Source: Pandoraea fibrosis
GTDB lineage: Bacteria; Pseudomonadota; Gammaproteobacteria; Burkholderiales; Burkholderiaceae
DNA length: 64,000 nucleotides
Direction: 5' to 3'
Assembly: GCF_000807775.2 (NCBI RefSeq)
Contig: NZ_CP047385.1
Coordinates: 4,526,001-4,590,000 of the forward strand
The notes below the pieces were generated by a model, which ran no database searches, had not been told where the DNA came from, and was given only the letters and a program-made list of their open reading frames with translations. Position 1 is the stretch's first letter, and each line of letters opens with the position of its first letter. The position numbers and the translations under genes are program-made. Positions 1-64,000 of this stretch are shown piece after piece.

Positions 1-279
1 TCAGCGCACACCGTCGGCATGGAGTTGCAGACCGGTCAGTTGACGGTGCTCGACGTGCAGGGCTTTCCGGCGTGGCAAAGCTGGTACGTCGTGCATCGCC
101 GCAGCAAGCGGCTACCGCCGGTCGCGCAAGCCTTCCGGGAATTCCTGCTGACCGACGGCGCGGCACTCATCGACGGCATGATGGCCTACAAGAGTCCGGT
201 GCCGCCGCCCGAAAGCCGCGGAAAATCGCCTGCGGCTCCGGGGATCGGCCCGGATGCCTCGCGTCAGACCGACACCTGA
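1..279 (+). CDS. LysR-family transcriptional regulator, C-terminal end (partial)
   Basis: The reading frame is open from base 1 and ends in TGA at 277-279, so only the last ~92 residues are present. The stretch WYVVHRRSKRLPP followed by AFREFLL is typical of the end of the LysR substrate-binding domain, where the last helix carries the 'W..VH...K.L.P.A..FR.FL' pattern; CbbR/CfxR-like members look most similar. The N-terminal HTH lies outside the window, so its targets cannot be judged. It runs convergently towards the hydrolase gene that ends at 412. The family call is fairly firm, the subfamily is not. Confidence 0.75.
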   Translation, partial: SAHTVGMELQTGQLTVLDVQGFPAWQSWYVVHRRSKRLPPVAQAFREFLLTDGAALIDGMMAYKSPVPPPESRGKSPAAPGIGPDASRQTDT

Positions 280-411
280 TCCGCTGGCTGAATCCGCTGA
301 ATCGGCCAGATCGGCCAAAGCAGCCAACGTTGCCACATCGGCCAAATGAAAAAGGGCGATCGACTCAGGCCATTGCCACCCCGGCCGACCACCGTGAAAT
401 CGGTTGCCTCG

Positions 412-1185
412 TTAGCCGCCCATGCGGTTGGCGAGCGTGCCCAGTCCGTCGATGCTCACTTCCACCAGCGCGCCCTCTTTCATCGAGCCAACGCCAATCG
501 AGGTGCCCACCGCGATCACGTCGCCCGGCAGCAGGGTCATGTCCTGCGAGAGACGCGCGACGAGTTGCCACGGGTTGAAGATCATGTCCGCAAGCGGGTA
601 GCGCTGACGCTCCGTGCCGTCGAGTCGCGTGACCAGTTCGGCTTCGTGCCAGTCGAAGTCCTGCGCAATCACCGGGCCGATGCAGCCAAACGTGTCGAAG
701 CCCTTGGCGCGCGTCCACTGCGCGAAATTACCGTCCTGCTCGATGATTTCAGCGGCGGTGACGTCGTTGACCAACGTATAGCCGAGGATGTGATCGCGCG
801 CGGCTTCCTCGCTCACATGGCTTGCGCGCTTGCCGATCACCACGCCCAGTTCGCCCTCGAAAACGATCTTGCCGGCATACGACGCCGGACGACGAATCAC
901 TGCGTCGGGCCCGGACAGCGACGTCGCAGGCTTGATGAGGAAGAGCGGATGCGACGGCGCGGCTTTGCCGAGCTTCGCGCCGAGCGCGTGAAAGTTGTTC
1001 CACAGCGCCACGATTTTCGAGGGCTCGCAGGGGCACAGCAGATCGACGGCGTCGCGCGCAATCGTCGCGCCCGTGGCAATCGGCTGCTCGAAGAGACTGC
1101 CGCGATGTTCGAGAATGTGGTCGCCCTGCAGCAGGCCGAAGCCGATGCGGCCATGGGCGGTCTTGAAACGGGTCCAGAGCTTCAT
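412..1185 (-). CDS. Fumarylacetoacetate hydrolase (FAH) family protein
   Basis: 257 residues, the usual length of the FAH/2-hydroxyhepta-2,4-diene-1,7-dioate isomerase family. The metal-binding acidic pattern is visible as EGELGVVIG, with a later VNDVTA aspartate, and the C-terminal GDVIAVGTSIGVG and VEVSIDGLGTL stretches are typical. I chose the ATG at 1185 (MKLWTRFK) because AGGAA lies about 10 nt upstream; longer upstream starts lack this. It lies 122 nt after the second frc-like gene in the same direction and is probably cotranscribed. Family members hydrolyse C-C bonds of diketo acids or decarboxylate oxaloacetate-like substrates. The substrate is unknown, but oxalate context makes an oxaloacetate- or acylpyruvate-type reaction plausible (inference). 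Confidence 0.85.
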   Translation of the reverse strand: MKLWTRFKTAHGRIGFGLLQGDHILEHRGSLFEQPIATGATIARDAVDLLCPCEPSKIVALWNNFHALGAKLGKAAPSHPLFLIKPATSLSGPDAVIRRPASYAGKIVFEGELGVVIGKRASHVSEEAARDHILGYTLVNDVTAAEIIEQDGNFAQWTRAKGFDTFGCIGPVIAQDFDWHEAELVTRLDGTERQRYPLADMIFNPWQLVARLSQDMTLLPGDVIAVGTSIGVGSMKEGALVEVSIDGLGTLANRMGG

Positions 1186-1307
1186 GCGTTTGCCATTCCT
1201 GTAACGTCCCGGCGGTGCGGCAGGTTTCGCCGCGCGCACGCCGGGCACGATGTCTTGAAGTCATTCACATCTGCCTTGTGCAGACACTTGCGCGCGTGCG
1301 CCGTCGC

Positions 1308-2555
1308 TTACAACGCGCCGACTTCGCGCAGCGCCGCAATCTGTTGCGCGCTGTAGCCGAACTCCGCGAGCACATCGTCGGTGTGCTCACCCAGCAGCGG
1401 CGAGCGCTCCACATGCGTGGGGCTGTCCGAGAGCTTGATCGGGTTGCCGACGGTGAGGTATTTGCCACGCTTCGGGTGATCGACTTCGACGATGGTGCCG
1501 GTCTCGCGCAGCGACATGTCTTCCGCGATTTCCTTCATCGAGAGAATCGGGCCGCACGGAATGTCGTACTCGTTGAGAATCGCCATGACCTCGAACTTGG
1601 TCTTCGTCATCGTCCATTGCTCGATCGTGTCGAAGATCTCGCGCAGACGCGGCAGACGGGCACGCGGCGTGGCGTATTCCGGATGCTCGACCCATTCGGG
1701 CTTACCGATCACCTTGCAGATCGATCCCCACACCGGAGCCTGCGTAATGAAGTAGATGTAGGCGTTCGGGTCCGTCTCCCAGCCCTGGCATTTGAGAATC
1801 CAGCCCGGCTGGCCACCGCCTGACGCATTGCCGGCACGCGGCACCGCATCGCCGAACTGGCCGTTCGGGAACTGCGGATACTCTTCCATCACGCGTGCGC
1901 GCTCGAGACGCTGCTGATCACGCAGCTTCACCCGGCACAGGTTCAGCACACCGTCCTGCATGGCGGCCAGCACGCGCTGCCCCTGCCCCGTCATCGTGCG
2001 CTGATACAGCGCCGTGACAATGCCCAGCGCCAGATGCAAACCCGTGCCCGAGTCACCGATCTGGGCGCCCGTGACCATCGGCGGACCATCGTCGAAGCCG
2101 GTCGTCGATGCGGCTCCGCCCACGCACTGCGCCACGTTTTCGTAGACCTTGCAGTCCTGATACGGCCCCGGCCCGAAACCCTTGACCGACGCCACGATCA
2201 TGCGCGGATTCAACGCGTGAATATGCTCCCACGTGAAGCCCATGCGATCGAGCGCGCCGGGCGCGAAGTTTTCCACCAGCACGTCGCAATCGCGAATCAT
2301 GCGCTCGAGCACCGCCTTGCCTTCGGGGTGCTTCGTATCGAGCGTGATCGACCGCTTGTTGCTGTTGAGCATCGTGAAGTAGAGGCTGTCCGCATCGGGA
2401 ATGTCACGCAGTTGCTCGCGCGTGACATCGCCATGACCGGCGCGTTCGATCTTGATCACGTCGGCGCCGAACCAAGCCAGCAACTGCGTGCACGTCGGCC
2501 CGGACTGCACGTGCGTGAAGTCGAGAATGCGCACACCTTCAAGTGCCTTGCCCAT
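1308..2555 (-). CDS. CoA-transferase, formyl-CoA:oxalate CoA-transferase-like (second paralogue)
   Basis: 415 residues, class III CoA-transferase (CaiB/BaiF). It aligns by eye along its whole length with the frc gene at 3864-5114. Gln17 (in FTHVQSGP) and the catalytic aspartate (Asp168 in QIGDSGTG, equivalent to Asp169 of Oxalobacter Frc) are present. The mobile glycine loop reads SGGGQPG instead of GGGGQPG. It would move CoA from an acyl-CoA (formyl-, succinyl- or acetyl-CoA) to oxalate. It has its own AT-rich operator-promoter region at about 2830-2866, so it can be expressed apart from oxlT-oxc-frc. Preferred donor or acceptor may differ from the first copy; this is inference. Confidence 0.85.
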
Positions 2556-2829
2556 GGTCGTCTCCGTTCAGCAGGCCGCCAGGGCGATCGCGCCTGGGAC
2601 AGACACCGAAAGTTGGCTCGCGGCACACGCCGAGGTCTGCTGTGCGTGTGTGCCACACGCGGGGCTGGCTTCGCGCCGGAAGCTGGCGACGGTGAACATG
2701 GTTTGTCTCCTCCTGATGCGACGGCGTTTATGTAATCGGTATGCGAAACGTTTCGGTGCGCAGGTCTCGCGGATCTCACGATGGCCGTCGCATCTTCGGG
2801 CGCCATGCCTATCGTCGATCGATTGTTGT

Positions 2830-2861
2830 GATATACGGTATTTCATACACGATATTTTATC
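2830..2861 (-). promoter_or_regulatory. Putative GntR operator (site A), upstream of frc paralogue
   Basis: The plus strand reads GATATACGGTATTTC followed by ATACACGATATTTTATC, two copies of a GATATACGrTAT-like element in an AT-rich patch of otherwise GC-rich DNA. Read on the minus strand a TTGATA hexamer (2866-2861) is followed after 17 nt by TACCGT, a weak sigma70-like promoter that the motif would overlap. Related motifs occur at about 8618, 9121, 10699 and 11991. Confidence 0.6.
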
Positions 2862-3112
2862 AACGGCTTTTTGTTGCCGATGGCTTTTGCTGTGGCGCCG
2901 CATAGGAGCCTCAAAAATGACCGAAACCCTCATGAATAAAGGGAAAATGCAGTGCACCATTGCCCTGGGCGAACGGCTTGCCTACGGGTTTACAGGCATG
3001 CGAGGTGAACCAGAAATTCGCGCCTCAGTAGGGCCGTTTCATCAAATTGCCTTTCAATATATTGAATACAAAATACCCACGGAACGATCCCGCGCCCTCT
3101 TCGCCCGACCAG

Positions 3113-3171
3113 AATGCAAAAAGCACCGATTCGCGACACCGGCCCCAAGGGGATGTCGCGAATCGGTGCTT
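3113..3171 (-). terminator. Rho-independent terminator of the PAS gene
   Basis: A perfect 18-bp inverted repeat, 3121-3138 (AAGCACCGATTCGCGACA) paired with 3154-3171, has a 15-nt loop that is itself CCCC/GGGG-rich. On the minus strand the stem is followed directly by TTTTTGCATT. It lies 38 nt beyond the PAS stop codon. Confidence 0.9.
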
Positions 3172-3209
3172 CGTCGATGTTCAGGTGACGGCAGGACGCC
3201 GTCGAGCGA

Positions 3210-3650
3210 TCAGCCTGCCGTGGCCGCCAGCTTGGCCTCCAGTTCGGCCAGGCGCTTGCGCAACTGACGGTCCTCCTGGAAGCGTGCCGTCTCGTCGCGG
3301 ATCACCGCGACGATGCCGGTCACTTCGCCGTCGGCACCATGCAGCAGCGCTACCGTGAACGCGATCGACAGGCTCCGGCCGTCCTTGTGCGCGGCAGGCA
3401 CTTTCAACAGATCGCTGCCGTACTTCGTCTGCCCGGTCTCCATCGTCTTGGCATAGCCTTCGTTGTGACGCGTGCGCAGCCGCTCGGGAATGATGATGTC
3501 CAGCGGCTGACCGACAGCTTCGGCCGCTGAGAAACCGAACATCTTTTCTGCGCCGGAATTCCACAGCGTGATGACGTTGTGCGGATCGGCGACCACGATG
3601 GCGTCGCCTACCACCTGCACCAACTGATTGACGTCGACGGATGCACTCAT
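3210..3650 (-). CDS. Free-standing PAS-domain protein
   Basis: 146 residues. Almost the whole protein is one PAS fold: a start near residue 10 (VVGDAIVVADPHNVITLWN), then GAEKMFGFSAAEAVGQP and IIPERLRTRHNEGY, then VTGIVAVIRDET at the end of the sheet, followed by a short charged coiled coil (RQLRKRLAELEAKL). No kinase, GGDEF, HTH or other output domain is present. The ATG at 3650 follows GGAGAC. It lies between the oxlT-oxc-frc unit and the second frc unit and is insulated by strong terminators on both sides, so it is probably its own transcript. It may sense a ligand or redox state and act through a partner protein; function unknown. Confidence 0.85.
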   Translation of the reverse strand: MSASVDVNQLVQVVGDAIVVADPHNVITLWNSGAEKMFGFSAAEAVGQPLDIIIPERLRTRHNEGYAKTMETGQTKYGSDLLKVPAAHKDGRSLSIAFTVALLHGADGEVTGIVAVIRDETARFQEDRQLRKRLAELEAKLAATAG

Positions 3651-3739
3651 GATGTCTCCAAGACTTTTGTGGGGAATGCGCCTGGCATGACTACCAAACA
3701 TGCAAATAAAGTACATCAATTAGAGGACAACACAGTCCC

Positions 3740-3780
3740 GAAAATGAAAATGGGTGCTCGCTCCGAGCGGAGCCGCACCC
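3740..3780 (-). terminator. Rho-independent terminator after frc
   Basis: GGGTGC-tc-GCTCCG-ag-CGGAGC-c-GCACCC (3752-3780) forms a long GC stem. Read on the minus strand it is followed by TTTTCATTTTC. It closes the oxlT-oxc-frc unit. Confidence 0.85.
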
Positions 3781-3863
3781 ATGAACACCGTCTCGCGCTC
3801 GCACACGCCGTCGCCACCCTGGGGCGGCTTCAGCGCGTGCGACGCACCGTACGTGTGTCGAAC

Positions 3864-5114
3864 TTACACCGAACGCGACGAATGCAGGTTCGCGATCTGG
3901 TCCTTGCTGTAACCCAGCTCGGCCAGAATCTCGTCGGTGTGCTCACCCAGCAGCGGCGAGCCCGTGATTTCCGGCTTCAGGCCCGAGAACTTGATCGGGC
4001 TGCCAACGGTCAGGTACGAACCACGTTCCTTGTGCGGCACTTCCACGATCGTGCCCGAAGCGCGCAGCGACGGATCGTTCGCGATTTCCTTCATCGACAG
4101 CACCGGTGCGCAAGGAATGTCGAACTTGCGCAGGATGTCGACCGCTTCGTACTTCGTCTTGTCGGCAAGCCACTCTTCGATGGTCGCGAAGATGTCGAAG
4201 ATGTGCGGTTGACGGGCTTGTGCCGTGGCGTAGTTCGGATCGGAGATCCATTCCGGCTTGCCCAGCGCGCGGCAGATCGGCTCCCAGGCGTGTCCCTGAA
4301 TCGTGAAATAGATATACGCGTTCGGGTCCGTCTCCCAGCCCTTGCACTTGAGCACCCAGCCCGGCTGGCCGCCACCGCCTGCGTTGCCGCCACGCGGCAC
4401 CACGTCGCTGAACTCGCCATGCGGGTACTGCGGATACTCTTCGAGGTAGCCGACACGATCCAGACGCTGTTGGTCGCGCAGCTTCACACGGCACAGGTTG
4501 ATCACCGAGTCCTGCATCGAGACGGCGACCTTCTGACCGCGGCCCGTCTGACCACGGCCGATGAGGGCCGTCAGAATGCCGATCGCCAGGTGCATACCGG
4601 TGTTGCTGTCGCCGAGTGCGGCGGCCGACACCGTCGGGGGACCGTCCCAGAAGCCGGTCGTCGAAGCCGCACCGCCGGCGCACTGCGCCACGTTCTCATA
4701 GACCTTCAGGTCGTCGTAGTGGTGACCGTCCGAGAAGCCCTTGACCGATGCCACGATCAGCTTCGGATTCAGTTCGTTCAGACGCTCCCACGTGAAGCCC
4801 ATGCGGTCGAGCGCGCCCGGAGCGAAGTTTTCGACGAGCACGTCCGATTCCTTCACGAGCTTCTCGAGCACTTCCTTGCCTTCCGGCGTCTTCGTGTCCA
4901 GCGTCAGCGAGCGCTTGTTGCTGTTGAGCATCGTGAAGTACAAGGCATCGGCGTCGGGGATGTCGCGCAGTTGGCTACGCGTGACGTCGCCCGAACCGGG
5001 GCGCTCCACCTTGATGACGTCCGCACCGAACCAGGCCAGCAACTGCGTGCAGGCGGGGCCGGCTTGAACGTGCGTGAAGTCGATGATCTTGATACCTTCG
5101 AGGGGTTTGCTCAT
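3864..5114 (-). CDS. frc: Formyl-CoA:oxalate CoA-transferase
   Basis: 416 residues, close to the 428 of Oxalobacter formigenes Frc. It exchanges CoA between formyl-CoA and oxalate, giving oxalyl-CoA and formate in the cytoplasm. Gln17 (FTHVQAGP), catalytic Asp169 ([11 protein letters not shown]) and the glycine loop GGGGQPG (about 246-252) are all present, together with the typical C-terminal [13 protein letters not shown]. It begins 25 nt after oxc in the same direction with AGGAGACATGAC upstream of the ATG, so the two are cotranscribed and form the cyclic Frc/Oxc pair. Sequence and context agree. Confidence 0.95.
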
Positions 5115-5139
5115 GTCATGTCTCCTTGATTGACTCGGA

Positions 5140-6930
5140 TTACTTTTTCATCGCCGCGCTTTGCGGATTCAGATTCGTCAGACGGCCGCTTTCGGTGCCC
5201 GCAGCTTCGTCGATGACGGCGTTAATCAGCGCCGGCTTGCCTGCCGCGATAGCTTCCTTGAGCGCGTTCGTCAGTTCTTCCGGCGTGGTGACGTTGTAAC
5301 CAATGCCACCGAAGGCTTCGATCATCTTGTCGTAGCGCGCGCCCTTCACGAACACGGTCGGTGCCACATCCTTGCCGCCCGTCGGATTGACGTCGGTGCC
5401 GCGATAGACGCCGTTGTTGTTGAAGATGATGGTGGTGACCGGCAGCTCGTAACGGCAGATGGTTTCGAGTTCCATGCCGCTGAAGCCGAACGCGCTGTCG
5501 CCTTCGATGGCCACAACCGGCTGACCGCTCGTCACGGCAGCGCCGATGGCAAAGCCCATGCCGATGCCCATCACGCCCCACGTACCCGAGTCGAAGCGCT
5601 TGCGCGGCTGGTACTGGTCGATGATGGCGCGGGCGTAGTCGAGCGTGTTCGCGCCTTCGTTGACGAGATTGATGTCCGGGTGCTGCTTGAGCACATCGCG
5701 AATCGCGCCGAGTGCGCTGTGGAAGTTCATCGGCGACGGATTCTGGGCAAGCGTTGCCGCCATCTTGGCCAGGTTCTTGTTCTTGCGCTCGGCAATGGCG
5801 CCAGTCCACTCGGCGGACGGCTTGCCGAACTTGCTGTCGACACCGGCGAGCAGTGCCGACACGCACGAACCGATATCGCCGATGACCGGCGCGGCAATCG
5901 CGACGTTGCTGTCGATTTCCGTCGGCGAAATGTCAATCTGCACGAACTTCTTCGGTGCCGAGCCCCACGTCTTGCCCTTGCCGTGTGCGAGCAGCCAGTT
6001 CAGGCGCGCGCCGATCAGCACGACGACGTCGGCCTCTTGCAGCACGAACGAGCGCGCGGCCGATGCCGATTGCTCATGCGTGTCGGGCAGCAGCCCCTTG
6101 GCCATCGACATCGGCAGGTACGGAATGCCGGTCTTCTCGATGAGGGCACGGATGTCGGCATCGGCCTGCGCGTAAGCCGCGCCCTTGCCCAGCAGAATCA
6201 GCGGACGCTTGGCGCCCTTGATGACGTCGAGCGCGCGCTGGACGGCATCCGGTGCCGGGATCTGACGCGGTGCGGCGTCGATCACGCGAATCAGCGAGTC
6301 CTTGGCCTTTTGTGCGTCGATGGTCTGCGCGAGCAGCTTGGCCGGCAGATCCAGATAGACGCCGCCAGGACGGCCGGACACGGCCGCACGAATCGCGCGG
6401 GCCAGGCCAACGCCGATGTCTTCGGCGTGCAGCACACGATATGCCGCCTTGCAATACGGCTTGGCCGCATTGAGTTGGTCCATCTCTTCGTAATCGCCTT
6501 GCTGCAGGTCGACGATCTCACGCTCGCTCGAACCGCTGATCAGGATCATCGGGAAGCAGTTGGTCGTCGCGTTGGCAAGTGCCGTCAGGCCATTCAGGAA
6601 GCCAGGTGCGGAGACGGTCAGGCAGATGCCGGGCTTCTGCGTCATGAAGCCGGCGATGGCGGCCGCGTGGCCGGCATGTTGTTCATGGCGGAAGCCGATG
6701 AAACGCATACCTTCGGCTTGCGCGAGGCGGGCCAGATCGGTGATGGGAATCCCCACCAGACCGAAGATGGTGTCGATGTCGTTCGCTTTCAGGGCATCGA
6801 TGACCAGATGGAAGCCATCCGTCGTTTCTGCCTCGGACACGATGTTCGCGTGTCGGCTGGTGTCTTTGAGCGTGTCGCCCGCGGTATCGTTTTCCGCCTT
6901 GCCGACTGGCACGGTCATCGCAATGGACAT
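5140..6930 (-). CDS. oxc: Oxalyl-CoA decarboxylase (thiamine diphosphate dependent)
   Basis: 596 residues. It converts oxalyl-CoA to formyl-CoA and CO2, consuming a proton. The N-terminal ThDP glutamate (Glu83 in [11 protein letters not shown]), a central domain, and the C-terminal ThDP/Mg motif ([14 protein letters not shown] ending in [11 protein letters not shown]) are visible, with [14 protein letters not shown] ahead of it. The start at 6930 (MSIAMTVPV) follows GGAGAGAATT. The protein carries about 25-30 extra N-terminal residues compared with Oxalobacter Oxc. It sits between oxlT (191 nt upstream) and frc (25 nt downstream). Confidence 0.95.
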
Positions 6931-7121
6931 AATTCTCTCCTCCAAATTTTCCGGTTTCAGTGTTGCGTCGTCTTGTCTGACGATTAGTGGGTATTCCTGT
7001 ACTGCTTCTCTACTTGCTCACCCGGCCGTGCAACCGCACCCGCGAGGGCACGGATTGCACGCCGGTCAAACATTTCTCTAATCAAGCCAGCCAGTCTGCT
7101 TCTTCACATCGTCAGTGCGCG

Positions 7122-8453
7122 TTACGTGGTGCTGCGGCTCAGATCCGCAGCTTTCACGACCGGCTCACTGGATTGCGCCTTGAAATCACTCGCGTAACGC
7201 TGCGCCAGACGGGCACGCATCGGCTTGAGGACGAACAAGGCAAGGAAGGCAGCGAAGGCATTCATGGCGCAGGCGACCATGAACACGGCCTGCCAGCTAC
7301 CGGTCATCGAGGTGATGACACTGGAGAAGGGCACCAGCAAAGCGGCGGTCCCCTTCGCGGTGTACAACATCCCCGCATTGGTAGCGGCATACTTCGAGCC
7401 ATACGTATCGGCGCAGGTCGCCGGGAACAAGCTGTAGATCTCACCCCAGGCAAAGAACACCAGACCGGTCAGCAGCACGAAGGCCACCGGATGCTGGCCA
7501 TACTTCGCCAGTGCGTAGATCCCCACGGCTTCCATCGCAAAGGCGATGAACATCGTGTTTTCGCGACCGATCTTGTCCGATATCCAGCCGAACACCGGAC
7601 GCGTCACCCCGTTGAGCACACGGTCGATAGCCAGTGCGAAGGTGAGTGCGGGCAGTGTGAGACCGAGAAGCGAGACAGGTGCCTGATCCAGACCGTAGTC
7701 CTTGGCAATCGGGCCGAGCTGTGCCGTTGCCATCAGACCGCCGGCGGCCATCAGCACGAACATCAGATACATCAGCCAGAACACCGGGGAGCGCATGACT
7801 TCCGTCGGCTTGGCGTTGTAGCGCATCGCGCCGGGCGCCAGCTTCTTGAGCGCTTCGATCGATGCGGGCGGACTGGCGAGCGCCAGACCCAGCACCAGCA
7901 CGATGATCCCCTGTCCCAGCCCGAAGGTCAGGAAGGTGTTCTCGTAGCCGCTCGACTTGATCATGTTGGCGATCGGTACCACGGTCAGTGCCGAACCGGC
8001 GCCGAAACCGGCAGCGGTAATCCCTGCGGCAAGACCACGGCGGTCCGGGAACCACTTCAGCGCGTTACCCACGCAAGTGCCATACACCGCACCAGCGCCC
8101 ACGCCACCCACCGCCGCTGCGAAATACAGCATCGGCAGCGAGGATGCATAGGCATTGAGCACCCATGCGATACCGCACAACAGACCACCCCCGACCACCA
8201 CCGGGCGCGGGCCGAACTTGTCGACCAGATACCCTTCGATCGGCACCAGCCAGGTTTCGGTCACGACGAAAATCGTGAATGCCACCTGAATGGCGGTACG
8301 GCCCCAGTGATACTTTTCATCGATCGGGTTGACGAACAGCGTCCACCCGTACTGCAAGTTGGCGATCATCGCCATGCAAATCACGCCGAACACGAGCTGA
8401 ACCCAAGGGCTCGCGAACACGGATTGTTTGCCGTGTTGATTTGTCGTCTCCAC
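7122..8453 (-). CDS. oxlT: Oxalate:formate antiporter (MFS, OxlT family)
   Basis: About 443 residues with 12 predicted membrane segments. It exchanges external oxalate(2-) for internal formate(1-), which makes the oxalate cycle electrogenic. The TM11 lysine of OxlT is present in the stretch YTAKGTAALLVPF, and a basic residue lies in NGVTRPVFGW, near the position expected for the other substrate-binding charge. I prefer the GTG at 8453 because GGAGGAGGTACAA lies directly before it; a GTG at 8495 with GGAAGG upstream would add 14 residues. It is first in the oxlT-oxc-frc unit, and its promoter contains the AT-rich operator at 8618-8642. Confidence 0.92.
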   Translation of the reverse strand: METTNQHGKQSVFASPWVQLVFGVICMAMIANLQYGWTLFVNPIDEKYHWGRTAIQVAFTIFVVTETWLVPIEGYLVDKFGPRPVVVGGGLLCGIAWVLNAYASSLPMLYFAAAVGGVGAGAVYGTCVGNALKWFPDRRGLAAGITAAGFGAGSALTVVPIANMIKSSGYENTFLTFGLGQGIIVLVLGLALASPPASIEALKKLAPGAMRYNAKPTEVMRSPVFWLMYLMFVLMAAGGLMATAQLGPIAKDYGLDQAPVSLLGLTLPALTFALAIDRVLNGVTRPVFGWISDKIGRENTMFIAFAMEAVGIYALAKYGQHPVAFVLLTGLVFFAWGEIYSLFPATCADTYGSKYAATNAGMLYTAKGTAALLVPFSSVITSMTGSWQAVFMVACAMNAFAAFLALFVLKPMRARLAQRYASDFKAQSSEPVVKAADLSRSTT

Positions 8454-8616
8454 TTGTACCTCCTCCATCGGTTTCCAGTTGTTTGGCAGCTTCACAACAA
8501 CAACACCTTCCGGATGGGGTCTATGCCCCCTGGGTATGCTTTACGAGGTCTTCGCCTCGTCGACTTGTGTCTGATGCTCACGGGAATCCATTGCCTTTCC
8601 CGTAAATATACCGAAC

Positions 8617-8646
8617 GAAATATACGATATATCAGATATAAGTCAA
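8617..8646 (-). promoter_or_regulatory. oxlT promoter with embedded operator (site B)
   Basis: On the minus strand TTGACT (8646-8641) is followed after 16 nt by TATATT. The spacer is made of the AT-rich element, plus-strand ATATACGATATATCAGATAT. A repressor bound here would lie between -35 and -10, the usual arrangement for a GntR-type repressor released by its inducer. Confidence 0.65.
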
Positions 8647-8675
8647 CACTAATTTATCGCTGTCCTCGCTTTCCC

Positions 8676-8733
8676 CCTCGCGTGCCGAAGTCGTTTTCGT
8701 CCATTGCAGCGAAAACAACTACGGCACGCGAGG
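8676..8733. repeat. Long imperfect inverted repeat (24-nt arms)
   Basis: The arm 8676-8699 begins CCTCGCGTGCCG; the arm 8710-8733 is its reverse complement at 22 of 24 positions. The loop is 10 nt (TCCATTGCAG). It is much longer than a normal terminator stem and is not followed by a T-run on either strand. Confidence 0.85.
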
Positions 8734-8737
8734 CACT

Positions 8738-8778
8738 GTCCTAAGTGGCGGCTAGATACAGTAACGCCACTGTAGGAC
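8738..8778. repeat. Second inverted repeat directly after the first
   Basis: GTCCTAAGTGGCG (8738-8750) pairs with CGCCACTGTAGGAC (8765-8778) with a single bulged base; the loop is 14 nt. It starts four bases after the first inverted repeat, so the two would form adjacent hairpins in one transcript. Confidence 0.8.
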
Positions 8779-8845
8779 GGAGCGGCGCAACAACGCAATG
8801 CGAAAACACTAAGGAGTTAACCTGATCCGCGAAGCCTGCCAGATA

Positions 8846-8886
8846 AGGCGCTCAGCCCTTTTATATCGGGCTCCTTGCTATTTTTT
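8846..8886 (+). terminator. Possible terminator in the oxlT/panE region
   Basis: AAGG...AGCCC pairs with GGGCT-CCTT around a 9-nt AT loop, and TTTTTT follows at 8881-8886 after four bases. No plus-strand gene lies upstream, so if functional it would end a small RNA containing the two inverted repeats. Confidence 0.45.
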
Positions 8887-9118
8887 AAAACCAGCACAAG
8901 GCGATATTTTTGTGAATTTTTCTCACAAAATGTCCATGTGCCTGGCGGCCCGCCCTCGCTGTAACACACCGTAATAATTCACTCATCGGAAGCCGAAAGC
9001 GTTTTTCGAGGCGCTCTTCATGCCGGTCGCGCTCACACATCGGCGCCACAATTTTCCGGAGCACCTGCGGGGAAACCATGACGGCAATCGCCCGGAGAAT
9101 GCTTGGCGCTCCTCGCCT

Positions 9119-9140
9119 TGTGATATACGATATACAACAT
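9119..9140 (+). promoter_or_regulatory. Putative GntR operator (site C), upstream of panE
   Basis: TGATATACGATATACAAC at 9121-9138 contains the shared GATATACGATAT core. It lies about 70 nt before the panE-like start. A good -10 is not obvious; GGTATTAG at about 9143-9150 is a candidate. Confidence 0.55.
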
Positions 9141-9210
9141 TTGGTATTAGAAAAATAAATGGCCAGTACCAGGCCCCAGGTTTCGATTGACCTTTGGAGG
9201 GAGAGACTTC

Positions 9211-10224
9211 ATGAAGATTTGCATCTATGGCGCTGGTGCCATCGGTGGCTATCTCGGTGTGCAACTCGCGCGCGCCGGAGCCGATGTCAGCCTGGTGGCG
9301 CGAGGCCCGCATCTGGCGGCCATGCGCGAACACGGACTCAAGCTGCTGATTGACGGCGAGGAACGCGTCGCCCAGTTGCGTTGCACGGACGATCCGCGCG
9401 AACTCGGTCCGCAGGATTACGTGATCATCGCCCTGAAGGCGCACTCGGTCCCTGCGGTACTCGACGCGATGCAGCCATTGATCGGGCCGAACACGGCCGT
9501 CGTCACTGCCGTGAACGGCATCCCCTACTGGTACTTCTACAAGCATGGCGGCGCGCTCGAGGGCTCGACGCTGGAAAGCATCGACCCCGGTGGCCGTCAG
9601 TGGCGTCAACTCGGGCCGGAGCGCGCCATCGGCTGTGTGGTCTATCCGGCAACCGAAGTGGTCGCGCCGGGCGTGATCCAGCACGTCTACGGCAACAAGT
9701 TTCCGCTGGGCGAAGCCAGCGGCGAGCGCACCGAACGCGTGGAGAAACTCTCGCAGTTGATGATCGCCGGCGGACTCGACGCCCCGATCCGCGAGAACAT
9801 CCGCGACGAAATCTGGCTCAAGCTGTGGGGCAACCTCTGCTTCAACCCGATCTCCGCGCTCACCCACGGCACGCTCGACATTATTGCGAGCGACCCGGGC
9901 ACGCGAGCCATCGCCCGCGCCATGATGCTCGAAGCCAAAGCCATCGGCGACAAGTTCGGCGTGCACTTCCGTGTCGACGTCGAACGCCGCATCAACGGTG
10001 CCGGGGCGGTCGGCGCGCACAAGACGTCGATGCTTCAGGACCTTGAGCGCGGCCGCGCCATGGAAATCGATCCGCTCGTCTCTGTCGTCCAGGAGATGGG
10101 GCGTCTCGCCGGCGTGCCGACGCCGACCCTCGATGTCGTGCTGGCACTCATTCAGCAACGCGAATTCATGACGCAACCCGACGCCGTTGCCGCTGCGCAG
10201 GCACGACTGGCCAAAGCCGCCTGA
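9211..10224 (+). CDS. panE2: PanE/ApbA-family 2-oxoacid reductase, probable oxalyl-CoA reductase
   Basis: 337 residues with an N-terminal NADP-binding Rossmann motif (CIYGAGAIGGYLG, residues 3-15) and a C-terminal ketopantoate-reductase helical domain (KLWGNLCFNPISALTHGT and RRINGAGAVGAHKTSMLQDL). The ATG at 9211 follows GGAGGGAGAG. Ketopantoate reductases normally serve pantothenate synthesis. In Methylobacterium extorquens a paralogue, PanE2, reduces oxalyl-CoA to glyoxylate. Placement here, divergent from oxlT and behind the shared operator motif, makes that role more likely than pantothenate synthesis. The family is certain, the substrate is inferred. Confidence 0.8.
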   Translation: MKICIYGAGAIGGYLGVQLARAGADVSLVARGPHLAAMREHGLKLLIDGEERVAQLRCTDDPRELGPQDYVIIALKAHSVPAVLDAMQPLIGPNTAVVTAVNGIPYWYFYKHGGALEGSTLESIDPGGRQWRQLGPERAIGCVVYPATEVVAPGVIQHVYGNKFPLGEASGERTERVEKLSQLMIAGGLDAPIRENIRDEIWLKLWGNLCFNPISALTHGTLDIIASDPGTRAIARAMMLEAKAIGDKFGVHFRVDVERRINGAGAVGAHKTSMLQDLERGRAMEIDPLVSVVQEMGRLAGVPTPTLDVVLALIQQREFMTQPDAVAAAQARLAKAA

Positions 10225-10809
10225 GTCTTACGCCATTGGTTCGTTGATTTGAGATGGCGGCGTGCGGGGCGCGCAACGGTGTCCCGCCGGATGATTCGAC
10301 GCTATCTATATAGAGAGCAGAAAAATGGACGGCACGGTCAGTGAAACGGATCGCGCCGCCACCCTGCCCCGCAAGCGCTCAAACGTGCCGCCGCCGGTCT
10401 CCCGGTCGCGGCCGATTTTTTGCCGAAGACCGCCGGTTTGTCCGGCCGATGCAAGCAATACCGGATGTGGTTTCGCGGCAACGCAATAACCCTCATTAGC
10501 CTCACCCCGGGAGCCTGACCGCTTCCCTCGAAAACCGGACGCGCCACCCGCGTCCCGAAATCCGCACTAATGTAAGCCCGACGGACATCTGAGGAGGTGC
10601 ACTGCCATCATCAATCCCATGAACACTATCGGAAAAAGAGACAAATTCAGGCAGCCGACACGCAAGGTGACGTAAGGAACGTCCCGAAAAACGATAAATT
10701 TTGATATTCGGTATGTGGTATATCTTGAGACTTGTTGCGGCGCGACATACAATGCAAAGCAAGTTCTCCCCCACATTACGACCGTTAAACATTTATCAGG
10801 AGTGTCACC
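10225..10809. other. Intergenic region before the gntR unit
   Basis: 585 bases. The right end carries promoter and operator D (10699-10753). The rest shows no convincing gene; a 54-codon frame opening at 10325 (MDGTVSETDRA) lacks a clear ribosome site and recognisable composition. Confidence 0.5.
10699..10753 (+). promoter_or_regulatory. Promoter and operator (site D) of the small membrane gene and gntR
   Basis: TTGAGA (10725-10730) is followed after exactly 17 nt by TACAAT (10748-10753), a good sigma70 promoter. Immediately upstream and abutting the -35 is TTGATATTCGGTATGTGG and then TATATC, the same AT-rich element seen before the other oxalate genes. The arrangement implies autoregulation by the GntR protein encoded downstream. 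Confidence 0.7.
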
Positions 10810-11028
10810 ATGTTAGTCGCTGCGCTTACTCTGCTTGCCCTTGCTTCCGCACTTGCTGCCGGTGTTGCGATGGTTCACCTCTTCGTCGCCCTGCCGGCCT
10901 CGATGCTCGAAAAGGCCGAAACGAATGGCCGTTTCGCTTATGTCGCGGAAACCACGCGGGCAAACGAATCGGGTAAACTCGTGACCAAGCCGGCAACCAT
11001 CGTGGGGCAACAAGCATTGCGCCTCTGA
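10810..11028 (+). CDS. Small single-span membrane protein of unknown function
   Basis: 72 residues. One hydrophobic segment fills about residues 2-28 (MLVAALTLLALASALAAGVA), followed by a polar tail of about 40 residues. The ATG follows CAGGAG at proper spacing. It is the first gene after the operator-D promoter and lies 29 nt before gntR, so it is cotranscribed with the regulator. No family is recognised. A role as a transporter accessory or envelope protein for oxalate growth is possible but is only inference. The translation signals and operon position support a real gene. Confidence 0.7.
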   Translation: MLVAALTLLALASALAAGVAMVHLFVALPASMLEKAETNGRFAYVAETTRANESGKLVTKPATIVGQQALRL

Positions 11029-11057
11029 AGGGGCCGTAATACCTAGGAGACTATTGC

Positions 11058-11771
11058 ATGTCCCTGATCACCCCAACTCCGGCGCGCGTGACTCCACTCG
11101 TGCTGGAGCCGATCGACACCACGACGAGTTTTCGCAATCAGGCGTATGCGCTGCTGAAAAAAGCCATCGCCGATGCCGATATCTATAACCAGAAGGAAGA
11201 AATTCGCCTGGATGAGCGTCAGCTCATCCAGGTGCTTGGCGTTTCGCGCACGCCGATTCGCGAAGCCATGACCCTGCTGGAACAGGAAGGCTTTCTGCGA
11301 ACGGTGCCGCGCCGGGGCATTTTCATCATCCGCAAGACCAAGCGTGAAATCGTTGAAATGATTCAGATGTGGGCCGCCCTCGAAGGGATGTCCGCGCGAT
11401 TGGCCACGTTGCACGCGAGCGACGAAGAAATCGCAAAGCTGCGTCATTTGTTCGACGAATTCGTCAATGCACCGCCGACGGATCATATCGAAGAGTATTC
11501 GGACGCGAACATCGACTTCCATCAGGCGCTGATCAATCTCGGCGGCTCGCAAGCCATCGCCAACACGATCAAGAACCTGTTCATTCATGTGCGCGCCATC
11601 CGCAAGGTGACGATCGCTCAGAATGACCGGGCCGCACGCTCGATCGTCGATCACCTGAAGATCATCACCGCGCTCGAAAAGCGTGACACGGAACTCGCCG
11701 AGAAACTCGCGCGCGATCACACGTTGGGCCTGGCTGCCTTCGTGGAAGAGCACTGCGACTTCCTCGAGTAA
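11058..11771 (+). CDS. GntR-family regulator, FCD/FadR subgroup
   Basis: 237 residues. The N-terminal winged HTH covers about residues 25-95 (LDERQLIQVLGVSRTPIREAMTLLEQEGFL, then RRGIFI). The C-terminal all-helical FCD domain follows, with ligand/metal-type acidic and histidine residues (DANIDFHQAL, IVDHLKII, LARDHTLG). ATG at 11058 with CTAGGAGAC upstream. It is the only regulator inside the island and is the natural candidate to bind the five AT-rich motifs. The inducer is unknown; oxalate, oxalyl-CoA or formate are candidates. Confidence 0.92.
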   Translation: MSLITPTPARVTPLVLEPIDTTTSFRNQAYALLKKAIADADIYNQKEEIRLDERQLIQVLGVSRTPIREAMTLLEQEGFLRTVPRRGIFIIRKTKREIVEMIQMWAALEGMSARLATLHASDEEIAKLRHLFDEFVNAPPTDHIEEYSDANIDFHQALINLGGSQAIANTIKNLFIHVRAIRKVTIAQNDRAARSIVDHLKIITALEKRDTELAEKLARDHTLGLAAFVEEHCDFLE

Positions 11772-11798
11772 TCGAGTCACCTTAGCGTTAGCCAGCAG

Positions 11799-11866
11799 CG
11801 TCGTCCGGCAACGGACGACGCCAGTCGAAGAGCCAGTGGCATGCGAATGTCGCTGGCTTTTTCTTT
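11799..11866 (+). terminator. Double hairpin terminator after gntR
   Basis: A perfect 9-bp stem with a GCAA tetraloop (11799-11820) is followed by a second stem, AGCCAGTG pairing with CGCTGGCT (11831-11858), and then a T-rich tail TTTTTCTTT. The second hairpin is the likely terminator. Confidence 0.8.
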
Positions 11867-11986
11867 ATCCCGGTAGCCCCGCCTCCCGCGCACGGCCCGG
11901 CGCCGTCCACGCGCCGGTCAACGTCCGCCGACCTTCCTCCCCCTCGACTTCGGGTAAACGAGCCTGCCAAACCGGGCTTCAATCTA

Positions 11987-12022
11987 TTGCACGTATACCG
12001 TATATCATATATCGTGTTTCAC
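11987..12022 (+). promoter_or_regulatory. fds promoter with embedded operator (site E)
   Basis: TTGCAC (11987-11992) and TATCGT (12010-12015) are separated by 17 nt. The spacer and flank carry GTATACCGTATATC and ATATATCGTG, that is, the reverse-complement form of the element seen at 2830 and 8618. Formate dehydrogenase would thus be in the same regulon as oxalate uptake. Confidence 0.6.
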
Positions 12023-12204
12023 ATACTGATGCTTCGCCACACGGGCGGCAGCGGCCTGCCGAGCGATCCAAAACGTGTGACGGGGCACCGCCACACGTTG
12101 GGTGAATCGATGGGTGGCGAGCGGTTTTCGAGTCGAAGGGCTCGCAGGACCGAAGCGTTGACCAAAGTTAACGGAAGTAAGCAACGGGCGAGAGGCCGAA
12201 CCCG

Positions 12205-12234
12205 TGCGGCATATGGTGGGGGCTATGTGCCGCA
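12205..12234 (+). promoter_or_regulatory. Strong hairpin in the fds leader
   Basis: TGCGGCATAT (12205-12214) pairs with ATGTGCCGCA (12225-12234), ten pairs with one G-T, around a GGTGGGGGCT loop. No T-run follows, so it is not a simple terminator. It lies about 150 nt before the fdsG start. Confidence 0.6.
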
Positions 12235-12384
12235 TGCTCTTCCGGCGCCGCGCTGATCGCTAGACCCGAGCAGCGTCGCCGGATGTGACCATTGGGCCTC
12301 TCGCCCCGGGGCAGGACAAAAACAGATAACCCATACCCTCAGGCGCACCGTTCCCCACAGTGCGCCAAACAGGAGACAACAGCC

Positions 12385-12852
12385 ATGCGCGAGGCTTTTT
12401 CCATCGCGACGGTGCAAGCGATTCTGGATGCTCATGCGGCTCAGGAAGGCCCTCTTCTGCCGATCCTCCATGACGTTCAGGAAGCTTTCGGCTACGTACC
12501 CCCGGATGCCGTGCCTGTCATCGCCAACGCCCTCAATCTCTCTCGCGCCGAAGTGCATGGCGTGATCACGTTCTATCACCACTTCCGCACCAGTCCGCCG
12601 CCGCGTCACGTCGTGCAGATCTGTCGCGCCGAGGCGTGTCAGAGCATGGGCGCCGATGCGCTCGTCGCGCATGCGGAACGTGTGCTGGGCTGCGCCATGC
12701 ATAGCCACGGCGGCGATGTCGCCCTCGAGCCGGTGTATTGCCTCGGACAGTGTGCGACGTCGCCCGCCATCACGATCGACGACAAGCTGCACGCGCGCGT
12801 CACCCCCGAGAAATTCGACCGTCTGGTCGCCCGCGCCAAGGATGCCGCATGA
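12385..12852 (+). CDS. fdsG: NAD-dependent formate dehydrogenase, gamma subunit
   Basis: 155 residues, NuoE-like thioredoxin fold carrying one [2Fe-2S] cluster. The four ligand cysteines are in CRAEACQSMG (first pair) and CLGQCATSP (second pair). It passes electrons between the catalytic subunit and the FMN/NAD subunit. ATG at 12385 follows AGGAGACAACAGCC. Its stop codon overlaps the fdsB start (ATGA). Confidence 0.95.
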   Translation: MREAFSIATVQAILDAHAAQEGPLLPILHDVQEAFGYVPPDAVPVIANALNLSRAEVHGVITFYHHFRTSPPPRHVVQICRAEACQSMGADALVAHAERVLGCAMHSHGGDVALEPVYCLGQCATSPAITIDDKLHARVTPEKFDRLVARAKDAA

Positions 12853-14465
12853 GCCAGTCCTCCACTTCCGCCAAGACGCCTGCAACGGTTGGCAAGACCG
12901 GCAAGGTGCGCCTCTATCTGCCGCGCGACTCCGCCGCCCTCGCGCTCGGCGCCGATGACGTCGCCGACGCCATCGCCGCGCAAGCGGCTCAGCGCGGCAT
13001 CGAGATCGAACTCGTGCGCAACGGTACGCGCGGCATGCTCTGGCTCGAGCCCCTGCTCGAAGTCGTGACACCGGCAGGACGCGTTGCCTATGGCCCGGTC
13101 GAGGTCGACGACGTGGCCAGCCTCTTCGATGCCAACGTCACCGCCGGCGGCGATCACCCGCTCGCGCTCGGACTCACGGAAGAGATCCCGTATTTCAAGA
13201 AGCAGGAACGGCTGACGTTCGCCCGCGTGGGCGTCACCGACCCCGTGTCGGTCGACGATTACGTGGCGCACGACGGCTATCGCGGCCTGCGCAACGCCCT
13301 CGCGCTGGATGGCGCCGCCATCGTCGCGCAAGTCACCGAGTCCGGCTTGCGCGGACGCGGCGGTGCGGCGTTCCCGACCGGCATCAAATGGAAGACGGTG
13401 CTCAACACGCCGGCGGCGCAGAAATACATCGTCTGCAACGCCGACGAAGGCGACTCGGGCACGTTCGCCGACCGCATGCTGATGGAAGGCGATCCGCTCG
13501 TGCTCGTCGAGGGCATGACGATTGCCGGTATCGCAGTGGGCGCCACGCGCGGTTATATCTACGTGCGCAGCGAATACCCGCATTCCATCGACGTCCTCAA
13601 CGAAGCCATCGTCAACGCCAACAAGGCGGGCTATCTCGGCGAGAACATTCTGGGCTCGGGGCACACGTTCCATCTCGAAGTGCGAAAAGCGGCAGGCGCC
13701 TATGTCTGCGGCGAAGAAACCGCACTGCTCGAGAGCCTCGAAGGCAAGCGCGGTGTCGTGCGCGCCAAGCCGCCGTTGCCCGCCATCGAAGGTCTCTTCG
13801 GCCTGCCGACGGTCATCAACAACGTGATTTCGCTGGCCTCGGTGCCGATCATCATGGATCGCGGTGCGGAGTTCTACAAGAACTTCGGCATGGGACGCTC
13901 GCGCGGCACGTTGCCCATTCAGCTTGCCGGCAACATCAAATACGGCGGCCTGATCGAGAAGGCATTCGGTGTGACGTTGCGCGAGATCCTGTACGACTAC
14001 GGCGGTGGCGCCATCACCGGCCGCCCGCTGCGTGCCGTGCAGGTCGGTGGCCCGCTCGGCTCGTATCTGCCCGAATCGCAATGGGATACGCCGCTCGACT
14101 ATGAAGCGTTCGCTGCGCTCTGGGCCGTGCTGGGTCACGGTGGCATCGTGGCGCACGACGACACTGTCGACCTGGCCAAGCTCGCGCGTTACGCGATGGA
14201 GTTCTGCACCATCGAATCGTGCGGCAAGTGCACGCCATGCCGTATCGGCTCGACGCGTGGCGTCGAAGTGATGGACCGGATCATCGACGGACGCGACCGT
14301 CCGAAGCAGATCAAGCTGCTGCGCGACCTGTGCGACACGATGCTCGCAGGCTCGCTGTGCGCCATGGGCGGCATGACGCCCTACCCCGTGCTGTCTGCGC
14401 TGAACCATTTCCCCGAAGACTTCGGCGCGGCCGAACCGTCGAATCTGCCGACCAAGGCCGCCTAG
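12849..14465 (+). CDS. fdsB: NAD-dependent formate dehydrogenase, beta (diaphorase) subunit
   Basis: 538 residues, NuoF-like. It binds FMN and NAD (GRGGAAFPTGIKWK and the GDSGTFADR region) and a [4Fe-4S] cluster (ESCGKCTPCRIG, first cysteine about residue 458). The N-terminal ~110 residues form the extra domain typical of FdsB/HoxF-type diaphorases. It reduces NAD with electrons from formate. The start is fixed by the four-base ATGA overlap with fdsG, indicating translational coupling. Confidence 0.95.
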   Translation: MSQSSTSAKTPATVGKTGKVRLYLPRDSAALALGADDVADAIAAQAAQRGIEIELVRNGTRGMLWLEPLLEVVTPAGRVAYGPVEVDDVASLFDANVTAGGDHPLALGLTEEIPYFKKQERLTFARVGVTDPVSVDDYVAHDGYRGLRNALALDGAAIVAQVTESGLRGRGGAAFPTGIKWKTVLNTPAAQKYIVCNADEGDSGTFADRMLMEGDPLVLVEGMTIAGIAVGATRGYIYVRSEYPHSIDVLNEAIVNANKAGYLGENILGSGHTFHLEVRKAAGAYVCGEETALLESLEGKRGVVRAKPPLPAIEGLFGLPTVINNVISLASVPIIMDRGAEFYKNFGMGRSRGTLPIQLAGNIKYGGLIEKAFGVTLREILYDYGGGAITGRPLRAVQVGGPLGSYLPESQWDTPLDYEAFAALWAVLGHGGIVAHDDTVDLAKLARYAMEFCTIESCGKCTPCRIGSTRGVEVMDRIIDGRDRPKQIKLLRDLCDTMLAGSLCAMGGMTPYPVLSALNHFPEDFGAAEPSNLPTKAA

Positions 14466-14478
14466 GAGAGTGCCCACC

Positions 14479-17343
14479 ATGATGGACCCGATGTTTGAAA
14501 AGGATTACGGCACCCCGCGCCGCGAATCGACGAAGGAAGTCACGCTGGAGATCGACGGCGAACAGGTCACGGTGCCCGCAGGCACGTCGATCATGCGCGC
14601 GGCGTCCGAGAGTGGCGTGAATGTGCCCAAGTTGTGCGCCACCGATTCGCTCGAGCCGTTCGGCTCGTGCCGTCTGTGCCTCGTCGAGATCGAAGGCCGT
14701 CGCGGCTTCCCGGCGTCTTGCACAACCCCCGTCGAGCCGGGCATGAAGGTGCGCACGCAATCGCCGAAGCTCCAGGAACTGCGCAAGGGCGTGATGGAGC
14801 TGTACATCTCCGACCACCCGCTCGACTGCCTGACGTGCGCCGCAAACGGCGACTGCGAACTGCAGGACATGGCCGGTGTGACGGGCCTGCGCGAAGTGCG
14901 TTACGGCTTCGACGGCGCCAATCACTTCGACACCCAGAAAGACGAGTCGAACCCCTACTTCACCTACGACGCCTCGAAGTGCATCGTGTGCAACCGCTGC
15001 GTGCGCGCCTGTGAGGAAACGCAGGGCACGTTCGCGCTGACGATCTCGGGACGCGGCTTCGAAGCCCGCGTCTCGCCAGGTCAGGACCAGCCGTTCATGG
15101 ACTCGGAATGCGTGTCGTGCGGCGCCTGCGTGGCCGCTTGCCCGACCGCGACGCTCCAGGAAAAGTCGGTCATCCATCTCGGTCAGGCCGAGCACGCCAA
15201 GATCACCACGTGCGCGTATTGCGGCGTGGGTTGCTCGTTCAAGGCGGAGATGAAGGGTAACGAAGTCGTGCGCATGGTGCCGCACAAGGACGGTCAGGCC
15301 AACGAAGGCCACGCCTGCGTGAAGGGCCGCTTTGCCTGGGGTTACGCCACGCACAAAGACCGTATCCTGACCCCGAAGATTCGCAAGAAGATCACCGATC
15401 CGTGGCAGGAAGTGTCGTGGGACGAAGCGCTCGATTACGCCGCGTCGGAGTTCAAGCGCATTCAGGCCAAGTACGGACGCGACTCGATCGGCGGCCTGGT
15501 GTCGTCGCGTTGCACGAACGAAGAAGACTACCTGGTGCAGAAGCTCGTGCGCGCCGCGTTCGGCAACAACAACGTCGACACCTGCGCCCGTGTGTGCCAC
15601 TCGCCGACCGGCTACGGTCTGAAGGCAACGCTCGGTGAATCGGCCGGCACGCAGACGTTCAAGTCGGTCGAGCAGTCGGACGTGATCCTCGTGATGGGGG
15701 CGAATCCGACTGACGGCCACCCGGTGTTCGGCTCGCGCATGAAGAAGCGTCTGCGCGAAGGCGCCAAGCTGATCGTGATCGACCCGCGCCGCATCGATCT
15801 GGTCAAGAGCCCGCACATCAAGGCCGAATTCCATCTGCAACTGCGTCCGGGTACGAACGTCGCCATGGTCAACGCCATCGCGCACGTCATCGTGACGGAA
15901 GGCCTGATGGCCGACGCGTTCATCGCCGAGCGTTGCGAAGACCGTGCGTTCCAGCAATGGCGCGAGTTCATCGCGCGTGCCGAGAACTCGCCCGAAGCCA
16001 CCGAAGCGCATACCGGCGTGCCCGCGCATCTCGTGCGCGACGCCGCACGACTGTACGCCACGGGCGGCAACGCGGCGATCTACTACGGTCTGGGTGTGAC
16101 GGAGCATGCGCAAGGCTCCACGACGGTGATCGGCATTGCCAACCTCGCCATGGTGACCGGCAACATCGGCCGCGAAGGCGTGGGGGTGAACCCGCTGCGC
16201 GGTCAGAACAACGTGCAGGGCTCGTGCGACATGGGGGCATTCCCGCACGAACTGCCGGGCTACCGGCACGTGTCGGACTCGACGGCGCGCGCGCTGTTCG
16301 AAGCCGAATGGGGTGTCGAGCTGCAATCCGAGCCGGGGCTGCGTATCCCGAACATGTTCGATGCCGCGCTCGCCGGCACCTTCATGGGGCTGTACTGCCA
16401 GGGCGAAGACATTGTCCAGTCCGACCCGAACACGCAGCACGTGACCCACGCGCTGGAACAGATGGAATGCATCGTCGTGCAGGACATCTTCCTGAACGAA
16501 ACGGCGAAGTACGCGCACGTGTTGTTGCCGGGCTCGTCGTTCCTGGAAAAGGACGGCACGTTCACCAACGCCGAGCGTCGCATCTCGCGTGTGCGTCAGG
16601 TCATGCCGCCGCGCGCCGGCTACGCCGATTGGGAAGTGACGATTCAACTGGCCAAGCGTCTCGGCTACGAGATGAATTACTCGCATCCGTCGGAAATCAT
16701 GGACGAGATCGCTCGCCTCACGCCGACGTTCAAGGGCGTGAGCTACGAGAAGCTCGACCGGATGGGTAGCGTGCAATGGCCGTGCAACGAAGACGCACCG
16801 GAAGGCACGCCCGTCATGCACATCGACGAGTTCGTGCGCGGCAAGGGCAAGTTCCTCATCACGCAGTACGTGCCGACGGACGAGAAAGTCACGCGCCGCT
16901 TCCCGCTCATTCTCACGACCGGGCGGATTCTGTCGCAATACAACGTTGGCGCGCAGACACGTCGCACCGACAACAACCACTGGCACAGCGAAGACCGCCT
17001 CGAACTCCATCCGCACGATGCCGAGGAACGTGGCATCAAGGACGGCGACTGGGTCGGCATTCAGAGCCGTGCCGGCGAGACCGTGTTGCGCGCGATCATC
17101 AGCGACCGCATGCAGCCGGGCGTGGTGTACACGACGTTCCACTTCCCGGAGTCGGGCGCGAACGTGATCACCACCGACAACTCGGACTGGGCGACGAACT
17201 GCCCCGAGTACAAGGTGACGGCAGTGCAGGTCACGCCGGTGGCTCAGCCGTCGGCATGGCAGCGTCAGTACTCGGACTTCAACCGTCAGCAGGAGGCGTT
17301 CCTCGGACACGCCCACGGCCAGGCGGAAGCCAGCACGAGCTGA
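14479..17343 (+). CDS. fdsA: NAD-dependent formate dehydrogenase, catalytic alpha subunit
   Basis: 954 residues. Domains in order: [2Fe-2S] ferredoxin-like domain (CATDSLEPFGSCRLC), NuoG-type His/Cys [4Fe-4S] site (HPLDCLTCAANGDC), two [4Fe-4S] ferredoxin motifs (CIVCNRCVRAC and CVSCGACVAAC), then the molybdopterin domain with its own cluster (CAYCGVGC) and the bis-MGD-binding regions to the C-terminus. The active site is cysteine, not selenocysteine (Cys373 in CARVCHSPTG). It oxidises formate to CO2 in the cytoplasm. ATG at 14479 after AGGAGAGTG. It consumes the formate released by frc, complementing the antiporter route. Confidence 0.96.
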   Translation: MMDPMFEKDYGTPRRESTKEVTLEIDGEQVTVPAGTSIMRAASESGVNVPKLCATDSLEPFGSCRLCLVEIEGRRGFPASCTTPVEPGMKVRTQSPKLQELRKGVMELYISDHPLDCLTCAANGDCELQDMAGVTGLREVRYGFDGANHFDTQKDESNPYFTYDASKCIVCNRCVRACEETQGTFALTISGRGFEARVSPGQDQPFMDSECVSCGACVAACPTATLQEKSVIHLGQAEHAKITTCAYCGVGCSFKAEMKGNEVVRMVPHKDGQANEGHACVKGRFAWGYATHKDRILTPKIRKKITDPWQEVSWDEALDYAASEFKRIQAKYGRDSIGGLVSSRCTNEEDYLVQKLVRAAFGNNNVDTCARVCHSPTGYGLKATLGESAGTQTFKSVEQSDVILVMGANPTDGHPVFGSRMKKRLREGAKLIVIDPRRIDLVKSPHIKAEFHLQLRPGTNVAMVNAIAHVIVTEGLMADAFIAERCEDRAFQQWREFIARAENSPEATEAHTGVPAHLVRDAARLYATGGNAAIYYGLGVTEHAQGSTTVIGIANLAMVTGNIGREGVGVNPLRGQNNVQGSCDMGAFPHELPGYRHVSDSTARALFEAEWGVELQSEPGLRIPNMFDAALAGTFMGLYCQGEDIVQSDPNTQHVTHALEQMECIVVQDIFLNETAKYAHVLLPGSSFLEKDGTFTNAERRISRVRQVMPPRAGYADWEVTIQLAKRLGYEMNYSHPSEIMDEIARLTPTFKGVSYEKLDRMGSVQWPCNEDAPEGTPVMHIDEFVRGKGKFLITQYVPTDEKVTRRFPLILTTGRILSQYNVGAQTRRTDNNHWHSEDRLELHPHDAEERGIKDGDWVGIQSRAGETVLRAIISDRMQPGVVYTTFHFPESGANVITTDNSDWATNCPEYKVTAVQVTPVAQPSAWQRQYSDFNRQQEAFLGHAHGQAEASTS

Positions 17344-17572
17344 GTCGTCAAAGGAAGCAAACGCGCGCCGCGTCGACGCAGATCTGCGCAGTCGGCAATC
17401 TCGGCGAGGTGCGCGCGGTAACGGACAATCCGCGTCCGGCGCCGGAGCACTCCGGCGGGCTTCACCGTCTATTGCCAGAAGACGGTGCGGCGGACGCGAG
17501 ATTGGCCACGCAACGCAGCCAGTCACACGGCATCACACCGACAGAGAACGATTTCAGGGGACAGAACAGATC
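17344..17572. other. Gap where fdsC is usually found
   Basis: 229 bases between fdsA and fdsD. In Cupriavidus necator the order is fdsGBACD, with the sulfurtransferase-like chaperone fdsC (fdhD family) at this place. Here there is no room for it, and I see no FdhD motif in any frame. Confidence 0.6.
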
Positions 17573-17806
17573 ATGGACACCGACAACCTGGTCAAGATGG
17601 CCAATCAGATCGGGGACTTCTTCGAGACGATGCCCGATCGCGGCGAAGCGCTCGAGAACATTGCAGGCCACCTGCGACGCTTCTGGGCCCCGCGCATGCG
17701 CATGACGATTCTCGAACACCTCGAAGCCACCGACGGGCACGGCATGCGCGAGATCGTGGTGGCGGCGATCACGACGCACCGCGCCGAACTCTGGCCACGC
17801 GGCTAA
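17573..17806 (+). CDS. fdsD: Formate dehydrogenase delta subunit
   Basis: 77 residues, matching the size and pattern of FdsD (KMANQIGDFFETMPDR near the start, HLRRFWAPRMR in the middle). The small subunit is needed for stability or maturation of the FDH complex rather than catalysis. It follows fdsA by 229 nt and ends 28 nt from the convergent transporter gene. Confidence 0.93.
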   Translation: MDTDNLVKMANQIGDFFETMPDRGEALENIAGHLRRFWAPRMRMTILEHLEATDGHGMREIVVAAITTHRAELWPRG

Positions 17807-17834
17807 GCCGTGTGACGCTCGGTAGCGCAGACTG

Positions 17835-18683
17835 CTACGCGCCCAGCTTGATGAGTACCGCGCCGCCGACCACGAGGCTGCATGCCACGAGGCGGCGGGC
17901 GTTGAGCTTCTCGCGCAGGAACAGCCAACCCAGCAACACCGCGAAGATGGCGCTCGACTCGCGCAGCGCCGACACGACACCCATCGGCAGGTATTGCAGC
18001 GCAAAGACCACCATGCCGTAGGCGCACTGCGCCACGATGCCCGCGCCCAACGCCTCCGTCACGCGGCGGCGCGGCGCGAGAAACATGCCGCGCCATCCGC
18101 CACGCCATGTCCACACTGCGCCCACGAGCGGCACGCTGGCGAACAGGTAGGCCCATGCGATATAGCCGAAACCGTTGCCCGTCGACAGGCGCACGCCGAA
18201 GCCGTCGACAATCGTGTAAGCCGCGATGAACACCCCGGTGAGCAATGCCGCAGGCACGCTATCGCCCGACAGGCGGCGCCCGCGCAATGCCAGCGTCAGA
18301 ATGCCGAGGCAGATGCAGGCGATCCCTGCCACGGCCATCCAGCGAGGCAACTCCCCGGCAAGCAGCAAGGCCGCCCCGGAGATCAGCAGCGGGGAAATGC
18401 CGCGCGCAATGGGATAGATTTGCCCGAACTCGCCCACGCGATACGCACGAATGAGCGCCGCCGTATAAGCCACCTGCGCGCAGGCAGAGAGCAGGATGAG
18501 CGGCCAGACCTGCACGGGCGGCAGCGGCAGCCACAGCACACCGACCACCGCCGTGAGCAATTGCGGCACGGCCATCATGCCAACCTGCCAGAGACGATCG
18601 GGACTCGCGTGGAGAAACGCGTTCCAGGTGGCGTGCATCAGGGCTGAGAGCAGCACCAGCAGCACGATGGGCGTGGTAGTCAT
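17835..18683 (-). CDS. EamA-family drug/metabolite transporter
   Basis: 282 residues, ten hydrophobic helices in two EamA repeats (N-terminal LSALMHATWNAFLHASPDR; C-terminal SALRESSAIFAVLLGWLFLREKL). The second repeat ends with the usual VGGAVLIKLG. An inner-membrane exporter; the substrate cannot be read from sequence. Convergent with fdsD, so not part of that operon. Confidence 0.88.
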   Translation of the reverse strand: MTTTPIVLLVLLSALMHATWNAFLHASPDRLWQVGMMAVPQLLTAVVGVLWLPLPPVQVWPLILLSACAQVAYTAALIRAYRVGEFGQIYPIARGISPLLISGAALLLAGELPRWMAVAGIACICLGILTLALRGRRLSGDSVPAALLTGVFIAAYTIVDGFGVRLSTGNGFGYIAWAYLFASVPLVGAVWTWRGGWRGMFLAPRRRVTEALGAGIVAQCAYGMVVFALQYLPMGVVSALRESSAIFAVLLGWLFLREKLNARRLVACSLVVGGAVLIKLGA

Positions 18684-19088
18684 GGCGATCGAACGCGGCG
18701 GGAAGGTGTCGGAAGACGGCTAACACGGCACGCTTCCGGTAAGGGGCAAAGGGCGTATTGTCGCAGCGCGGGGAGTGTCGACATAGAGCCAGCGCTTCGG
18801 ATTCCCACAGGGCCAGACGATTTCACCATCCGCCGCTATCGCCGGCTATCGGCTGTCGGCTATCGCCAACGAAACGAGCGAGCCATTGCTTCGGGTAGCG
18901 AAGGACAGCCAGCCGGCGGGTGAGGCATAACCACCTCGAAAGTTGTCCACACCCTTTGTGGATAACCCACTGGATAACCTGCCATCGCCTTCCCGAATGC
19001 CCCATGAACAGGGGCTGTCAAGATCCTTGCCCAAAAAACGATCAGCAACGGAACAAATATTCGGCTTGACGGTCTGCCCCCTCCCTGC
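18684..19088. other. Intergenic region with DnaA-box-like cluster
   Basis: 405 bases with no gene seen. It contains short direct repeats of GGCTATCG (about 18838-18868) and the DnaA-like boxes at 18943-18979. Confidence 0.5.
18943..18979. other. DnaA-box-like cluster
   Basis: TTGTCCACA (18943-18951) faces a perfect DnaA box TGTGGATAA (18957-18965), and a third related TGGATAACC lies at 18971-18979. The boxes are 5 nt apart and inverted. No dnaA, dnaN or AT-rich unwinding element is nearby, so this is not evidence of an origin by itself. Confidence 0.5.
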
Positions 19089-19583
19089 TCAAGCGCCATT
19101 CCCCTGGTTTGCCGACGCATCGGGGTCCTGCCGGATCGATGCATCGGTCTTGCCGTTGGTATCGGGCGGCGACTGCGGCACGCTGCGCAGCGCCGCCACC
19201 ACCTGACTCTGGCCGAGCACTGCCTCGGGCGCCTGCTGCAAGGCCAGCCGGTAGCGTTCGCCGAACTCAGCGTCAGTGTTGCGGAAAAGCTTGGCGGCTT
19301 CGTCGGCGAGCGCAATGCCCGCGTCGCCCAGTGGCGGCGTCTGCTCGAGCCATTCGTCGAGGGCGACGATCAGCCGCGAGAGCGGATCCAGCCAACGAAA
19401 CCAGGCATCTTCCGTCAGCAACTGCACGAAGCGTCCGGTCGGCACAGGTCCGAAGACTGCTTCGTATTGCTGACGATCGTTCGCAATCAGCACCTTGTGC
19501 TGGGCGAGCAGCGCCGCGCGCAACGCCTGCATGGCGGCGATCTGGGCAGCGGAGGCTGGTGTGATGTCGGTCGGTTCGGTCAT
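19089..19583 (-). CDS. Hypothetical protein
   Basis: 164 residues, soluble and mostly helical. The middle (FVQLLTEDAWFRWLDPLSRLIVALDEWL) looks like a conserved amphipathic core, while the last ~40 residues are Gln/Pro/Asp-rich and probably disordered. I recall proteins of this type in Burkholderiaceae without assigned function, but cannot name a family. It lies alone between two intergenic regions. Confidence 0.65.
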   Translation of the reverse strand: MTEPTDITPASAAQIAAMQALRAALLAQHKVLIANDRQQYEAVFGPVPTGRFVQLLTEDAWFRWLDPLSRLIVALDEWLEQTPPLGDAGIALADEAAKLFRNTDAEFGERYRLALQQAPEAVLGQSQVVAALRSVPQSPPDTNGKTDASIRQDPDASANQGNGA

Positions 19584-19755
19584 CTATCGCCCCGTGAACG
19601 TCAGAAAGGTTAAGAAACGGAAATGGAAAGTGTCTGACATGGACTTTAGGACTTGGCCCATAGCCAACAGACGTCTGGATCACGATACTACACGGGTCTC
19701 GCAAACACCTCGCGAGATCAGGCTTTCACTTCCCCGTGGGAGGCCTGCTTCCTCA

Positions 19756-19780
19756 CCCGCCCATTCGGCGGGTTTTTTTT
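19756..19780 (+). terminator. Rho-independent terminator without an upstream gene
   Basis: CCCGCC (19756-19761) pairs with GGCGGG (19767-19772) and TTTTTTTT follows. It lies about 170 nt before the LOG-family gene and would end a short transcript or act as a leader attenuator. Confidence 0.8.
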
Positions 19781-19798
19781 GCCCGTTTTCTTTTGCCT

Positions 19799-19831
19799 GC
19801 TTCCTTCACGCTTCCTTCACGCTTCCTTCAT
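19799..19831. repeat. 11-bp tandem repeat, three copies
   Basis: GCTTCCTTCAC repeats three times, the last copy ending CAT. The reverse complement, GTGAAGGAAGC, is closely related to the repeat at 60760-60858. Confidence 0.85.
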
Positions 19832-19952
19832 GCTGCCGAGCTACCGCACCGGCACGCCCGCGTTGCGCCCGCCTTTCATTTCCTTCCCGCGGTATCCGAT
19901 ACGTCGACGCCATTTCGTTTATCATCGGCAGCGCTCTGGCCCGCCTACCGAT

Positions 19953-20501
19953 ATGACCTCCGCCCTGCGTTCCAAAACCATTGGCGTCATGGGTTCCGGC
20001 AAACAGCCGTGGACCGAACTCGCTGCGCCCCTCGGACGCGCACTCGCGCTCGCCGGCTACCATCTGCTCACCGGTGGCGGACAGGGCGTGATGTCCAGCG
20101 TGAGTGAAGCGTTCTGCGCCGTACCCGAGCGCGCAGGACGCTGTATCGGTATCGTGCCGACCGAGGCCGTGACTGCCGGAGACGAAGGTCTGACGTTCCG
20201 CCCCCTGCCCGGCTACCCGAATCCGTTCGTGGAAGTGCCCATCGTGAGCCCGTTACCGCGCCATCTGCCCGACGCGCCCGCCGGTACGCTCTCGCGCAAT
20301 CACATCAATGTGCTGTCGAGCGACGTCATCGTTGCGTTACCCGGCAATCACGGCACACGCGACGAAGTCGGGCTCGCCGTGCATTACGGCAAGCCCGTCA
20401 TTCTGTTCGGGGAACGTGAGCACTTCGCGGACATGCCCGCTTCGCTCGTGCGAACGGTATCGCTCGATACCGTGATGGACTTCGTCAGAACGGCACGGTG
20501 A
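19953..20501 (+). CDS. LOG-family/MoCo-carrier-like protein (TIGR00725 type)
   Basis: 182 residues with a Rossmann-like fold: GVMGSGKQPW near the N-terminus, LLTGGGQGVMSSVSEAF as the nucleotide-phosphate loop, and the late motif LPGNHGTRDEVGLA in place of the LOG PGGxGTxxE pattern. Relatives include molybdenum-cofactor carrier proteins and cytokinin-activating LOG hydrolases. Which activity applies cannot be decided. The ATG at 19953 lacks an obvious Shine-Dalgarno. Its end overlaps the convergent outer-membrane gene by 17 nt. Confidence 0.75.
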   Translation: MTSALRSKTIGVMGSGKQPWTELAAPLGRALALAGYHLLTGGGQGVMSSVSEAFCAVPERAGRCIGIVPTEAVTAGDEGLTFRPLPGYPNPFVEVPIVSPLPRHLPDAPAGTLSRNHINVLSSDVIVALPGNHGTRDEVGLAVHYGKPVILFGEREHFADMPASLVRTVSLDTVMDFVRTAR

Positions 20502-21828
20502 GTTTCGCGTCGATCGACTGGAAGCGATACGACCAGCCCGGCGGTCCGCTCGACGCAGGCATCCAAGGCGCGTTCAACCGCTGCATCACCGACAGATCGA
20601 GCTTCGACGTGCCCATATAGTGGGTGTGGCTCAGTCCCACTTCGGCGTAACTGTCATACGTGTGGATGGCGTTCGGGTCTTCGGTGCGACTGCGGTTGTA
20701 GCGAAGTTCCAGCCCTGTCGAACCATTGGCGGTGAAGTCGAACGCACGGCGCACACGCCACTGCAATGTCTGTGTCTGCGTGGTGCCGGCGGCGATCTGG
20801 TCCGTGGCCGCGTTGGTCTTGCCGGTGATCCCCACGGTCCAGTCCGCGTCGATCGGCAACGAGTAGTTGGCCGTGACATCGCGGTTCGTTGCATCACGAC
20901 GCGCGTTCTGCAAGTCCTGACTCAGTGTCGTATTGAACTTGCCGTACATGCCCAGCGGGTTGTTCATCAACAGGTTCGCCGTGCCCTGCATCTTGCCCGT
21001 GGTCGTCATGCCGCTGTTGTTCATGCCGACGTTGAACTGATACGGCTGCTCGTTGAACACCTGAAAACCCACCGCGCCCTCACCGGGGGTACGACTGCGC
21101 GTGGCTTGGAGCGGTAACTGCTCTTCGCGCATCACCAGTCCCCGGCTCATCAGCATGCGCAGGTTCCGGTTCGCCAGACTCTCGTGACGCGGCATCCCCC
21201 GCAGGCACGAAGCGCGCGCGAGGAAAGCGTTGGGCGGCGCGACCTCAGGGGCCGGCGGGGGATCGCTTGCCGCCGAGGCGGCAGAGGCTGCGCCGTCCAG
21301 ATCCACAGCGACGATCGCCGTGCCATCGGCACTCAATTCCGGCGCGACCGCAAAATCGGCGGCAGGCAAGGGAGGCGACGGCGGCGAGGCAGGCGTGACG
21401 TCTGCTAGCGCTGCGCTCGCGGCGCCCTCGGCACCCGGCGTCATCTGCGATGGATCGGCGTTCGAGGCGTTCGGCACCAGCGCCGCCGAGCCGGTCTGCG
21501 GCGTGGCGACGGCGCCCGCCGCCGCCCGCTCAGCGGCCTCACGATCGACGGCAGCGGCAACCGCGTTCGGATCGGCGCCCGCAAACAAGGCGATCGGGTC
21601 CGACGCAGCCCCCGGGTCCTGCACGACAGGGGGTGGCGGCGGAGGCGGCACGAAATACTGAGGCGCAAGTCCGCGATCCCACAATCCGTAGGACACGGCG
21701 TTCTGCTCAGTGAAACATGGCGGATTGGGGTCCGAAAACAATTGTGCGTGCGCAAGCACCGGAACTCCGGCGCTCAGGCACGCGGCCAGCAGGAGGCGAC
21801 TCCGCACGGCCGGCTTTACCGACGACAT
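20485..21828 (-). CDS. TpsB/ShlB-like outer-membrane protein lacking POTRA domains
   Basis: 447 residues. A signal peptide (to about residue 28, ...VPVLAHA) is followed by a Pro/Ala/Asp-rich region of ~170 residues including seven consecutive prolines, then a ~200-residue beta-barrel-like part. That part resembles the start of a TpsB barrel (GVGFQ-like VFNEQPYQFNVGMNNSGM, TGKMQGTANLLMNNPLG) and ends in VPF, an outer-membrane C-terminal aromatic. No POTRA domain is seen and the barrel is shorter than a full TpsB barrel. No exoprotein partner gene is adjacent. The fold assignment is moderate, the function unknown. Confidence 0.6.
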   Translation of the reverse strand: MSSVKPAVRSRLLLAACLSAGVPVLAHAQLFSDPNPPCFTEQNAVSYGLWDRGLAPQYFVPPPPPPPVVQDPGAASDPIALFAGADPNAVAAAVDREAAERAAAGAVATPQTGSAALVPNASNADPSQMTPGAEGAASAALADVTPASPPSPPLPAADFAVAPELSADGTAIVAVDLDGAASAASAASDPPPAPEVAPPNAFLARASCLRGMPRHESLANRNLRMLMSRGLVMREEQLPLQATRSRTPGEGAVGFQVFNEQPYQFNVGMNNSGMTTTGKMQGTANLLMNNPLGMYGKFNTTLSQDLQNARRDATNRDVTANYSLPIDADWTVGITGKTNAATDQIAAGTTQTQTLQWRVRRAFDFTANGSTGLELRYNRSRTEDPNAIHTYDSYAEVGLSHTHYMGTSKLDLSVMQRLNAPWMPASSGPPGWSYRFQSIDAKLTVPF

Positions 21829-22020
21829 TCGACACCTGAAATCCCACCCCACGCTGATGCCGCCCAACGGCGCCGTGCGCCGTGTCCGACATGAGGAGGT
21901 GTTTTAGCGACAAGGGGTTATTTTACGTCGATCGAATGACGCGCTGCCAGTCACAAAATGTCGGGAACTCTTTCCCAACATCGCCACTCATATCGCGTGA
22001 CTTCCCCTGTAGTGATTTTT

Positions 22021-22046
22021 GCCCGCCTCGTGCGGGCATTTTTATT
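22021..22046 (+). terminator. Orphan Rho-independent terminator
   Basis: GCCCGC (22021-22026) pairs with GCGGGC (22032-22037); ATTTTTATT follows and GATTTTT precedes. It may work in both directions, but no gene on either strand ends here. Confidence 0.7.
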
Positions 22047-22144
22047 GGGTCACGCAAACGACACACGGGCGCCGGAAATTGCCGAGCCGTCGACGCACTT
22101 TGCGCCCATTCACAAGACAGACGCCCCGCTTCGATTTCACATCA

Positions 22145-22174
22145 TAAAAAAAGCCCGGAAAACGCATTCCGGGC
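22145..22174 (-). terminator. Terminator of aspD
   Basis: GCCCGGAA (22153-22160) pairs with TTCCGGGC (22167-22174). On the minus strand the stem is followed by TTTTTTTAT. It lies about 100 nt after the aspD stop. Confidence 0.88.
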
Positions 22175-22271
22175 AATGGTCGATCGCCATGGAGGGGCGA
22201 CCGAGGGGGGGCCAGCGGGTGCCGGACGATCAGATCCGGCACCGGATTCAACGGGCGACGCTCCGCGCGGC

Positions 22272-24017
<1,746 letters not shown>

Positions 24018-24020
24018 CTA

Positions 24021-25706
24021 TCAGGTCAGCGACACCACCAACGGTCCGAGCAGCGTGAGCAGCACGTTGGCGATGGCATAGGTAATGGCGAACGGCACCG
24101 TCGGAATATTGCTCTCGGCCTTGTCGAGAATCTCACCAAACGCCGGGTTGGCACTGCGCGAGCCCGAGAGCGCGCCGGCCAGAATGGCCACGTTGTCGTA
24201 GCGAAGCACGTAGCGCCCGAACAGGTACGTCAGCAGCAACGGCACGATCGTGACGATCACCCCGGCGATGAAGATCGAAACGCCGCTTTGCTGCAGGGTC
24301 TGCCACGCCTGTGCGCCTGCCGACAAGCCAACACAGGTCACGAAGGTCGCAAGCCCCAGTTCCTTGAGCAACGAACTTGCGGCGAGCGGCATCGCGCCGA
24401 AGGTCGGATGCTTGCCGCGCAGCCAGCCGAAGACCAGACCGGCGAGCAGCGCACCGCCACCACTTCCCAGCGTGAGCGGAATGCCCCCGACCTTGACCAC
24501 GATGTAGCCGATCAGCAGGCCGAACACGATACCGATGCCCATGTACACATAGTCGGTCTTCACCGAATAGGCCAGCGGATAGCCGGCCTCCTTCGCAGCG
24601 CGCTGCACGTCGCTGTCGGCGCCATACAGCGTGACCACGTCGCCGTGATAGACGATGGTGTCGTCGAGCACCGGCACGGGCTGGCCCATCCGGGTGATCT
24701 TCGCGATGTACACGCCGTGCTTGACGTCGCGCTCCACACCGGACTTCAACTCGCCGAGCGTCTTGCCGTTGCCGCCCTTGCGCGCGAATACGACTTCCTG
24801 CATCCGCAGCGGAATATCGAGATCGCGCGACGGGCGCTGTTCGTCGCCCAGCAGACGCCAGGCCTCGGTCGCCGCCTCACGGCGTCCGATGAGCATGACG
24901 TCGTCGCCCGCCTCTAGCACCAGGTCGTCGGTGGCAATGATGATCTTTCCGTTACGCCGCAGGCGCTCGATGGTCACGCCGTCGGTCAACTGCTTCTCAA
25001 CCTCGATCACCCGCTTGCCCGCCCCGGTCGTGACGCGATAAACGCGGCCAACCAGCGGCGGCAGCGAATCGACCTGATCGGCGGAGAGCACGGCCTGACC
25101 ACCGGCCATCTCGAGTTCAGCCTTCTTCGCGTCGTCCTTGAGCGAGCGGCCCATGAGCTTCGGCACGAGCGATGCGCACACAATGATCGCGCCGAGGCTA
25201 CCGAAGATGTACGTGACCGCGTAGCCGATGGCGACTTCCGATTGCAGACGCTTGACCTCGTCGGCGGGCAGCCCCAGACGCGAAATCGCATCGCCGGCCG
25301 TGCCGATGATGGCCGACTGCGTGAGGCCGCCGCCCGCGACACCGGCTGCCAGCCCCTTGTCGAAGCCGAATATCTTCGCGCAGATCAGCACCGTGACCAA
25401 CCCCGAGGCCGCGAGGAACAACGCCATGCCGATTTCGCGCAGCGTCTTGCGTGAGAGCGAGCTGAAGAACTGCGGACCGCTCTCGTAGCCGACGGCGTAG
25501 ATGAAGAGCGCAAACATGATGCTCTTCACCCCTGCGTCGACCGAGATACCGATTTGGGAGACGACGACGGCCACCAGCAGTGAACCACCTACCCCGCCTA
25601 ACTGGAACGACCCGAACTTGATCGCCCCGATTGCGTACCCGAGGGCGAGCGATAGAAAAATCGCGACCTCCGGGACATGGTTGAGAATGCTATGCACAAG
25701 TTCCAC
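24021..25706 (-). CDS. aspT: Aspartate:alanine antiporter
   Basis: 561 residues of the AAE family: about ten membrane segments split by a large cytoplasmic loop (about residues 180-380) with two RCK_C/TrkA_C-like parts (ERLRRNGKIIIATDDLVLEAGDDVMLIG and the later VYIAKITRMGQPVPVLDDTIVYHGDVVTLYG). It swaps aspartate(-) for alanine(0), generating membrane potential when coupled to AspD. 135 nt upstream of aspD, same direction. Confidence 0.93.
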   Translation of the reverse strand: MELVHSILNHVPEVAIFLSLALGYAIGAIKFGSFQLGGVGGSLLVAVVVSQIGISVDAGVKSIMFALFIYAVGYESGPQFFSSLSRKTLREIGMALFLAASGLVTVLICAKIFGFDKGLAAGVAGGGLTQSAIIGTAGDAISRLGLPADEVKRLQSEVAIGYAVTYIFGSLGAIIVCASLVPKLMGRSLKDDAKKAELEMAGGQAVLSADQVDSLPPLVGRVYRVTTGAGKRVIEVEKQLTDGVTIERLRRNGKIIIATDDLVLEAGDDVMLIGRREAATEAWRLLGDEQRPSRDLDIPLRMQEVVFARKGGNGKTLGELKSGVERDVKHGVYIAKITRMGQPVPVLDDTIVYHGDVVTLYGADSDVQRAAKEAGYPLAYSVKTDYVYMGIGIVFGLLIGYIVVKVGGIPLTLGSGGGALLAGLVFGWLRGKHPTFGAMPLAASSLLKELGLATFVTCVGLSAGAQAWQTLQQSGVSIFIAGVIVTIVPLLLTYLFGRYVLRYDNVAILAGALSGSRSANPAFGEILDKAESNIPTVPFAITYAIANVLLTLLGPLVVSLT

Positions 25707-25780
25707 GGCAGAACCTCCGTCAAGAAATGGGAGCGGCGACTGGCGCGGTCAGGGCGGTGCCCCGACTGCACCGGCACGCC

Positions 25781-27469
25781 CTAACGCGAAAACTGATGGG
25801 CGACGAAAACAACCGCCGGCCCCATGAGCGGCAGCAACACGTTCGACAGGGCGTAGGTCACCGTGTACCCCACGACCGGCAGTGCGCTGTCTGCCGTTTG
25901 CACCACGGCGCTGATCGCAGGCGTACTCGCCTGCTGACCGGCGATGGCGCCGATCAGGATCGGCCCATCGATGCGCAGCAACTTGTGGCCGACCCACAGC
26001 GACACCAGCGCCGGAATGAGAGACACACAGATGCCCACTACCGGCAGCGCCAGACCGTGCTCACGCAGCAACACAGCCGCTTGCGGTCCTGCCGACAGGC
26101 CGACGCACACCACGAACACCGCCAGCCCAAGATCCTTCAGCAACTCATAGGCCGCCGGCGGAAACGTGCCCCACGTGGGACGACGCGAAAGCAGCCAGCC
26201 ACTCGCCAGCCCCGTGAGCAGTGCGCCGCCCCCGGAGCCCAGCGTCATCGGCACACCGCCGATGCGCACGGACAAATGACCGATGCACAGACCGATGATC
26301 AGCGCCAGACCGACAAAGACAAGACTCGTCTTGTTGCCATACGGCACCGGCTTGCCGAGCACGGCGCCCGCGCGATCCACATCGCTCTGCAAGCCCTGCA
26401 ACGTGATCACGTCGCCACGCTGCAACGCGATCTTGCCCAGCGACGGCAACTGCATGCCCATACGCTTGACCGATTTGACGAACACACCGTGGCGCACGTC
26501 GACCGGCGCTTCACGGCGAAGGTCGGTCACCGTGCGGCCTTCCGCTTCCTTGTTGGTCATGACGAAATCGCGCTCCACCAGCACGATCTCGTTCGTTTCG
26601 GTGCCCGCGACTTCCGGGCCCACGAGAGCATGCGCTTCGAGCATGGCGTCGCGCCGGCCGACCAGCAGCAGTTCGTCGTTCGGCTCGAGTGCAAGGCTCT
26701 GCGAGACGGCGACCGACGCCGACGCGCGACGCACTCGCTCGACCGCCACACGCCCTTCGAGCGCCGCCTCGAGCGCGACAACGGTGAGTCCCGAATGCGC
26801 GACGCGATAGCTGCGCCCAACCAGATCGGGGGCGGCGGGTGCGCCCGCTTCGTCGCCATTCTCGTCTTCCATTTCGCGGGCGAGACGCGCGCTGTCCTGC
26901 TTGAGGTCGATGCCCAGCAGGCGCGGTGCCAGCAGGTTGGTGAACAGCACGATGGTGATGAGGCCGAATACATACGTGAGCGTATAAGCGGTCACGACGT
27001 TGGCTTGCAGCGCCTTGAAGGTCTCGGGCGCGAGGCCGAGCCGGTTCAGGGCTTCGATGGCCGTGCCGACCATCGCGGATTCCGTGGCAGCACCCGCCGC
27101 CAGACCGCCGGCCGTCCCCGGGTCCAGGCCGAGCAGCTTCACGGCGATCATCACGATGCCGAACACAAACACGACTTCGATAATGGACAGCACACCAAAG
27201 CGCAGGCCGCGCAGGTTCAGGTTCTCGACAAACTGCGGCCCGGCGGAAAAGCCCATGGCGAAGATGAAAAGCGCGAAGGCGAAGTCCTTGAGCGAGCCTT
27301 CGACCATGCAACCCGTCTGGCCGACGAGCAACGCCACGAGCAGCGCGCCGCACACGCCACCGAGCTGGATCGGGCCGAGCCTGATGCGTCCGAGCAGTTG
27401 GCCCAGAACGACGCAGACGAACACGGTGATCAACGGCACGGCATCGAACAACGGTACTGAACACTGCAT
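25781..27469 (-). CDS. Aspartate:alanine antiporter, second paralogue
   Basis: 562 residues with the same layout as the neighbouring aspT: N-terminal helices, a cytoplasmic double RCK_C region (about 200-370), C-terminal helices. It has a short acidic insert, REMEDENGDEAG, just after the first membrane block. The start at 27469 (MQCSVPLF) follows GCAGGAGCGCGT. The two copies are clearly homologous but far from identical, so the duplication is old or one was acquired separately. It may prefer another amino acid pair. Confidence 0.9.
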   Translation of the reverse strand: MQCSVPLFDAVPLITVFVCVVLGQLLGRIRLGPIQLGGVCGALLVALLVGQTGCMVEGSLKDFAFALFIFAMGFSAGPQFVENLNLRGLRFGVLSIIEVVFVFGIVMIAVKLLGLDPGTAGGLAAGAATESAMVGTAIEALNRLGLAPETFKALQANVVTAYTLTYVFGLITIVLFTNLLAPRLLGIDLKQDSARLAREMEDENGDEAGAPAAPDLVGRSYRVAHSGLTVVALEAALEGRVAVERVRRASASVAVSQSLALEPNDELLLVGRRDAMLEAHALVGPEVAGTETNEIVLVERDFVMTNKEAEGRTVTDLRREAPVDVRHGVFVKSVKRMGMQLPSLGKIALQRGDVITLQGLQSDVDRAGAVLGKPVPYGNKTSLVFVGLALIIGLCIGHLSVRIGGVPMTLGSGGGALLTGLASGWLLSRRPTWGTFPPAAYELLKDLGLAVFVVCVGLSAGPQAAVLLREHGLALPVVGICVSLIPALVSLWVGHKLLRIDGPILIGAIAGQQASTPAISAVVQTADSALPVVGYTVTYALSNVLLPLMGPAVVFVAHQFSR

Positions 27470-28190
27470 ACGCGCTCCTGCCACATGTCACGCTGCGGTG
27501 ACGAGCTGAGCCGCACATTCGCGGCGCTTGTCCGGCATTTGAGACTTCAGAAAACGGCAGACCGTCGTGGCGATTGCCCCGAAGATCGAAGAGACAGCAG
27601 ACCGTGTGTGCGGTCTTACGTGATGTACCCGTGCGTGAGACCGCCGGGCGTTTTCGTGGAAACGGACAGAAACCGAGCAAAGCGCGCTGCCCTGGGGGAG
27701 GCGCTTGAGACAATGCGTTTGGTGTACATAGCGGATCCCGGAACGTTGAGACAACCCGATAATCGATTACGCCCTGTCTCCTCCCCCGGAAAACCTCGGG
27801 CGCTACACCATCAGCCGCAAGCGACACGTAGGAAAGACTTGTGCGAGGCGCGCGAATTTCACGCAATTTCGCTGCACAAGTAATTTAAATTACGCAATCT
27901 GCGACTGTTTCGCGCTTCGTGGTGACGCGATGTCGGCATAGTGTTGTTCAACGTTCTGGACGTGTCAATATGTTTCGCGTAATGGCTCCGCCTTGTGCTC
28001 GTCAAGTCTGCTTTTTAATGAATACATTGGATTGCTGACTAATACGACAAGCGCAGTTGCGGCGCGGGCGAGACGGCGCACTGCCATGGCGCAGCGCCAA
28101 TTTTCGCCATGGCGGCCATCGCAATACATCGAAGGTGCGGATGAAAAATTTTCAAGCACTGCGACGCGATGACGCAGCACAGGACACCGG
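27470..28190. other. Long intergenic region upstream of the aspT-aspT-aspD unit
   Basis: 721 bases. It carries a 14-bp perfect palindrome at 27880-27893, a further AAATT/TTGCGT-rich patch beside it, and an inverted repeat GCCATGGCG...CGCCATGGC (28083-28113). A plus-strand frame at 27485-27883 has no ribosome site and atypical composition and was not accepted. The promoter of the aspartate unit must lie here, giving a leader of up to ~400 nt. Confidence 0.5.
27880..27893. promoter_or_regulatory. Perfect AT palindrome, candidate operator of the aspartate unit
   Basis: GTAATTTAAATTAC is its own reverse complement. On the minus strand it is preceded by TTGC to give TTGCGTAATTT, and a related TTGCGTGAAATT follows about 27 nt later. 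An AsnC/Lrp or LysR-type site is plausible. Confidence 0.5.
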
Positions 28191-28556
28191 TCACTTGGGC
28201 GCGCGAATCTCGTGAATCGTGCCCGGTCCCCAGCCTGACGACTCCCATGCGCCGTCACGTAAGGTCCATTCGTGATCGCCGGTTTCCTCCCAGTGCGGCG
28301 GGGTATAGCGCATGCCCGGGCGTTTGGGTTCCATGTGTCCGTCGACCCAATCGTAGCGACCGTCTTTCCATTGCCAGTAGCCCGGCACCCAGAACTCGCC
28401 CTTCGGCGCCGCGTGCGGGTCTTCGAAGCGCGGGGGCGGTGGTCCACGTTGCAACGTCACGTCGGCGAAGACCGGCAGACTCGCGAGACAGAGAGCCACG
28501 GCAAGCGCGTAACGACGACGGGCCAGGCGTGAGGGCAAGACGATCGGAGAAGTCAT
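28191..28556 (-). CDS. YXWGXW repeat-containing exported protein
   Basis: 121 residues. A signal peptide (RRRYALAVALCLASLPVFA) is followed by a Trp/Tyr/Gly-rich domain with repeats of the type WVPGYWQWKDGRYDWVDGHME and PPHWEETG, the YXWGXW pattern common in Burkholderiales envelope proteins. ATG at 28556 has only a weak ribosome site. Function unknown; probably periplasmic or lipid-associated. Confidence 0.85.
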   Translation of the reverse strand: MTSPIVLPSRLARRRYALAVALCLASLPVFADVTLQRGPPPPRFEDPHAAPKGEFWVPGYWQWKDGRYDWVDGHMEPKRPGMRYTPPHWEETGDHEWTLRDGAWESSGWGPGTIHEIRAPK

Positions 28557-28838
28557 GTGAAACGCAACGATAGAGAGCGACGCGGATGGCATTGGTGAAC
28601 TTTCCGTGACAACGAAGACGTCAGGCATTGTACCGTTCGTGTTTTGCCAAGGCCTCCCGGCACAGCGTCGCGCCTGGCTCGATGCCGCCGCCGAGCCGCG
28701 CCTCCCTGCCCGCTTCGCAGCCCAGCCTCCATCGCTGCGTTCACCCCCGCGTTCACCCCTTATAATCGGCGCACTCATAACCCACCGCCCCGCGCGGATC
28801 GACGGTGCCGCCATGAACGGCTGCCGCACAGCTCACCC

Positions 28839-30170
28839 ATGAACCCTGCCCCTGCGGCCGCCGGTCACCGGCAACTTCTTCGTCTGGCGGTGCCTATCGT
28901 GCTCGCCAACCTCACCCAGCCTCTGCTCTCGGCCGTCGATACGGCCGTGGCAGGTCATTTGCCGGGGCCTGCCTATCTAGGCGGCGTTGCGCTTGGTGGG
29001 CTGTTGCTGAACCTGATCTTCTGGGGGTTCTCGTTCCTTCGCATGGGCACCACGGGGCTCGCAGCACAGGCGTTCGGCGCAAACGACGCAGCGCGTCTGC
29101 GCGATACGCTCGCCCGTGCCCTGACGCTGGCATTTGTCATTGGCGCCGTATTGCTGGCCTTTCGCCATCCGCTGGTGTCGGTCGGCGTGTCCTGGCTGGG
29201 GGGAAGCGAACAAGTGCAGGCGCTGGGGCGCGAATACGCGAGCATCCGTATCCTCGCAGCACCGCTGGCGCTGGGCAATTATGTTGTGCTCGGCTATCTG
29301 CTGGCGTGTCAGCGCGTGCGGCAAGGGCTGGCCGTGCAGGTATTCATCAACGTCGTGAACATTGTGGCGGTGCTCGTCTTCGTGCGCGGCTTCGGTTGGG
29401 GCGTGGCAGGCATTGCCTCGGCGACCGCACTGGCGGACACGCTCGGCTTTGCGCTCGGCGCGTGGTTGCTCAATCTCGCCCGCACGCCGGGCCTGCCACC
29501 GCTGCGACTGGCCACGCTCGTCGAGCGAGCGGCGCTTTGGCGCCTGCTGCGGCTCAATCTCGATATCTTCCTGCGCACGCTGTTCCTGCAACTCGCGTTT
29601 GCATGGTTCGCCCGCGTCGGTGCGCGGCTCGGCGATACCACGCTGGCCGCCAACGCCCTGCTGCTGAACTTCCAGACCTTCATGGCTTACGGACTCGACG
29701 GCTTCGCCCATGCGGCCGAAGCGCTGGTGGGCGCCTATGTCGGCGCCCGTCAGCGGCAGGCATTGCTGCATGCGATCCGGCTATCGCTGGGATGGGCGCT
29801 GGGCTGCGCCGTCGCGTTCGCCCTCGTCTACGCGCTGGCGGGCGGCGCCATCATCGACACGCTGACCGATCAACCGGCGCTGCGCGAGGCCGCCCGCGAA
29901 TTCCTGCCGTGGGCGGTGCTCTCGCCGATTGTCGCGGTGTGGTGCTTTCAGCTCGACGGCGTGTTCATCGGTGCGACGCGCACGCGCGAACTCCTCTCAT
30001 CCTCGCTGATCGGTCTGCTGGTGTTTGGCGCCGTGATGCCGCTCACGCTCGCCGCATGGGGCAACCATGGCTTGTGGCTCGCGCTGCTGGCGTTTCTTGC
30101 CACGCGCGGCATTGTGTTGGGGGTCTTGCTGCCGCGCATCTGGCGAGGGCTTCCTCGCCAGCTCGCGTAA
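28839..30170 (+). CDS. MATE-family efflux transporter (DinF-like)
   Basis: 443 residues with 12 membrane segments in two MatE halves. The start (HRQLLRLAVPIVLANLTQPLLSAVDTAVAGHLPG) is typical of the DinF branch of Na+/H+-coupled multidrug exporters. ATG at 28839 chosen because the MatE domain begins 10 residues later; no strong Shine-Dalgarno. Convergent with the phosphatase gene, 16 nt apart. Confidence 0.9.
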   Translation: MNPAPAAAGHRQLLRLAVPIVLANLTQPLLSAVDTAVAGHLPGPAYLGGVALGGLLLNLIFWGFSFLRMGTTGLAAQAFGANDAARLRDTLARALTLAFVIGAVLLAFRHPLVSVGVSWLGGSEQVQALGREYASIRILAAPLALGNYVVLGYLLACQRVRQGLAVQVFINVVNIVAVLVFVRGFGWGVAGIASATALADTLGFALGAWLLNLARTPGLPPLRLATLVERAALWRLLRLNLDIFLRTLFLQLAFAWFARVGARLGDTTLAANALLLNFQTFMAYGLDGFAHAAEALVGAYVGARQRQALLHAIRLSLGWALGCAVAFALVYALAGGAIIDTLTDQPALREAAREFLPWAVLSPIVAVWCFQLDGVFIGATRTRELLSSSLIGLLVFGAVMPLTLAAWGNHGLWLALLAFLATRGIVLGVLLPRIWRGLPRQLA

Positions 30171-30186
30171 TCGTCGCCGTGCGGCG

Positions 30187-30987
30187 TCAGTCCGCGCGAA
30201 TGCACGCCAGCGCAGCGGCGTGCAGTTCGGCGTTGGCGGCCGCCAACACGCGCCCCTGTGAAGTCAGCGTAAGCGGCTTGCCTTCCCAATCGGTAATGAC
30301 GCCGCCCGCCGCTTCGACCACCGGCGCCACGGCCAGATAGTCGTAGGTCTGCAATCCGGCCTCCATGACAAGTTCGATGTGGCCACTGGCCAGCAAGCCA
30401 TAAGCGTAGCAATCGCCACCGAAGCGGCGACGGCTCACCGCCTTCGTCAAGCGCTCGAATTGCGCGTACTCCGCGGCATCGAAGATATCGGGCGACGTTG
30501 CATAGACCGTGGCGTCGGCCAGCGCCGTGACCGGACTGGTGTGGCACAGCTCGCCGCCGAAGCGGGCTTCTTGCACGCCGCTCGCCGCATCGTTCACCCC
30601 GATCCAACGCTCCCCCGTGGCCGGAATGTCGATCAGCCCGACGACCGGCTTGCCGTTCTGCAACAGCGCCAGCAAGGTGCCCCACAACGGGTGTCCCGTG
30701 ATGAAGCTGCGCGTGCCGTCGATGGGATCGACCGACCAGACGAACTCCGCGTCCACGCCGCGCTTGCCGAACTCCTCGCCCCAGATGCCGTGCGACGGAT
30801 AGCGCGCCGCGATCCGCTCGCGCAGGGCGGTCTCGACCTCGCGATCGGCAATGGTGACCGGGCTCTCGTCTGCCTTGTCGTCAACAGCCAGACGCCGGCG
30901 GAACCAGCCCAGCGACAGTGGCCTGACGGCATCGGCCAACGACGCTGCGAAAGCCGCGTATTCAGCAACTGCGGGTACGGACGACAT
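30187..30987 (-). CDS. hisN: Inositol-monophosphatase-family enzyme, histidinol-phosphatase (HisN) type
   Basis: 266 residues. Metal ligands are visible as GEEFG (Glu71/Glu72), DPIDGTRSFITG (Asp88, Asp90) and the later TYDYLAVAPVVEAAGG. The RSFITG wording, instead of TNFVHG, fits histidinol-phosphate phosphatases of actinobacterial and proteobacterial HisN type. ATG at 30987 after AGGAGATTC. It would dephosphorylate L-histidinol phosphate with Mg2+. No other his gene is adjacent, so a different small phosphate ester remains possible. Confidence 0.82.
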   Translation of the reverse strand: MSSVPAVAEYAAFAASLADAVRPLSLGWFRRRLAVDDKADESPVTIADREVETALRERIAARYPSHGIWGEEFGKRGVDAEFVWSVDPIDGTRSFITGHPLWGTLLALLQNGKPVVGLIDIPATGERWIGVNDAASGVQEARFGGELCHTSPVTALADATVYATSPDIFDAAEYAQFERLTKAVSRRRFGGDCYAYGLLASGHIELVMEAGLQTYDYLAVAPVVEAAGGVITDWEGKPLTLTSQGRVLAAANAELHAAALACIRAD

Positions 30988-31207
30988 GCACGAATCTCCT
31001 GCAAAAGTACCGCGCTTGGCGGCAAGAAATGGAATACGGTGACGAATGGCGATCATACGCGTTCGCGGGCCGTTCGCGGGCCTCTTGCGCTTCGCCGCCC
31101 CGCAGCGCTCGGCCTCACAAGAAAGCCCCGATCTGGTGCAAATTTGCTATGCTCGCGGCCTGATCCGGGCTTCGCCCCTCCCCCGGCCCTTATTTCACAG
31201 GACACCC

Positions 31208-32128
31208 ATGCTTTCCGGTCGCGGCGTGATGCTCTCAGTCTCGGCGTCGGTGATGTTCGCCGTCATGCCCGCGCTCGTCTCGCAGTTGGCTCCCCTGTCC
31301 GGGCTGGACGTGTTCGCCTGGCGTATTCTGCTCACGCTGCCCGGCACCCTCGTCATCGTGACGGTGCTGCGGCGCTGGAACGTGCTCGGCCGCACCCTGT
31401 CGCACGTGCTGCACCGGCCGGCGTTGCTGGGCGCCGTATTGCTGTGCTCCGCACTATTGAGTGTGCAGCTCTGGTTGTTCGTCTGGGCGCCACTGCAACA
31501 GCGCCTGCTCGATGTGTCGCTCGGCTACTTCCTGCTGCCGCTTACCATGGTGCTGGCCGGCCGCACGGTCTACAAGGAGCGGCTCAACGCATTGCAGACG
31601 ATCGCCGTGATCGCCGCCATCCTCGGCGTCGCGCATGAACTCTGGGCAACGCGCGCGCTGTCATGGGTCACGGCCCTCATCATGTTCGGCTATCCCCCCT
31701 ACTTCATGCTGCGCCGCCGGTTGCGCCTGGACGCGCTCAGCGGCTTCATCATGGAACTGCTCGCCATGGCACCGGTGGCTGCCGTGCTGCTCTGGCAGGC
31801 GTGGCCGCAAAACGCCATGGTGCTCGGCGAGCCGCGTTACTGGTTCTGGCTGCCTGCGCTAGGGCTGCTGAGCGCCAGCGCGCTGGCGAGCACACTCGGC
31901 GCCGCGCGTGTATTGCCCATCGGGCTCTACGGCATTCTCGGCTACGTCGAGCCGGTGCTGCTCTTCGCCGTGTCGATCTTCCTGCTCGCCGAACCGTTCA
32001 CGGCGCGTGGCCTGTGGACCTACGGGCCGATCTGGTGCGGCGTCGCCCTGATCGTGTTCGACAGCCTGCGCACGCTGCGCCGTCAGCGTCTGGCGAGTGC
32101 CGCCGCGCGCGAAGAAGCGACACGCTAA
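31208..32128 (+). CDS. EamA-family transporter, RarD-like
   Basis: 306 residues, ten helices. DVSLGYFLLPLTMVLAGR and KERLNALQTIAV match the RarD branch of the EamA superfamily, as do LPIGLYGILGYVEPVLLF and the final AEPF. ATG at 31208 follows CAGGACA. Substrate unknown. Confidence 0.88.
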   Translation: MLSGRGVMLSVSASVMFAVMPALVSQLAPLSGLDVFAWRILLTLPGTLVIVTVLRRWNVLGRTLSHVLHRPALLGAVLLCSALLSVQLWLFVWAPLQQRLLDVSLGYFLLPLTMVLAGRTVYKERLNALQTIAVIAAILGVAHELWATRALSWVTALIMFGYPPYFMLRRRLRLDALSGFIMELLAMAPVAAVLLWQAWPQNAMVLGEPRYWFWLPALGLLSASALASTLGAARVLPIGLYGILGYVEPVLLFAVSIFLLAEPFTARGLWTYGPIWCGVALIVFDSLRTLRRQRLASAAAREEATR

Positions 32129-32278
32129 CGAGCGATCACGGGGCTGAAAACGGGGCTCGGACGAGGCCGCCAAAGGCGCCCCCAGGGGTCCGCTTGTGGC
32201 GTATCCCAACCTTGGACGGGCACGCGCTCGCTGCCATGACGCCGCGTTATACTCGCGAGAGCTTGTAAGACGACCATC

Positions 32279-32533
32279 ATGAAAAATCTCGCCAAGATCG
32301 CCATTCTGCTTTCCTCGGGGCTTCTCACCGTCACGCTGTCTGCCTGCGGCTCGTCTGCCCCGCTATTCACCTCGGACGGACGTCCCACGCAGCAGATCCA
32401 GTGTTCGGCCAACAGCGCCGGCGACTGTGACCAGCGTGCCCGCACCCAATGCCAGCAAAAGGGCTACGACGTGCTCACACGCGATGTGAGCGGCAACGTC
32501 GCCAACCTCGTGATCGCCTGCCGGCCGAACTGA
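32279..32533 (+). CDS. Small putative lipoprotein
   Basis: 84 residues. A short signal sequence ends in the lipobox LSAC (cysteine about residue 23), followed by ~60 residues with four further cysteines (QIQCSANSAGDCDQRARTQC and IACRPN) that could form two disulfides in the periplasm. No family name is recognised; similar short lipoproteins are common in Burkholderiales. Confidence 0.75.
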   Translation: MKNLAKIAILLSSGLLTVTLSACGSSAPLFTSDGRPTQQIQCSANSAGDCDQRARTQCQQKGYDVLTRDVSGNVANLVIACRPN

Positions 32534-32796
32534 GCCTGTCCGCGTTCCGGCATCAAAAACGCATCCGAGACCTCGACGCACTGCACCTCGGCGTGCACGC
32601 GTCGGCGGTTGGCATTACGATGCGATATTGCGTAGCGTCAATTCGCCGTCATTGCGCGGGATGACTTTCGATACCCGCAGTGCGAGAATGGAAAGCATAC
32701 CGAGGAACTGCCGCGCATTGCGTTAGCGATGCCCTCGCAGCAAGCTCGCAACATCATGCAGGCCTAACGCATTTTCAGCCCCAAGAGGACACCATC

Positions 32797-33258
32797 ATGT
32801 ACGAACGCATTCTGGTCTCGATCGACGGCAGCACCCCCTCGAACCGCGCCATCGACGAGGCCGTCAAACTCGTGGCCCTGAGCCAGGGCAAGATCCGCCT
32901 GGTGTCGGTCGTTCCCTCGCTTGCCAACGCCTACGCCGCCGGCGCCTACAGCGGCTTCGTGCCGCTCGAAAGCCAGGAGTCGTTCGAGAAGGAAACGGAC
33001 GAGATTCTCGCCACGGCACAGGCCGAGCTGAAGAAGCGCGGTGTCGACGCCGAAACGAAGATGATCACGCTCGACGCCGGCACCGACGAGATCGCCGACG
33101 CCGTACTGCGTGAAGCGCAGGAATGGAATGCCGACGTGATCGTACTCGGCACGCATGGCCGCCGCGGGATCAACCGCCTGCTGCTGGGCAGCGTTGCCGA
33201 AACGCTGCTGCGCATCACGACGCTGCCGGTACTGCTGGTCAAGGCGGCCGACAAGTAA
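32797..33258 (+). CDS. Universal stress protein (UspA family)
   Basis: 153 residues, single Usp domain. It opens with YERILVSIDGS and has the ATP-binding pattern GTHGRRGINRLLLGSVAE. ATG at 32797 after AAGAGGAC. A terminator follows 62 nt downstream, so it is monocistronic. Confidence 0.94.
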   Translation: MYERILVSIDGSTPSNRAIDEAVKLVALSQGKIRLVSVVPSLANAYAAGAYSGFVPLESQESFEKETDEILATAQAELKKRGVDAETKMITLDAGTDEIADAVLREAQEWNADVIVLGTHGRRGINRLLLGSVAETLLRITTLPVLLVKAADK

Positions 33259-33320
33259 ACCGAGCGTCGCGGCAGCGCAAGTCGCCCGCCCGATCCGACA
33301 GGCGTCGGGCATTCGACGAA

Positions 33321-33355
33321 ACGGCACACGCCAGCGTGTGCCGTTTTGCTTTTTG
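33321..33355 (+). terminator. Terminator after the universal stress gene
   Basis: ACGGCACACGC (33321-33331) pairs with GCGTGTGCCGT with a 2-nt loop, followed by TTTGCTTTTT. Confidence 0.88.
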
Positions 33356-33381
33356 GGCGGCGGAATCACGTCCCTTCCCGC

Positions 33382-34266
33382 TCAGCGAATGCCCGCCCGC
33401 ATGAACGACTGCACGAACTGGCGCTGAAAGAGCAAAAAGGCGATGAATAACGGCGCCGCTGTCATCAGCGTTGCCGCCGTGATCATCGACCAGTCGATGC
33501 CCTGATCGGTCGATGCAAACACCTGCAACCCCACCGTCAGCGGACGCGCCTCGACGGAGTTCGTGACGATAAGCGGCCACAGGAAGTTGTTCCAGTGGTG
33601 GCTGATCGACACCAGCGCGTAGGCGACATACACCGGACGGGCGAGCGGCACATACACGCGCCAAAGCACCTGCCATGCGTTGGCGCCCTCCACCCGCGCG
33701 GCGTCGTCCAGCTCACGCGGCACCGTCTTGAAGGCCTGACGCAACAAAAAGATGCCGAACGCAGACGCGAAGTACGGCAGCGCAATGCCGAAGATCGTGT
33801 CGCGCAGGCCCATCCACGCGATGGTGCGATAGTTCTCGACGATCAGCACATCGGGCATGACCATCAGTTGCAGCAATACGATCATGAACGCCACTTCGCT
33901 GCCGCGAAACGTGAAGCGGGCGAAGGCATAGGCGGCGAGCGTCGCGAGTACCAGTTGCGCGGCGAGGATCACCGTCACCAGGGCGAACGTATTGATCAGG
34001 TAGCGACCGAACGGCGCTGCTTGCCATGCGTTCACGAAATTCTCGAGCGTAAGCGGCGCGCTCAGCGAAAACCGTGTGGCGTAGGCCGACGGATGGAACG
34101 CGCTCCAGAAGGCGTACAGCAGCGGCAGCAGCCATAACAGCCCAAGCAGCCACGCACCGGCGGTATCGGTCAGGCTCGCCTGACCGTTCGCGGAAAACGC
34201 CGGCAGCGCGGCACGCGGCTTCGCGGCCTTGCGGGCGTCAGATGTCGGGCGGGCAGAGGTCGTCAT
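33382..34266 (-). CDS. ABC transporter permease, UgpE/MalG-like
   Basis: 294 residues, six membrane segments. The cytoplasmic EAA loop that docks to the ATPase is EGANAWQVLWRVYVPLARP. The start is the ATG at 34266, overlapping the TGA of the partner permease by the ATGA arrangement. A charged N-terminal extension of ~35 residues precedes the first helix. Last gene of the importer operon. Confidence 0.9.
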   Translation of the reverse strand: MTTSARPTSDARKAAKPRAALPAFSANGQASLTDTAGAWLLGLLWLLPLLYAFWSAFHPSAYATRFSLSAPLTLENFVNAWQAAPFGRYLINTFALVTVILAAQLVLATLAAYAFARFTFRGSEVAFMIVLLQLMVMPDVLIVENYRTIAWMGLRDTIFGIALPYFASAFGIFLLRQAFKTVPRELDDAARVEGANAWQVLWRVYVPLARPVYVAYALVSISHHWNNFLWPLIVTNSVEARPLTVGLQVFASTDQGIDWSMITAATLMTAAPLFIAFLLFQRQFVQSFMRAGIR

Positions 34267-35138
34267 TGATAGTGCGTGCGTGAGTCGAGCAGACGGAATT
34301 TCACAAAGGCGACGATGGCAAGCAATGTGAGCAAGACCACCGTGAGCGCCGCCGCGTAAGACGTATCCCAGAAGCTGAAAGCGACCTGATAGATGTAATA
34401 CAGCAGCAATTGGGTCGCGTTGTCCGGCCCGCCACGCGTCATCACGACGATATGGTCGACGAGGCGGAACGCGTTGATGACGGCGTTGATCACCACGAAC
34501 ACGGTCGTGGGCATCAGCAGCGGCCACTGCACGCGCCGGAAGAACTGCCAACGCGATGCGCCTTCCAGGGCTGCCGCCTCGGCGAGCGTGGGCGAAATCT
34601 GTTGCAGCGCGGCCAGATAGAAAATCATGAAGAACCCGGCTTCCTTCCAGATCGTCACGACCATCAATGCGGGCAGCGCCGTGCCGGGCTGCCCCAGCCA
34701 GTTGTGATCGCCCCAGCCGAACGCCTGCGAGATCTGCGCGATCAGACCGTACTGCGGTGTATAGAAGAACAGCCAGATGTTCGCCACCGCGATCATCGGC
34801 AGAATGGCCGGCGTGAAATATGCCAAGCGCAGCAACGCGCGCCCCGGCACCTGCCGGTGCACCCACAGCGCCATGGCAATCGAGAGCACAATCGCCGCAG
34901 GCACCGTGATCAACGCGAACAGCAGGTTGTTGCGCAGCGCCTGCCAGAAGACGGGATCATCGACCAGCAACTGGTAGTTCTCTGCGCCGACGAATACCGA
35001 CGACGCCCCCGCGCGAGCCGTGGAGAAAAAGCTATGCCACAGCGTAGCGACAGCCGGATAGTGAGTGAAAGCGATGAGCAGCACCAGCGCCGGTAACAGC
35101 AGCAGCCAGGGCACCCACGAAGCAGAGGAACGGTTCAT
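34263..35138 (-). CDS. ABC transporter permease, UgpA/MalF-like
   Basis: 291 residues, six membrane segments. The EAA loop reads AEAAALEGASRWQFFRRVQWPLL. It forms the inner-membrane channel with the overlapping UgpE-like gene. Follows the binding protein by 132 nt. Confidence 0.9.
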   Translation of the reverse strand: MNRSSASWVPWLLLLPALVLLIAFTHYPAVATLWHSFFSTARAGASSVFVGAENYQLLVDDPVFWQALRNNLLFALITVPAAIVLSIAMALWVHRQVPGRALLRLAYFTPAILPMIAVANIWLFFYTPQYGLIAQISQAFGWGDHNWLGQPGTALPALMVVTIWKEAGFFMIFYLAALQQISPTLAEAAALEGASRWQFFRRVQWPLLMPTTVFVVINAVINAFRLVDHIVVMTRGGPDNATQLLLYYIYQVAFSFWDTSYAAALTVVLLTLLAIVAFVKFRLLDSRTHYQ

Positions 35139-35270
35139 CGACGGTCCATCGATTCAACACCCGGGGCCGGCCCACGCGGCAGTGTCACCGCGCTACACCG
35201 GCCCCGCATTTCAACGAGGCTGACAACGAAGTCCGGCGACATCAGGCCGTCGCGAGACTTCGACGACACT

Positions 35271-36575
35271 TCAACGCGCGTACGGGCGCAGGATGCGATC
35301 CGCTTCGCGTTGCGCATCGTCCAGTGCCTGTTTCGGCGACTTGGTACCGGTGAGCGCCGCTTGCAGGGCATCGTTAAGCGCCTTGGTCACACGCTGATTG
35401 TCGTGCGTGGAGAACTCCGCCACGCTCACGCCAAGCTGGTCGCGTGCCACGGCGGCGGCGGGCACCTTCTGCACGTACTGTTTCATCGCCGGGGTCTCCC
35501 AGGCGGCCGGCGTCACGGCAACATAGCCCGTGTCGATGCCGAACTGCGCCGCGCGCTCAGGCGTGGTGGCCCACTTGATAAAGGTCATCGCGGCCTGCTT
35601 CTCTTCCGGCGAGGTCTTCTTGAACACGTAGAAGTTGCCGCCACCGGTCGGGCTGCCGCCGCGCACCTTGGCCGGCATCTTGCCAACGCCGAACGGGAAC
35701 GTGGCGTTGGTGCGGATATTGGTCAGGTTGCCGGTGGTGGTGTAGATGATGGCCGTCTTCTTCTCGAGAAAGTCCTTCGGCGTGGTGCCCCATTCGATAG
35801 CGCCCGTCGGCATGGCCTTGTACTTCGCGGCGAGGTCTACCCAGTACTGAAGCGATTCGACGGCCTGCGGCGCGTTAAGGAATGTCTTGGTGCCCGCCGG
35901 GTTCATCAGTTCGATACCGGCCGGCGTGGTAAACGCCTGGAACAGCCAGTAGGCAAAGCCCACAGACGGCACCTTGATGCCCCACTGGCTCACGTTGCCC
36001 GACGCGTCACGCTTGGTGAGCGTCTGCGCATAGCGGGTCAGTTCGGCCCAGTTCGCCGGCGCGCGATCCGGATCGAGACCTGCCTCGCGGAACATGTCCT
36101 TGTTCCAGTACATGACGATGGTCGAGCGCTGGAACGGCACGCCCCAGGTATGGCCGTTGATGCGTGAATTCAGCATCAGCGCCGGGTAGAAGCCGTCGAG
36201 CCACTGCTTGTCGGCAGCCGTATTGGCAATGCTGTCGATAGGCACCACGGCGTCTTCGTCGATCAGCGTGAAGACGTCTGCGGCGGCGAGCACGGCCAGT
36301 TGCGGCGGCGTGCCGGCCTTCGCGGCGGTCAGCGCCTTGACCACGGAATCCTGGTAGGTCCCGGCGTACACCGGTTTGACCTTGATGTTCGGATGATCCT
36401 TCTCGAAGTCTGCCACCAGATCGTTGATGATCTTCGTGACCGGACCGCCCACGGCGACCGGGTAGTAGAACGTGAGTTCGACCGGCTTTTGCTGCGCCAT
36501 GGCCGAGTGCGTCAGGCCACTCAATGCCAGCGTGGCCAGACTGGCCGCAAACGTTTTCAGAATCGTGCGTCGCAT
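35271..36575 (-). CDS. ABC transporter substrate-binding protein, UgpB-like
   Basis: 434 residues, family 1 solute-binding protein. The signal peptide ends at ...SAMA (about residue 26). It resembles UgpB in length and in stretches such as KPVYAGTYQDSVVKAL, VMYWNKDMFREAGLDPD and TTTGNLTNIR. Residue conservation by eye is moderate, so glycerol-3-phosphate, a glycerophosphodiester or a sugar could be the ligand. ATG at 36575 with only a weak ribosome site. Confidence 0.85.
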   Translation of the reverse strand: MRRTILKTFAASLATLALSGLTHSAMAQQKPVELTFYYPVAVGGPVTKIINDLVADFEKDHPNIKVKPVYAGTYQDSVVKALTAAKAGTPPQLAVLAAADVFTLIDEDAVVPIDSIANTAADKQWLDGFYPALMLNSRINGHTWGVPFQRSTIVMYWNKDMFREAGLDPDRAPANWAELTRYAQTLTKRDASGNVSQWGIKVPSVGFAYWLFQAFTTPAGIELMNPAGTKTFLNAPQAVESLQYWVDLAAKYKAMPTGAIEWGTTPKDFLEKKTAIIYTTTGNLTNIRTNATFPFGVGKMPAKVRGGSPTGGGNFYVFKKTSPEEKQAAMTFIKWATTPERAAQFGIDTGYVAVTPAAWETPAMKQYVQKVPAAAVARDQLGVSVAEFSTHDNQRVTKALNDALQAALTGTKSPKQALDDAQREADRILRPYAR

Positions 36576-36696
36576 GTCGTTGGGTTCCCCATGTAAGCGT
36601 GGTGATGGTGGTGTGACAGTTGTCCGATGCCGGGCCTCTCGATCGCCGCGCCGGGACGACGCAGGTCGACTCGACGGCAACGGCGGCGGGCCTGTG

Positions 36697-37905
36697 TCAG
36701 ACGTGTTGCTCGGGTTTGTGGGACGTGAGGGCCGCGGCCACCCGTGGTATGACCGTCGCCAGTTCGGGCTCAGGCGCCACGACGGCGTTTGCGCACACCG
36801 GAGCGGCCAAGTCCGCCGTTCGCCAGTTGGCCGTGACCTCGGCGAAACGCATGCCGGTGGCGGTGTCGAACAGATGCTGGTCAGCCGAGTCCCATTGAAG
36901 ACCGATCGCGTCGCCCGGCGCGAACGGCCGATGTCCGGGCACGCGCGTGGCGACCTCTCCGGCTTCGCCCAACGTGCAGGCGACGAGCGTGTCTGCGCCC
37001 AGATATTCGACAGCGCTCACCGTGGCGAGCACCGCCCCCACCGACGTTGGCGGAACGGCACGGACATGCTCGGGACGCAGGCCGAGCAATGCGGTGTCCG
37101 GCGTGCCGCTCGGTGCGGCAGCCAGCGCAGGACCGGTCTGGCCGGCGGGTACCCACGCGTCGCCGTGGCGTACGAGGCGCAGCAACTGCATCGGCGGCGT
37201 CCCGATGAAGCTGGCGGCAAAACGGGTGGCGGGCGTGGCGTAGAGCGTATGGGGTGCGCCGCGCTGTTCGATGCGGCCATCTCGCAGCAGCACGACCTGA
37301 TCGGCCATGCTCATCGCCTCGGTCTGATCGTGGGTCACGTAGACCAGTGTCATGCCGAGCTGCTGTTGCAGCGCGCGGATCTCGCGGCGCATTTCCTGAC
37401 GCAGTTGCGCGTCGAGGTTCGAGAGCGGTTCGTCCATCAGACAGACGGACGTCTCGGCGATCACGGCACGCCCAAGTGCCACACGCTGCTGCTGACCGCC
37501 CGAGAGTTGGGACGGCTTGCGCTCCAGATACGGCTCAAGCCCGAGCAGCGATGCCACACGCGCCAGACGCTGCGGATAATCGCGTGCCGGTTCACCCCGC
37601 ACGCGCAGACCGAACAACAGGTTTTCGCGCACCGACAAATGCGGGAAGAGCGCATACGACTGGAACACCATCGAGAGCTTGCGGCGCGCGGGCGGCAGTC
37701 CGGTCACATCGGTGCCACCAAGCAGAATGCGTCCGGTGCTTGGCGTATCGAGGCCGGCAATCATGCGCAGCAATGTCGATTTACCGCAGCCGGACGGTCC
37801 GAGCAGCACCACCAGCGAGCCCGCATCGGCGGCGAAACTCACATCGTGAAGCGCGTGTGTATTGCCCCACTGCTTGCTGACGGATTCGATGACGAGCGAT
37901 GACAT
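36697..37905 (-). CDS. ABC transporter ATP-binding protein, UgpC/MalK-like
   Basis: 402 residues. Walker A GPSGCGKST (about 36-44), Q-loop VFQSYALFPH, signature LSGGQQQRVALGRA, Walker B CLMDEPLSNLD, switch His in THDQTEAM. A TOBE domain follows, and then a C-terminal tail of about 45 residues that is longer than usual. The ATPase gene is first in this operon; in the E. coli ugp operon it comes after the permeases. Confidence 0.93.
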   Translation of the reverse strand: MSSLVIESVSKQWGNTHALHDVSFAADAGSLVVLLGPSGCGKSTLLRMIAGLDTPSTGRILLGGTDVTGLPPARRKLSMVFQSYALFPHLSVRENLLFGLRVRGEPARDYPQRLARVASLLGLEPYLERKPSQLSGGQQQRVALGRAVIAETSVCLMDEPLSNLDAQLRQEMRREIRALQQQLGMTLVYVTHDQTEAMSMADQVVLLRDGRIEQRGAPHTLYATPATRFAASFIGTPPMQLLRLVRHGDAWVPAGQTGPALAAAPSGTPDTALLGLRPEHVRAVPPTSVGAVLATVSAVEYLGADTLVACTLGEAGEVATRVPGHRPFAPGDAIGLQWDSADQHLFDTATGMRFAEVTANWRTADLAAPVCANAVVAPEPELATVIPRVAAALTSHKPEQHV

Positions 37906-38097
37906 GGCCTGAGGGTATGCGGCGCCGCCAGCAGGTCATGCAGGAGGCTGGATCGGAAAACCCAGACCATAACCGGCCATCGATGGCAGTTTGATGACAC
38001 CCTCTCGCTTCAGGATGCTGCGCCCGGATGGCACGCCGATATCAGGCAGCCGGTCAGGCAACCGGATACCTCAATATGTTTCGCAGTACGTGGGAAA

Positions 38098-38142
38098 TGA
38101 AGCGAGAAAGCGAGGAAGCGAGGAAGCGGGAAGGCGAGGAAA
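38098..38142. repeat. Purine-rich 8-bp tandem repeat
   Basis: Imperfect repeats of AGCGAGAA/AGCGAGGA-type units (GCGAGGAA core) run for ~45 bases between the ABC ATPase gene and the hydrolase gene. The core matches the units of the repeat at 60760-60858. Confidence 0.7.
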
Positions 38143-38193
38143 CCGCAGTCGCCGCGCGCACCGTTTGGCAGCTGCGGCGACTGCGCCTGCCGG

Positions 38194-39063
38194 TCAGGCT
38201 GCGGCCTGACGCCGCTTGGCGCGCAGCAGCGCCTTGGAAATGATGCGCGTCTCGGACGTGGCGGCGCCCGTGCTGCGGGCCACGGCATCGCGGAAAAAGC
38301 GGCGCGTCTCGTCCGCAACGGTTTCGCGCTCGTTGTCCATCGTCAGAATGTGATAGCTCTCGCCGAGCAGGCACTTCTGCTTGATCTCGGACGACACCCC
38401 TTCGTAGACGATGCGCGCGTTATGCGGGCTCGACGTGTCGTCGTCGACGGCGTGAATGATGAGGCAATCGGCCGTGACGCGACTCAGCCGATTGCGCACA
38501 TGCGCCGCCAGCCGGCGCGCATTGTAGAGGTGCGCCAGCGGCAACGAGGCGGAGCCGATCTCGGAGGCGTCGTGCATCGACATCGATTTCGCCACACGCG
38601 CCCGCAGCGCTTCGTTTTTCAGACCGAACGGTGCCTTCTCCTGATAGCGGTAACGATGCCGGAACGGCGTGTGGTAGACCAGATCGATGAGCGGGTAATA
38701 CCAGGGAATGGTCCAGCCGTCGTACACGAGCGTGACGGCCAGCAGCGACAGCGCTGTAATATCCGGCTCTTCCTCCGCGACGGCAAGGCTCAGCGTCGCG
38801 CCCATGCTCAGACCGCACACCGACACGGTGTCGTGCGTGTCGCGCAGTTCGCGATACTTCGCACGCGCCGCCGCTATCCACGAGCGCCAGTCGGTGCACG
38901 GCGTGCCAAGCCCATAGCCCTCGATGTGCGGCACCGAGACGGTGTAGCCGTCGCGATGCAATGCCTTCGCGACCGGGCGCATCTCGAGCGGTGTGCTCGA
39001 CAGCCCCGGCAACAGCAGCACCGCGTGTTCGCCGCCTTTATAGAAAATATCGTTCTGGAACAT
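38194..39063 (-). CDS. Alpha/beta-hydrolase (carboxylesterase-like)
   Basis: 289 residues. Nucleophile elbow GLSMG (Ser86), acid in HAVDDD and histidine in SYHILTMD make a complete triad; the oxyanion-hole region is LLLPGLSSTP. The order and spacing fit Est30-like carboxylesterases and monoacylglycerol lipases. The ATG at 39063, preceded by GGAG, lies 2 nt after the stop of the PAS membrane protein, so the pair is translationally coupled. The C-terminal ~25 residues are basic. Confidence 0.85.
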   Translation of the reverse strand: MFQNDIFYKGGEHAVLLLPGLSSTPLEMRPVAKALHRDGYTVSVPHIEGYGLGTPCTDWRSWIAAARAKYRELRDTHDTVSVCGLSMGATLSLAVAEEEPDITALSLLAVTLVYDGWTIPWYYPLIDLVYHTPFRHRYRYQEKAPFGLKNEALRARVAKSMSMHDASEIGSASLPLAHLYNARRLAAHVRNRLSRVTADCLIIHAVDDDTSSPHNARIVYEGVSSEIKQKCLLGESYHILTMDNERETVADETRRFFRDAVARSTGAATSETRIISKALLRAKRRQAAA

Positions 39064-39065
39064 CC

Positions 39066-39947
39066 TCAAACTCCGCCAGAGACGACCGGCGTCTCGATAA
39101 CATCGCGTGCATTGGCCGCAGGCGTAAGCGTGTGCAACGGCGTGACCGGACGCACGGTCGGCCCCGCGTGCAAACGCAAAATCACATACGTGCCGACATG
39201 GGCGCGGAAATACTGCAATTCGCAGTGGAACATCTCGTAACCGCCTTCGCGAGTGCGCATGCGCAGGTTATGCGCGCCGTGCTGCGGGCGCTCGCCATCC
39301 ACCGCAAACAGCCCGGCCAGACGCTGGGCGTCCTCCGGATGCAGCAACGCGCGCAGTCCCTCGCGCTTGACGACCTCGGGGGCCACGCCGGTCGCCCGGC
39401 GGAAATGCTCGTCGATGAATTCGTAGTGCGTGGCCGGATTGGCCAGATAGAAGATCGTGTCGAGATGCTTCGTCAGATACGTCATCAAGGCGTTGCCCAA
39501 CTGCACCGAGTCGGACAGCAACATGCGTTCGTTTTCGGCACGCAACAACATCTCGTAGCGCGTCTGCGCAACTTCCGCGATCAACTCGGCACGGTACTGG
39601 GCGCGACGCAGGCGTTCGATCAGCACAACGGCAAGCGGCGTGATCATCAGAAAGCCAGTCACGATCATGGCATCGCGCCGGTCGAGCTGGGCAACGTCGC
39701 GAAACGGCGGGACGAAGAAGAAGTCGAAAATCGGAATGCTGATGACCATGGCCATGATCGCCGGCCCCAGCCCCCACACGAATTCGACAATGATGACGGC
39801 GCAGACGAAGAAAAGACCCGGCATCGAGTGATCCAGCACCGGATGCAGCAGACTGCGAATAAGAAACGCAGCAAGTACCACCATAAGCGCGCCGACGTAA
39901 CGTTTCGCGCCGGGCTCCGCCCAACGTCGGGCGTTTCTGATATCCAT
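39066..39947 (-). CDS. Membrane protein with DUF4118-like segment and PAS domain, no kinase
   Basis: 293 residues. Four membrane helices (about residues 18-115) resemble the KdpD-type DUF4118 region (VGALMVVLAAFLIRSLLHP, GPAIMAMVISIPIFDFFFVPP). A linker helix is followed by a PAS domain (MTYLTKHLDTIFYLANPATHYEFID, then LHPEDAQRLAGLF). No histidine-kinase, cyclase or methyl-accepting domain follows; the protein ends in a short tail. It may sense membrane or cytoplasmic signals for the coupled hydrolase. Confidence 0.75.
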   Translation of the reverse strand: MDIRNARRWAEPGAKRYVGALMVVLAAFLIRSLLHPVLDHSMPGLFFVCAVIIVEFVWGLGPAIMAMVISIPIFDFFFVPPFRDVAQLDRRDAMIVTGFLMITPLAVVLIERLRRAQYRAELIAEVAQTRYEMLLRAENERMLLSDSVQLGNALMTYLTKHLDTIFYLANPATHYEFIDEHFRRATGVAPEVVKREGLRALLHPEDAQRLAGLFAVDGERPQHGAHNLRMRTREGGYEMFHCELQYFRAHVGTYVILRLHAGPTVRPVTPLHTLTPAANARDVIETPVVSGGV

Positions 39948-40278
39948 GATCCACCGCCGGGACTCACCGGCACTCAATAATCCACCGCCGTGCCCCAAAA
40001 AGCGGCACACCTGTTACAAAATATTACGGATTATCGCATGCCGGGCCTTGACGTTCTGTGGCGGCGAACCCCTACTCAGTAGCGCCTTAACAACATGGGA
40101 TGGCAAACCAGCAACGGCGCGGGTGGGCAGGCTTCGCCGGGCCGGTTGACAGGGAAAACCACGGCGGGCGCACAACCAAAAACTCCCCCAAATGCCCTGA
40201 CGGGCTTTAGGGGAATATCGATTTGGTCCGACGGGGAAAGCACTGGCGGGGTTGCGAAAGCGGACGGGATAGCGTCGC
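39948..40278. other. Intergenic region with terminator of the peptidase operon
   Basis: 331 bases. It holds the terminator at 40177-40215 and the unrecognised promoter of the PAS-hydrolase pair. No gene seen. Confidence 0.5.
40177..40215 (-). terminator. Terminator of the gsi-peptidase operon
   Basis: CCCCAAATGCCC (40186-40197) pairs with GGGCTTTAGGGG around TGAC. Read on the minus strand it is followed by AGTTTTTGG. It lies about 65 nt after the last gene. Confidence 0.8.
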
Positions 40279-41097
40279 TCAACGCAACATGAATGACATC
40301 GCTGACAGGCAGTTCAGCATTCGCACCGCCGCCTCGACGCTCGGTGCCACGAACTGAAGTGTCACGCCATCGACACGTTCAAGCGTGGGCCACTGGCAGA
40401 AGAGATCGGCCAGTGCGGTGCTCTGCGTCTGCAGGCGCACGTCGACGGGGGGCTGCACCGTGTACGTATGCCACTTGCGCGGCTCCGCGAGCGCTGCCTT
40501 GGCGGCGTCGCGAATCAGGTCGCAGGACTGGCTCGGGCTGAGCGTCATGCCACTGCCCTGCCCCCATGCCGACTTCGTCTGGACGTAACGGGCGTGCGGG
40601 AAGATCAGTTGCGTCTCTTCGCAAAACACGTCATCACCGCTCGCCATGACCATCGGCACACCGCGCTCACCCGCGAGTGCGCCGTACAGCATGGCTTCGC
40701 TCGCCTCCACGCCGGCCAGCCACACGCGCGCGAAGGCAAAGCTGTTGATGGTGTGCGCCAGAATGCCGGCACTCTGCGCCTTGCCGTGGTAGCCGATCAT
40801 GAACAGCGCGTCGCAACCGGCTTCCACCCCTGACACCATGCCGAGATAGCGCGGCTTACCCAACACGAGACGGGCGCGAGGATCGAGTTCGTCGGGGAGC
40901 AGATTGCGAAATCCGCCATGCGAGTCGTTGACCATGACTTCCGTCGCTCCACCCGCGAAGGCGCCTTCGACGGCCGCGTTGGCTTCGCGCGTCATCCAGC
41001 GGCGCGCGCGTTCGTATTCGCCGTTTCCCGCCCGGGTCTGTTCGGTGTGAAAGACGCCCGCGATGCCTTCGATGTCGGTGGAGATCAGAATTCGCAT
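40279..41097 (-). CDS. dppA: D-aminopeptidase, DppA (M55) family
   Basis: 272 residues, the family's usual size. Zinc ligands of Bacillus DppA are conserved at the same numbers: Asp8 and Glu10 (STDIEG), His60 (NDSHGG), His104 (GYHGKA), with a glutamate in VEASE about 131-134. It releases N-terminal D-amino acids from small peptides such as peptidoglycan fragments. ATG at 41097; it follows the DmpA-type gene by 24 nt and ends the operon. Confidence 0.92.
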   Translation of the reverse strand: MRILISTDIEGIAGVFHTEQTRAGNGEYERARRWMTREANAAVEGAFAGGATEVMVNDSHGGFRNLLPDELDPRARLVLGKPRYLGMVSGVEAGCDALFMIGYHGKAQSAGILAHTINSFAFARVWLAGVEASEAMLYGALAGERGVPMVMASGDDVFCEETQLIFPHARYVQTKSAWGQGSGMTLSPSQSCDLIRDAAKAALAEPRKWHTYTVQPPVDVRLQTQSTALADLFCQWPTLERVDGVTLQFVAPSVEAAVRMLNCLSAMSFMLR

Positions 41098-41121
41098 GAT
41101 GTCAGCAAGAAAGGGAGAGGC

Positions 41122-42243
41122 TCACAGCGATGCCCAGTCGGGCAGCACGTCGGCGAGCGCGCGCCGCACGTGACCATCGCGCCCGAGCACGGACTCGGCG
41201 GCAAAGAGCGCGTGCAGAATCGCCTGTTCGGTGGCGTCGGCCGTGGCCTGAAAAATCGGATCGAGTAACGCGTCAGGCACGAGCGCTGCGGGGGCAACCC
41301 GCCCCATCGCGTCGTGCGGCATCGTATAGCCGGTGGTGAACGCCAGCGCCACGTCGCCACTGCCATGGCCGTACACCGAGCCGGTGCGCGCCAGACCGGC
41401 GCCGGTGCGCGTCGCGACACGGCGCAATTGCCGCGCATCGAGCGGTGCGTCGGTGGCGACCAGCATGATGATGGAGCCCCGCTCGGGGGCAGCGCTTTGG
41501 TCAGGTTGCGCCAGTCGCTCGTCGAGCACCGGCCCGACGTGACGTCCTGCGATGATCAACTGCGGCGCACGGCCGAAGTTCGACAGCACGAGCACACCGA
41601 CCGTGAAGGTCTGCCCCGCCGTCTGCACCGTGCGCGACGCGGAGCCGATACCTCCCTTGAGGCCGAAGCTCGACATGCCCCGCCCGGCGCCGACCGCGCC
41701 CTGCTCGAACTCGGAGGACGCATTCGCCAGCGCCTGTGCATAGTGCGCCTCGGTCACGGCGAACGCCTGCATGTCGTTCAGATAGCCGTCGTTACATTCA
41801 AGAACGGTCGGATTGAGCGACGGACTGCCACGGCCAATGTCCGGATTCGCCGCGAGCGCCGCCCGCAACTGACCGATCACCACATGGCTGACGGAAAACG
41901 TGTTGGTAAGCGCAACAGGCGCTTCGATCACACCGAGCTCGTCGATCTGCATCAGACCAACGCTTTTGCCAAAGCCGTTGATGACCGCCGCCGCCGCCGG
42001 AATCCTGGTGCGAAACGGGTCCCAGCGAACATCGGGGGAAGTGGCCGGCTTGGCCGACCCTGCCGTCTCGGCAGGCGTCGGACAAACCACCGTCACCCCC
42101 GTCTGCAACGGCCCGTCGGCGAGCGTGACATGCCCGACGAAAACGCCCGGCACGTCAGTGATCGCATGACGCGGCCCGGCAGGCAAATACCCGACGTAGG
42201 GGGCGCCGAACAAGGCTTCGCGAGGGTCTGACGATGGCGTCAT
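41122..42243 (-). CDS. dmpA: DmpA-type aminopeptidase (S58, Ntn-like self-processing)
   Basis: 373 residues. The autocleavage site is the Gly256-Ser257 bond in APERGSIIML, with VATDAPL after it, matching Gly249-Ser250 of Ochrobactrum DmpA. The N-terminal GPRHAITDVPGVFVGH and NGFGKSVGL are family hallmarks. Enzymes of this group remove N-terminal D- or L-amino acids and beta-amino acids from peptides. ATG at 42243 after GCAGGAGCGAC. It sits between the gsi permease genes and dppA. Confidence 0.92.
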   Translation of the reverse strand: MTPSSDPREALFGAPYVGYLPAGPRHAITDVPGVFVGHVTLADGPLQTGVTVVCPTPAETAGSAKPATSPDVRWDPFRTRIPAAAAVINGFGKSVGLMQIDELGVIEAPVALTNTFSVSHVVIGQLRAALAANPDIGRGSPSLNPTVLECNDGYLNDMQAFAVTEAHYAQALANASSEFEQGAVGAGRGMSSFGLKGGIGSASRTVQTAGQTFTVGVLVLSNFGRAPQLIIAGRHVGPVLDERLAQPDQSAAPERGSIIMLVATDAPLDARQLRRVATRTGAGLARTGSVYGHGSGDVALAFTTGYTMPHDAMGRVAPAALVPDALLDPIFQATADATEQAILHALFAAESVLGRDGHVRRALADVLPDWASL

Positions 42244-42263
42244 GTCGCGCTCCTGCGTTGAAA

Positions 42264-43172
42264 TCAGTGACGATCGAGCTTCGGATCGAGCGCGTCGCGC
42301 AAGCCGTCGCCCAACAGATTGAACGCCAGCACGGTCAGGAAAATGGCCAGGCTCGGGAAGATCGCGATGTGCGGCGCATTGACCATGTCGGCGCGGGCCT
42401 CGTTAAGCATCGCGCCCCACTCCGGCGTGGGTGGCTGCGCGCCCAGACCGAGGAACGACAGGCTCGCGGCGGTGATGATCGACGTGCCGATGCGCATCGA
42501 AAAATACACCACGATGGACGACACCGTGCCCGGCAGAATGTGGCGCATGATGATCGTCCAGTCCGACGCACCGATGGAGCGTGCCGCTTCGATATACGTC
42601 AGATGCTTGAGCACCAACGTGTTGCCACGCACGAGCCGCGCAAACGCCGGAATCGAGAAAATCGCGACAGCAACGATCACGTTGATCATGCCGTTACCCA
42701 GCACGGCCACCACACCGATGGCGAGCAGAATGCCCGGGAAGGCGAATAGCACGTCGGAAATCCGCATGACGATGCGATCCCACCAGCCTTCGTAATAGCC
42801 CGCGAGCAGCCCGAGCACGGTGCCGATCACCGCCCCCAGCGCGACCGAGCCGAAACCGGCGGCCAGCGAGATGCGTGTGCCCGCGAGCACGCGGCTGAAG
42901 ATATCGCGTCCGAGCGAATCGACGCCGAACCAGTGTTTCGCCGACGGGCCCGCATTCAGCGCGTCGTAGTCGAAGAAGTTCTCCGGATCGAACGGCACGA
43001 GATGCGGCGCCAGGATCGCGATGATGACCAGCACCAGCACGAACGCACCGGCAACCATGGCGATGTGCTGCTTCTTGAATTTGCGCCAGAACTCGCGCCA
43101 CGGTGTACGCACGCGGTTGCTGCCGGCGGTGGCAGCGGTGGAGGTAGCAGTCGTTGGTTGACCCGCGTTCAT
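42264..43172 (-). CDS. gsiD: Glutathione/dipeptide ABC importer permease
   Basis: 302 residues, six membrane segments, DppC/OppC type. [30 protein letters not shown] is very close to GsiD wording. The EAA-like loop is [20 protein letters not shown]. It ends ...DPKLDRH. Follows gsiC by 10 nt. Confidence 0.92.
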
Positions 43173-43182
43173 GATGCGTGCC

Positions 43183-44103
43183 TCACTTGTAGCGAATGGT
43201 CGGGTTGATGACGGCGTACAGCACGTCGACCACGAGGTTAATCAGAATGAACTCGAGCGAAAACAACAGGACCAGCGCCTGAATCACGGGGTAGTCTCGC
43301 ATCTCGACCGAATCGATCAGCAGACGTCCGAGCCCCGGCCAGTTGAACACCACTTCCACGACAATCGAGCCGCCGAGCAGGAAACCGAACTGCAGGCCCA
43401 TCATTGTGACGACGGGAATCATGGCGTTACGCAGCGCATGCTTGAACACGACATGCATTTCGTTGAGCCCCTTCGCGCGGGCGGTGCGCACGAAGTCCTC
43501 GTGAAGCACCTCGACGAACGCCGAGCGGGTAAAGCGCGCCATCACGGCCGCCACCGCCGCTCCGAGCGTGATCGAGGGCAGGATGTAGCTCTTCCAGGAA
43601 TCGGCGCCCATCGTGGGCAGCCATCCGAGCTGCACCGAGAAAACCTGCATCAGGAGCATCCCCAGCGCAAACGCCGGGAACGAGATGCCCGAGACCGCGA
43701 ACGTCATGCCCAGCCGGTCCGGCCAGCGATTGCGCCACACCGCGGACGCCACCCCCAGTCCCATGCCGATGACTACCGACCAGATCATGCTCACCAACGT
43801 GAGCCACAGCGTCGGCATGAAGCGGCTGCCGATCTCCTGCGAGACCGGTTGCTTGCTGCGCATCGACAGACCGAAGTCACCCCGCACCGCGTGCGTGATG
43901 AAGTGGGTGAATTGCGTGAGCAGCGGCTTGTCGAGGCCGAGATCCTGGCGCACCAGCATCACGGTCGCCTCGTCAGCCTGCGGCCCGGCCGCCAGACGCG
44001 CCGGATCGCCCGGCAACATGTGCACGAAGCCGAACACCAGCACTGCCACGATCAGCAGCGTGGGGATCAGGCCGAGCAGGCGTTTGAGAAAGTAATTGAG
44101 CAT
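43183..44103 (-). CDS. gsiC: Glutathione/dipeptide ABC importer permease
   Basis: 306 residues. Long stretches agree with E. coli GsiC as I remember it, e.g. [49 protein letters not shown] and the end [13 protein letters not shown]. It pairs with GsiD in the inner membrane. ATG at 44103. Confidence 0.95.
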
Positions 44104-44200
44104 CGCAGTCTTGCCGAACGTCTTGCCAAACCATGTCTTGCGGTCAACCGCGCCGCCAGTCTCGCCGGCGGCGCGGACACTTCACACTTGCGCGTGATGC

Positions 44201-45760
44201 TTACTTCATCGAAATATCGGTGAAGTTGAACGAACCGTCAGGCATGGTGTACACCCCCGACAGGCTCTTGCTGCGTGCATACAGCAGCTTTTCCGTCACG
44301 AGGAACGCCCACGGCGCATCGTTCCAGATCTTCTGTTGTGCGTCCGTGTAGAGCTTGGTCTTCTCGGCACGGTCGGTCGTGAGCAGCGCCTTGTTGAGGT
44401 CGGCGTCCACCGCGTCGTTCTTGTAGTACGCCGTGTTGAACAGCTTCGGCGGGAACGACTCGGAAGCCAGCAACGGACGCAGCGCCCAGTCGGCTTCGCC
44501 CGTCGACGACGACCAGCCCACGTAGTACATGCGCACCGGGGCCTTGTCGGGGTCCGGCGCCGACTCGACCAGCTCGACACGTTGACCGGCTTCGAGCGCC
44601 CGCACCTGCGCCTTGATGCCGACCTGCGCCAGTTGCTGCTGCACGAACTGGATCACCTTCTGCGCGGTCGTGTACGTATAGGCCGACCACAACGTGGTCT
44701 CGAAACCATTCGGATACCCCGCCTCCTTGAGCAGCTCCTTCGCCTTGGCAGGGTTGTACGGCCATGGGCCGGTCTTGGCGGCATAGTCGACGCCCTTCGG
44801 CACCACACCGTCGGCCGGCGTGGCGTAGCCCGAGAAGGCCACCTTCACCAGCGCTTCCTTGTTGATGGCGTAGTTGATGGCCTGACGCACGCGCACGTCG
44901 TCGAACGGCTTCTGCTTCGTGTTGAAGCTCACGTAGCGCTGAATGATCGACGGCCCGGCGATCACGTCGACCTTGCCGCTCGCCTTCAGACCATCGGCCT
45001 GTTCATACGGCACCGGGAACGCAAAACCCGCTTCGCCCGTTTGCATGACGGCGGCACGCGTGTTGTTGTCGACAACCGGCTTGAACGTAATCGTGTCGAC
45101 CTTCGGATAGCCCTTCTTCCAGTAGCCGTCGAACTTCTTCACCTTCACGTAATCGGTACGGTTCCATTCCACGAACTCGAACGGGCCCGTGCCGACCGGG
45201 TGCGAAGCGATGTCCTTGCCGTACTTTTTGAGGGCTTCGGGCGAAATGATGACGGCCGACGGGTGCGCCAGCGTATTGATGAACGGCGAGAACGGCTCCT
45301 TGAGCGTGAACTTCACCGTATGGGCATCGACCGCTTCCGTCTTGGCGATTTCCTTGTACAGGTTGTAACGCTTGAGCTTGTTGTCCGGATTCGTCACGCG
45401 GTCGAAGTTCGCCTTCACGGCAGCGGCATCGAAAGTCGTGCCGTCCTGGAACTTCACACCCGACTTGAGCTTGATCGTGTAGACGAGGCCGTCCGGCGAG
45501 ACCGTATAGCTTTCGGCGAGCACGTTGATGAGTTTCATGTCCTTGTCGAAACCGAACATGCCCTCATAGAACGCCTTGGCGACGGCCTGCGACAGCGTGT
45601 CGTTGGCGTCGTATGGGTCCATCGTGGTGAACGTGGACTGCACCGCCATCACAACATCCTTGGCGGCGAATGCCGGCGCTGCTCCGAGCAAGGCCGAAGC
45701 CACGGCGGCGGACGCGAACGCGGTTTTCCAGCGAGCGCCCAACAAAGCGGTTTTCGACAT
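44201..45760 (-). CDS. gsiB: Glutathione-binding periplasmic protein
   Basis: 519 residues, family 5 solute-binding protein. The signal peptide ends near residue 32 (...GAAPAFA). The mature start [35 protein letters not shown] is GsiB-like. ATG at 45760 with AAGGAGAAAGACAG upstream. It delivers glutathione or small peptides to GsiCD. Confidence 0.93.
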
Positions 45761-45950
45761 CTGTCTTTCTCCTTCTGGTCTGACGGGGCCGCCGCGAGCG
45801 AGTCTTGCGACTGCGTCCCTTGGCGGACATTGTGGCTACAAAGAGAGTTGCAACTGGGTACTGCCTGAGCTACCGGAGACGCATTCCCCGGAAAATCCCC
45901 TGCCGGTGGCCGGGGCGCGGGCATGACGCCGCGCCACCGCATCCGTCGGC

Positions 45951-47837
45951 CTAATACGCGCCCGCCACACGATGACGCGCCACGTAGTGCCCCACGCCGA
46001 CTTCCACCAGCGGCTGCACCTGCGGTTCGTCGCCGAGCGCGCGGATCGGGCTCGGAATCTCTTCGGTCAACAACTCCCGCTTGGCATGACGGCGCGCCGG
46101 GTCGGCAATTGGCACCGCCGACATCAGCTTCTTCGTGTACGGGTGTTGCGGATTCTCGAAAATGGCGCGGCGCGGGCCGATCTCGACGATCTGACCGAGG
46201 TACATCACCGCGACGCGATGACTGATGCGCTCCACGACCGCCATGTCGTGCGAGATGAACAGGAAAGCGATGCCGAACTCCTTTTGCAGGTCGAGCATCA
46301 GGTTGATGATCTGCGCCTGTACGGAGACGTCGAGTGCCGAGACCGATTCGTCGGCGATTACGACCTTCGGCTTGAGCGCCAGCGCTCGCGCAATCGCGAT
46401 GCGCTGACGTTGGCCACCCGAGAATTCATGGGGGTAGCGTTGCGCGTACTCCGTCGGCAATCCGACCCGTTCGAGCAACTCGGCCACGCGTTTCTCGGCG
46501 TCTGCACCACTCGCCACGCCATGCACGAGCAACGGTTCCATGATCGAGAAGCCGACCGTCAGACGCGGGTCGAGCGAGGCGAACGGGTCCTGGAAGATGA
46601 ACTGGATGTCGCGGCGCAGCGTTTGCAGGGCGCGCCCGGCGAGGTTCTGAATCGGCTTGCCGCCGAATTCGATCGAGCCGCCCTGACTCGCGACCAGGCG
46701 CAGCAATGCGCGGCCGGTCGTGGACTTGCCGCAGCCGGACTCCCCTACGAGACCCAGCGTCTCGCCCGGATACAGGTCGAAGCTCACGCGCTCGACGGCA
46801 TGCACGCGTTGCTTCACGCGACCAAAGAAACCCGATGGCACGTCGAAGCGGGCCACGAGATCCTTCACACGCAGAATCGGGCCGGCGTCGGTCTTGACGG
46901 TGGGCTGCGGGGTTTCGGCAGCAGGCTTGGCGTCGGCCGGCGCGTCGTAGCGCAGCAACGGGAAGCGCGCCGGCAGGTCGGTGCCATGCATCGACCCCAA
47001 ACGCGGCACCGCAGAGAGCAGCGCCTGCGTGTAACGCTCGCGCGGCGCGGCAAAAATCTCCTGTGACACGCCCTCTTCGACCTTGTCGCCACGATGCATG
47101 ACGAGCACCCGATCGGCGACTTCTGCCACGACCCCCATGTCATGCGTGATGAACACGACGCCCATGTGCATCTCGTCCTGCAACGCACGGATCAGTTGCA
47201 GGATCTGCGCCTGAATCGTCACGTCGAGCGCGGTCGTCGGTTCGTCAGCGATCAGCAGGCCCGGTTTGCATGACAGCGCCATCGCGATCATCACACGTTG
47301 ACGCATACCGCCGGAGAGCTGATGGGGGAAGCGCCCCAGCACACGACGTGCTTCCGGAATTCGCACGAGTTCGAGCATGCGTAGCGCCTCGGCACGCGCG
47401 GACGCGGCGTCTTTGTGCTGGTGCAGTCGAATGGATTCCGCAATCTGCTCGCCCACCGGGAACACCGGATTGAGCGAGGTCATCGGCTCCTGAAAAATCA
47501 TCGCCATGTCGGCGCCGCGAATGCTGCGCATGGTCCGGCCACTCGCGCGCGTCAGGTCGACAAGCTTGCCGTTGCGGCGACGCATGATCATCGACCCGTG
47601 GGTGATGCTTCCGCCGCCGTTTTCGACGAGGCGCATCGCCGCGAGCGACGTCACCGACTTGCCGGAACCGGATTCGCCCACGATGGCGAGCGTTTCGCCA
47701 CGGTCGACATGGAAGGACAGGTCGCGCACGGCCGTGACCACGCGCTCGGACGTCGCGAACTGCACGGTAAGGCCGCTCACGTCGAGCACGCGCTCGTCGG
47801 GCAACGAAATCGTAGGGGTTGTCTTGCGCTCTGCCAC
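45951..47837 (-). CDS. gsiA: Glutathione ABC importer, fused double ATPase
   Basis: 628 residues with two complete ABC domains. First: [30 protein letters not shown]. Second: [30 protein letters not shown]. DppD and DppF are separate in most peptide importers; fusion is characteristic of GsiA. GTG start at 47837 with GCGAGGACAGG upstream. 88 nt after iaaA. Confidence 0.94.
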
Positions 47838-47925
47838 GCCTGTCCTCGCTATTCTTCGCTTGCTGAATCTGATGCTGAAGGTCTTGCCGTCAATGACAAG
47901 GCTTTGTCCGACCTTGCCTCTGGCC

Positions 47926-48882
47926 TTACTCGTGAATCGCCGTCACCGGCGTTTCACCCACGCGAGCCACGCCGCGATACATCCCTTCGGTGTTGAACGG
48001 CAGCGCGACATTGCCTTGCGCATCGACCGCGATCAGACCGCCACGGCCCTGCACGCGCGGCAAACGTTCGCGAATCACACGCTCGGCCGCATCGACGAGC
48101 GACAGACCGGCGTATGCCATTAGCGCCCCGACTTCATAGCAGGCGACCGCGCGAATGAATGCCTCGCCGGTACCCGTGGCCGAGACGGCTGCCGTGGCAT
48201 CGTTCGCGTAGCAACCGGCGCCGATGAGCGGCGAATCGCCCACGCGGCCAACGGCCTTGTTCGTCATGCCGCCGGTCGATGTCGCTGCTGCCACATGACC
48301 GTAGCGATCGCAGGCCACCGCCCCTACCGTGCCGAACTTGGTGTCGGGATCGATCGGTTCCTTCTTGAGCGGCATGTCATGGTCGAGCGCCACGGCGGCG
48401 TCGGCCAGCGCACGTTGCCATTGGGCGTAGCGGGCTTCGGTAAAGAAGTAGTCGGGGTCGACCATGGCGGCCCCGTTCGCCGCAGCAAAGGCTTCCGCGC
48501 CCTCGCCCACGAGCAGCACATGCGGGCTGTGTTCGAGCACCGAGCGCGCAGCAAGGATCGGATTGCGCACACGGTGTACGCAGGCAATGGCGCCGGCGTC
48601 GAGCGTAGCGCCGTCCATGATCGCGGCGTCGAGTTCGTGCGTGCCTTCGTGCGTGAATACTGCACCGCGTCCCGCATTGAAACGAGGGCAGTCTTCGAGA
48701 TGACGCACGGCTTCGGTCACCGCGTCGAGCGCGGAGCCACCGGCGGCGAGCACCGCCTGCCCTGCACGTAACACCTCAGCCAGCGCTTCGTGGTAGGCCT
48801 TGAGTTCCTCGGGCGAGGTCTCGCGACTGATCGTTCCGGCACCGCCGTGAATGGCGATGACCGCGCGTTGGGCGTGACTCAT
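47926..48882 (-). CDS. iaaA: Isoaspartyl peptidase/L-asparaginase (Ntn hydrolase)
   Basis: 318 residues. Nucleophile Thr185 in [11 protein letters not shown], released by autocleavage; substrate-binding [15 protein letters not shown] and SATGTGEAF follow. Hydrolyses beta-aspartyl dipeptides. The E. coli order iaaA-gsiABCD is kept here. Its ATG overlaps the rpiR stop (ATGA), so it is translationally coupled to the regulator. Confidence 0.95.
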
Positions 48883-49988
48883 GATGCTTTGTCCTTTCTA
48901 TCCTGACTGCCCGGCACGGTGCGAGGCGTGGCCTGATGGCCGAGGTTCGGTGCGCCTTGCGTGCCGGCCGTCGCAGCAGCAACAACAGCGGTCGTATGCG
49001 AGTTCGCCGTGGCGTTGGCGGCAGCGGTGCGTTGGGGCGCGACGACGCGCCCGACCACGGGGCCCGCCGGGGCATTGGCCGGTGCACTCGCACCCGTCGT
49101 CTGGGCAAGCGACGCCGAATCGAGCCACGGCAGCAGAAAATCGGTGAGTTCGGTGGCCCGGTCCACTGCGTGCTTGGCGCGCTGCGCAACGGCGTCGCAC
49201 AGCGCATCGATGATCGCCAGCACGCTCGCTTCCGAGTTGCTCGACAGACGCGGCTTGCTGCGCACGAAAATCACGATGTCGCCCAGCGGCGCCAACGGCG
49301 ACGTCGGGCTGTCCGTCAGCACCATCACGGGCACGCCTCGCCCACGCAGACGTCGGCACAGCGTAATGGTGTCCGACACGTATCTCGGGAACGCGAGCGC
49401 GATCACCAGATCGCCCTCACGCAATTTGAAGAGCTGACGCGCGGCATGCGTCGATCCGCCAACGCCGACCACCGCCTGCACGTTCTCGCAGTACGGGTCG
49501 AGCCCGTGATGCAGCAGTCCGGCGAGATACCCGCTCGCGCCCAACCCCAGCACATAGATGCGACGCGCCTGAAGAATCGACTCGACGGCACGCTCGCAGG
49601 TCGCGGCGTCGAGCGCACGGCGCGTCCAATCCAGATTCTCGATGGCTTGCGCCAGCGACGCGGCCATCACATCGGCGCTGGCACTCACCTGCGCCTTGCT
49701 CGTGCGCAGACTTTCGATCGGCGCAAGCGTGGCTTCGTACCCCCGCACCATCGCGGCCCGACATTGCGGATAGCCGTCGAAGCCGAGGGCACGAGCAAAA
49801 CGATTGACCGTGGCAAGCGACACGCCAACGGCGCTCGCGAATTCGTCGATACGCATGGTCGCCGCGCGAAACGTATTGTCGAGCACGAACGCCGCCATGC
49901 GCTGCTGCGCGGGCGTCAGGTCGGGCATGGCACGCACGATGCGCTCGGTGAGCGGCAGATCGGCGGGCAACGATTCGGCGTCAGTCAT
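48879..49988 (-). CDS. RpiR-family regulator of the gsi-peptidase operon
   Basis: 369 residues. N-terminal HTH_6 domain (MRIDEFASAVGVSLATVNRFARALGF, about 38-63), a SIS sugar-phosphate-binding domain (about 130-270; VLGLGASGYLAGLL, LTDSPTSPLAPLGD), then ~75 low-complexity residues rich in Ala, Thr and Pro ending in a charged tip (SQDRKDKAS). The tail is not normal for RpiR proteins. First gene of the operon; its own promoter region contains a palindromic candidate operator at 50016-50029. Confidence 0.9.
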   Translation of the reverse strand: MTDAESLPADLPLTERIVRAMPDLTPAQQRMAAFVLDNTFRAATMRIDEFASAVGVSLATVNRFARALGFDGYPQCRAAMVRGYEATLAPIESLRTSKAQVSASADVMAASLAQAIENLDWTRRALDAATCERAVESILQARRIYVLGLGASGYLAGLLHHGLDPYCENVQAVVGVGGSTHAARQLFKLREGDLVIALAFPRYVSDTITLCRRLRGRGVPVMVLTDSPTSPLAPLGDIVIFVRSKPRLSSNSEASVLAIIDALCDAVAQRAKHAVDRATELTDFLLPWLDSASLAQTTGASAPANAPAGPVVGRVVAPQRTAAANATANSHTTAVVAAATAGTQGAPNLGHQATPRTVPGSQDRKDKAS

Positions 49989-50406
49989 GGTGCGAGGCTA
50001 TCCATTGGAGTGAAGGAAAGTATATTTTCATCAGCACCCCGTCAAAAGAAAAAAAATAGTTCAAACGCTGCCGGGATGGCGTCGTCTCCCCCCGTTGCGC
50101 CGTGCAAGCCCTGTCAAAACAAGGGGGACACGTCACATCGATACGCAAAATGCGGGCATACTAGGGGAAACCCGAATGCACGAACTTGCCGGACGCTTTG
50201 CGATCCGACTTCTGAACTACGGTGTCACGACGCGACGGTTTTCTGCCGTCGCGAAAAAATCAGGCAACGGAACACAGGACTGTCACAGGACCGCCTGGGG
50301 AGGCTGGGTCGGAGGCGAGTCGTAACGTGCAGTAAACATGGCGTAGTCGTGGGCTTACATCTGCCCGGTACGCTGACGATATGAATTCGCCTCAAGGAGC
50401 ATGACC
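49989..50406. other. Divergent intergenic region rpiR/hypothetical
   Basis: 418 bases with the rpiR operator-promoter at 50016-50047, an A-rich stretch after it, and a ribosome site at 50395. No gene seen. Confidence 0.5.
50016..50047 (-). promoter_or_regulatory. Candidate RpiR operator and promoter
   Basis: GAAAGTATATTTTC is a palindrome at 6 of 7 pairs and overlaps a minus-strand TATACT -10 element; TTTTGA lies 17 nt upstream of it (50042-50047). RpiR proteins often bind short GAAA/TTTC palindromes. The ATG of rpiR is 28 nt downstream. Confidence 0.55.
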
Positions 50407-50808
50407 ATGCTGAGCCCGCATGAAATCGCCACGCTGTTGCTGGCGGCCGCATCCCTTGGACCTATCGATGCCGATGCGCTCGAACCACCGGACCTCGCGG
50501 CGCTGGAACAGGCGCGTCTGGTGCATGTGGATGTCGACGAAGGACAAGCCAAAGTGATCGTGACCGAAGACGGTCATCGGGTACTGCGTCGTCTGGGGCT
50601 GGAACGCTCGGTCGGCGAGCGCCCAGAGGCGCCGCGTCTGAAAGAGACGACCGCGCAACGCGCGGATCGGACGGCAGGGATGGGTATCAGCGAACGGTCT
50701 GCACCGGCGAATGCTGCTGCCGGGGAGACCGTCCGTGAGTTGCAGCAGGCAGCGGCGCTGCCTGCCGACGTCGCGATGCGATCAGAGCGTCGCGAAGAAC
50801 AGGCTTAA
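50407..50808 (+). CDS. Hypothetical protein
   Basis: 133 residues, soluble. The first ~75 residues look like a compact fold (EIATLLLAAASLGPIDADALEPPDLAAL, then VIVTEDGHRVLRRLGL), resembling a small winged-helix-like unit; the rest is polar and probably disordered. I chose the second ATG (50407) because AAGGAGC lies eight bases upstream. The 3' end overlaps the convergent yggT gene by 27 nt. No family recognised. Confidence 0.6.
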   Translation: MLSPHEIATLLLAAASLGPIDADALEPPDLAALEQARLVHVDVDEGQAKVIVTEDGHRVLRRLGLERSVGERPEAPRLKETTAQRADRTAGMGISERSAPANAAAGETVRELQQAAALPADVAMRSERREEQA

Positions 50809-51339
50809 GCGGGCGAGCACGATCAGCAGAATCTGCATCAGCAGGAACAGTCCCAGCGGTGAGAGATCGAATCCACCCATCATCGGAATGACGCGCCGGA
50901 TCGGGCGCAGCAGCGGGTCGAGCAAGTGCTGGAGAATCGGCATCGCGGCAGCACGGGGATTGACCCACGACAGCACGGCCATCAACAGCGTCAACCACAT
51001 CACGAGGTTGGCGCCCCACTTGGCGACCAGCACCACCGCCACCAACAAGCCTCGCGGAAACACCGAGGCCGGCGACACCCCCACCACGGCCGTGATCAAT
51101 ACCAGATAAACGAGGGCGCTCAGCCAGGCAGCGATCACGCACGCCCAGTCGATCCCACCGATCCCCGGCACCACACGCCGCAACGGCAACACGATCCAGT
51201 TGGTGAACTGGAACACCCCTTGTGAGAGCGGGTTGCGCGGCGGCAACTGCGTGGCCTGCATCCACACACGCAACAGCAACAAGGCGCCGAATAGCGAGAA
51301 AACAAGGTCTAGTAGCAGACGGGCGATTTCGACGAGCAT
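50782..51339 (-). CDS. YggT-family integral membrane protein
   Basis: 185 residues with two YggT repeats, each ending in a PLLRPIRRVIPMMGG-like motif (first: VLPLRRVVPGIGG; second: PLLRPIRRVIPMMGGFD). ATG at 51339 follows TTGGAG. Members are linked to cell-shape, division or osmotic functions, without a settled biochemical role. Confidence 0.92.
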   Translation of the reverse strand: MLVEIARLLLDLVFSLFGALLLLRVWMQATQLPPRNPLSQGVFQFTNWIVLPLRRVVPGIGGIDWACVIAAWLSALVYLVLITAVVGVSPASVFPRGLLVAVVLVAKWGANLVMWLTLLMAVLSWVNPRAAAMPILQHLLDPLLRPIRRVIPMMGGFDLSPLGLFLLMQILLIVLARLSLFFATL

Positions 51340-51403
51340 CTGGACTCCAACGGATTGTGCGGTCCCCCGCAAAACCGGCATTGTCGCATGCGTTTGCCCG
51401 AGT

Positions 51404-52585
51404 TCAATGCTCCCCTAGCGCTTTGAGGGGATGACCGTCGTCCGGCCACGGCGAGACGAAGAATGCCTCGACCTGCCCGGCCGGGACGTCCGCCAGCGTT
51501 GGGTAACGCCAACGCGGTTGCTTGTCTTTGTCGATCAACAGTGCCCGGACGCCCTCGACGAAGTCCCCCGATGCGAATGCGTGATGCCCCAGCACCAGCT
51601 CCATTCGGAAGGCGTCGGCCAGATCGAGGCGACGCCCCTTCTGCAATTGCCGGTCGGTCACGCACAGGCTCAGTGGCGAGCGCTGCCGCAACAACGCCAG
51701 CGTCTCGACGGCCCACGGCGTGGCTGAGTCTTCGGTGAGCGACGCAACGATGCCCTGCACATCGATGGCGCTGAAATGCCGATCCAGCGTGGCTCGTGCT
51801 TGCGCCAGCGGCGCGGCGTCCGTCCACGTGCGCCCCAGCGGCAGAATGGCGGCACGCAGCCGCTCAAGCAGCTCTGCCGAATCTGCCGAATCTGCCGATT
51901 CCGACGCATATTGGCCCGCAAGTTTGCTGGTCTGCTGTGTCACCGAACCGCCATCCCAATCGAATTGACGGAGCATCGCCTTCAGTCGCCCCTGCGCATC
52001 CCCCTCGATCCAAACGTCCGCGAGTCCGCAGTACAGCGCATCGGCGGCAGTGATGGTCACGCCGGATAGCCCCAGATAGCGCGCTACGGTCGGCGCCAGA
52101 TGCCCCAGAAACCAACTGGCCCCGACATCGGGGAACAAGCCGATGCCCGTCTCCGGCATCGCCAGTCGCGAGCGGTCGGTCACAATGCGCAGCGCAGCCC
52201 CTTGGGCAACGCCCATGCCGCCGCCCATCACAATGCCGTTGAGTAGTGCGATATATGGCTTCGGATACCGGTGGATCAGATAGTCGAGCCGGTACTCGTC
52301 GATGAAGAATGCCTGATGGTCGTTGGCATGGTTCACGCGACTTTCATAAAGCGCCCGGACGTCACCTCCCGCACAGAAGGCCTTCTCCCCCGCGCCTTCG
52401 ACCAGCACAGCCCGCACCGCCGAATCATTGGCCCATGCGTTGAGTTGCTGCCACATCAAACGCACCATGCCGTGCGTGATCGCATTCAATGCGCGTGGCC
52501 GGTTCAGCGTGATCACACCGAATCCGTTGACCACCTCGAACAACACTTCGTCTTGCGTCTCGACGACGCTCTCACGCTGATTCAC
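51404..52585 (-). CDS. 3-hydroxyisobutyryl-CoA hydrolase / enoyl-CoA hydratase family
   Basis: 393 residues, the length of HIBCH-type hydrolases and longer than simple hydratases. GGGMGVAQGAALRIV gives the oxyanion hole, PETGIGLFPDVGASWFL the catalytic Glu and Asp. It hydrolyses 3-hydroxyisobutyryl-CoA in valine breakdown. A short SADSADSAE repeat (about residues 227-236) is coded by a trinucleotide-type tandem repeat (about 51880-51900). Lies 107 nt after the acyl-CoA dehydrogenase in the same direction. Confidence 0.88.
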   Translation of the reverse strand: MNQRESVVETQDEVLFEVVNGFGVITLNRPRALNAITHGMVRLMWQQLNAWANDSAVRAVLVEGAGEKAFCAGGDVRALYESRVNHANDHQAFFIDEYRLDYLIHRYPKPYIALLNGIVMGGGMGVAQGAALRIVTDRSRLAMPETGIGLFPDVGASWFLGHLAPTVARYLGLSGVTITAADALYCGLADVWIEGDAQGRLKAMLRQFDWDGGSVTQQTSKLAGQYASESADSADSAELLERLRAAILPLGRTWTDAAPLAQARATLDRHFSAIDVQGIVASLTEDSATPWAVETLALLRQRSPLSLCVTDRQLQKGRRLDLADAFRMELVLGHHAFASGDFVEGVRALLIDKDKQPRWRYPTLADVPAGQVEAFFVSPWPDDGHPLKALGEH

Positions 52586-52692
52586 TGCTCATCCTCCTTG
52601 CCATGCCCGAGTTCCCCGACTTCGTATCGCGCTCACATGCCCAATCCCGCAATCCCGCGGTGACACGATTGACAGCGGTTGCCGCGACGCGA

Positions 52693-53826
52693 TCAGTCCA
52701 GCGCGCGGGCAATGACCTGACGTTGAATTTCGCTGGTGCCTTCGTAAATCTGCGTGATGCGGGCGTCGCGATAATGGCGCTCCACCGGATAGTCTTCGAG
52801 ATACCCGTAACCGCCATGAATCTGAATGGCGTGTGAGCACACCCATTCGGCCAGCTCGGACGCGAAGAGCTTGGCCTGCGACGCCTCGGACAGGCAAGGC
52901 AACCCTTCCGTGCGAAGTGCCGCTGCATGGAGAATCAGAAATCTTGCCGCATTGATGCGGGTCGTCATGTCGGCGAGCATGTTCGCAATGCTCTGATGCT
53001 CGCGGATCGGCTTGCCGAACTGCTGACGCTCACCGGCATAGCGCAGCGCCGCTTCAAACGCCGCGCGCGCTACGCCAAGCGCCAGTGCAGCGATGCCGAT
53101 GCGGCCTCCCTCAAGATTCGACAGTGCAATCTTCAGTCCCTGCCCCGGCTCGCCAAGCAACGCGTCGTCGCCGACTTCACAATCGACCAGGGTGATCGGG
53201 CAAGTATCCGACGCCCGGATGCCGAGCTTGTGCTCGGGATGGCCCACTTCGAAACCCGGCGTATTCGTCGGCACGATGAACGCCGAAATGCCACGCTTGC
53301 CGGCGGCGGGGTCCGTCACCGCGAACACGATCGCCATCGCCGCCCGCTTGCCGTTCGTCACGAACTGCTTGCTGCCATTGAGCACCCATTTGTCGCCACG
53401 ACGTTCCGCGCGCGTTCGCAGATTGTTGGCTTCCGACCCGGCTTGCGGCTCAGTCAGGCAGAACGCGCCGATCTTACGGCCGGCGGCCAGATCGGGCAGC
53501 CAGCGCTCGCGCTGCGCGTCCGAACCGAACTTCAGGACCGGTGCGCACCCCACGGAGTTGTGAACCGACATCATCGTGGCCGTGGACGCGCATCCCACCG
53601 CAATCTCTTCCATCGCCAGCGCATACGCCGTGTAGTCGGTGTACGACCCGCCATATTGCTCGGGCACCATCATGCCCAGCAAACCGAGGTCGCCCATTTG
53701 CGCCACCATCGCGTCCGGCAACGCGCAGTCGCGATCCCATTGCGCGGCATTCGGCGCCAACTGCTCACTGGCAAACGTGCGCGCCATATCGCGAATCATG
53801 CGTTGGTCTTCGGTATAGAAATCCAT
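52693..53826 (-). CDS. Acyl-CoA dehydrogenase (isobutyryl-/short branched-chain type)
   Basis: 377 residues. FAD-binding [36 protein letters not shown] at the end with catalytic Glu362. The start [14 protein letters not shown] at 53826 follows GGAGACAGA. Upstream in-frame codons are not needed. The neighbours favour isobutyryl-CoA or 2-methylbutyryl-CoA as substrate (inference). Confidence 0.92.
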
Positions 53827-54260
53827 GTTCTGTCTCCCGCACCCTGACGTTTTCCAAAGGGATCGCCGGCGCTTTTGCGATGTCGATGGGCCCAGTTTAG
53901 GGATTGCGCCGCGTTGGCACCATAGCCAAAACCGGCAAATTGCATGAGTGGAATTGCCATCGGAAACGTCTGAAAGCCGCCCCGGACAAACCCTTGGCGT
54001 GGCAGACCGGCCCGCGCCGTCTCGCCGGGGGGCCTCGCCCAGCCTCGATTCCCCCACCCTCGAAGTGGATAAATCCCTCACGAACTCTGAGCCGATAGGA
54101 CATTGCCTGCCGCCGACGCCACGCATTACGATGAATTTCGCCATTGCCCCGTGAGCGCCGCGCCCCGTAAAGACGGCGCCAGGGGAGGCCAGCGATGCGC
54201 GTTCGCGTCCTTTCATGATAGGCGCGCCGCCGGCCAGCATCCGACTACAGGAGACGATCC
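53827..54260. other. Divergent intergenic region, acyl-CoA dehydrogenase / acyl-CoA synthetase
   Basis: 434 bases. Apart from the ribosome site of the synthetase gene (AGGAGACGATCC) I see no gene, repeat or clear promoter. Confidence 0.4.
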
Positions 54261-55922
54261 ATGACTACCGATTACGCCGACGCCTATCGGGCGTTCGACC
54301 TCGACGCCGCTGTGCGCACCACGCTTGCCGGCAATTTCGACGCGATGAACGCGTGCGTCGAGTGCTGCGACCGTCATGCGCTTCCCGGGCGCATTGCCTT
54401 GTTCTGGGAAGGCAAAGACGGCACGAGCCAGACGTGGACGTTCCGGCAATTGCAAACGCTTTCCGCACGTTTCGCCAACTTCCTGCGCGAACAGGGCGTT
54501 CAGCCTGGCGACCGCGTGAGCGGGCTGCTGCCGCGAACGCCCGAACTGCTGGTGACGATCCTCGGCACCTGGCGGGCGGGCGCGGTATATCAACCGTTGT
54601 TCACCGCGTTCGGCCCGAAGGCCATCGAACATCGGTTGCACAGCGCGCAAAGCAAGCTCGTGATCACCGACGGCGCCAATCGGGCCAAGCTCGACGAGGT
54701 GGGCAACTGCCCCTCCGTCGCCACGGTCGGTGGCCCGCGCGGCCAGGGCGTGCGGCGCGGCGACTTCAGCTTCTGGCACGAAGTCGAGCAACACGCAGAT
54801 GACTTCGAACCCGTCATGCGGCGTGGCGACGACCCGTTCCTCATGATGTTCACCTCCGGCACGACCGGGTCCGCGAAACCGGTGACGGTGCCGTTGCGCG
54901 CCATTCTGGCATTCGTGGGCTACATGCGGGACGCCGTCGATCTGCGCCCGACCGACACATTCTGGAACATTGCCGATCCGGGCTGGGCCTACGGGCTGTA
55001 TTACGCCGTGACGGGGCCGCTCGCCATGGGCATCCCCACGACCTTTTACGATGGGCCGTTCAACGTCGAGAGCACCTACCGGATCATCAACAAGCTCGGC
55101 ATTACGAATCTGGCCGGCTCGCCAACGGCATTCCGCCTGCTGATCGCGGGCGGCGACAAGGTTGCGGCACCCGTCAAGGGGAAACTGCGCGCGGTGTCCA
55201 GTGCAGGGGAACCGTTGAACCCCGAGGTCATTCGCTGGTTCGCCGAGCATCTCGGCGTGACCATTCACGACCACTATGGGCAGACAGAACTCGGCATGGT
55301 CGTATGCAATCACCATGCCCTCGCCCATCCTGTGCAAGCCGGGGCCGCTGGGTTCGCCTCGCCGGGCCATCGCGTGGTGGTCCTCGATGACGACGGACGC
55401 GAATGCCCGGTCGGACAACCCGGCGTTCTCGCGCTCGATCGAAAACGATCGCCGTTGATGTGGTTCAGCGGGTATTGGGAGCGTGAAACGCCTGCGTTCG
55501 TCGGCGACTATTACCTTTCCGGCGATACCGTCGAACGTAACGACGACGGCAGCATCAGCTTTGTCGGGCGCAACGACGACGTCATTACCTCAGCCGGTTA
55601 TCGCATCGGGCCGTTCGACGTTGAGAGCGCGCTGATCGAACATCCGGCCGTGGTCGAAACGGCAGTGGTCGGCAAGCCCGACCCGGAGCGCACCGAACTG
55701 GTCAAGGCGTTTGTCGTGTTGCATCCGCAGTTCGTGCCGACCGAAGCCCTCGCCTGCGAGTTGCAGGCCCACGTTCGGCATCGTCTGTCCACGCACGCCT
55801 ATCCGCGTGAAATCGAATTCGTCTCCGAACTGCCCAAAACACCGAGCGGCAAGCTCCAGCGCTTCATCTTGCGCAATCAGGAAGTCGCCAAGGCCGCGCA
55901 GGTATCGGCCAACGCCGCCTAA
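54261..55922 (+). CDS. AMP-dependent acyl-CoA synthetase
   Basis: 553 residues, ANL superfamily, medium/short-chain acyl or acetyl-CoA synthetase-like. P-loop [12 protein letters not shown] (about 197-208) has Ala where proline-lysine usually stand (TSGTTGxPK), although the Lys follows. [10 protein letters not shown], the YLSGDTVER hinge region and the adenylating Lys531 in PSGKLQRF are all present. ATG after AGGAGACGATCC. Followed closely by the SDR gene; it activates the acid that feeds the degradation set. Confidence 0.9.
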
Positions 55923-55953
55923 GTCCCCCTCTTTCTTTCAGGAATCGCAGCTC

Positions 55954-56721
55954 ATGCAAATCAAGGATCGTGTTTTTCTCGTGACCGGTGCGTCGTCAGG
56001 CCTTGGCGCTGCCACAGCGCGCATGTTCGTCGACGCCGGTGCGAAGGTGGTGCTCGGCGACATCAATGCGCAAGCCGGTGCCGCGCAAGCCGATGCACTG
56101 GGCAACGCCGCGCGCTTTGTCGCGACCGACATCACCCGGGAAGACGATGTGCAGCGTCTGGTCGATACGGGCAAGCGCGAGTTCGGTGCGCTCAACGGTG
56201 TCGTAAATTGTGCTGGGCTCGTCATCGGGGAGCGCATTCTGGGCAAGCAAGGCCCGCACCGGCTCGACAGTTTTGCACGCATCGTCAACGTGAATCTGAT
56301 CGGCACGTTCAACGTGCTGCGTATCGCGGCCTCGGCCATGGCCGAAGGGACCGCCGATGCAGAAGGCGAGCGAGGTGTCGTCGTCAATACGGCATCGGTG
56401 GCGGCGTTCGACGGGCAGATCGGGCAGGCGGCGTATGCGGCATCGAAAGGCGGCGTTGCCGCGCTGACCCTGCCCGCAGCCCGCGAACTGGCGCGTGTCG
56501 GCGTGCGTGTCGTTACGGTCGCGCCAGGGATCTTCGAGACCCCGATGATGGCCGGCATGACACCGGAAGTGCAGGCCGCGCTGGGCGCCTCAGTGCCCTT
56601 CCCGCCTCGCCTCGGACGTCCGTCGGAGTACGCCGCGCTCGTGCGCCACATCGTCGAGAACACCATGATCAACGGCGAAGTCATCCGGCTCGATGGCGCG
56701 TTGCGCATGGCACCGAAATAA
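55954..56721 (+). CDS. Short-chain 3-hydroxyacyl-CoA dehydrogenase, HSD10 type
   Basis: 255 residues, classical SDR. NAD motif [12 protein letters not shown]-type active loop ([11 protein letters not shown]), catalytic Ser in [10 protein letters not shown] and Tyr-x3-Lys in AAYAASKGG. The sequence [28 protein letters not shown] is characteristic of type II 3-hydroxyacyl-CoA dehydrogenases. 31 nt after the synthetase gene. Confidence 0.92.
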
Positions 56722-56864
56722 GTCGCGCAACGGATCGAGATCCTGCGACACACGCGAAATCGGAAAGCGCCGACCCCGTTTTCGGACGGCACCGAAAGCG
56801 TCGACAGGGGCCGCACTGCTAGAATCCTTGCGTCCCCCTGCTACGACGTACCGTTTCGCGACGC

Positions 56865-57875
56865 ATGGAAAAAGGCAGCATCTCGATCTATTTCGTTATC
56901 AACGCGCTGGCGCATGTCGAACGACTCGGCGGCGATCCAACGGCATTGCTGCGTGCCGCCGATATTGCGCCGTCCTTGCTGGCGCATCCGCAAGCCCGCG
57001 TTTCGTCTGACCGTTACGCCCATTTGTGGCGGCTCATCAGCCTCGCCCTCGACGACGAGTTCTTCGGGCAGGACTCTCGCCGCATGAAAGTCGGCAGCTT
57101 CGCGATGTTGTGTCACAGCGTCATCACCTGCCGCACGCTGGAGCAAGCGCTGCAACGCGCAGCGCGCTTCATGGGGTTGCTGCTGGACGATTTCGAAATG
57201 CATCTGGTGCGAGACGGCGCACTCGCCCGCCTCGAAGTCCACGAGCGCGCCGACGCACAAGCGCCCCGCATCTTCGGGCACGAAACGCTATTGATCCTCT
57301 TCTATGCGCTGACGTGCTGGCTGATCGCGCGTCGCGTGCCCTTGAGCACCGCCTATTTCGCATTTCCCGAAACGGCTTACAGCGACGAATACCGGACGAT
57401 GTATTCGCCGCGCCTCGTCTTCGACGCACCGCATACCGCGATTGAATTCGATGCGGCGTGCCTGGACCTGCCAGTGGTGCAGGACGAAGTGTCCGTCAAA
57501 GAATTCCTGCGGGCGGCCCCGGCCAACATCATCCTCAAATACAAGAACACGAAGGGCATGGTCGCACGGGTGCGGCGGCGTCTGAAAACGATGCCGACGG
57601 ATAGCTGGCCGGCGTTCGAGGCGCTCGCGGGAGAGTTTCACACGACGCCGTCAACGCTGCGCAGACGGCTGGAAGACGAGGGACAGTCGTACCAGTCGAT
57701 CAAAGACCAGTTGCGGCGCGATCTCGCGATTCACGCCCTGTGCCATACGTCACAGCCGATGCTGGAGATTGCCCTCTCACTGGGCTTCGCCGACCCGAGC
57801 GCGTTCTTTCGCGCCTTCCGGAAATGGACGGGGGCCCGTCCCGGCGACTATCGACGTCAGGCCGTGGAGGCCTGA
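56865..57875 (+). CDS. AraC-family regulator (Arabinose_bd_2/OruR-like)
   Basis: 336 residues. N-terminal ligand domain of the OruR/ArgR type (about 1-200), C-terminal double HTH (LRRRLEDEGQSYQSIKDQLRRDLAI, then FADPSAFFRAFRKWTGARPGDYRR). It is placed after the SDR gene and probably controls the acyl-CoA genes. ATG at 56865; ends 15 nt from the convergent MFS gene. Confidence 0.92.
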   Translation: MEKGSISIYFVINALAHVERLGGDPTALLRAADIAPSLLAHPQARVSSDRYAHLWRLISLALDDEFFGQDSRRMKVGSFAMLCHSVITCRTLEQALQRAARFMGLLLDDFEMHLVRDGALARLEVHERADAQAPRIFGHETLLILFYALTCWLIARRVPLSTAYFAFPETAYSDEYRTMYSPRLVFDAPHTAIEFDAACLDLPVVQDEVSVKEFLRAAPANIILKYKNTKGMVARVRRRLKTMPTDSWPAFEALAGEFHTTPSTLRRRLEDEGQSYQSIKDQLRRDLAIHALCHTSQPMLEIALSLGFADPSAFFRAFRKWTGARPGDYRRQAVEA

Positions 57876-57890
57876 CGCCTATCGTTCCAC

Positions 57891-59273
57891 TCAGGCTGTG
57901 TGTGCCTTGGCGCGCGCCTGAGCGCCCTGCCCCACCGTCGCGCTCTCGCCATCGTCACCGTCGTCGTCCAGCTCGATACGCTTCACCTCGCCGAGCAGCA
58001 ACAGATAGCAAAGCACGCCAGCAATCGCGAAGAGGCTGATGAGCCCCAACGCCCAGCCGAACGAGCCGGTCGCCTTGACGATGAATCCGATCGCAATCGG
58101 CGTTACGATGCCTGACAGATTGCCTGCGAAGTTCACCGCACCGCCCGTGATGCCGACCATGCCCTTGGGGGCAATGTCCGCCACGAGCGACCACGACGCC
58201 GACGCCACGCCCTGCGCGAAAAACGCGAACGACATGATGGCGATCACCAGCCAGTTGGCATCGGTAAGCACGGTCAGCGACATCGTCGGCACCAGTAACA
58301 GACCGGTCACGATCGGGGTCTTGCGCGCCGTTCCCACCGCCACACCGCGACGTAGCAGCCAGTCGGAGAGCAAGCCGCCGCAAACCACGCCAATGGACGC
58401 AGCCACAAACGGCAGCGAGGTCATCCCGCCCGCCTTGAGCACCGTCATGTGGCGCTCGGTAATCAGATAGGTCGGGAACCACGTCAGGAAGAAGTACAGC
58501 GACGACAGCGACGCGAATTTGCCCACGCAGATCGCAATGATCTGACGATTGCGGAACAGCGCCAGCAGTTTGCGCCACGGGAATTTCTGAGGCGCGGCCC
58601 GATCCGCTGGCTTGGTCTCGACGAGCGCCCCGCCGCTGCGGATGTGCGCCAGTTCGGCCGCATTTACCCACGCGCACTTGTCCGGATCGCGATAACCGAG
58701 GTACCACACGCCTGCCCAGACGATGCCCAACAGACCGGTCGCGTAGAAAATTTCCCGCCAGCCCCACGTGTGCGCAATCCAGAACAGTAACGGCGTGAGC
58801 GCCGCCATGCCGATGTACTGCCCGACAAGATAGATGCTGGTGGCGACCCCTCGCTCGCGCTGCGCGAACCAGATCGAGACCACGCGGTTGTTGACCGGGA
58901 ACGTGGGGGCTTCGGCAATCCCCACCCCGAGTCGCATGCCAAACAACGTGACGAATCGCGTCGCAAAGCCTTGCATGAACGTCAGTACCGACCAACTGAG
59001 AATGGCGATCCCGTAGATGGCCCGCGTACCGAAACGGTCAATGACCCAGCCACCGGGAATGTTCGCGATGACATACGTCCACGCGTAGGCCGAGAAGATA
59101 AAACCAAGTTCCACGGGACCTAGGCCGAACTCCTGCTTGAGCATCGGCGCGGCCACCGAGAGATTGGCACGGTCGACGTAGTTGATGACCGTGCCGACGA
59201 ATACCAGAAAGAGCATCCAATAGCGCACCCGCGATGGGCGTTGCGAGGACGACGGGCTCAGAGAAACTGACAT
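57891..59273 (-). CDS. MFS transporter, anion:cation symporter (ACS) family
   Basis: 460 residues, 12 membrane segments. The N-terminus RYWMLFLVFVGTVINYVDRANLSVAAP and YVIANIPGGWVIDRFGTR are hallmarks of the hexuronate/glucarate/galactonate group. The C-terminal ~30 residues are acidic, then basic. ATG at 59273. Lies 104 nt after the porin gene in the same direction, giving an uptake pair. The substrate is probably a sugar acid or related carboxylate. Confidence 0.9.
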   Translation of the reverse strand: MSVSLSPSSSQRPSRVRYWMLFLVFVGTVINYVDRANLSVAAPMLKQEFGLGPVELGFIFSAYAWTYVIANIPGGWVIDRFGTRAIYGIAILSWSVLTFMQGFATRFVTLFGMRLGVGIAEAPTFPVNNRVVSIWFAQRERGVATSIYLVGQYIGMAALTPLLFWIAHTWGWREIFYATGLLGIVWAGVWYLGYRDPDKCAWVNAAELAHIRSGGALVETKPADRAAPQKFPWRKLLALFRNRQIIAICVGKFASLSSLYFFLTWFPTYLITERHMTVLKAGGMTSLPFVAASIGVVCGGLLSDWLLRRGVAVGTARKTPIVTGLLLVPTMSLTVLTDANWLVIAIMSFAFFAQGVASASWSLVADIAPKGMVGITGGAVNFAGNLSGIVTPIAIGFIVKATGSFGWALGLISLFAIAGVLCYLLLLGEVKRIELDDDGDDGESATVGQGAQARAKAHTA

Positions 59274-59377
59274 GATGAGTCTCGTAATAGGCGGCGATAT
59301 CTTCAATACCTTCAATCGGCCGCCGAAAAGCTTGCCGCCACCGGGCCAGGTAACCCTGCCCCCAGTGGCGTCGCAAC

Positions 59378-60460
59378 TTAGAAGCTGTGATACATACCGA
59401 CGCGCAGCAGCATCTGATCGTGATTGCTCGACGCCCCGATCGGATACGACGCGGCGTGGTTATTGCCATTCGCACCGATATACGTCACCTGCGCCTGCAA
59501 TTGCGTGCGCTTCGAGAACGAATAGAGGTCGCCCGCTTCGATCTGGTTGTAGTGCGTGTGGTTGAACGACGAATACGAATAGCCCAGCGTGAGTGCGTTG
59601 GCTTCCGTCACCCGGTACTCGGTGCCGACGTCGTAGTTGAACATGTTGCCCGAGCCGCCCGGCGCACGCACTTCGCTGCGCGTGTAGAGCGCATGAACGT
59701 TCCAGCGCGACGAGATGCGATACGAGGCACCGATGCCAGTGTTGTTCACGGCGTCGGACTTGAACACATTCGTGGCCGACAGGCCGGATTGTCCGAAGAT
59801 CGACGTGATACCCAGGCGCGACGAGAAATCGAAGGTCCGCTTGTTGATACTCACGTAGGTCGCGGCCACAGAGAACGGGCCGTTGTCGTACTTCACGTAG
59901 CCACCGGCCGTGCGGCCGAGCGCGTTACCGCCTGCGAAGCCGTACATCAGACCGCCGGTCAGACCATGAAAGCTGGTGCTGTTCCATTTGACCGCATTGT
60001 CGACCTGCGACGAGTTGGCCAGATTGTCGAGGTTGCCCGGGTGATAGGCGTACAGATTGTGTTGCCAGAATCCGTTCGAATAACGGATCGAAACGTCCTG
60101 CATGAAATCTGTCTGGTGGCCGATCGATACCGTGCCGAATCGATCGCTGGCGAGACCGACCCACGCTTGGCGGTTCCACTCCACACCGCTGTTGATCAAT
60201 GCGCCGCTGCTCGTATTGAAGCCCTGCTCCAACTGGAACACCGCCGACAGTCCGCCCCCGAGGTCTTCACGGCCTTTCAGGCCAAAGCGGTCGGGTTGCC
60301 CGATGCCGGCATCCATCTTGAACAGACGGCCACCGCCCTGATTGCTCACGTAAGTGAGGCCGTCGTCGATCGTTCCGTAAATCTGCAACGAATTGCCTGC
60401 GGCGTGTGCCGCGCCAACGCATGCCAAAAGGCAGGCTGCGCCGATACTGCGTCTCTTCAC
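59378..60460 (-). CDS. Gram-negative porin (OpcP/Omp32 type)
   Basis: 360 residues. Signal peptide ACLLACVGAAHA, mature start AGNSLQIYGTIDDGLTYVSNQGG, the conserved FGLKGREDLGGGLSAVFQLEQGF and RQAWVGL, and a terminal YHSF. GTG start at 60460, preceded by CAGGAGTGGAA. A 16-strand trimeric outer-membrane porin for anions. An inverted-repeat candidate operator lies 100 nt upstream. Confidence 0.95.
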   Translation of the reverse strand: MKRRSIGAACLLACVGAAHAAGNSLQIYGTIDDGLTYVSNQGGGRLFKMDAGIGQPDRFGLKGREDLGGGLSAVFQLEQGFNTSSGALINSGVEWNRQAWVGLASDRFGTVSIGHQTDFMQDVSIRYSNGFWQHNLYAYHPGNLDNLANSSQVDNAVKWNSTSFHGLTGGLMYGFAGGNALGRTAGGYVKYDNGPFSVAATYVSINKRTFDFSSRLGITSIFGQSGLSATNVFKSDAVNNTGIGASYRISSRWNVHALYTRSEVRAPGGSGNMFNYDVGTEYRVTEANALTLGYSYSSFNHTHYNQIEAGDLYSFSKRTQLQAQVTYIGANGNNHAASYPIGASSNHDQMLLRVGMYHSF

Positions 60461-60559
60461 CTTCCACTCCTGTAGTGCGTCCTGATACTCCGAGGCTGTC
60501 TGACACCTCATGCCAACGAGGTTGTCGTCACTCGGGACGTACCTGCCGATGCATCGTTT

Positions 60560-60598
60560 TTGTCTTACCTATGAAACAATGGTTAATAGGTGAGACAA
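60560..60598. promoter_or_regulatory. 39-bp inverted repeat, candidate IclR operator
   Basis: TTGTCTTACCTAT (60560-60572) and ATAGGTGAGACAA (60586-60598) are inverted copies at 12 of 13 positions, separated by 13 nt. The spacing of the half-sites (about 2.5 turns centre to centre) fits a dimer-of-dimers regulator such as IclR. It lies 100 nt before the porin start and after the iclR gene. Confidence 0.65.
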
Positions 60599-60759
60599 TT
60601 ATGGCGAAGGGAATTCGGCGAGACAAGCAGAAAATAAGTCCGCGCTTATTGATGTTGCGCAAATGCTAATGACAAAGCCTTCGCGCGTCTGCGGGAAAAA
60701 ATTGAGGGAAGGGGTTGGGTGCCGCAGACCGGCGAGCGCTTCCCTACGCGAGCCGATAG

Positions 60760-60858
60760 CGTGTTGAAGCGTGTTGAAGCGTGAGGGAAGCGTGAGGGAA
60801 GCGCGAGGGAAGCGCGAGGGAAGCGCGAGGAAAGCGCGAGGGAAGCGCGAGGAAAGCG
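60760..60858. repeat. 10-11-bp purine-rich tandem repeat, about nine copies
   Basis: Units in order: GCGTGTTGAA twice, GCGTGAGGGAA twice, GCGCGAGGGAA three times, then GCGCGAGGAAA and GCGCGAGGGAA alternating. The unit is near one helical turn. Two other loci in the window (19799-19831 and 38098-38142) have related units. Confidence 0.88.
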
Positions 60859-60942
60859 CCCGGAATGTCGGCACGCGCGCAACCTGCGCGGTGCTTATCG
60901 AACCGCGTGGTCAGTCACTGCGTGGGCGTGCCTAGAGCGCGT

Positions 60943-61743
60943 CTATACAACGCTGGCACGTTCGGCACGGTAGTTGAGCTTGTGTGAAAGCTCGTCGGCG
61001 GCGGACACAACTTTCTCGACGATCCCGTTCTCGAGCAAGTCCGCTTCGACGCGTGCCTGAGGAATCGTCACGCTGATGACCGCAGCGATCTGTCCGCGAT
61101 GATTGCGCACGGGTGCAGCAATCGTCGAAATGTTCTGCTCGAAGAAGGCCTGGCTCATGCTGTAGCCACGAGCGATGTCTTCCTGCACCACACGATGCAG
61201 GGCTTCGACCGTCGTCGGCGTGTGTGCCGTGTAGGCTTCGAGCTTGCGCTCCGGGTAGAGCTGCTTGAGCGATGGCAGCGAATAATCTCCCAGCAGAATG
61301 TGGCCGACGGCAGTCGCATGCGCCGGCAGACGCGTCCCCACGCGCACCGTGCCAAACACCAGTTCGCGGCTCGCCGCCTTGGCGACAAACACTGCATCGC
61401 GCTGGTCGAGAATCAGAATATGGCTCGAGAAACCCGTGGCATCACGCAACTTCTCGATGACCGGTGTGCCGAGATCGGTCAGCTCCAGCGAGTTGAGATA
61501 CTCGAACCCGAGGCGCAACACCGCCACCCCAAGCCGGTAGTGACGCTCGTCTCCCGCCTTCTCGATAAAGCCCTCGGCTTCCAGCGTCTGCAACAGACGG
61601 AACACCGTCGAGCGCGGAATATCCAGACGCCGCGCAAGATCGGCTCCGGCGAGCACGGGCTCGCGCGCCGAAAAGGTCATGAGGATGCGCAGGCCACGCT
61701 CGAGACCCGGGACGGAGTATTTGTTATCGCTGTCGTTGCTCAT
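60943..61743 (-). CDS. IclR-family transcriptional regulator
   Basis: 266 residues. N-terminal wHTH (GADLARRLDIPRSTVFRLLQTLEAEGFI) and C-terminal IclR ligand domain (FSSHILILDQRDAVFVAKAAS, HATAVGHILLG, ISTIAAPVRNHRG). ATG at 61743 chosen; another in-frame start five codons upstream is possible. It is upstream of the porin-MFS pair, same strand, and is its probable regulator. Confidence 0.93.
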   Translation of the reverse strand: MSNDSDNKYSVPGLERGLRILMTFSAREPVLAGADLARRLDIPRSTVFRLLQTLEAEGFIEKAGDERHYRLGVAVLRLGFEYLNSLELTDLGTPVIEKLRDATGFSSHILILDQRDAVFVAKAASRELVFGTVRVGTRLPAHATAVGHILLGDYSLPSLKQLYPERKLEAYTAHTPTTVEALHRVVQEDIARGYSMSQAFFEQNISTIAAPVRNHRGQIAAVISVTIPQARVEADLLENGIVEKVVSAADELSHKLNYRAERASVV

Positions 61744-62471
61744 GCCGTTTGCGCACACTGGCGCCGACCGGTGGTGCGGCAGTTCCGCGCAACCGATAGA
61801 CGATATTCATGGAAGGCGCACATTATAGGCCACGGGCCCGTCGCCCGGCCATGACGGAACACAACGCCGCGACCGGGCCACTTTCTCACCTGACGAGACT
61901 CGGTTGCGCCCCATGCGCAACGGGTTGCGCCCATTCTCGCGACATGGTGCCCTATCGGGGCGCAAGCGGGCACCCAACTTGGGCGAACCGCCTTCGGCGT
62001 GGGCCATGCACCGCAATGGGGGTAATTCCGAAGCGCGTCGACTCCCGCTTTTTGTCATCATTGCGCCTGCAAGCTTGACAAGCTGGCGCATGTGGAGCGA
62101 GACACCGTGGTCCGAGCCGAGAACAATAAACGATCCGGACGGGCCAAAAGGCACGTATTCCTTTTCTCCTGACGCTTTTGCGATTGCCTATCCCAATAGC
62201 CACTCAGGAGCTGCGCCCACCTGCCAAGTGGGCGTTTTTTTGCTGGTTAAACGCCCCCTTCGCTGTGTGGTTCGACCCGCCCGCGGTGTTCTTCACGAGA
62301 GAACCCGATGCCCTGGCATGCTTGTTGCTTGTATTTCCAGCATCGGGGAACGACGCCGCCTTGGCCGAGGTTTCATTGATAAGCCCGCACCAGATTGCAC
62401 CGGTACGTGCCAGATCGTGAAGCCCGGACTCGCCCCCTGCGGCGCCTCCGTTTGTTTTGGGTCGAGGTGTT
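61744..62471. other. Intergenic region with terminator and inverted repeats
   Basis: 728 bases. It contains GGTTGCGCCC direct/inverted repeats (61897-61930), a TTGACA hexamer (62075-62080), an orphan plus-strand terminator (62213-62241) and an inverted repeat CCGATGC...GCATCGG (62307-62348). No protein gene is convincing; a small RNA of about 150 nt could end at the terminator. Confidence 0.5.
62213..62241 (+). terminator. Orphan Rho-independent terminator
   Basis: CGCCCAC (62214-62220) pairs with GTGGGCG (62228-62234), followed by TTTTTTT. No plus-strand gene lies upstream within the intergenic region. Confidence 0.85.
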
Positions 62472-62867
62472 ATGTTTACTGAACTGAGCGACGTTGAATG
62501 GCACGCCCTGCGTGATCTGATTTGCGACCGACCGGTCCGTACGGAACGACGCGGCCGCCCTCAAGTCGAGCAGCGCACGCTGACCAATGCTGTCTTGTGG
62601 GTGCTGTTCACTGGCGAAAGCTGGTCCAAACTGCCGATGCAATACCCTTCCGTGCCGACTTGCCGCCGCAAACTCAATGAGTGGCGCGAATCGGGCATGC
62701 TCGATACGATTCTGAAACGCCTGCAACAATCGGGCCGCGATATCAGCGCCTGCGCAGGTCAGATCAGCAAGCCGGCGCGCAGCACGCCGTGCGGCGACAC
62801 CGATCGCCTGCGCGGGGTGTTCTGGACGAACCCGGCTTCCTGGAAGCCCCCGGTTGCCATGCGTTGA
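62472..62867 (+). CDS. IS402-like (DUF4096) transposase-derived protein
   Basis: 131 residues. It opens MFTELSDVEWHALRDLI and continues RRGRPQVEQRTLTNAVLWVLFTGESWSKLP, the N-terminal DNA-binding domain of IS5/IS402-type transposases (DUF4096). No DDE catalytic domain follows; after residue ~80 the sequence is unrelated. No terminal inverted repeats or second transposase frame were seen around it. It is either a remnant or a small domesticated DNA-binding protein of a type common in Burkholderiaceae. Confidence 0.75.
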   Translation: MFTELSDVEWHALRDLICDRPVRTERRGRPQVEQRTLTNAVLWVLFTGESWSKLPMQYPSVPTCRRKLNEWRESGMLDTILKRLQQSGRDISACAGQISKPARSTPCGDTDRLRGVFWTNPASWKPPVAMR

Positions 62868-63030
62868 TCGGCCTTGAGCGGCCGATTGGCCGCAAAACGC
62901 CATTGCAAGCATTCTCATTCGACAGGAATGTCCGCGCAACGCTCGCGGCACCGTCGGCAGGAAGTACGGGGTTAGCCAGATAAGCAGCCAATGCGCGAGA
63001 TGCGACCATCACCACGGGTCACATCTCGCG

Positions 63031-64000
63031 TCACAGCGCCGCGCGCACCGCTTCGGCAATGGCCAATGAGGCCGTGAGACCGGGCGACTCGATACCAAAC
63101 AGGTTCACGAGTCCCGCCACACCATGCACCGCCGGCCCGTCGATGCGAAAGTCTGCCGCCGCCTCGCCCGGCCCGCTGATCTTCGGCCGAATACCGGCAT
63201 AACCGGGTTGCAACGCGCCGTCCGCCAGCGTCGGCCAATAGCGCCGCACCGCCGCGTAAAATCCATCGCCATCCGCCGGATTGACCGTGTAGTCGATCTC
63301 GTCGATCCATTGCACGTTCGGCCCGAAGCGCGCCTGCCCTGCCAGATCGAGTGTCAGGTGAACCCCCAGCCCGCCCGGCTCCGGCACCGGATAGATCAGG
63401 TGCGAGAACGGCGCGCGCTGCGCGCAGGTGAAGTAGCTTCCCTTCGCGTAGTAGCGCTGCGGAATATGCTCGGGCGCCAGCCCGACGAACGTCCTGGCGA
63501 TGTCGACGGCGTAGAGTCCGGCGCTGTTGACGACCGTACTCGCGAGCAGCGTCGATGTGGCACCTTCTGTCAGCACATCCAGTTCGATGCCATCGGCATG
63601 CCCGACTCGCGCACCCACGACACGCGCGTCGAATGCAAGCATTGCACCGGCATTTTCTGCGCCGCCCTGCAAGGCGAGCATGAGTCCGTGACTATCCACG
63701 ATGCCCGTCGACGGGGAGAGTAATGCACCAAATGTGTGCAGTTCAGGTTCGAGCCGGGTGACGTCGCTCGCGCTCAACCACTGCAAGTCGTCGACACCGC
63801 TATCGCGCGCGTTGGCCGCAATGGCTTCGAGTTCGCCCACCTGATGATCGGTGGTCGCGACAATCAGCTTGCCGCAACGGCGATGCTCCACGCCATGCGA
63901 GGCGCAAAAATCGTACAGCCGGTGTTTGCCCTCGACGCACAATGTTGCCTTCAGCGAGCCGGGCGGGTAGTAGATGCCACCGTGAATGACTTCGCTGTTG
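63031..64000 (-). CDS. lhgO: FAD-dependent L-2-hydroxyglutarate oxidase-like protein (partial)
   Basis: The reading frame stays open to the window end, so the N-terminal FAD motif is missing; 322 residues are visible. [18 protein letters not shown] and [13 protein letters not shown] are very close to LhgO/L2HGDH. The C-terminal [18 protein letters not shown] and [16 protein letters not shown] match the same family. Such enzymes oxidise L-2-hydroxyglutarate or related hydroxy acids, passing electrons to quinone. Confidence 0.85.

Follow-up and report, generated by a model that had tools for sequence, protein, structure and literature searches.

Five A+T-rich sites in an oxalate gene cluster of Pandoraea fibrosis are, with a probability that we put at roughly 0.85 on the basis of sequence comparison, operators of the GntR/FCD protein encoded at 11058–11771, which most likely represses an oxalate regulon. 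The sites themselves are real and lie far beyond chance. The window, i.e., the whole stretch of DNA analysed, has a length of 64,000 nucleotides, and all coordinates below refer to it.

Inverted repeats ahead of the oxalate genes

The features of the cluster are the following:

1308–2555, minus strand: frc2, second formyl-CoA transferase (TIGR03253 above cutoff)
2829–2863, minus strand: putative operator array ahead of frc2, centres 2837, 2844 and 2851 (half-site and matrix scoring)
3056–3076, unstranded: sixth array, centres 3063 and 3070, absent from the first-pass annotation
3864–5114, minus strand: frc, formyl-CoA transferase (TIGR03253 above cutoff)
5140–6930, minus strand: oxc, oxalyl-CoA decarboxylase (TIGR03254 above cutoff)
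7122–8453, minus strand: oxlT, oxalate/formate antiporter (TIGR04259 above cutoff)
8604–8640, minus strand: putative operator array ahead of oxlT, centres 8626, 8633 and a weak one at 8612
8619–8646, minus strand: sigma70-like promoter TTGACT-16-TATATT, 10/12 by consensus match only, overlapped by the oxlT array
9121–9148, plus strand: putative operator array ahead of the panE-like gene, centres 9129 and 9136
9211–10224, plus strand: panE-like reductase (ApbA/PanE domains; subfamily-level NCBIfam models)
10702–10724, plus strand: putative operator array ahead of a small ORF and gntR, centres 10710 and 10717
10725–10753, plus strand: sigma70-like promoter TTGAGA-17-TACAAT, 10/12 by consensus match only, abutted by the array
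11058–11771, plus strand: gntR, candidate binder (GntR winged helix and FCD domain, Pfam)
11993–12026, plus strand: putative operator array ahead of fds, centres 11999, 12006 and 12013
12385–12852, plus strand: fdsG, first formate dehydrogenase gene of its set (NF004638 above cutoff)

The gene names of the first-pass annotation hold, with NCBIfam equivalogs above cutoff for both frc genes, oxc, oxlT and the formate dehydrogenase gamma subunit. The panE-like product is probably a glyoxylate/oxalyl-CoA reductase, judging by its likeness to apbA2 of Cupriavidus necator as given in the available text of PMC7486775. In this cluster, oxc comes after oxlT in the same direction.

That annotation had described five sites sharing a near-palindrome, and each was recovered in place. 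Common to all five is the inverted repeat TGATATAC-N-GTATATCA, which is odd-centred: one base, the N of ATAC-N-GTAT, forms the midpoint (at 2837, 8626, 9129, 10710 and 11999), and the putative operators are longer arrays, mostly lengthened by added boxes in 7-bp steps. Most sites outreach the core first described, with added centres 7 or 14 bp off, and the count of five has to be extended by the overlooked array at 3056–3076. Single GTATAC-like boxes each fit GT-N2-AC, but what is conserved is a 17-bp repeat in which 9 nt separate TGGT from ACCA. Since the 7-bp self-match is partly built in by the inverted repeat itself, the flank test alone counts for the extra boxes. Its signal is modest: the TATA match from +9 was 1.76 out of 4 in 29 near sites versus 0.95 (sd 0.14) at +15 or beyond, and 1.26 in 54 far sites versus 0.85 (sd 0.07) at +15 or beyond. 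The +9 base is T in just 17% of the near flanks, and adjacent steps are raised as well.

The pattern TGATATACNNTATATCA, allowing up to three mismatches, gave 9 strand-matches in the window versus 0.04 expected, a number reached by 0 of 100 shuffles. These matches correspond to four of the five sites and a partner centred at 12013; the 10699 site has four mismatches and was detected by half-site scoring (12/16). At 18 bits or more, a matrix built from near homologues found 10 matches within 2560–12380, none elsewhere in the window and one in the 400 kb of same-genome control, and the 15 best window matches of this matrix all fall within 2837–12013. Across the whole genome, the pattern TGATATACNNTATATCA has 24 strand-matches, whereas its reversed form has 11; with 9 of the 24 falling in the present cluster, the other 15 are near chance.

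Base composition might suggest that the sites are nothing but A+T-rich promoter DNA to which no protein binds specifically, the 61-bp segments around them having 28–39% G+C in a window of 63% G+C. We consider this extremely improbable. A+T content by itself fails to account for the repeat scores: in 61-bp local shuffles (500 each, dinucleotides kept), their P values are 0 to 0.006 at the five sites. Of 59 A+T-rich control segments, 1 attains 17 bits. Moreover, the sites fit the motif that was derived from distant genomes and are conserved amid drifting flanks. An Rfam scan of 1–18000 returned just microRNA models at 3116–3176, far under gathering scores, and on this result RNA elements were rejected both for the long stretch ahead of fds and for the sites.

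The motif in distant genomes and within Pandoraea

Scanning the loci with nothing more than the window consensus overlooked many of the distant ones; a de novo search took its place. It found TGGtATAcngTATaCCA in 47 of 52 upstream regions of distant gntR homologues (40–59% identical; 4 of 56 regions dropped as redundant), with a log-likelihood of 407.9 versus 43–52 in five shuffled sets. The motif was missing in 5 of these 52 regions and in 23 of 59 upstream regions of the near set. The distant-homologue matrix, built without any sequence of the Pandoraea genome, ranks the centre at 9129 first in the window, 2837 second, 11999 third, 10717 sixth and 8626 eighth; the gntR site taken by its centre at 10710 ranks 33rd. 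This matrix is poorly selective, giving at 13 bits 3 matches in the cluster and 2 in the 400 kb control, where the top score was 17.0.

An oxalate gene lies within 4 kb of gntR in 63 of the 72 loci of the regulator's lineage; 13 of 80 loci (L088–L100, 29–34% identity, no match to window genes) were excluded from the motif counts. In a sample of 30 oxc loci from Burkholderiales, the motif stands ahead of oxc in 2 of the 4 genomes with the regulator, being absent at the other 2, and in 0 of the 26 without it. In other genomes, it is also found ahead of oxlT, frc, panE, TctC receptors and CoA ligases. Two Cupriavidus loci carry it ahead of gntR, frc2 and oxc, and one of them (L025, the other being L026) also ahead of panE.

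The genus sample was formed by 18 clusters and two G328 stretches, out of 30 genomes that had a match. Every one of the five arrays is kept, footprint-like, in 15–17 of the 18 Pandoraea clusters: with up to three mismatches ahead of frc2 (15/18) and fds (17/18), up to two ahead of gntR (17/18) and the panE-like gene (17/18, the remaining one having four), and at most one ahead of oxlT (17/18, again with four in the remaining one). The sixth array is found with up to two mismatches in 13 of 18 stretches; in 12 of the 13 genomes carrying it, its distance to the frc2 array is 226–228 bp. In one locus (L166), the fds array is there, yet no fdsG was detected. Loss of the frc2 array along with the second frc gene was considered and dropped, the stretches being too short to show that gene.

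Because many other proteobacteria have this type of switch next to the same regulator gene, the arrays are very probably the binding sites of the local GntR/FCD regulator. The first-pass annotation had named this protein as the binder, and the comparison (distant de novo motif, oxc loci and genus footprints) supports that choice. Alternatively, a different FCD/GntR paralogue of the same genome might bind the sites, alone or with the local GntR, as FCD regulators often read GTATAC-like DNA: Atu1419 reads ATGTATACAT (available text of PMC7797058), and roughly 10 kb left of the window, TTGGTATACCAA precedes a further gene, judged GntR-like when its translation was read by eye. We think that this is quite improbable, because in distant genomes the 17-bp repeat goes with the lineage of the local gntR and with the genes around it, and because the repeat is absent ahead of oxc in all 26 sampled genomes without the regulator.

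The regulator and its predicted action

The GntR protein has an N-terminal PF00392 domain (42.6 bits, cutoff 27) and a C-terminal PF07729 domain (89.1 bits, cutoff 24.3), and its fold matches PmiR, 7u5q, Atu1419 and TM0439. No named equivalog was reached in NCBIfam, and a PhnR-type regulator (TIGR03338) was rejected at 105.3 bits against a curated cutoff of 271.5. N151, H155, H199 and H221 align with the zinc ligands of Atu1419 and are identical in 56/56. The first helix is preceded by 24 residues, with residues 9–20 of low confidence. Several recognition-helix positions, e.g., 72 and 73, differ between the near and far sets, but they could not be matched to the contacts discussed in PMC4494728, and we therefore claim no co-variation with TGA versus TGG.

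Three sites had been reported to overlap or abut sigma70-like hexamers. The promoter scan agrees for 8618 (8646–8619) and 10699 (10725–10753), while 11991 falls below the scan threshold; the three promoter-like matches of the region are no more than chance would give (mean 2.5, sd 1.5). By eye, the panE, frc2 and fds arrays are also over the -10 or spacer, with sub-threshold hexamers of 7–8/12.

Binding by GntR could instead activate, at least at the gntR promoter: here the array at 10702–10724 stops just upstream of the -35, directly where TTGAGA (10725–10730) starts. We regard activation as unlikely, since the oxlT array spans the -10 and spacer of its sigma70-like promoter, with the weaker readings by eye pointing the same way at panE, frc2 and fds. 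Repression is the likely mode: over the -10 and spacer of oxlT, a bound protein would block RNA polymerase, and at the gntR promoter the protein would sit against the -35. The predicted regulon would cover uptake (oxlT), activation and decarboxylation (two frc genes and oxc), reduction (the panE-like gene) and formate oxidation (fds), which makes it a catabolic regulon of ordinary type. Release would most likely occur when a small carboxylate binds to the FCD domain at its conserved, predicted metal site. As candidates, we propose oxalate first and an oxalate-derived metabolite second, although oxalate itself is to us a somewhat less than even bet.

Known systems and significance

Known FCD regulators offer several points of comparison, taken here from the available text of each source. 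The FadR/FCD subfamily (PMC4494728) consists of carboxylate-responsive regulators of catabolic genes, and its operators, like the present arrays, are A+T-rich inverted repeats with TKGT/ACMA boxes and have extra half-sites 7–12 nt from the site centre. The GT and AC are typically 2–3 nt apart there, whereas the distant-genome unit here is TGGT-N9-ACCA; the string "oxal" is absent from that text. NanR of Escherichia coli (PMC8012715) resembles this system in its close-packed short GGTATA-type boxes, on which three dimers assemble cooperatively with an offset of roughly half a helical turn. However, those boxes are direct repeats, unlike the inverted repeat of the window and of 47/52 distant regions, and the NanR profile matches GntR residues of the FCD part only (profile positions 104–217, E 8.9e-11). 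In NanR, an N-terminal extension carries the cooperativity; in GntR, the 24 residues ahead of the first helix are in part of low confidence. Atu1419, of the VanR group of Agrobacterium fabrum (PMC7797058), shares the FCD fold, the conserved Asn/His/His/His zinc ligands and palindromes over the -10 or spacer, and differs in its single 10-bp palindrome, folate-derivative ligand and other target genes. Looping has been seen between its sites 190 bp apart. The pathway enzymes are the same as those of Cupriavidus necator frc-oxc and apbA2 (PMC7486775), where growth on oxalate requires the frc-oxc operon; the term GntR is absent from the available text of that source.

A more speculative and rather doubtful proposal is that this proteobacterial oxalate sensor uses an unusual operator of overlapping GTATAC-like boxes at 7 bp, on which several FCD dimers would sit side by side on successive helix faces. 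In Pandoraea, the arrays would have expanded to some three to five boxes, and the sixth array could loop to the frc2 array over the 226–228 bp.

Text searches of the literature found no published or named regulator of the oxc/frc pathway. The analysis provides a candidate regulator family for oxc/frc, with a motif that can be scanned in proteobacterial genomes, and it predicts a regulon that may include new oxalate importers of TctC type. It also gives comparative data on box spacing by FCD regulators and a candidate part for an oxalate biosensor. Oxalate breakdown is relevant to soil carbon, to plant colonisation by Burkholderia relatives and to kidney-stone research.

Operator-like arrays in the oxalate cluster

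The source genome is a single contig of 5.59 Mb, and the window has a G+C content of 63% over 64 kb. Both frc genes, oxc, oxlT and the gene for the formate dehydrogenase gamma subunit score above the cutoff of NCBIfam equivalog models, and the panE-like gene is matched at subfamily level. The GntR protein, 96% identical to one of Pandoraea faecigallinarum, scores far under the PhnR cutoff, and no other NCBIfam model matched it at E 1e-20.

The five sites proposed in the first-pass annotation as targets of this protein all lie where it had placed them. Their common core is an odd-centred inverted repeat, TGATATAC-N-GTATATCA; the window holds 9 strand-matches to it where 0.04 would be expected, and the repeat score of each site has a P of 0 to 0.006 in local shuffles. 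Strong centres recur every 7 bp. A sixth array was absent from that annotation.

Arrays and regulator gene in the window (for the five sites, the first centre is that of the inverted-repeat core)
Centres 2837, 2844, 2851: array before frc2, the second frc gene
3056–3076, centres 3063, 3070: sixth array, AATATATTGAATACAAAATAC
Centres 8626, 8633: array before oxlT
Centres 9129, 9136: array before the panE-like gene
Centres 10710, 10717: array before the gntR unit
11058–11771 (+): gntR, GntR/FCD regulator gene
Centres 11999, 12006, 12013: array before fds (first gene fdsG)

The best pattern matches outside the cluster, with 0 and 1 mismatch, are at 3378014 and 3166232 of the source contig (L001, L002); judged by eye from translations, the adjoining genes resemble those for an alpha/beta hydrolase and an HPP/CBS protein. 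In addition, TTGGTATACCAA at 1501–1517 of L012 (G000:C1:4516164) precedes a further GntR-like gene, some 10 kb to the left of the window.

A GntR match was obtained in 30 of 32 congeneric genomes. Among 18 fetched Pandoraea clusters, the arrays are kept with at most 3 mismatches before frc2 in 15 and before oxlT, panE, gntR and fds in 17 each, and the sixth with at most 2 mismatches in 13, its spacing to the frc2 array being 226–228 bp in 12 of the 13 and 307 bp in one. The flanks are less conserved than the arrays, and the best matches of the array strings in the control stretch carry 7 (sixth array) to 21 mismatches. L162 showed no fdsG and no fds array. In L166, where oxlT was not seen, its array (4 mismatches) stands before oxc, and the fds array is kept though fdsG was not detected. 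No oxc was found at E 1e-150 in G194 and G323, which lack a GntR match, or in G321 and G328, which hold divergent copies only; it was found in the three other congeners queried (G313, G314, G327). G321 and G328 have two divergent gntR copies, with arrays beside both in G328 (L168, L169). The G328 copies adjoin frc-type genes and a thiamine-diphosphate enzyme 28% identical to oxc, which is under all NCBIfam cutoffs shown; the role of oxc may have passed there to another decarboxylase or a lyase.

A motif learned from distant gntR loci

Seventy-two loci from other genomes (L016–L087) were kept, drawn from 80 loci plus five more (L016–L020). In 63 of them, gntR has an oxalate gene (identity 50% or more) within 4 kb, and 59 have oxc or frc; six of the nine loci with no such oxalate gene (L016, L017, L031, L035, L037, L039, L070, L076, L087) are stretches shorter than 7 kb. 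GntR identity is 63–74% in the near set (L016–L034 and L078) and 40–59% in the far set.

A palindromic search from random seeds in 52 non-redundant far-set upstream regions of gntR gave TGGtATAcngTATaCCA, present in 47, with a log-likelihood of 407.9 versus 43–52 in five shuffled sets; the five regions without a site belong to L039, L050, L055, L087 and one of the two gntR copies in L065. In the window, this far matrix puts 9129, 2837 and 11999, in that order, in the top three places, with 10717 sixth and 8626 eighth; 10710, the centre assigned to the gntR site, comes only 33rd. Of 59 near-set regions upstream of gntR and oxalate genes, 36 yielded a similar motif, whose log-likelihood is 232 versus 27–34 in four shuffled sets. 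The 15 best window matches of the near matrix all fall within 2837–12013. At 18 bits, the near matrix finds 10 sites in the cluster, none elsewhere in the window and 1 in 400 kb of control DNA from the source genome. The far matrix discriminates less well, with 3, 0 and 2 sites at 13 bits and 6, 3 and 3 at 11 bits.

Two readings of the architecture remain. One dimer may contact TGGT and ACCA ends 9 nt apart, a wider gap than the 2–3 nt typical of the FCD subfamily (PMC4494728, in excerpt); that the outer TGG/CCA is strongly conserved favours this reading. Alternatively, each GTATAC-like box may be one dimer site, with dimers 7 bp apart, as the extra boxes in Pandoraea favour; NanR dimers likewise crowd on close GGTATA repeats (PMC8012715, in excerpt). 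A further box is only modestly enriched in the near and far sets, in agreement with the extra half-sites at 7–12 nt of the FCD subfamily (PMC4494728, in excerpt).

Promoter-like sites and probable ligand

The overlap with promoters claimed at 8618, 10699 and 11991 is matched by the promoter scan at two of these sites: the oxlT array overlies the -10 and spacer of TTGACT-N16-TATATT, and the gntR array abuts TTGAGA-N17-TACAAT. At fds, the hexamers fall below the scan threshold; there, as under the panE and frc2 arrays, weaker ones (7–8 of 12) were read by eye. Promoter-like sites are no more frequent in the region than in shuffles, and therefore hexamer readings weigh little alone. An array over a core promoter suggests repression: GntR bound there would probably repress by covering the promoter.

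Some further elements lie nearby. The gntR promoter is separated from gntR by an ORF of 72 codons (10810–11028, +) whose N-terminus is hydrophobic; L027 (37%, E 4e-6) and L019 (34%, E 1e-5) have equally sized weak homologues 5' of gntR. A short ORF at about 2700–2570 (-), read by eye between the frc2 array and frc2, is preceded by AGGAGGAG, a ribosome-binding-like stretch. The roughly 360 bp between the fds array and fdsG (12027–12384) are in parts similar in some congeners, and no Rfam family fitted them.

The AlphaFold model of GntR (mean pLDDT 86.4) has PmiR, a Brucella GntR protein, Atu1419 and TM0439 as best structural matches. Its N151, H155, H199 and H221 align with the zinc ligands of Atu1419 (Asn137, His141, His192 and His214; PMC7797058, in excerpt) and are identical in 56 of 56 sequences. 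From this conserved Asn/His/His/His site, we take the most probable ligand to be a small carboxylate.

Systems of this kind are well known; the oxalate-linked member appears to be undescribed. The literature covered, with subscription papers mostly outside its scope, assigns no regulator to oxc/frc, including the available text of PMC8305402, PMC12927642 and PMC3886118, which is a weak indication that none has been described.

Reach of the proposed regulon

Among 300 Burkholderiales genomes searched, 51 have oxc, and a close GntR (E 1e-50) was found in 5, the source genome among them. Thirty of the 51 oxc loci were scanned for sites of at least 20 bits up to 600 bp upstream of oxc. Two had one, both in genomes that carry the regulator; the regulator-bearing source genome, where oxc follows oxlT in the same orientation, and G255 had none by these thresholds. 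None of 26 genomes without a close regulator, which are related by descent, had such a site (top score 9.4), and a more distant regulator might be present in them.

Across the 892 kb of far loci, the far motif has 116 matches of at least 14 bits: 78 near gntR, 4 near oxlT, 2 near frc2, 1 each near panE and fdsB, and 30 elsewhere. Five of these 30 sit inside open frames of over 500 codons and look like chance matches. By a tally of nine proteins hand-picked from the 30-match list, 5 other matches precede TctC-type transporter receptors (L043, L046, L056, L060, L075) and 4 more precede ATP-grasp CoA ligases. This placement fits carboxylate uptake and activation, and the TctC-type receptors behind the motif are candidate oxalate importers.
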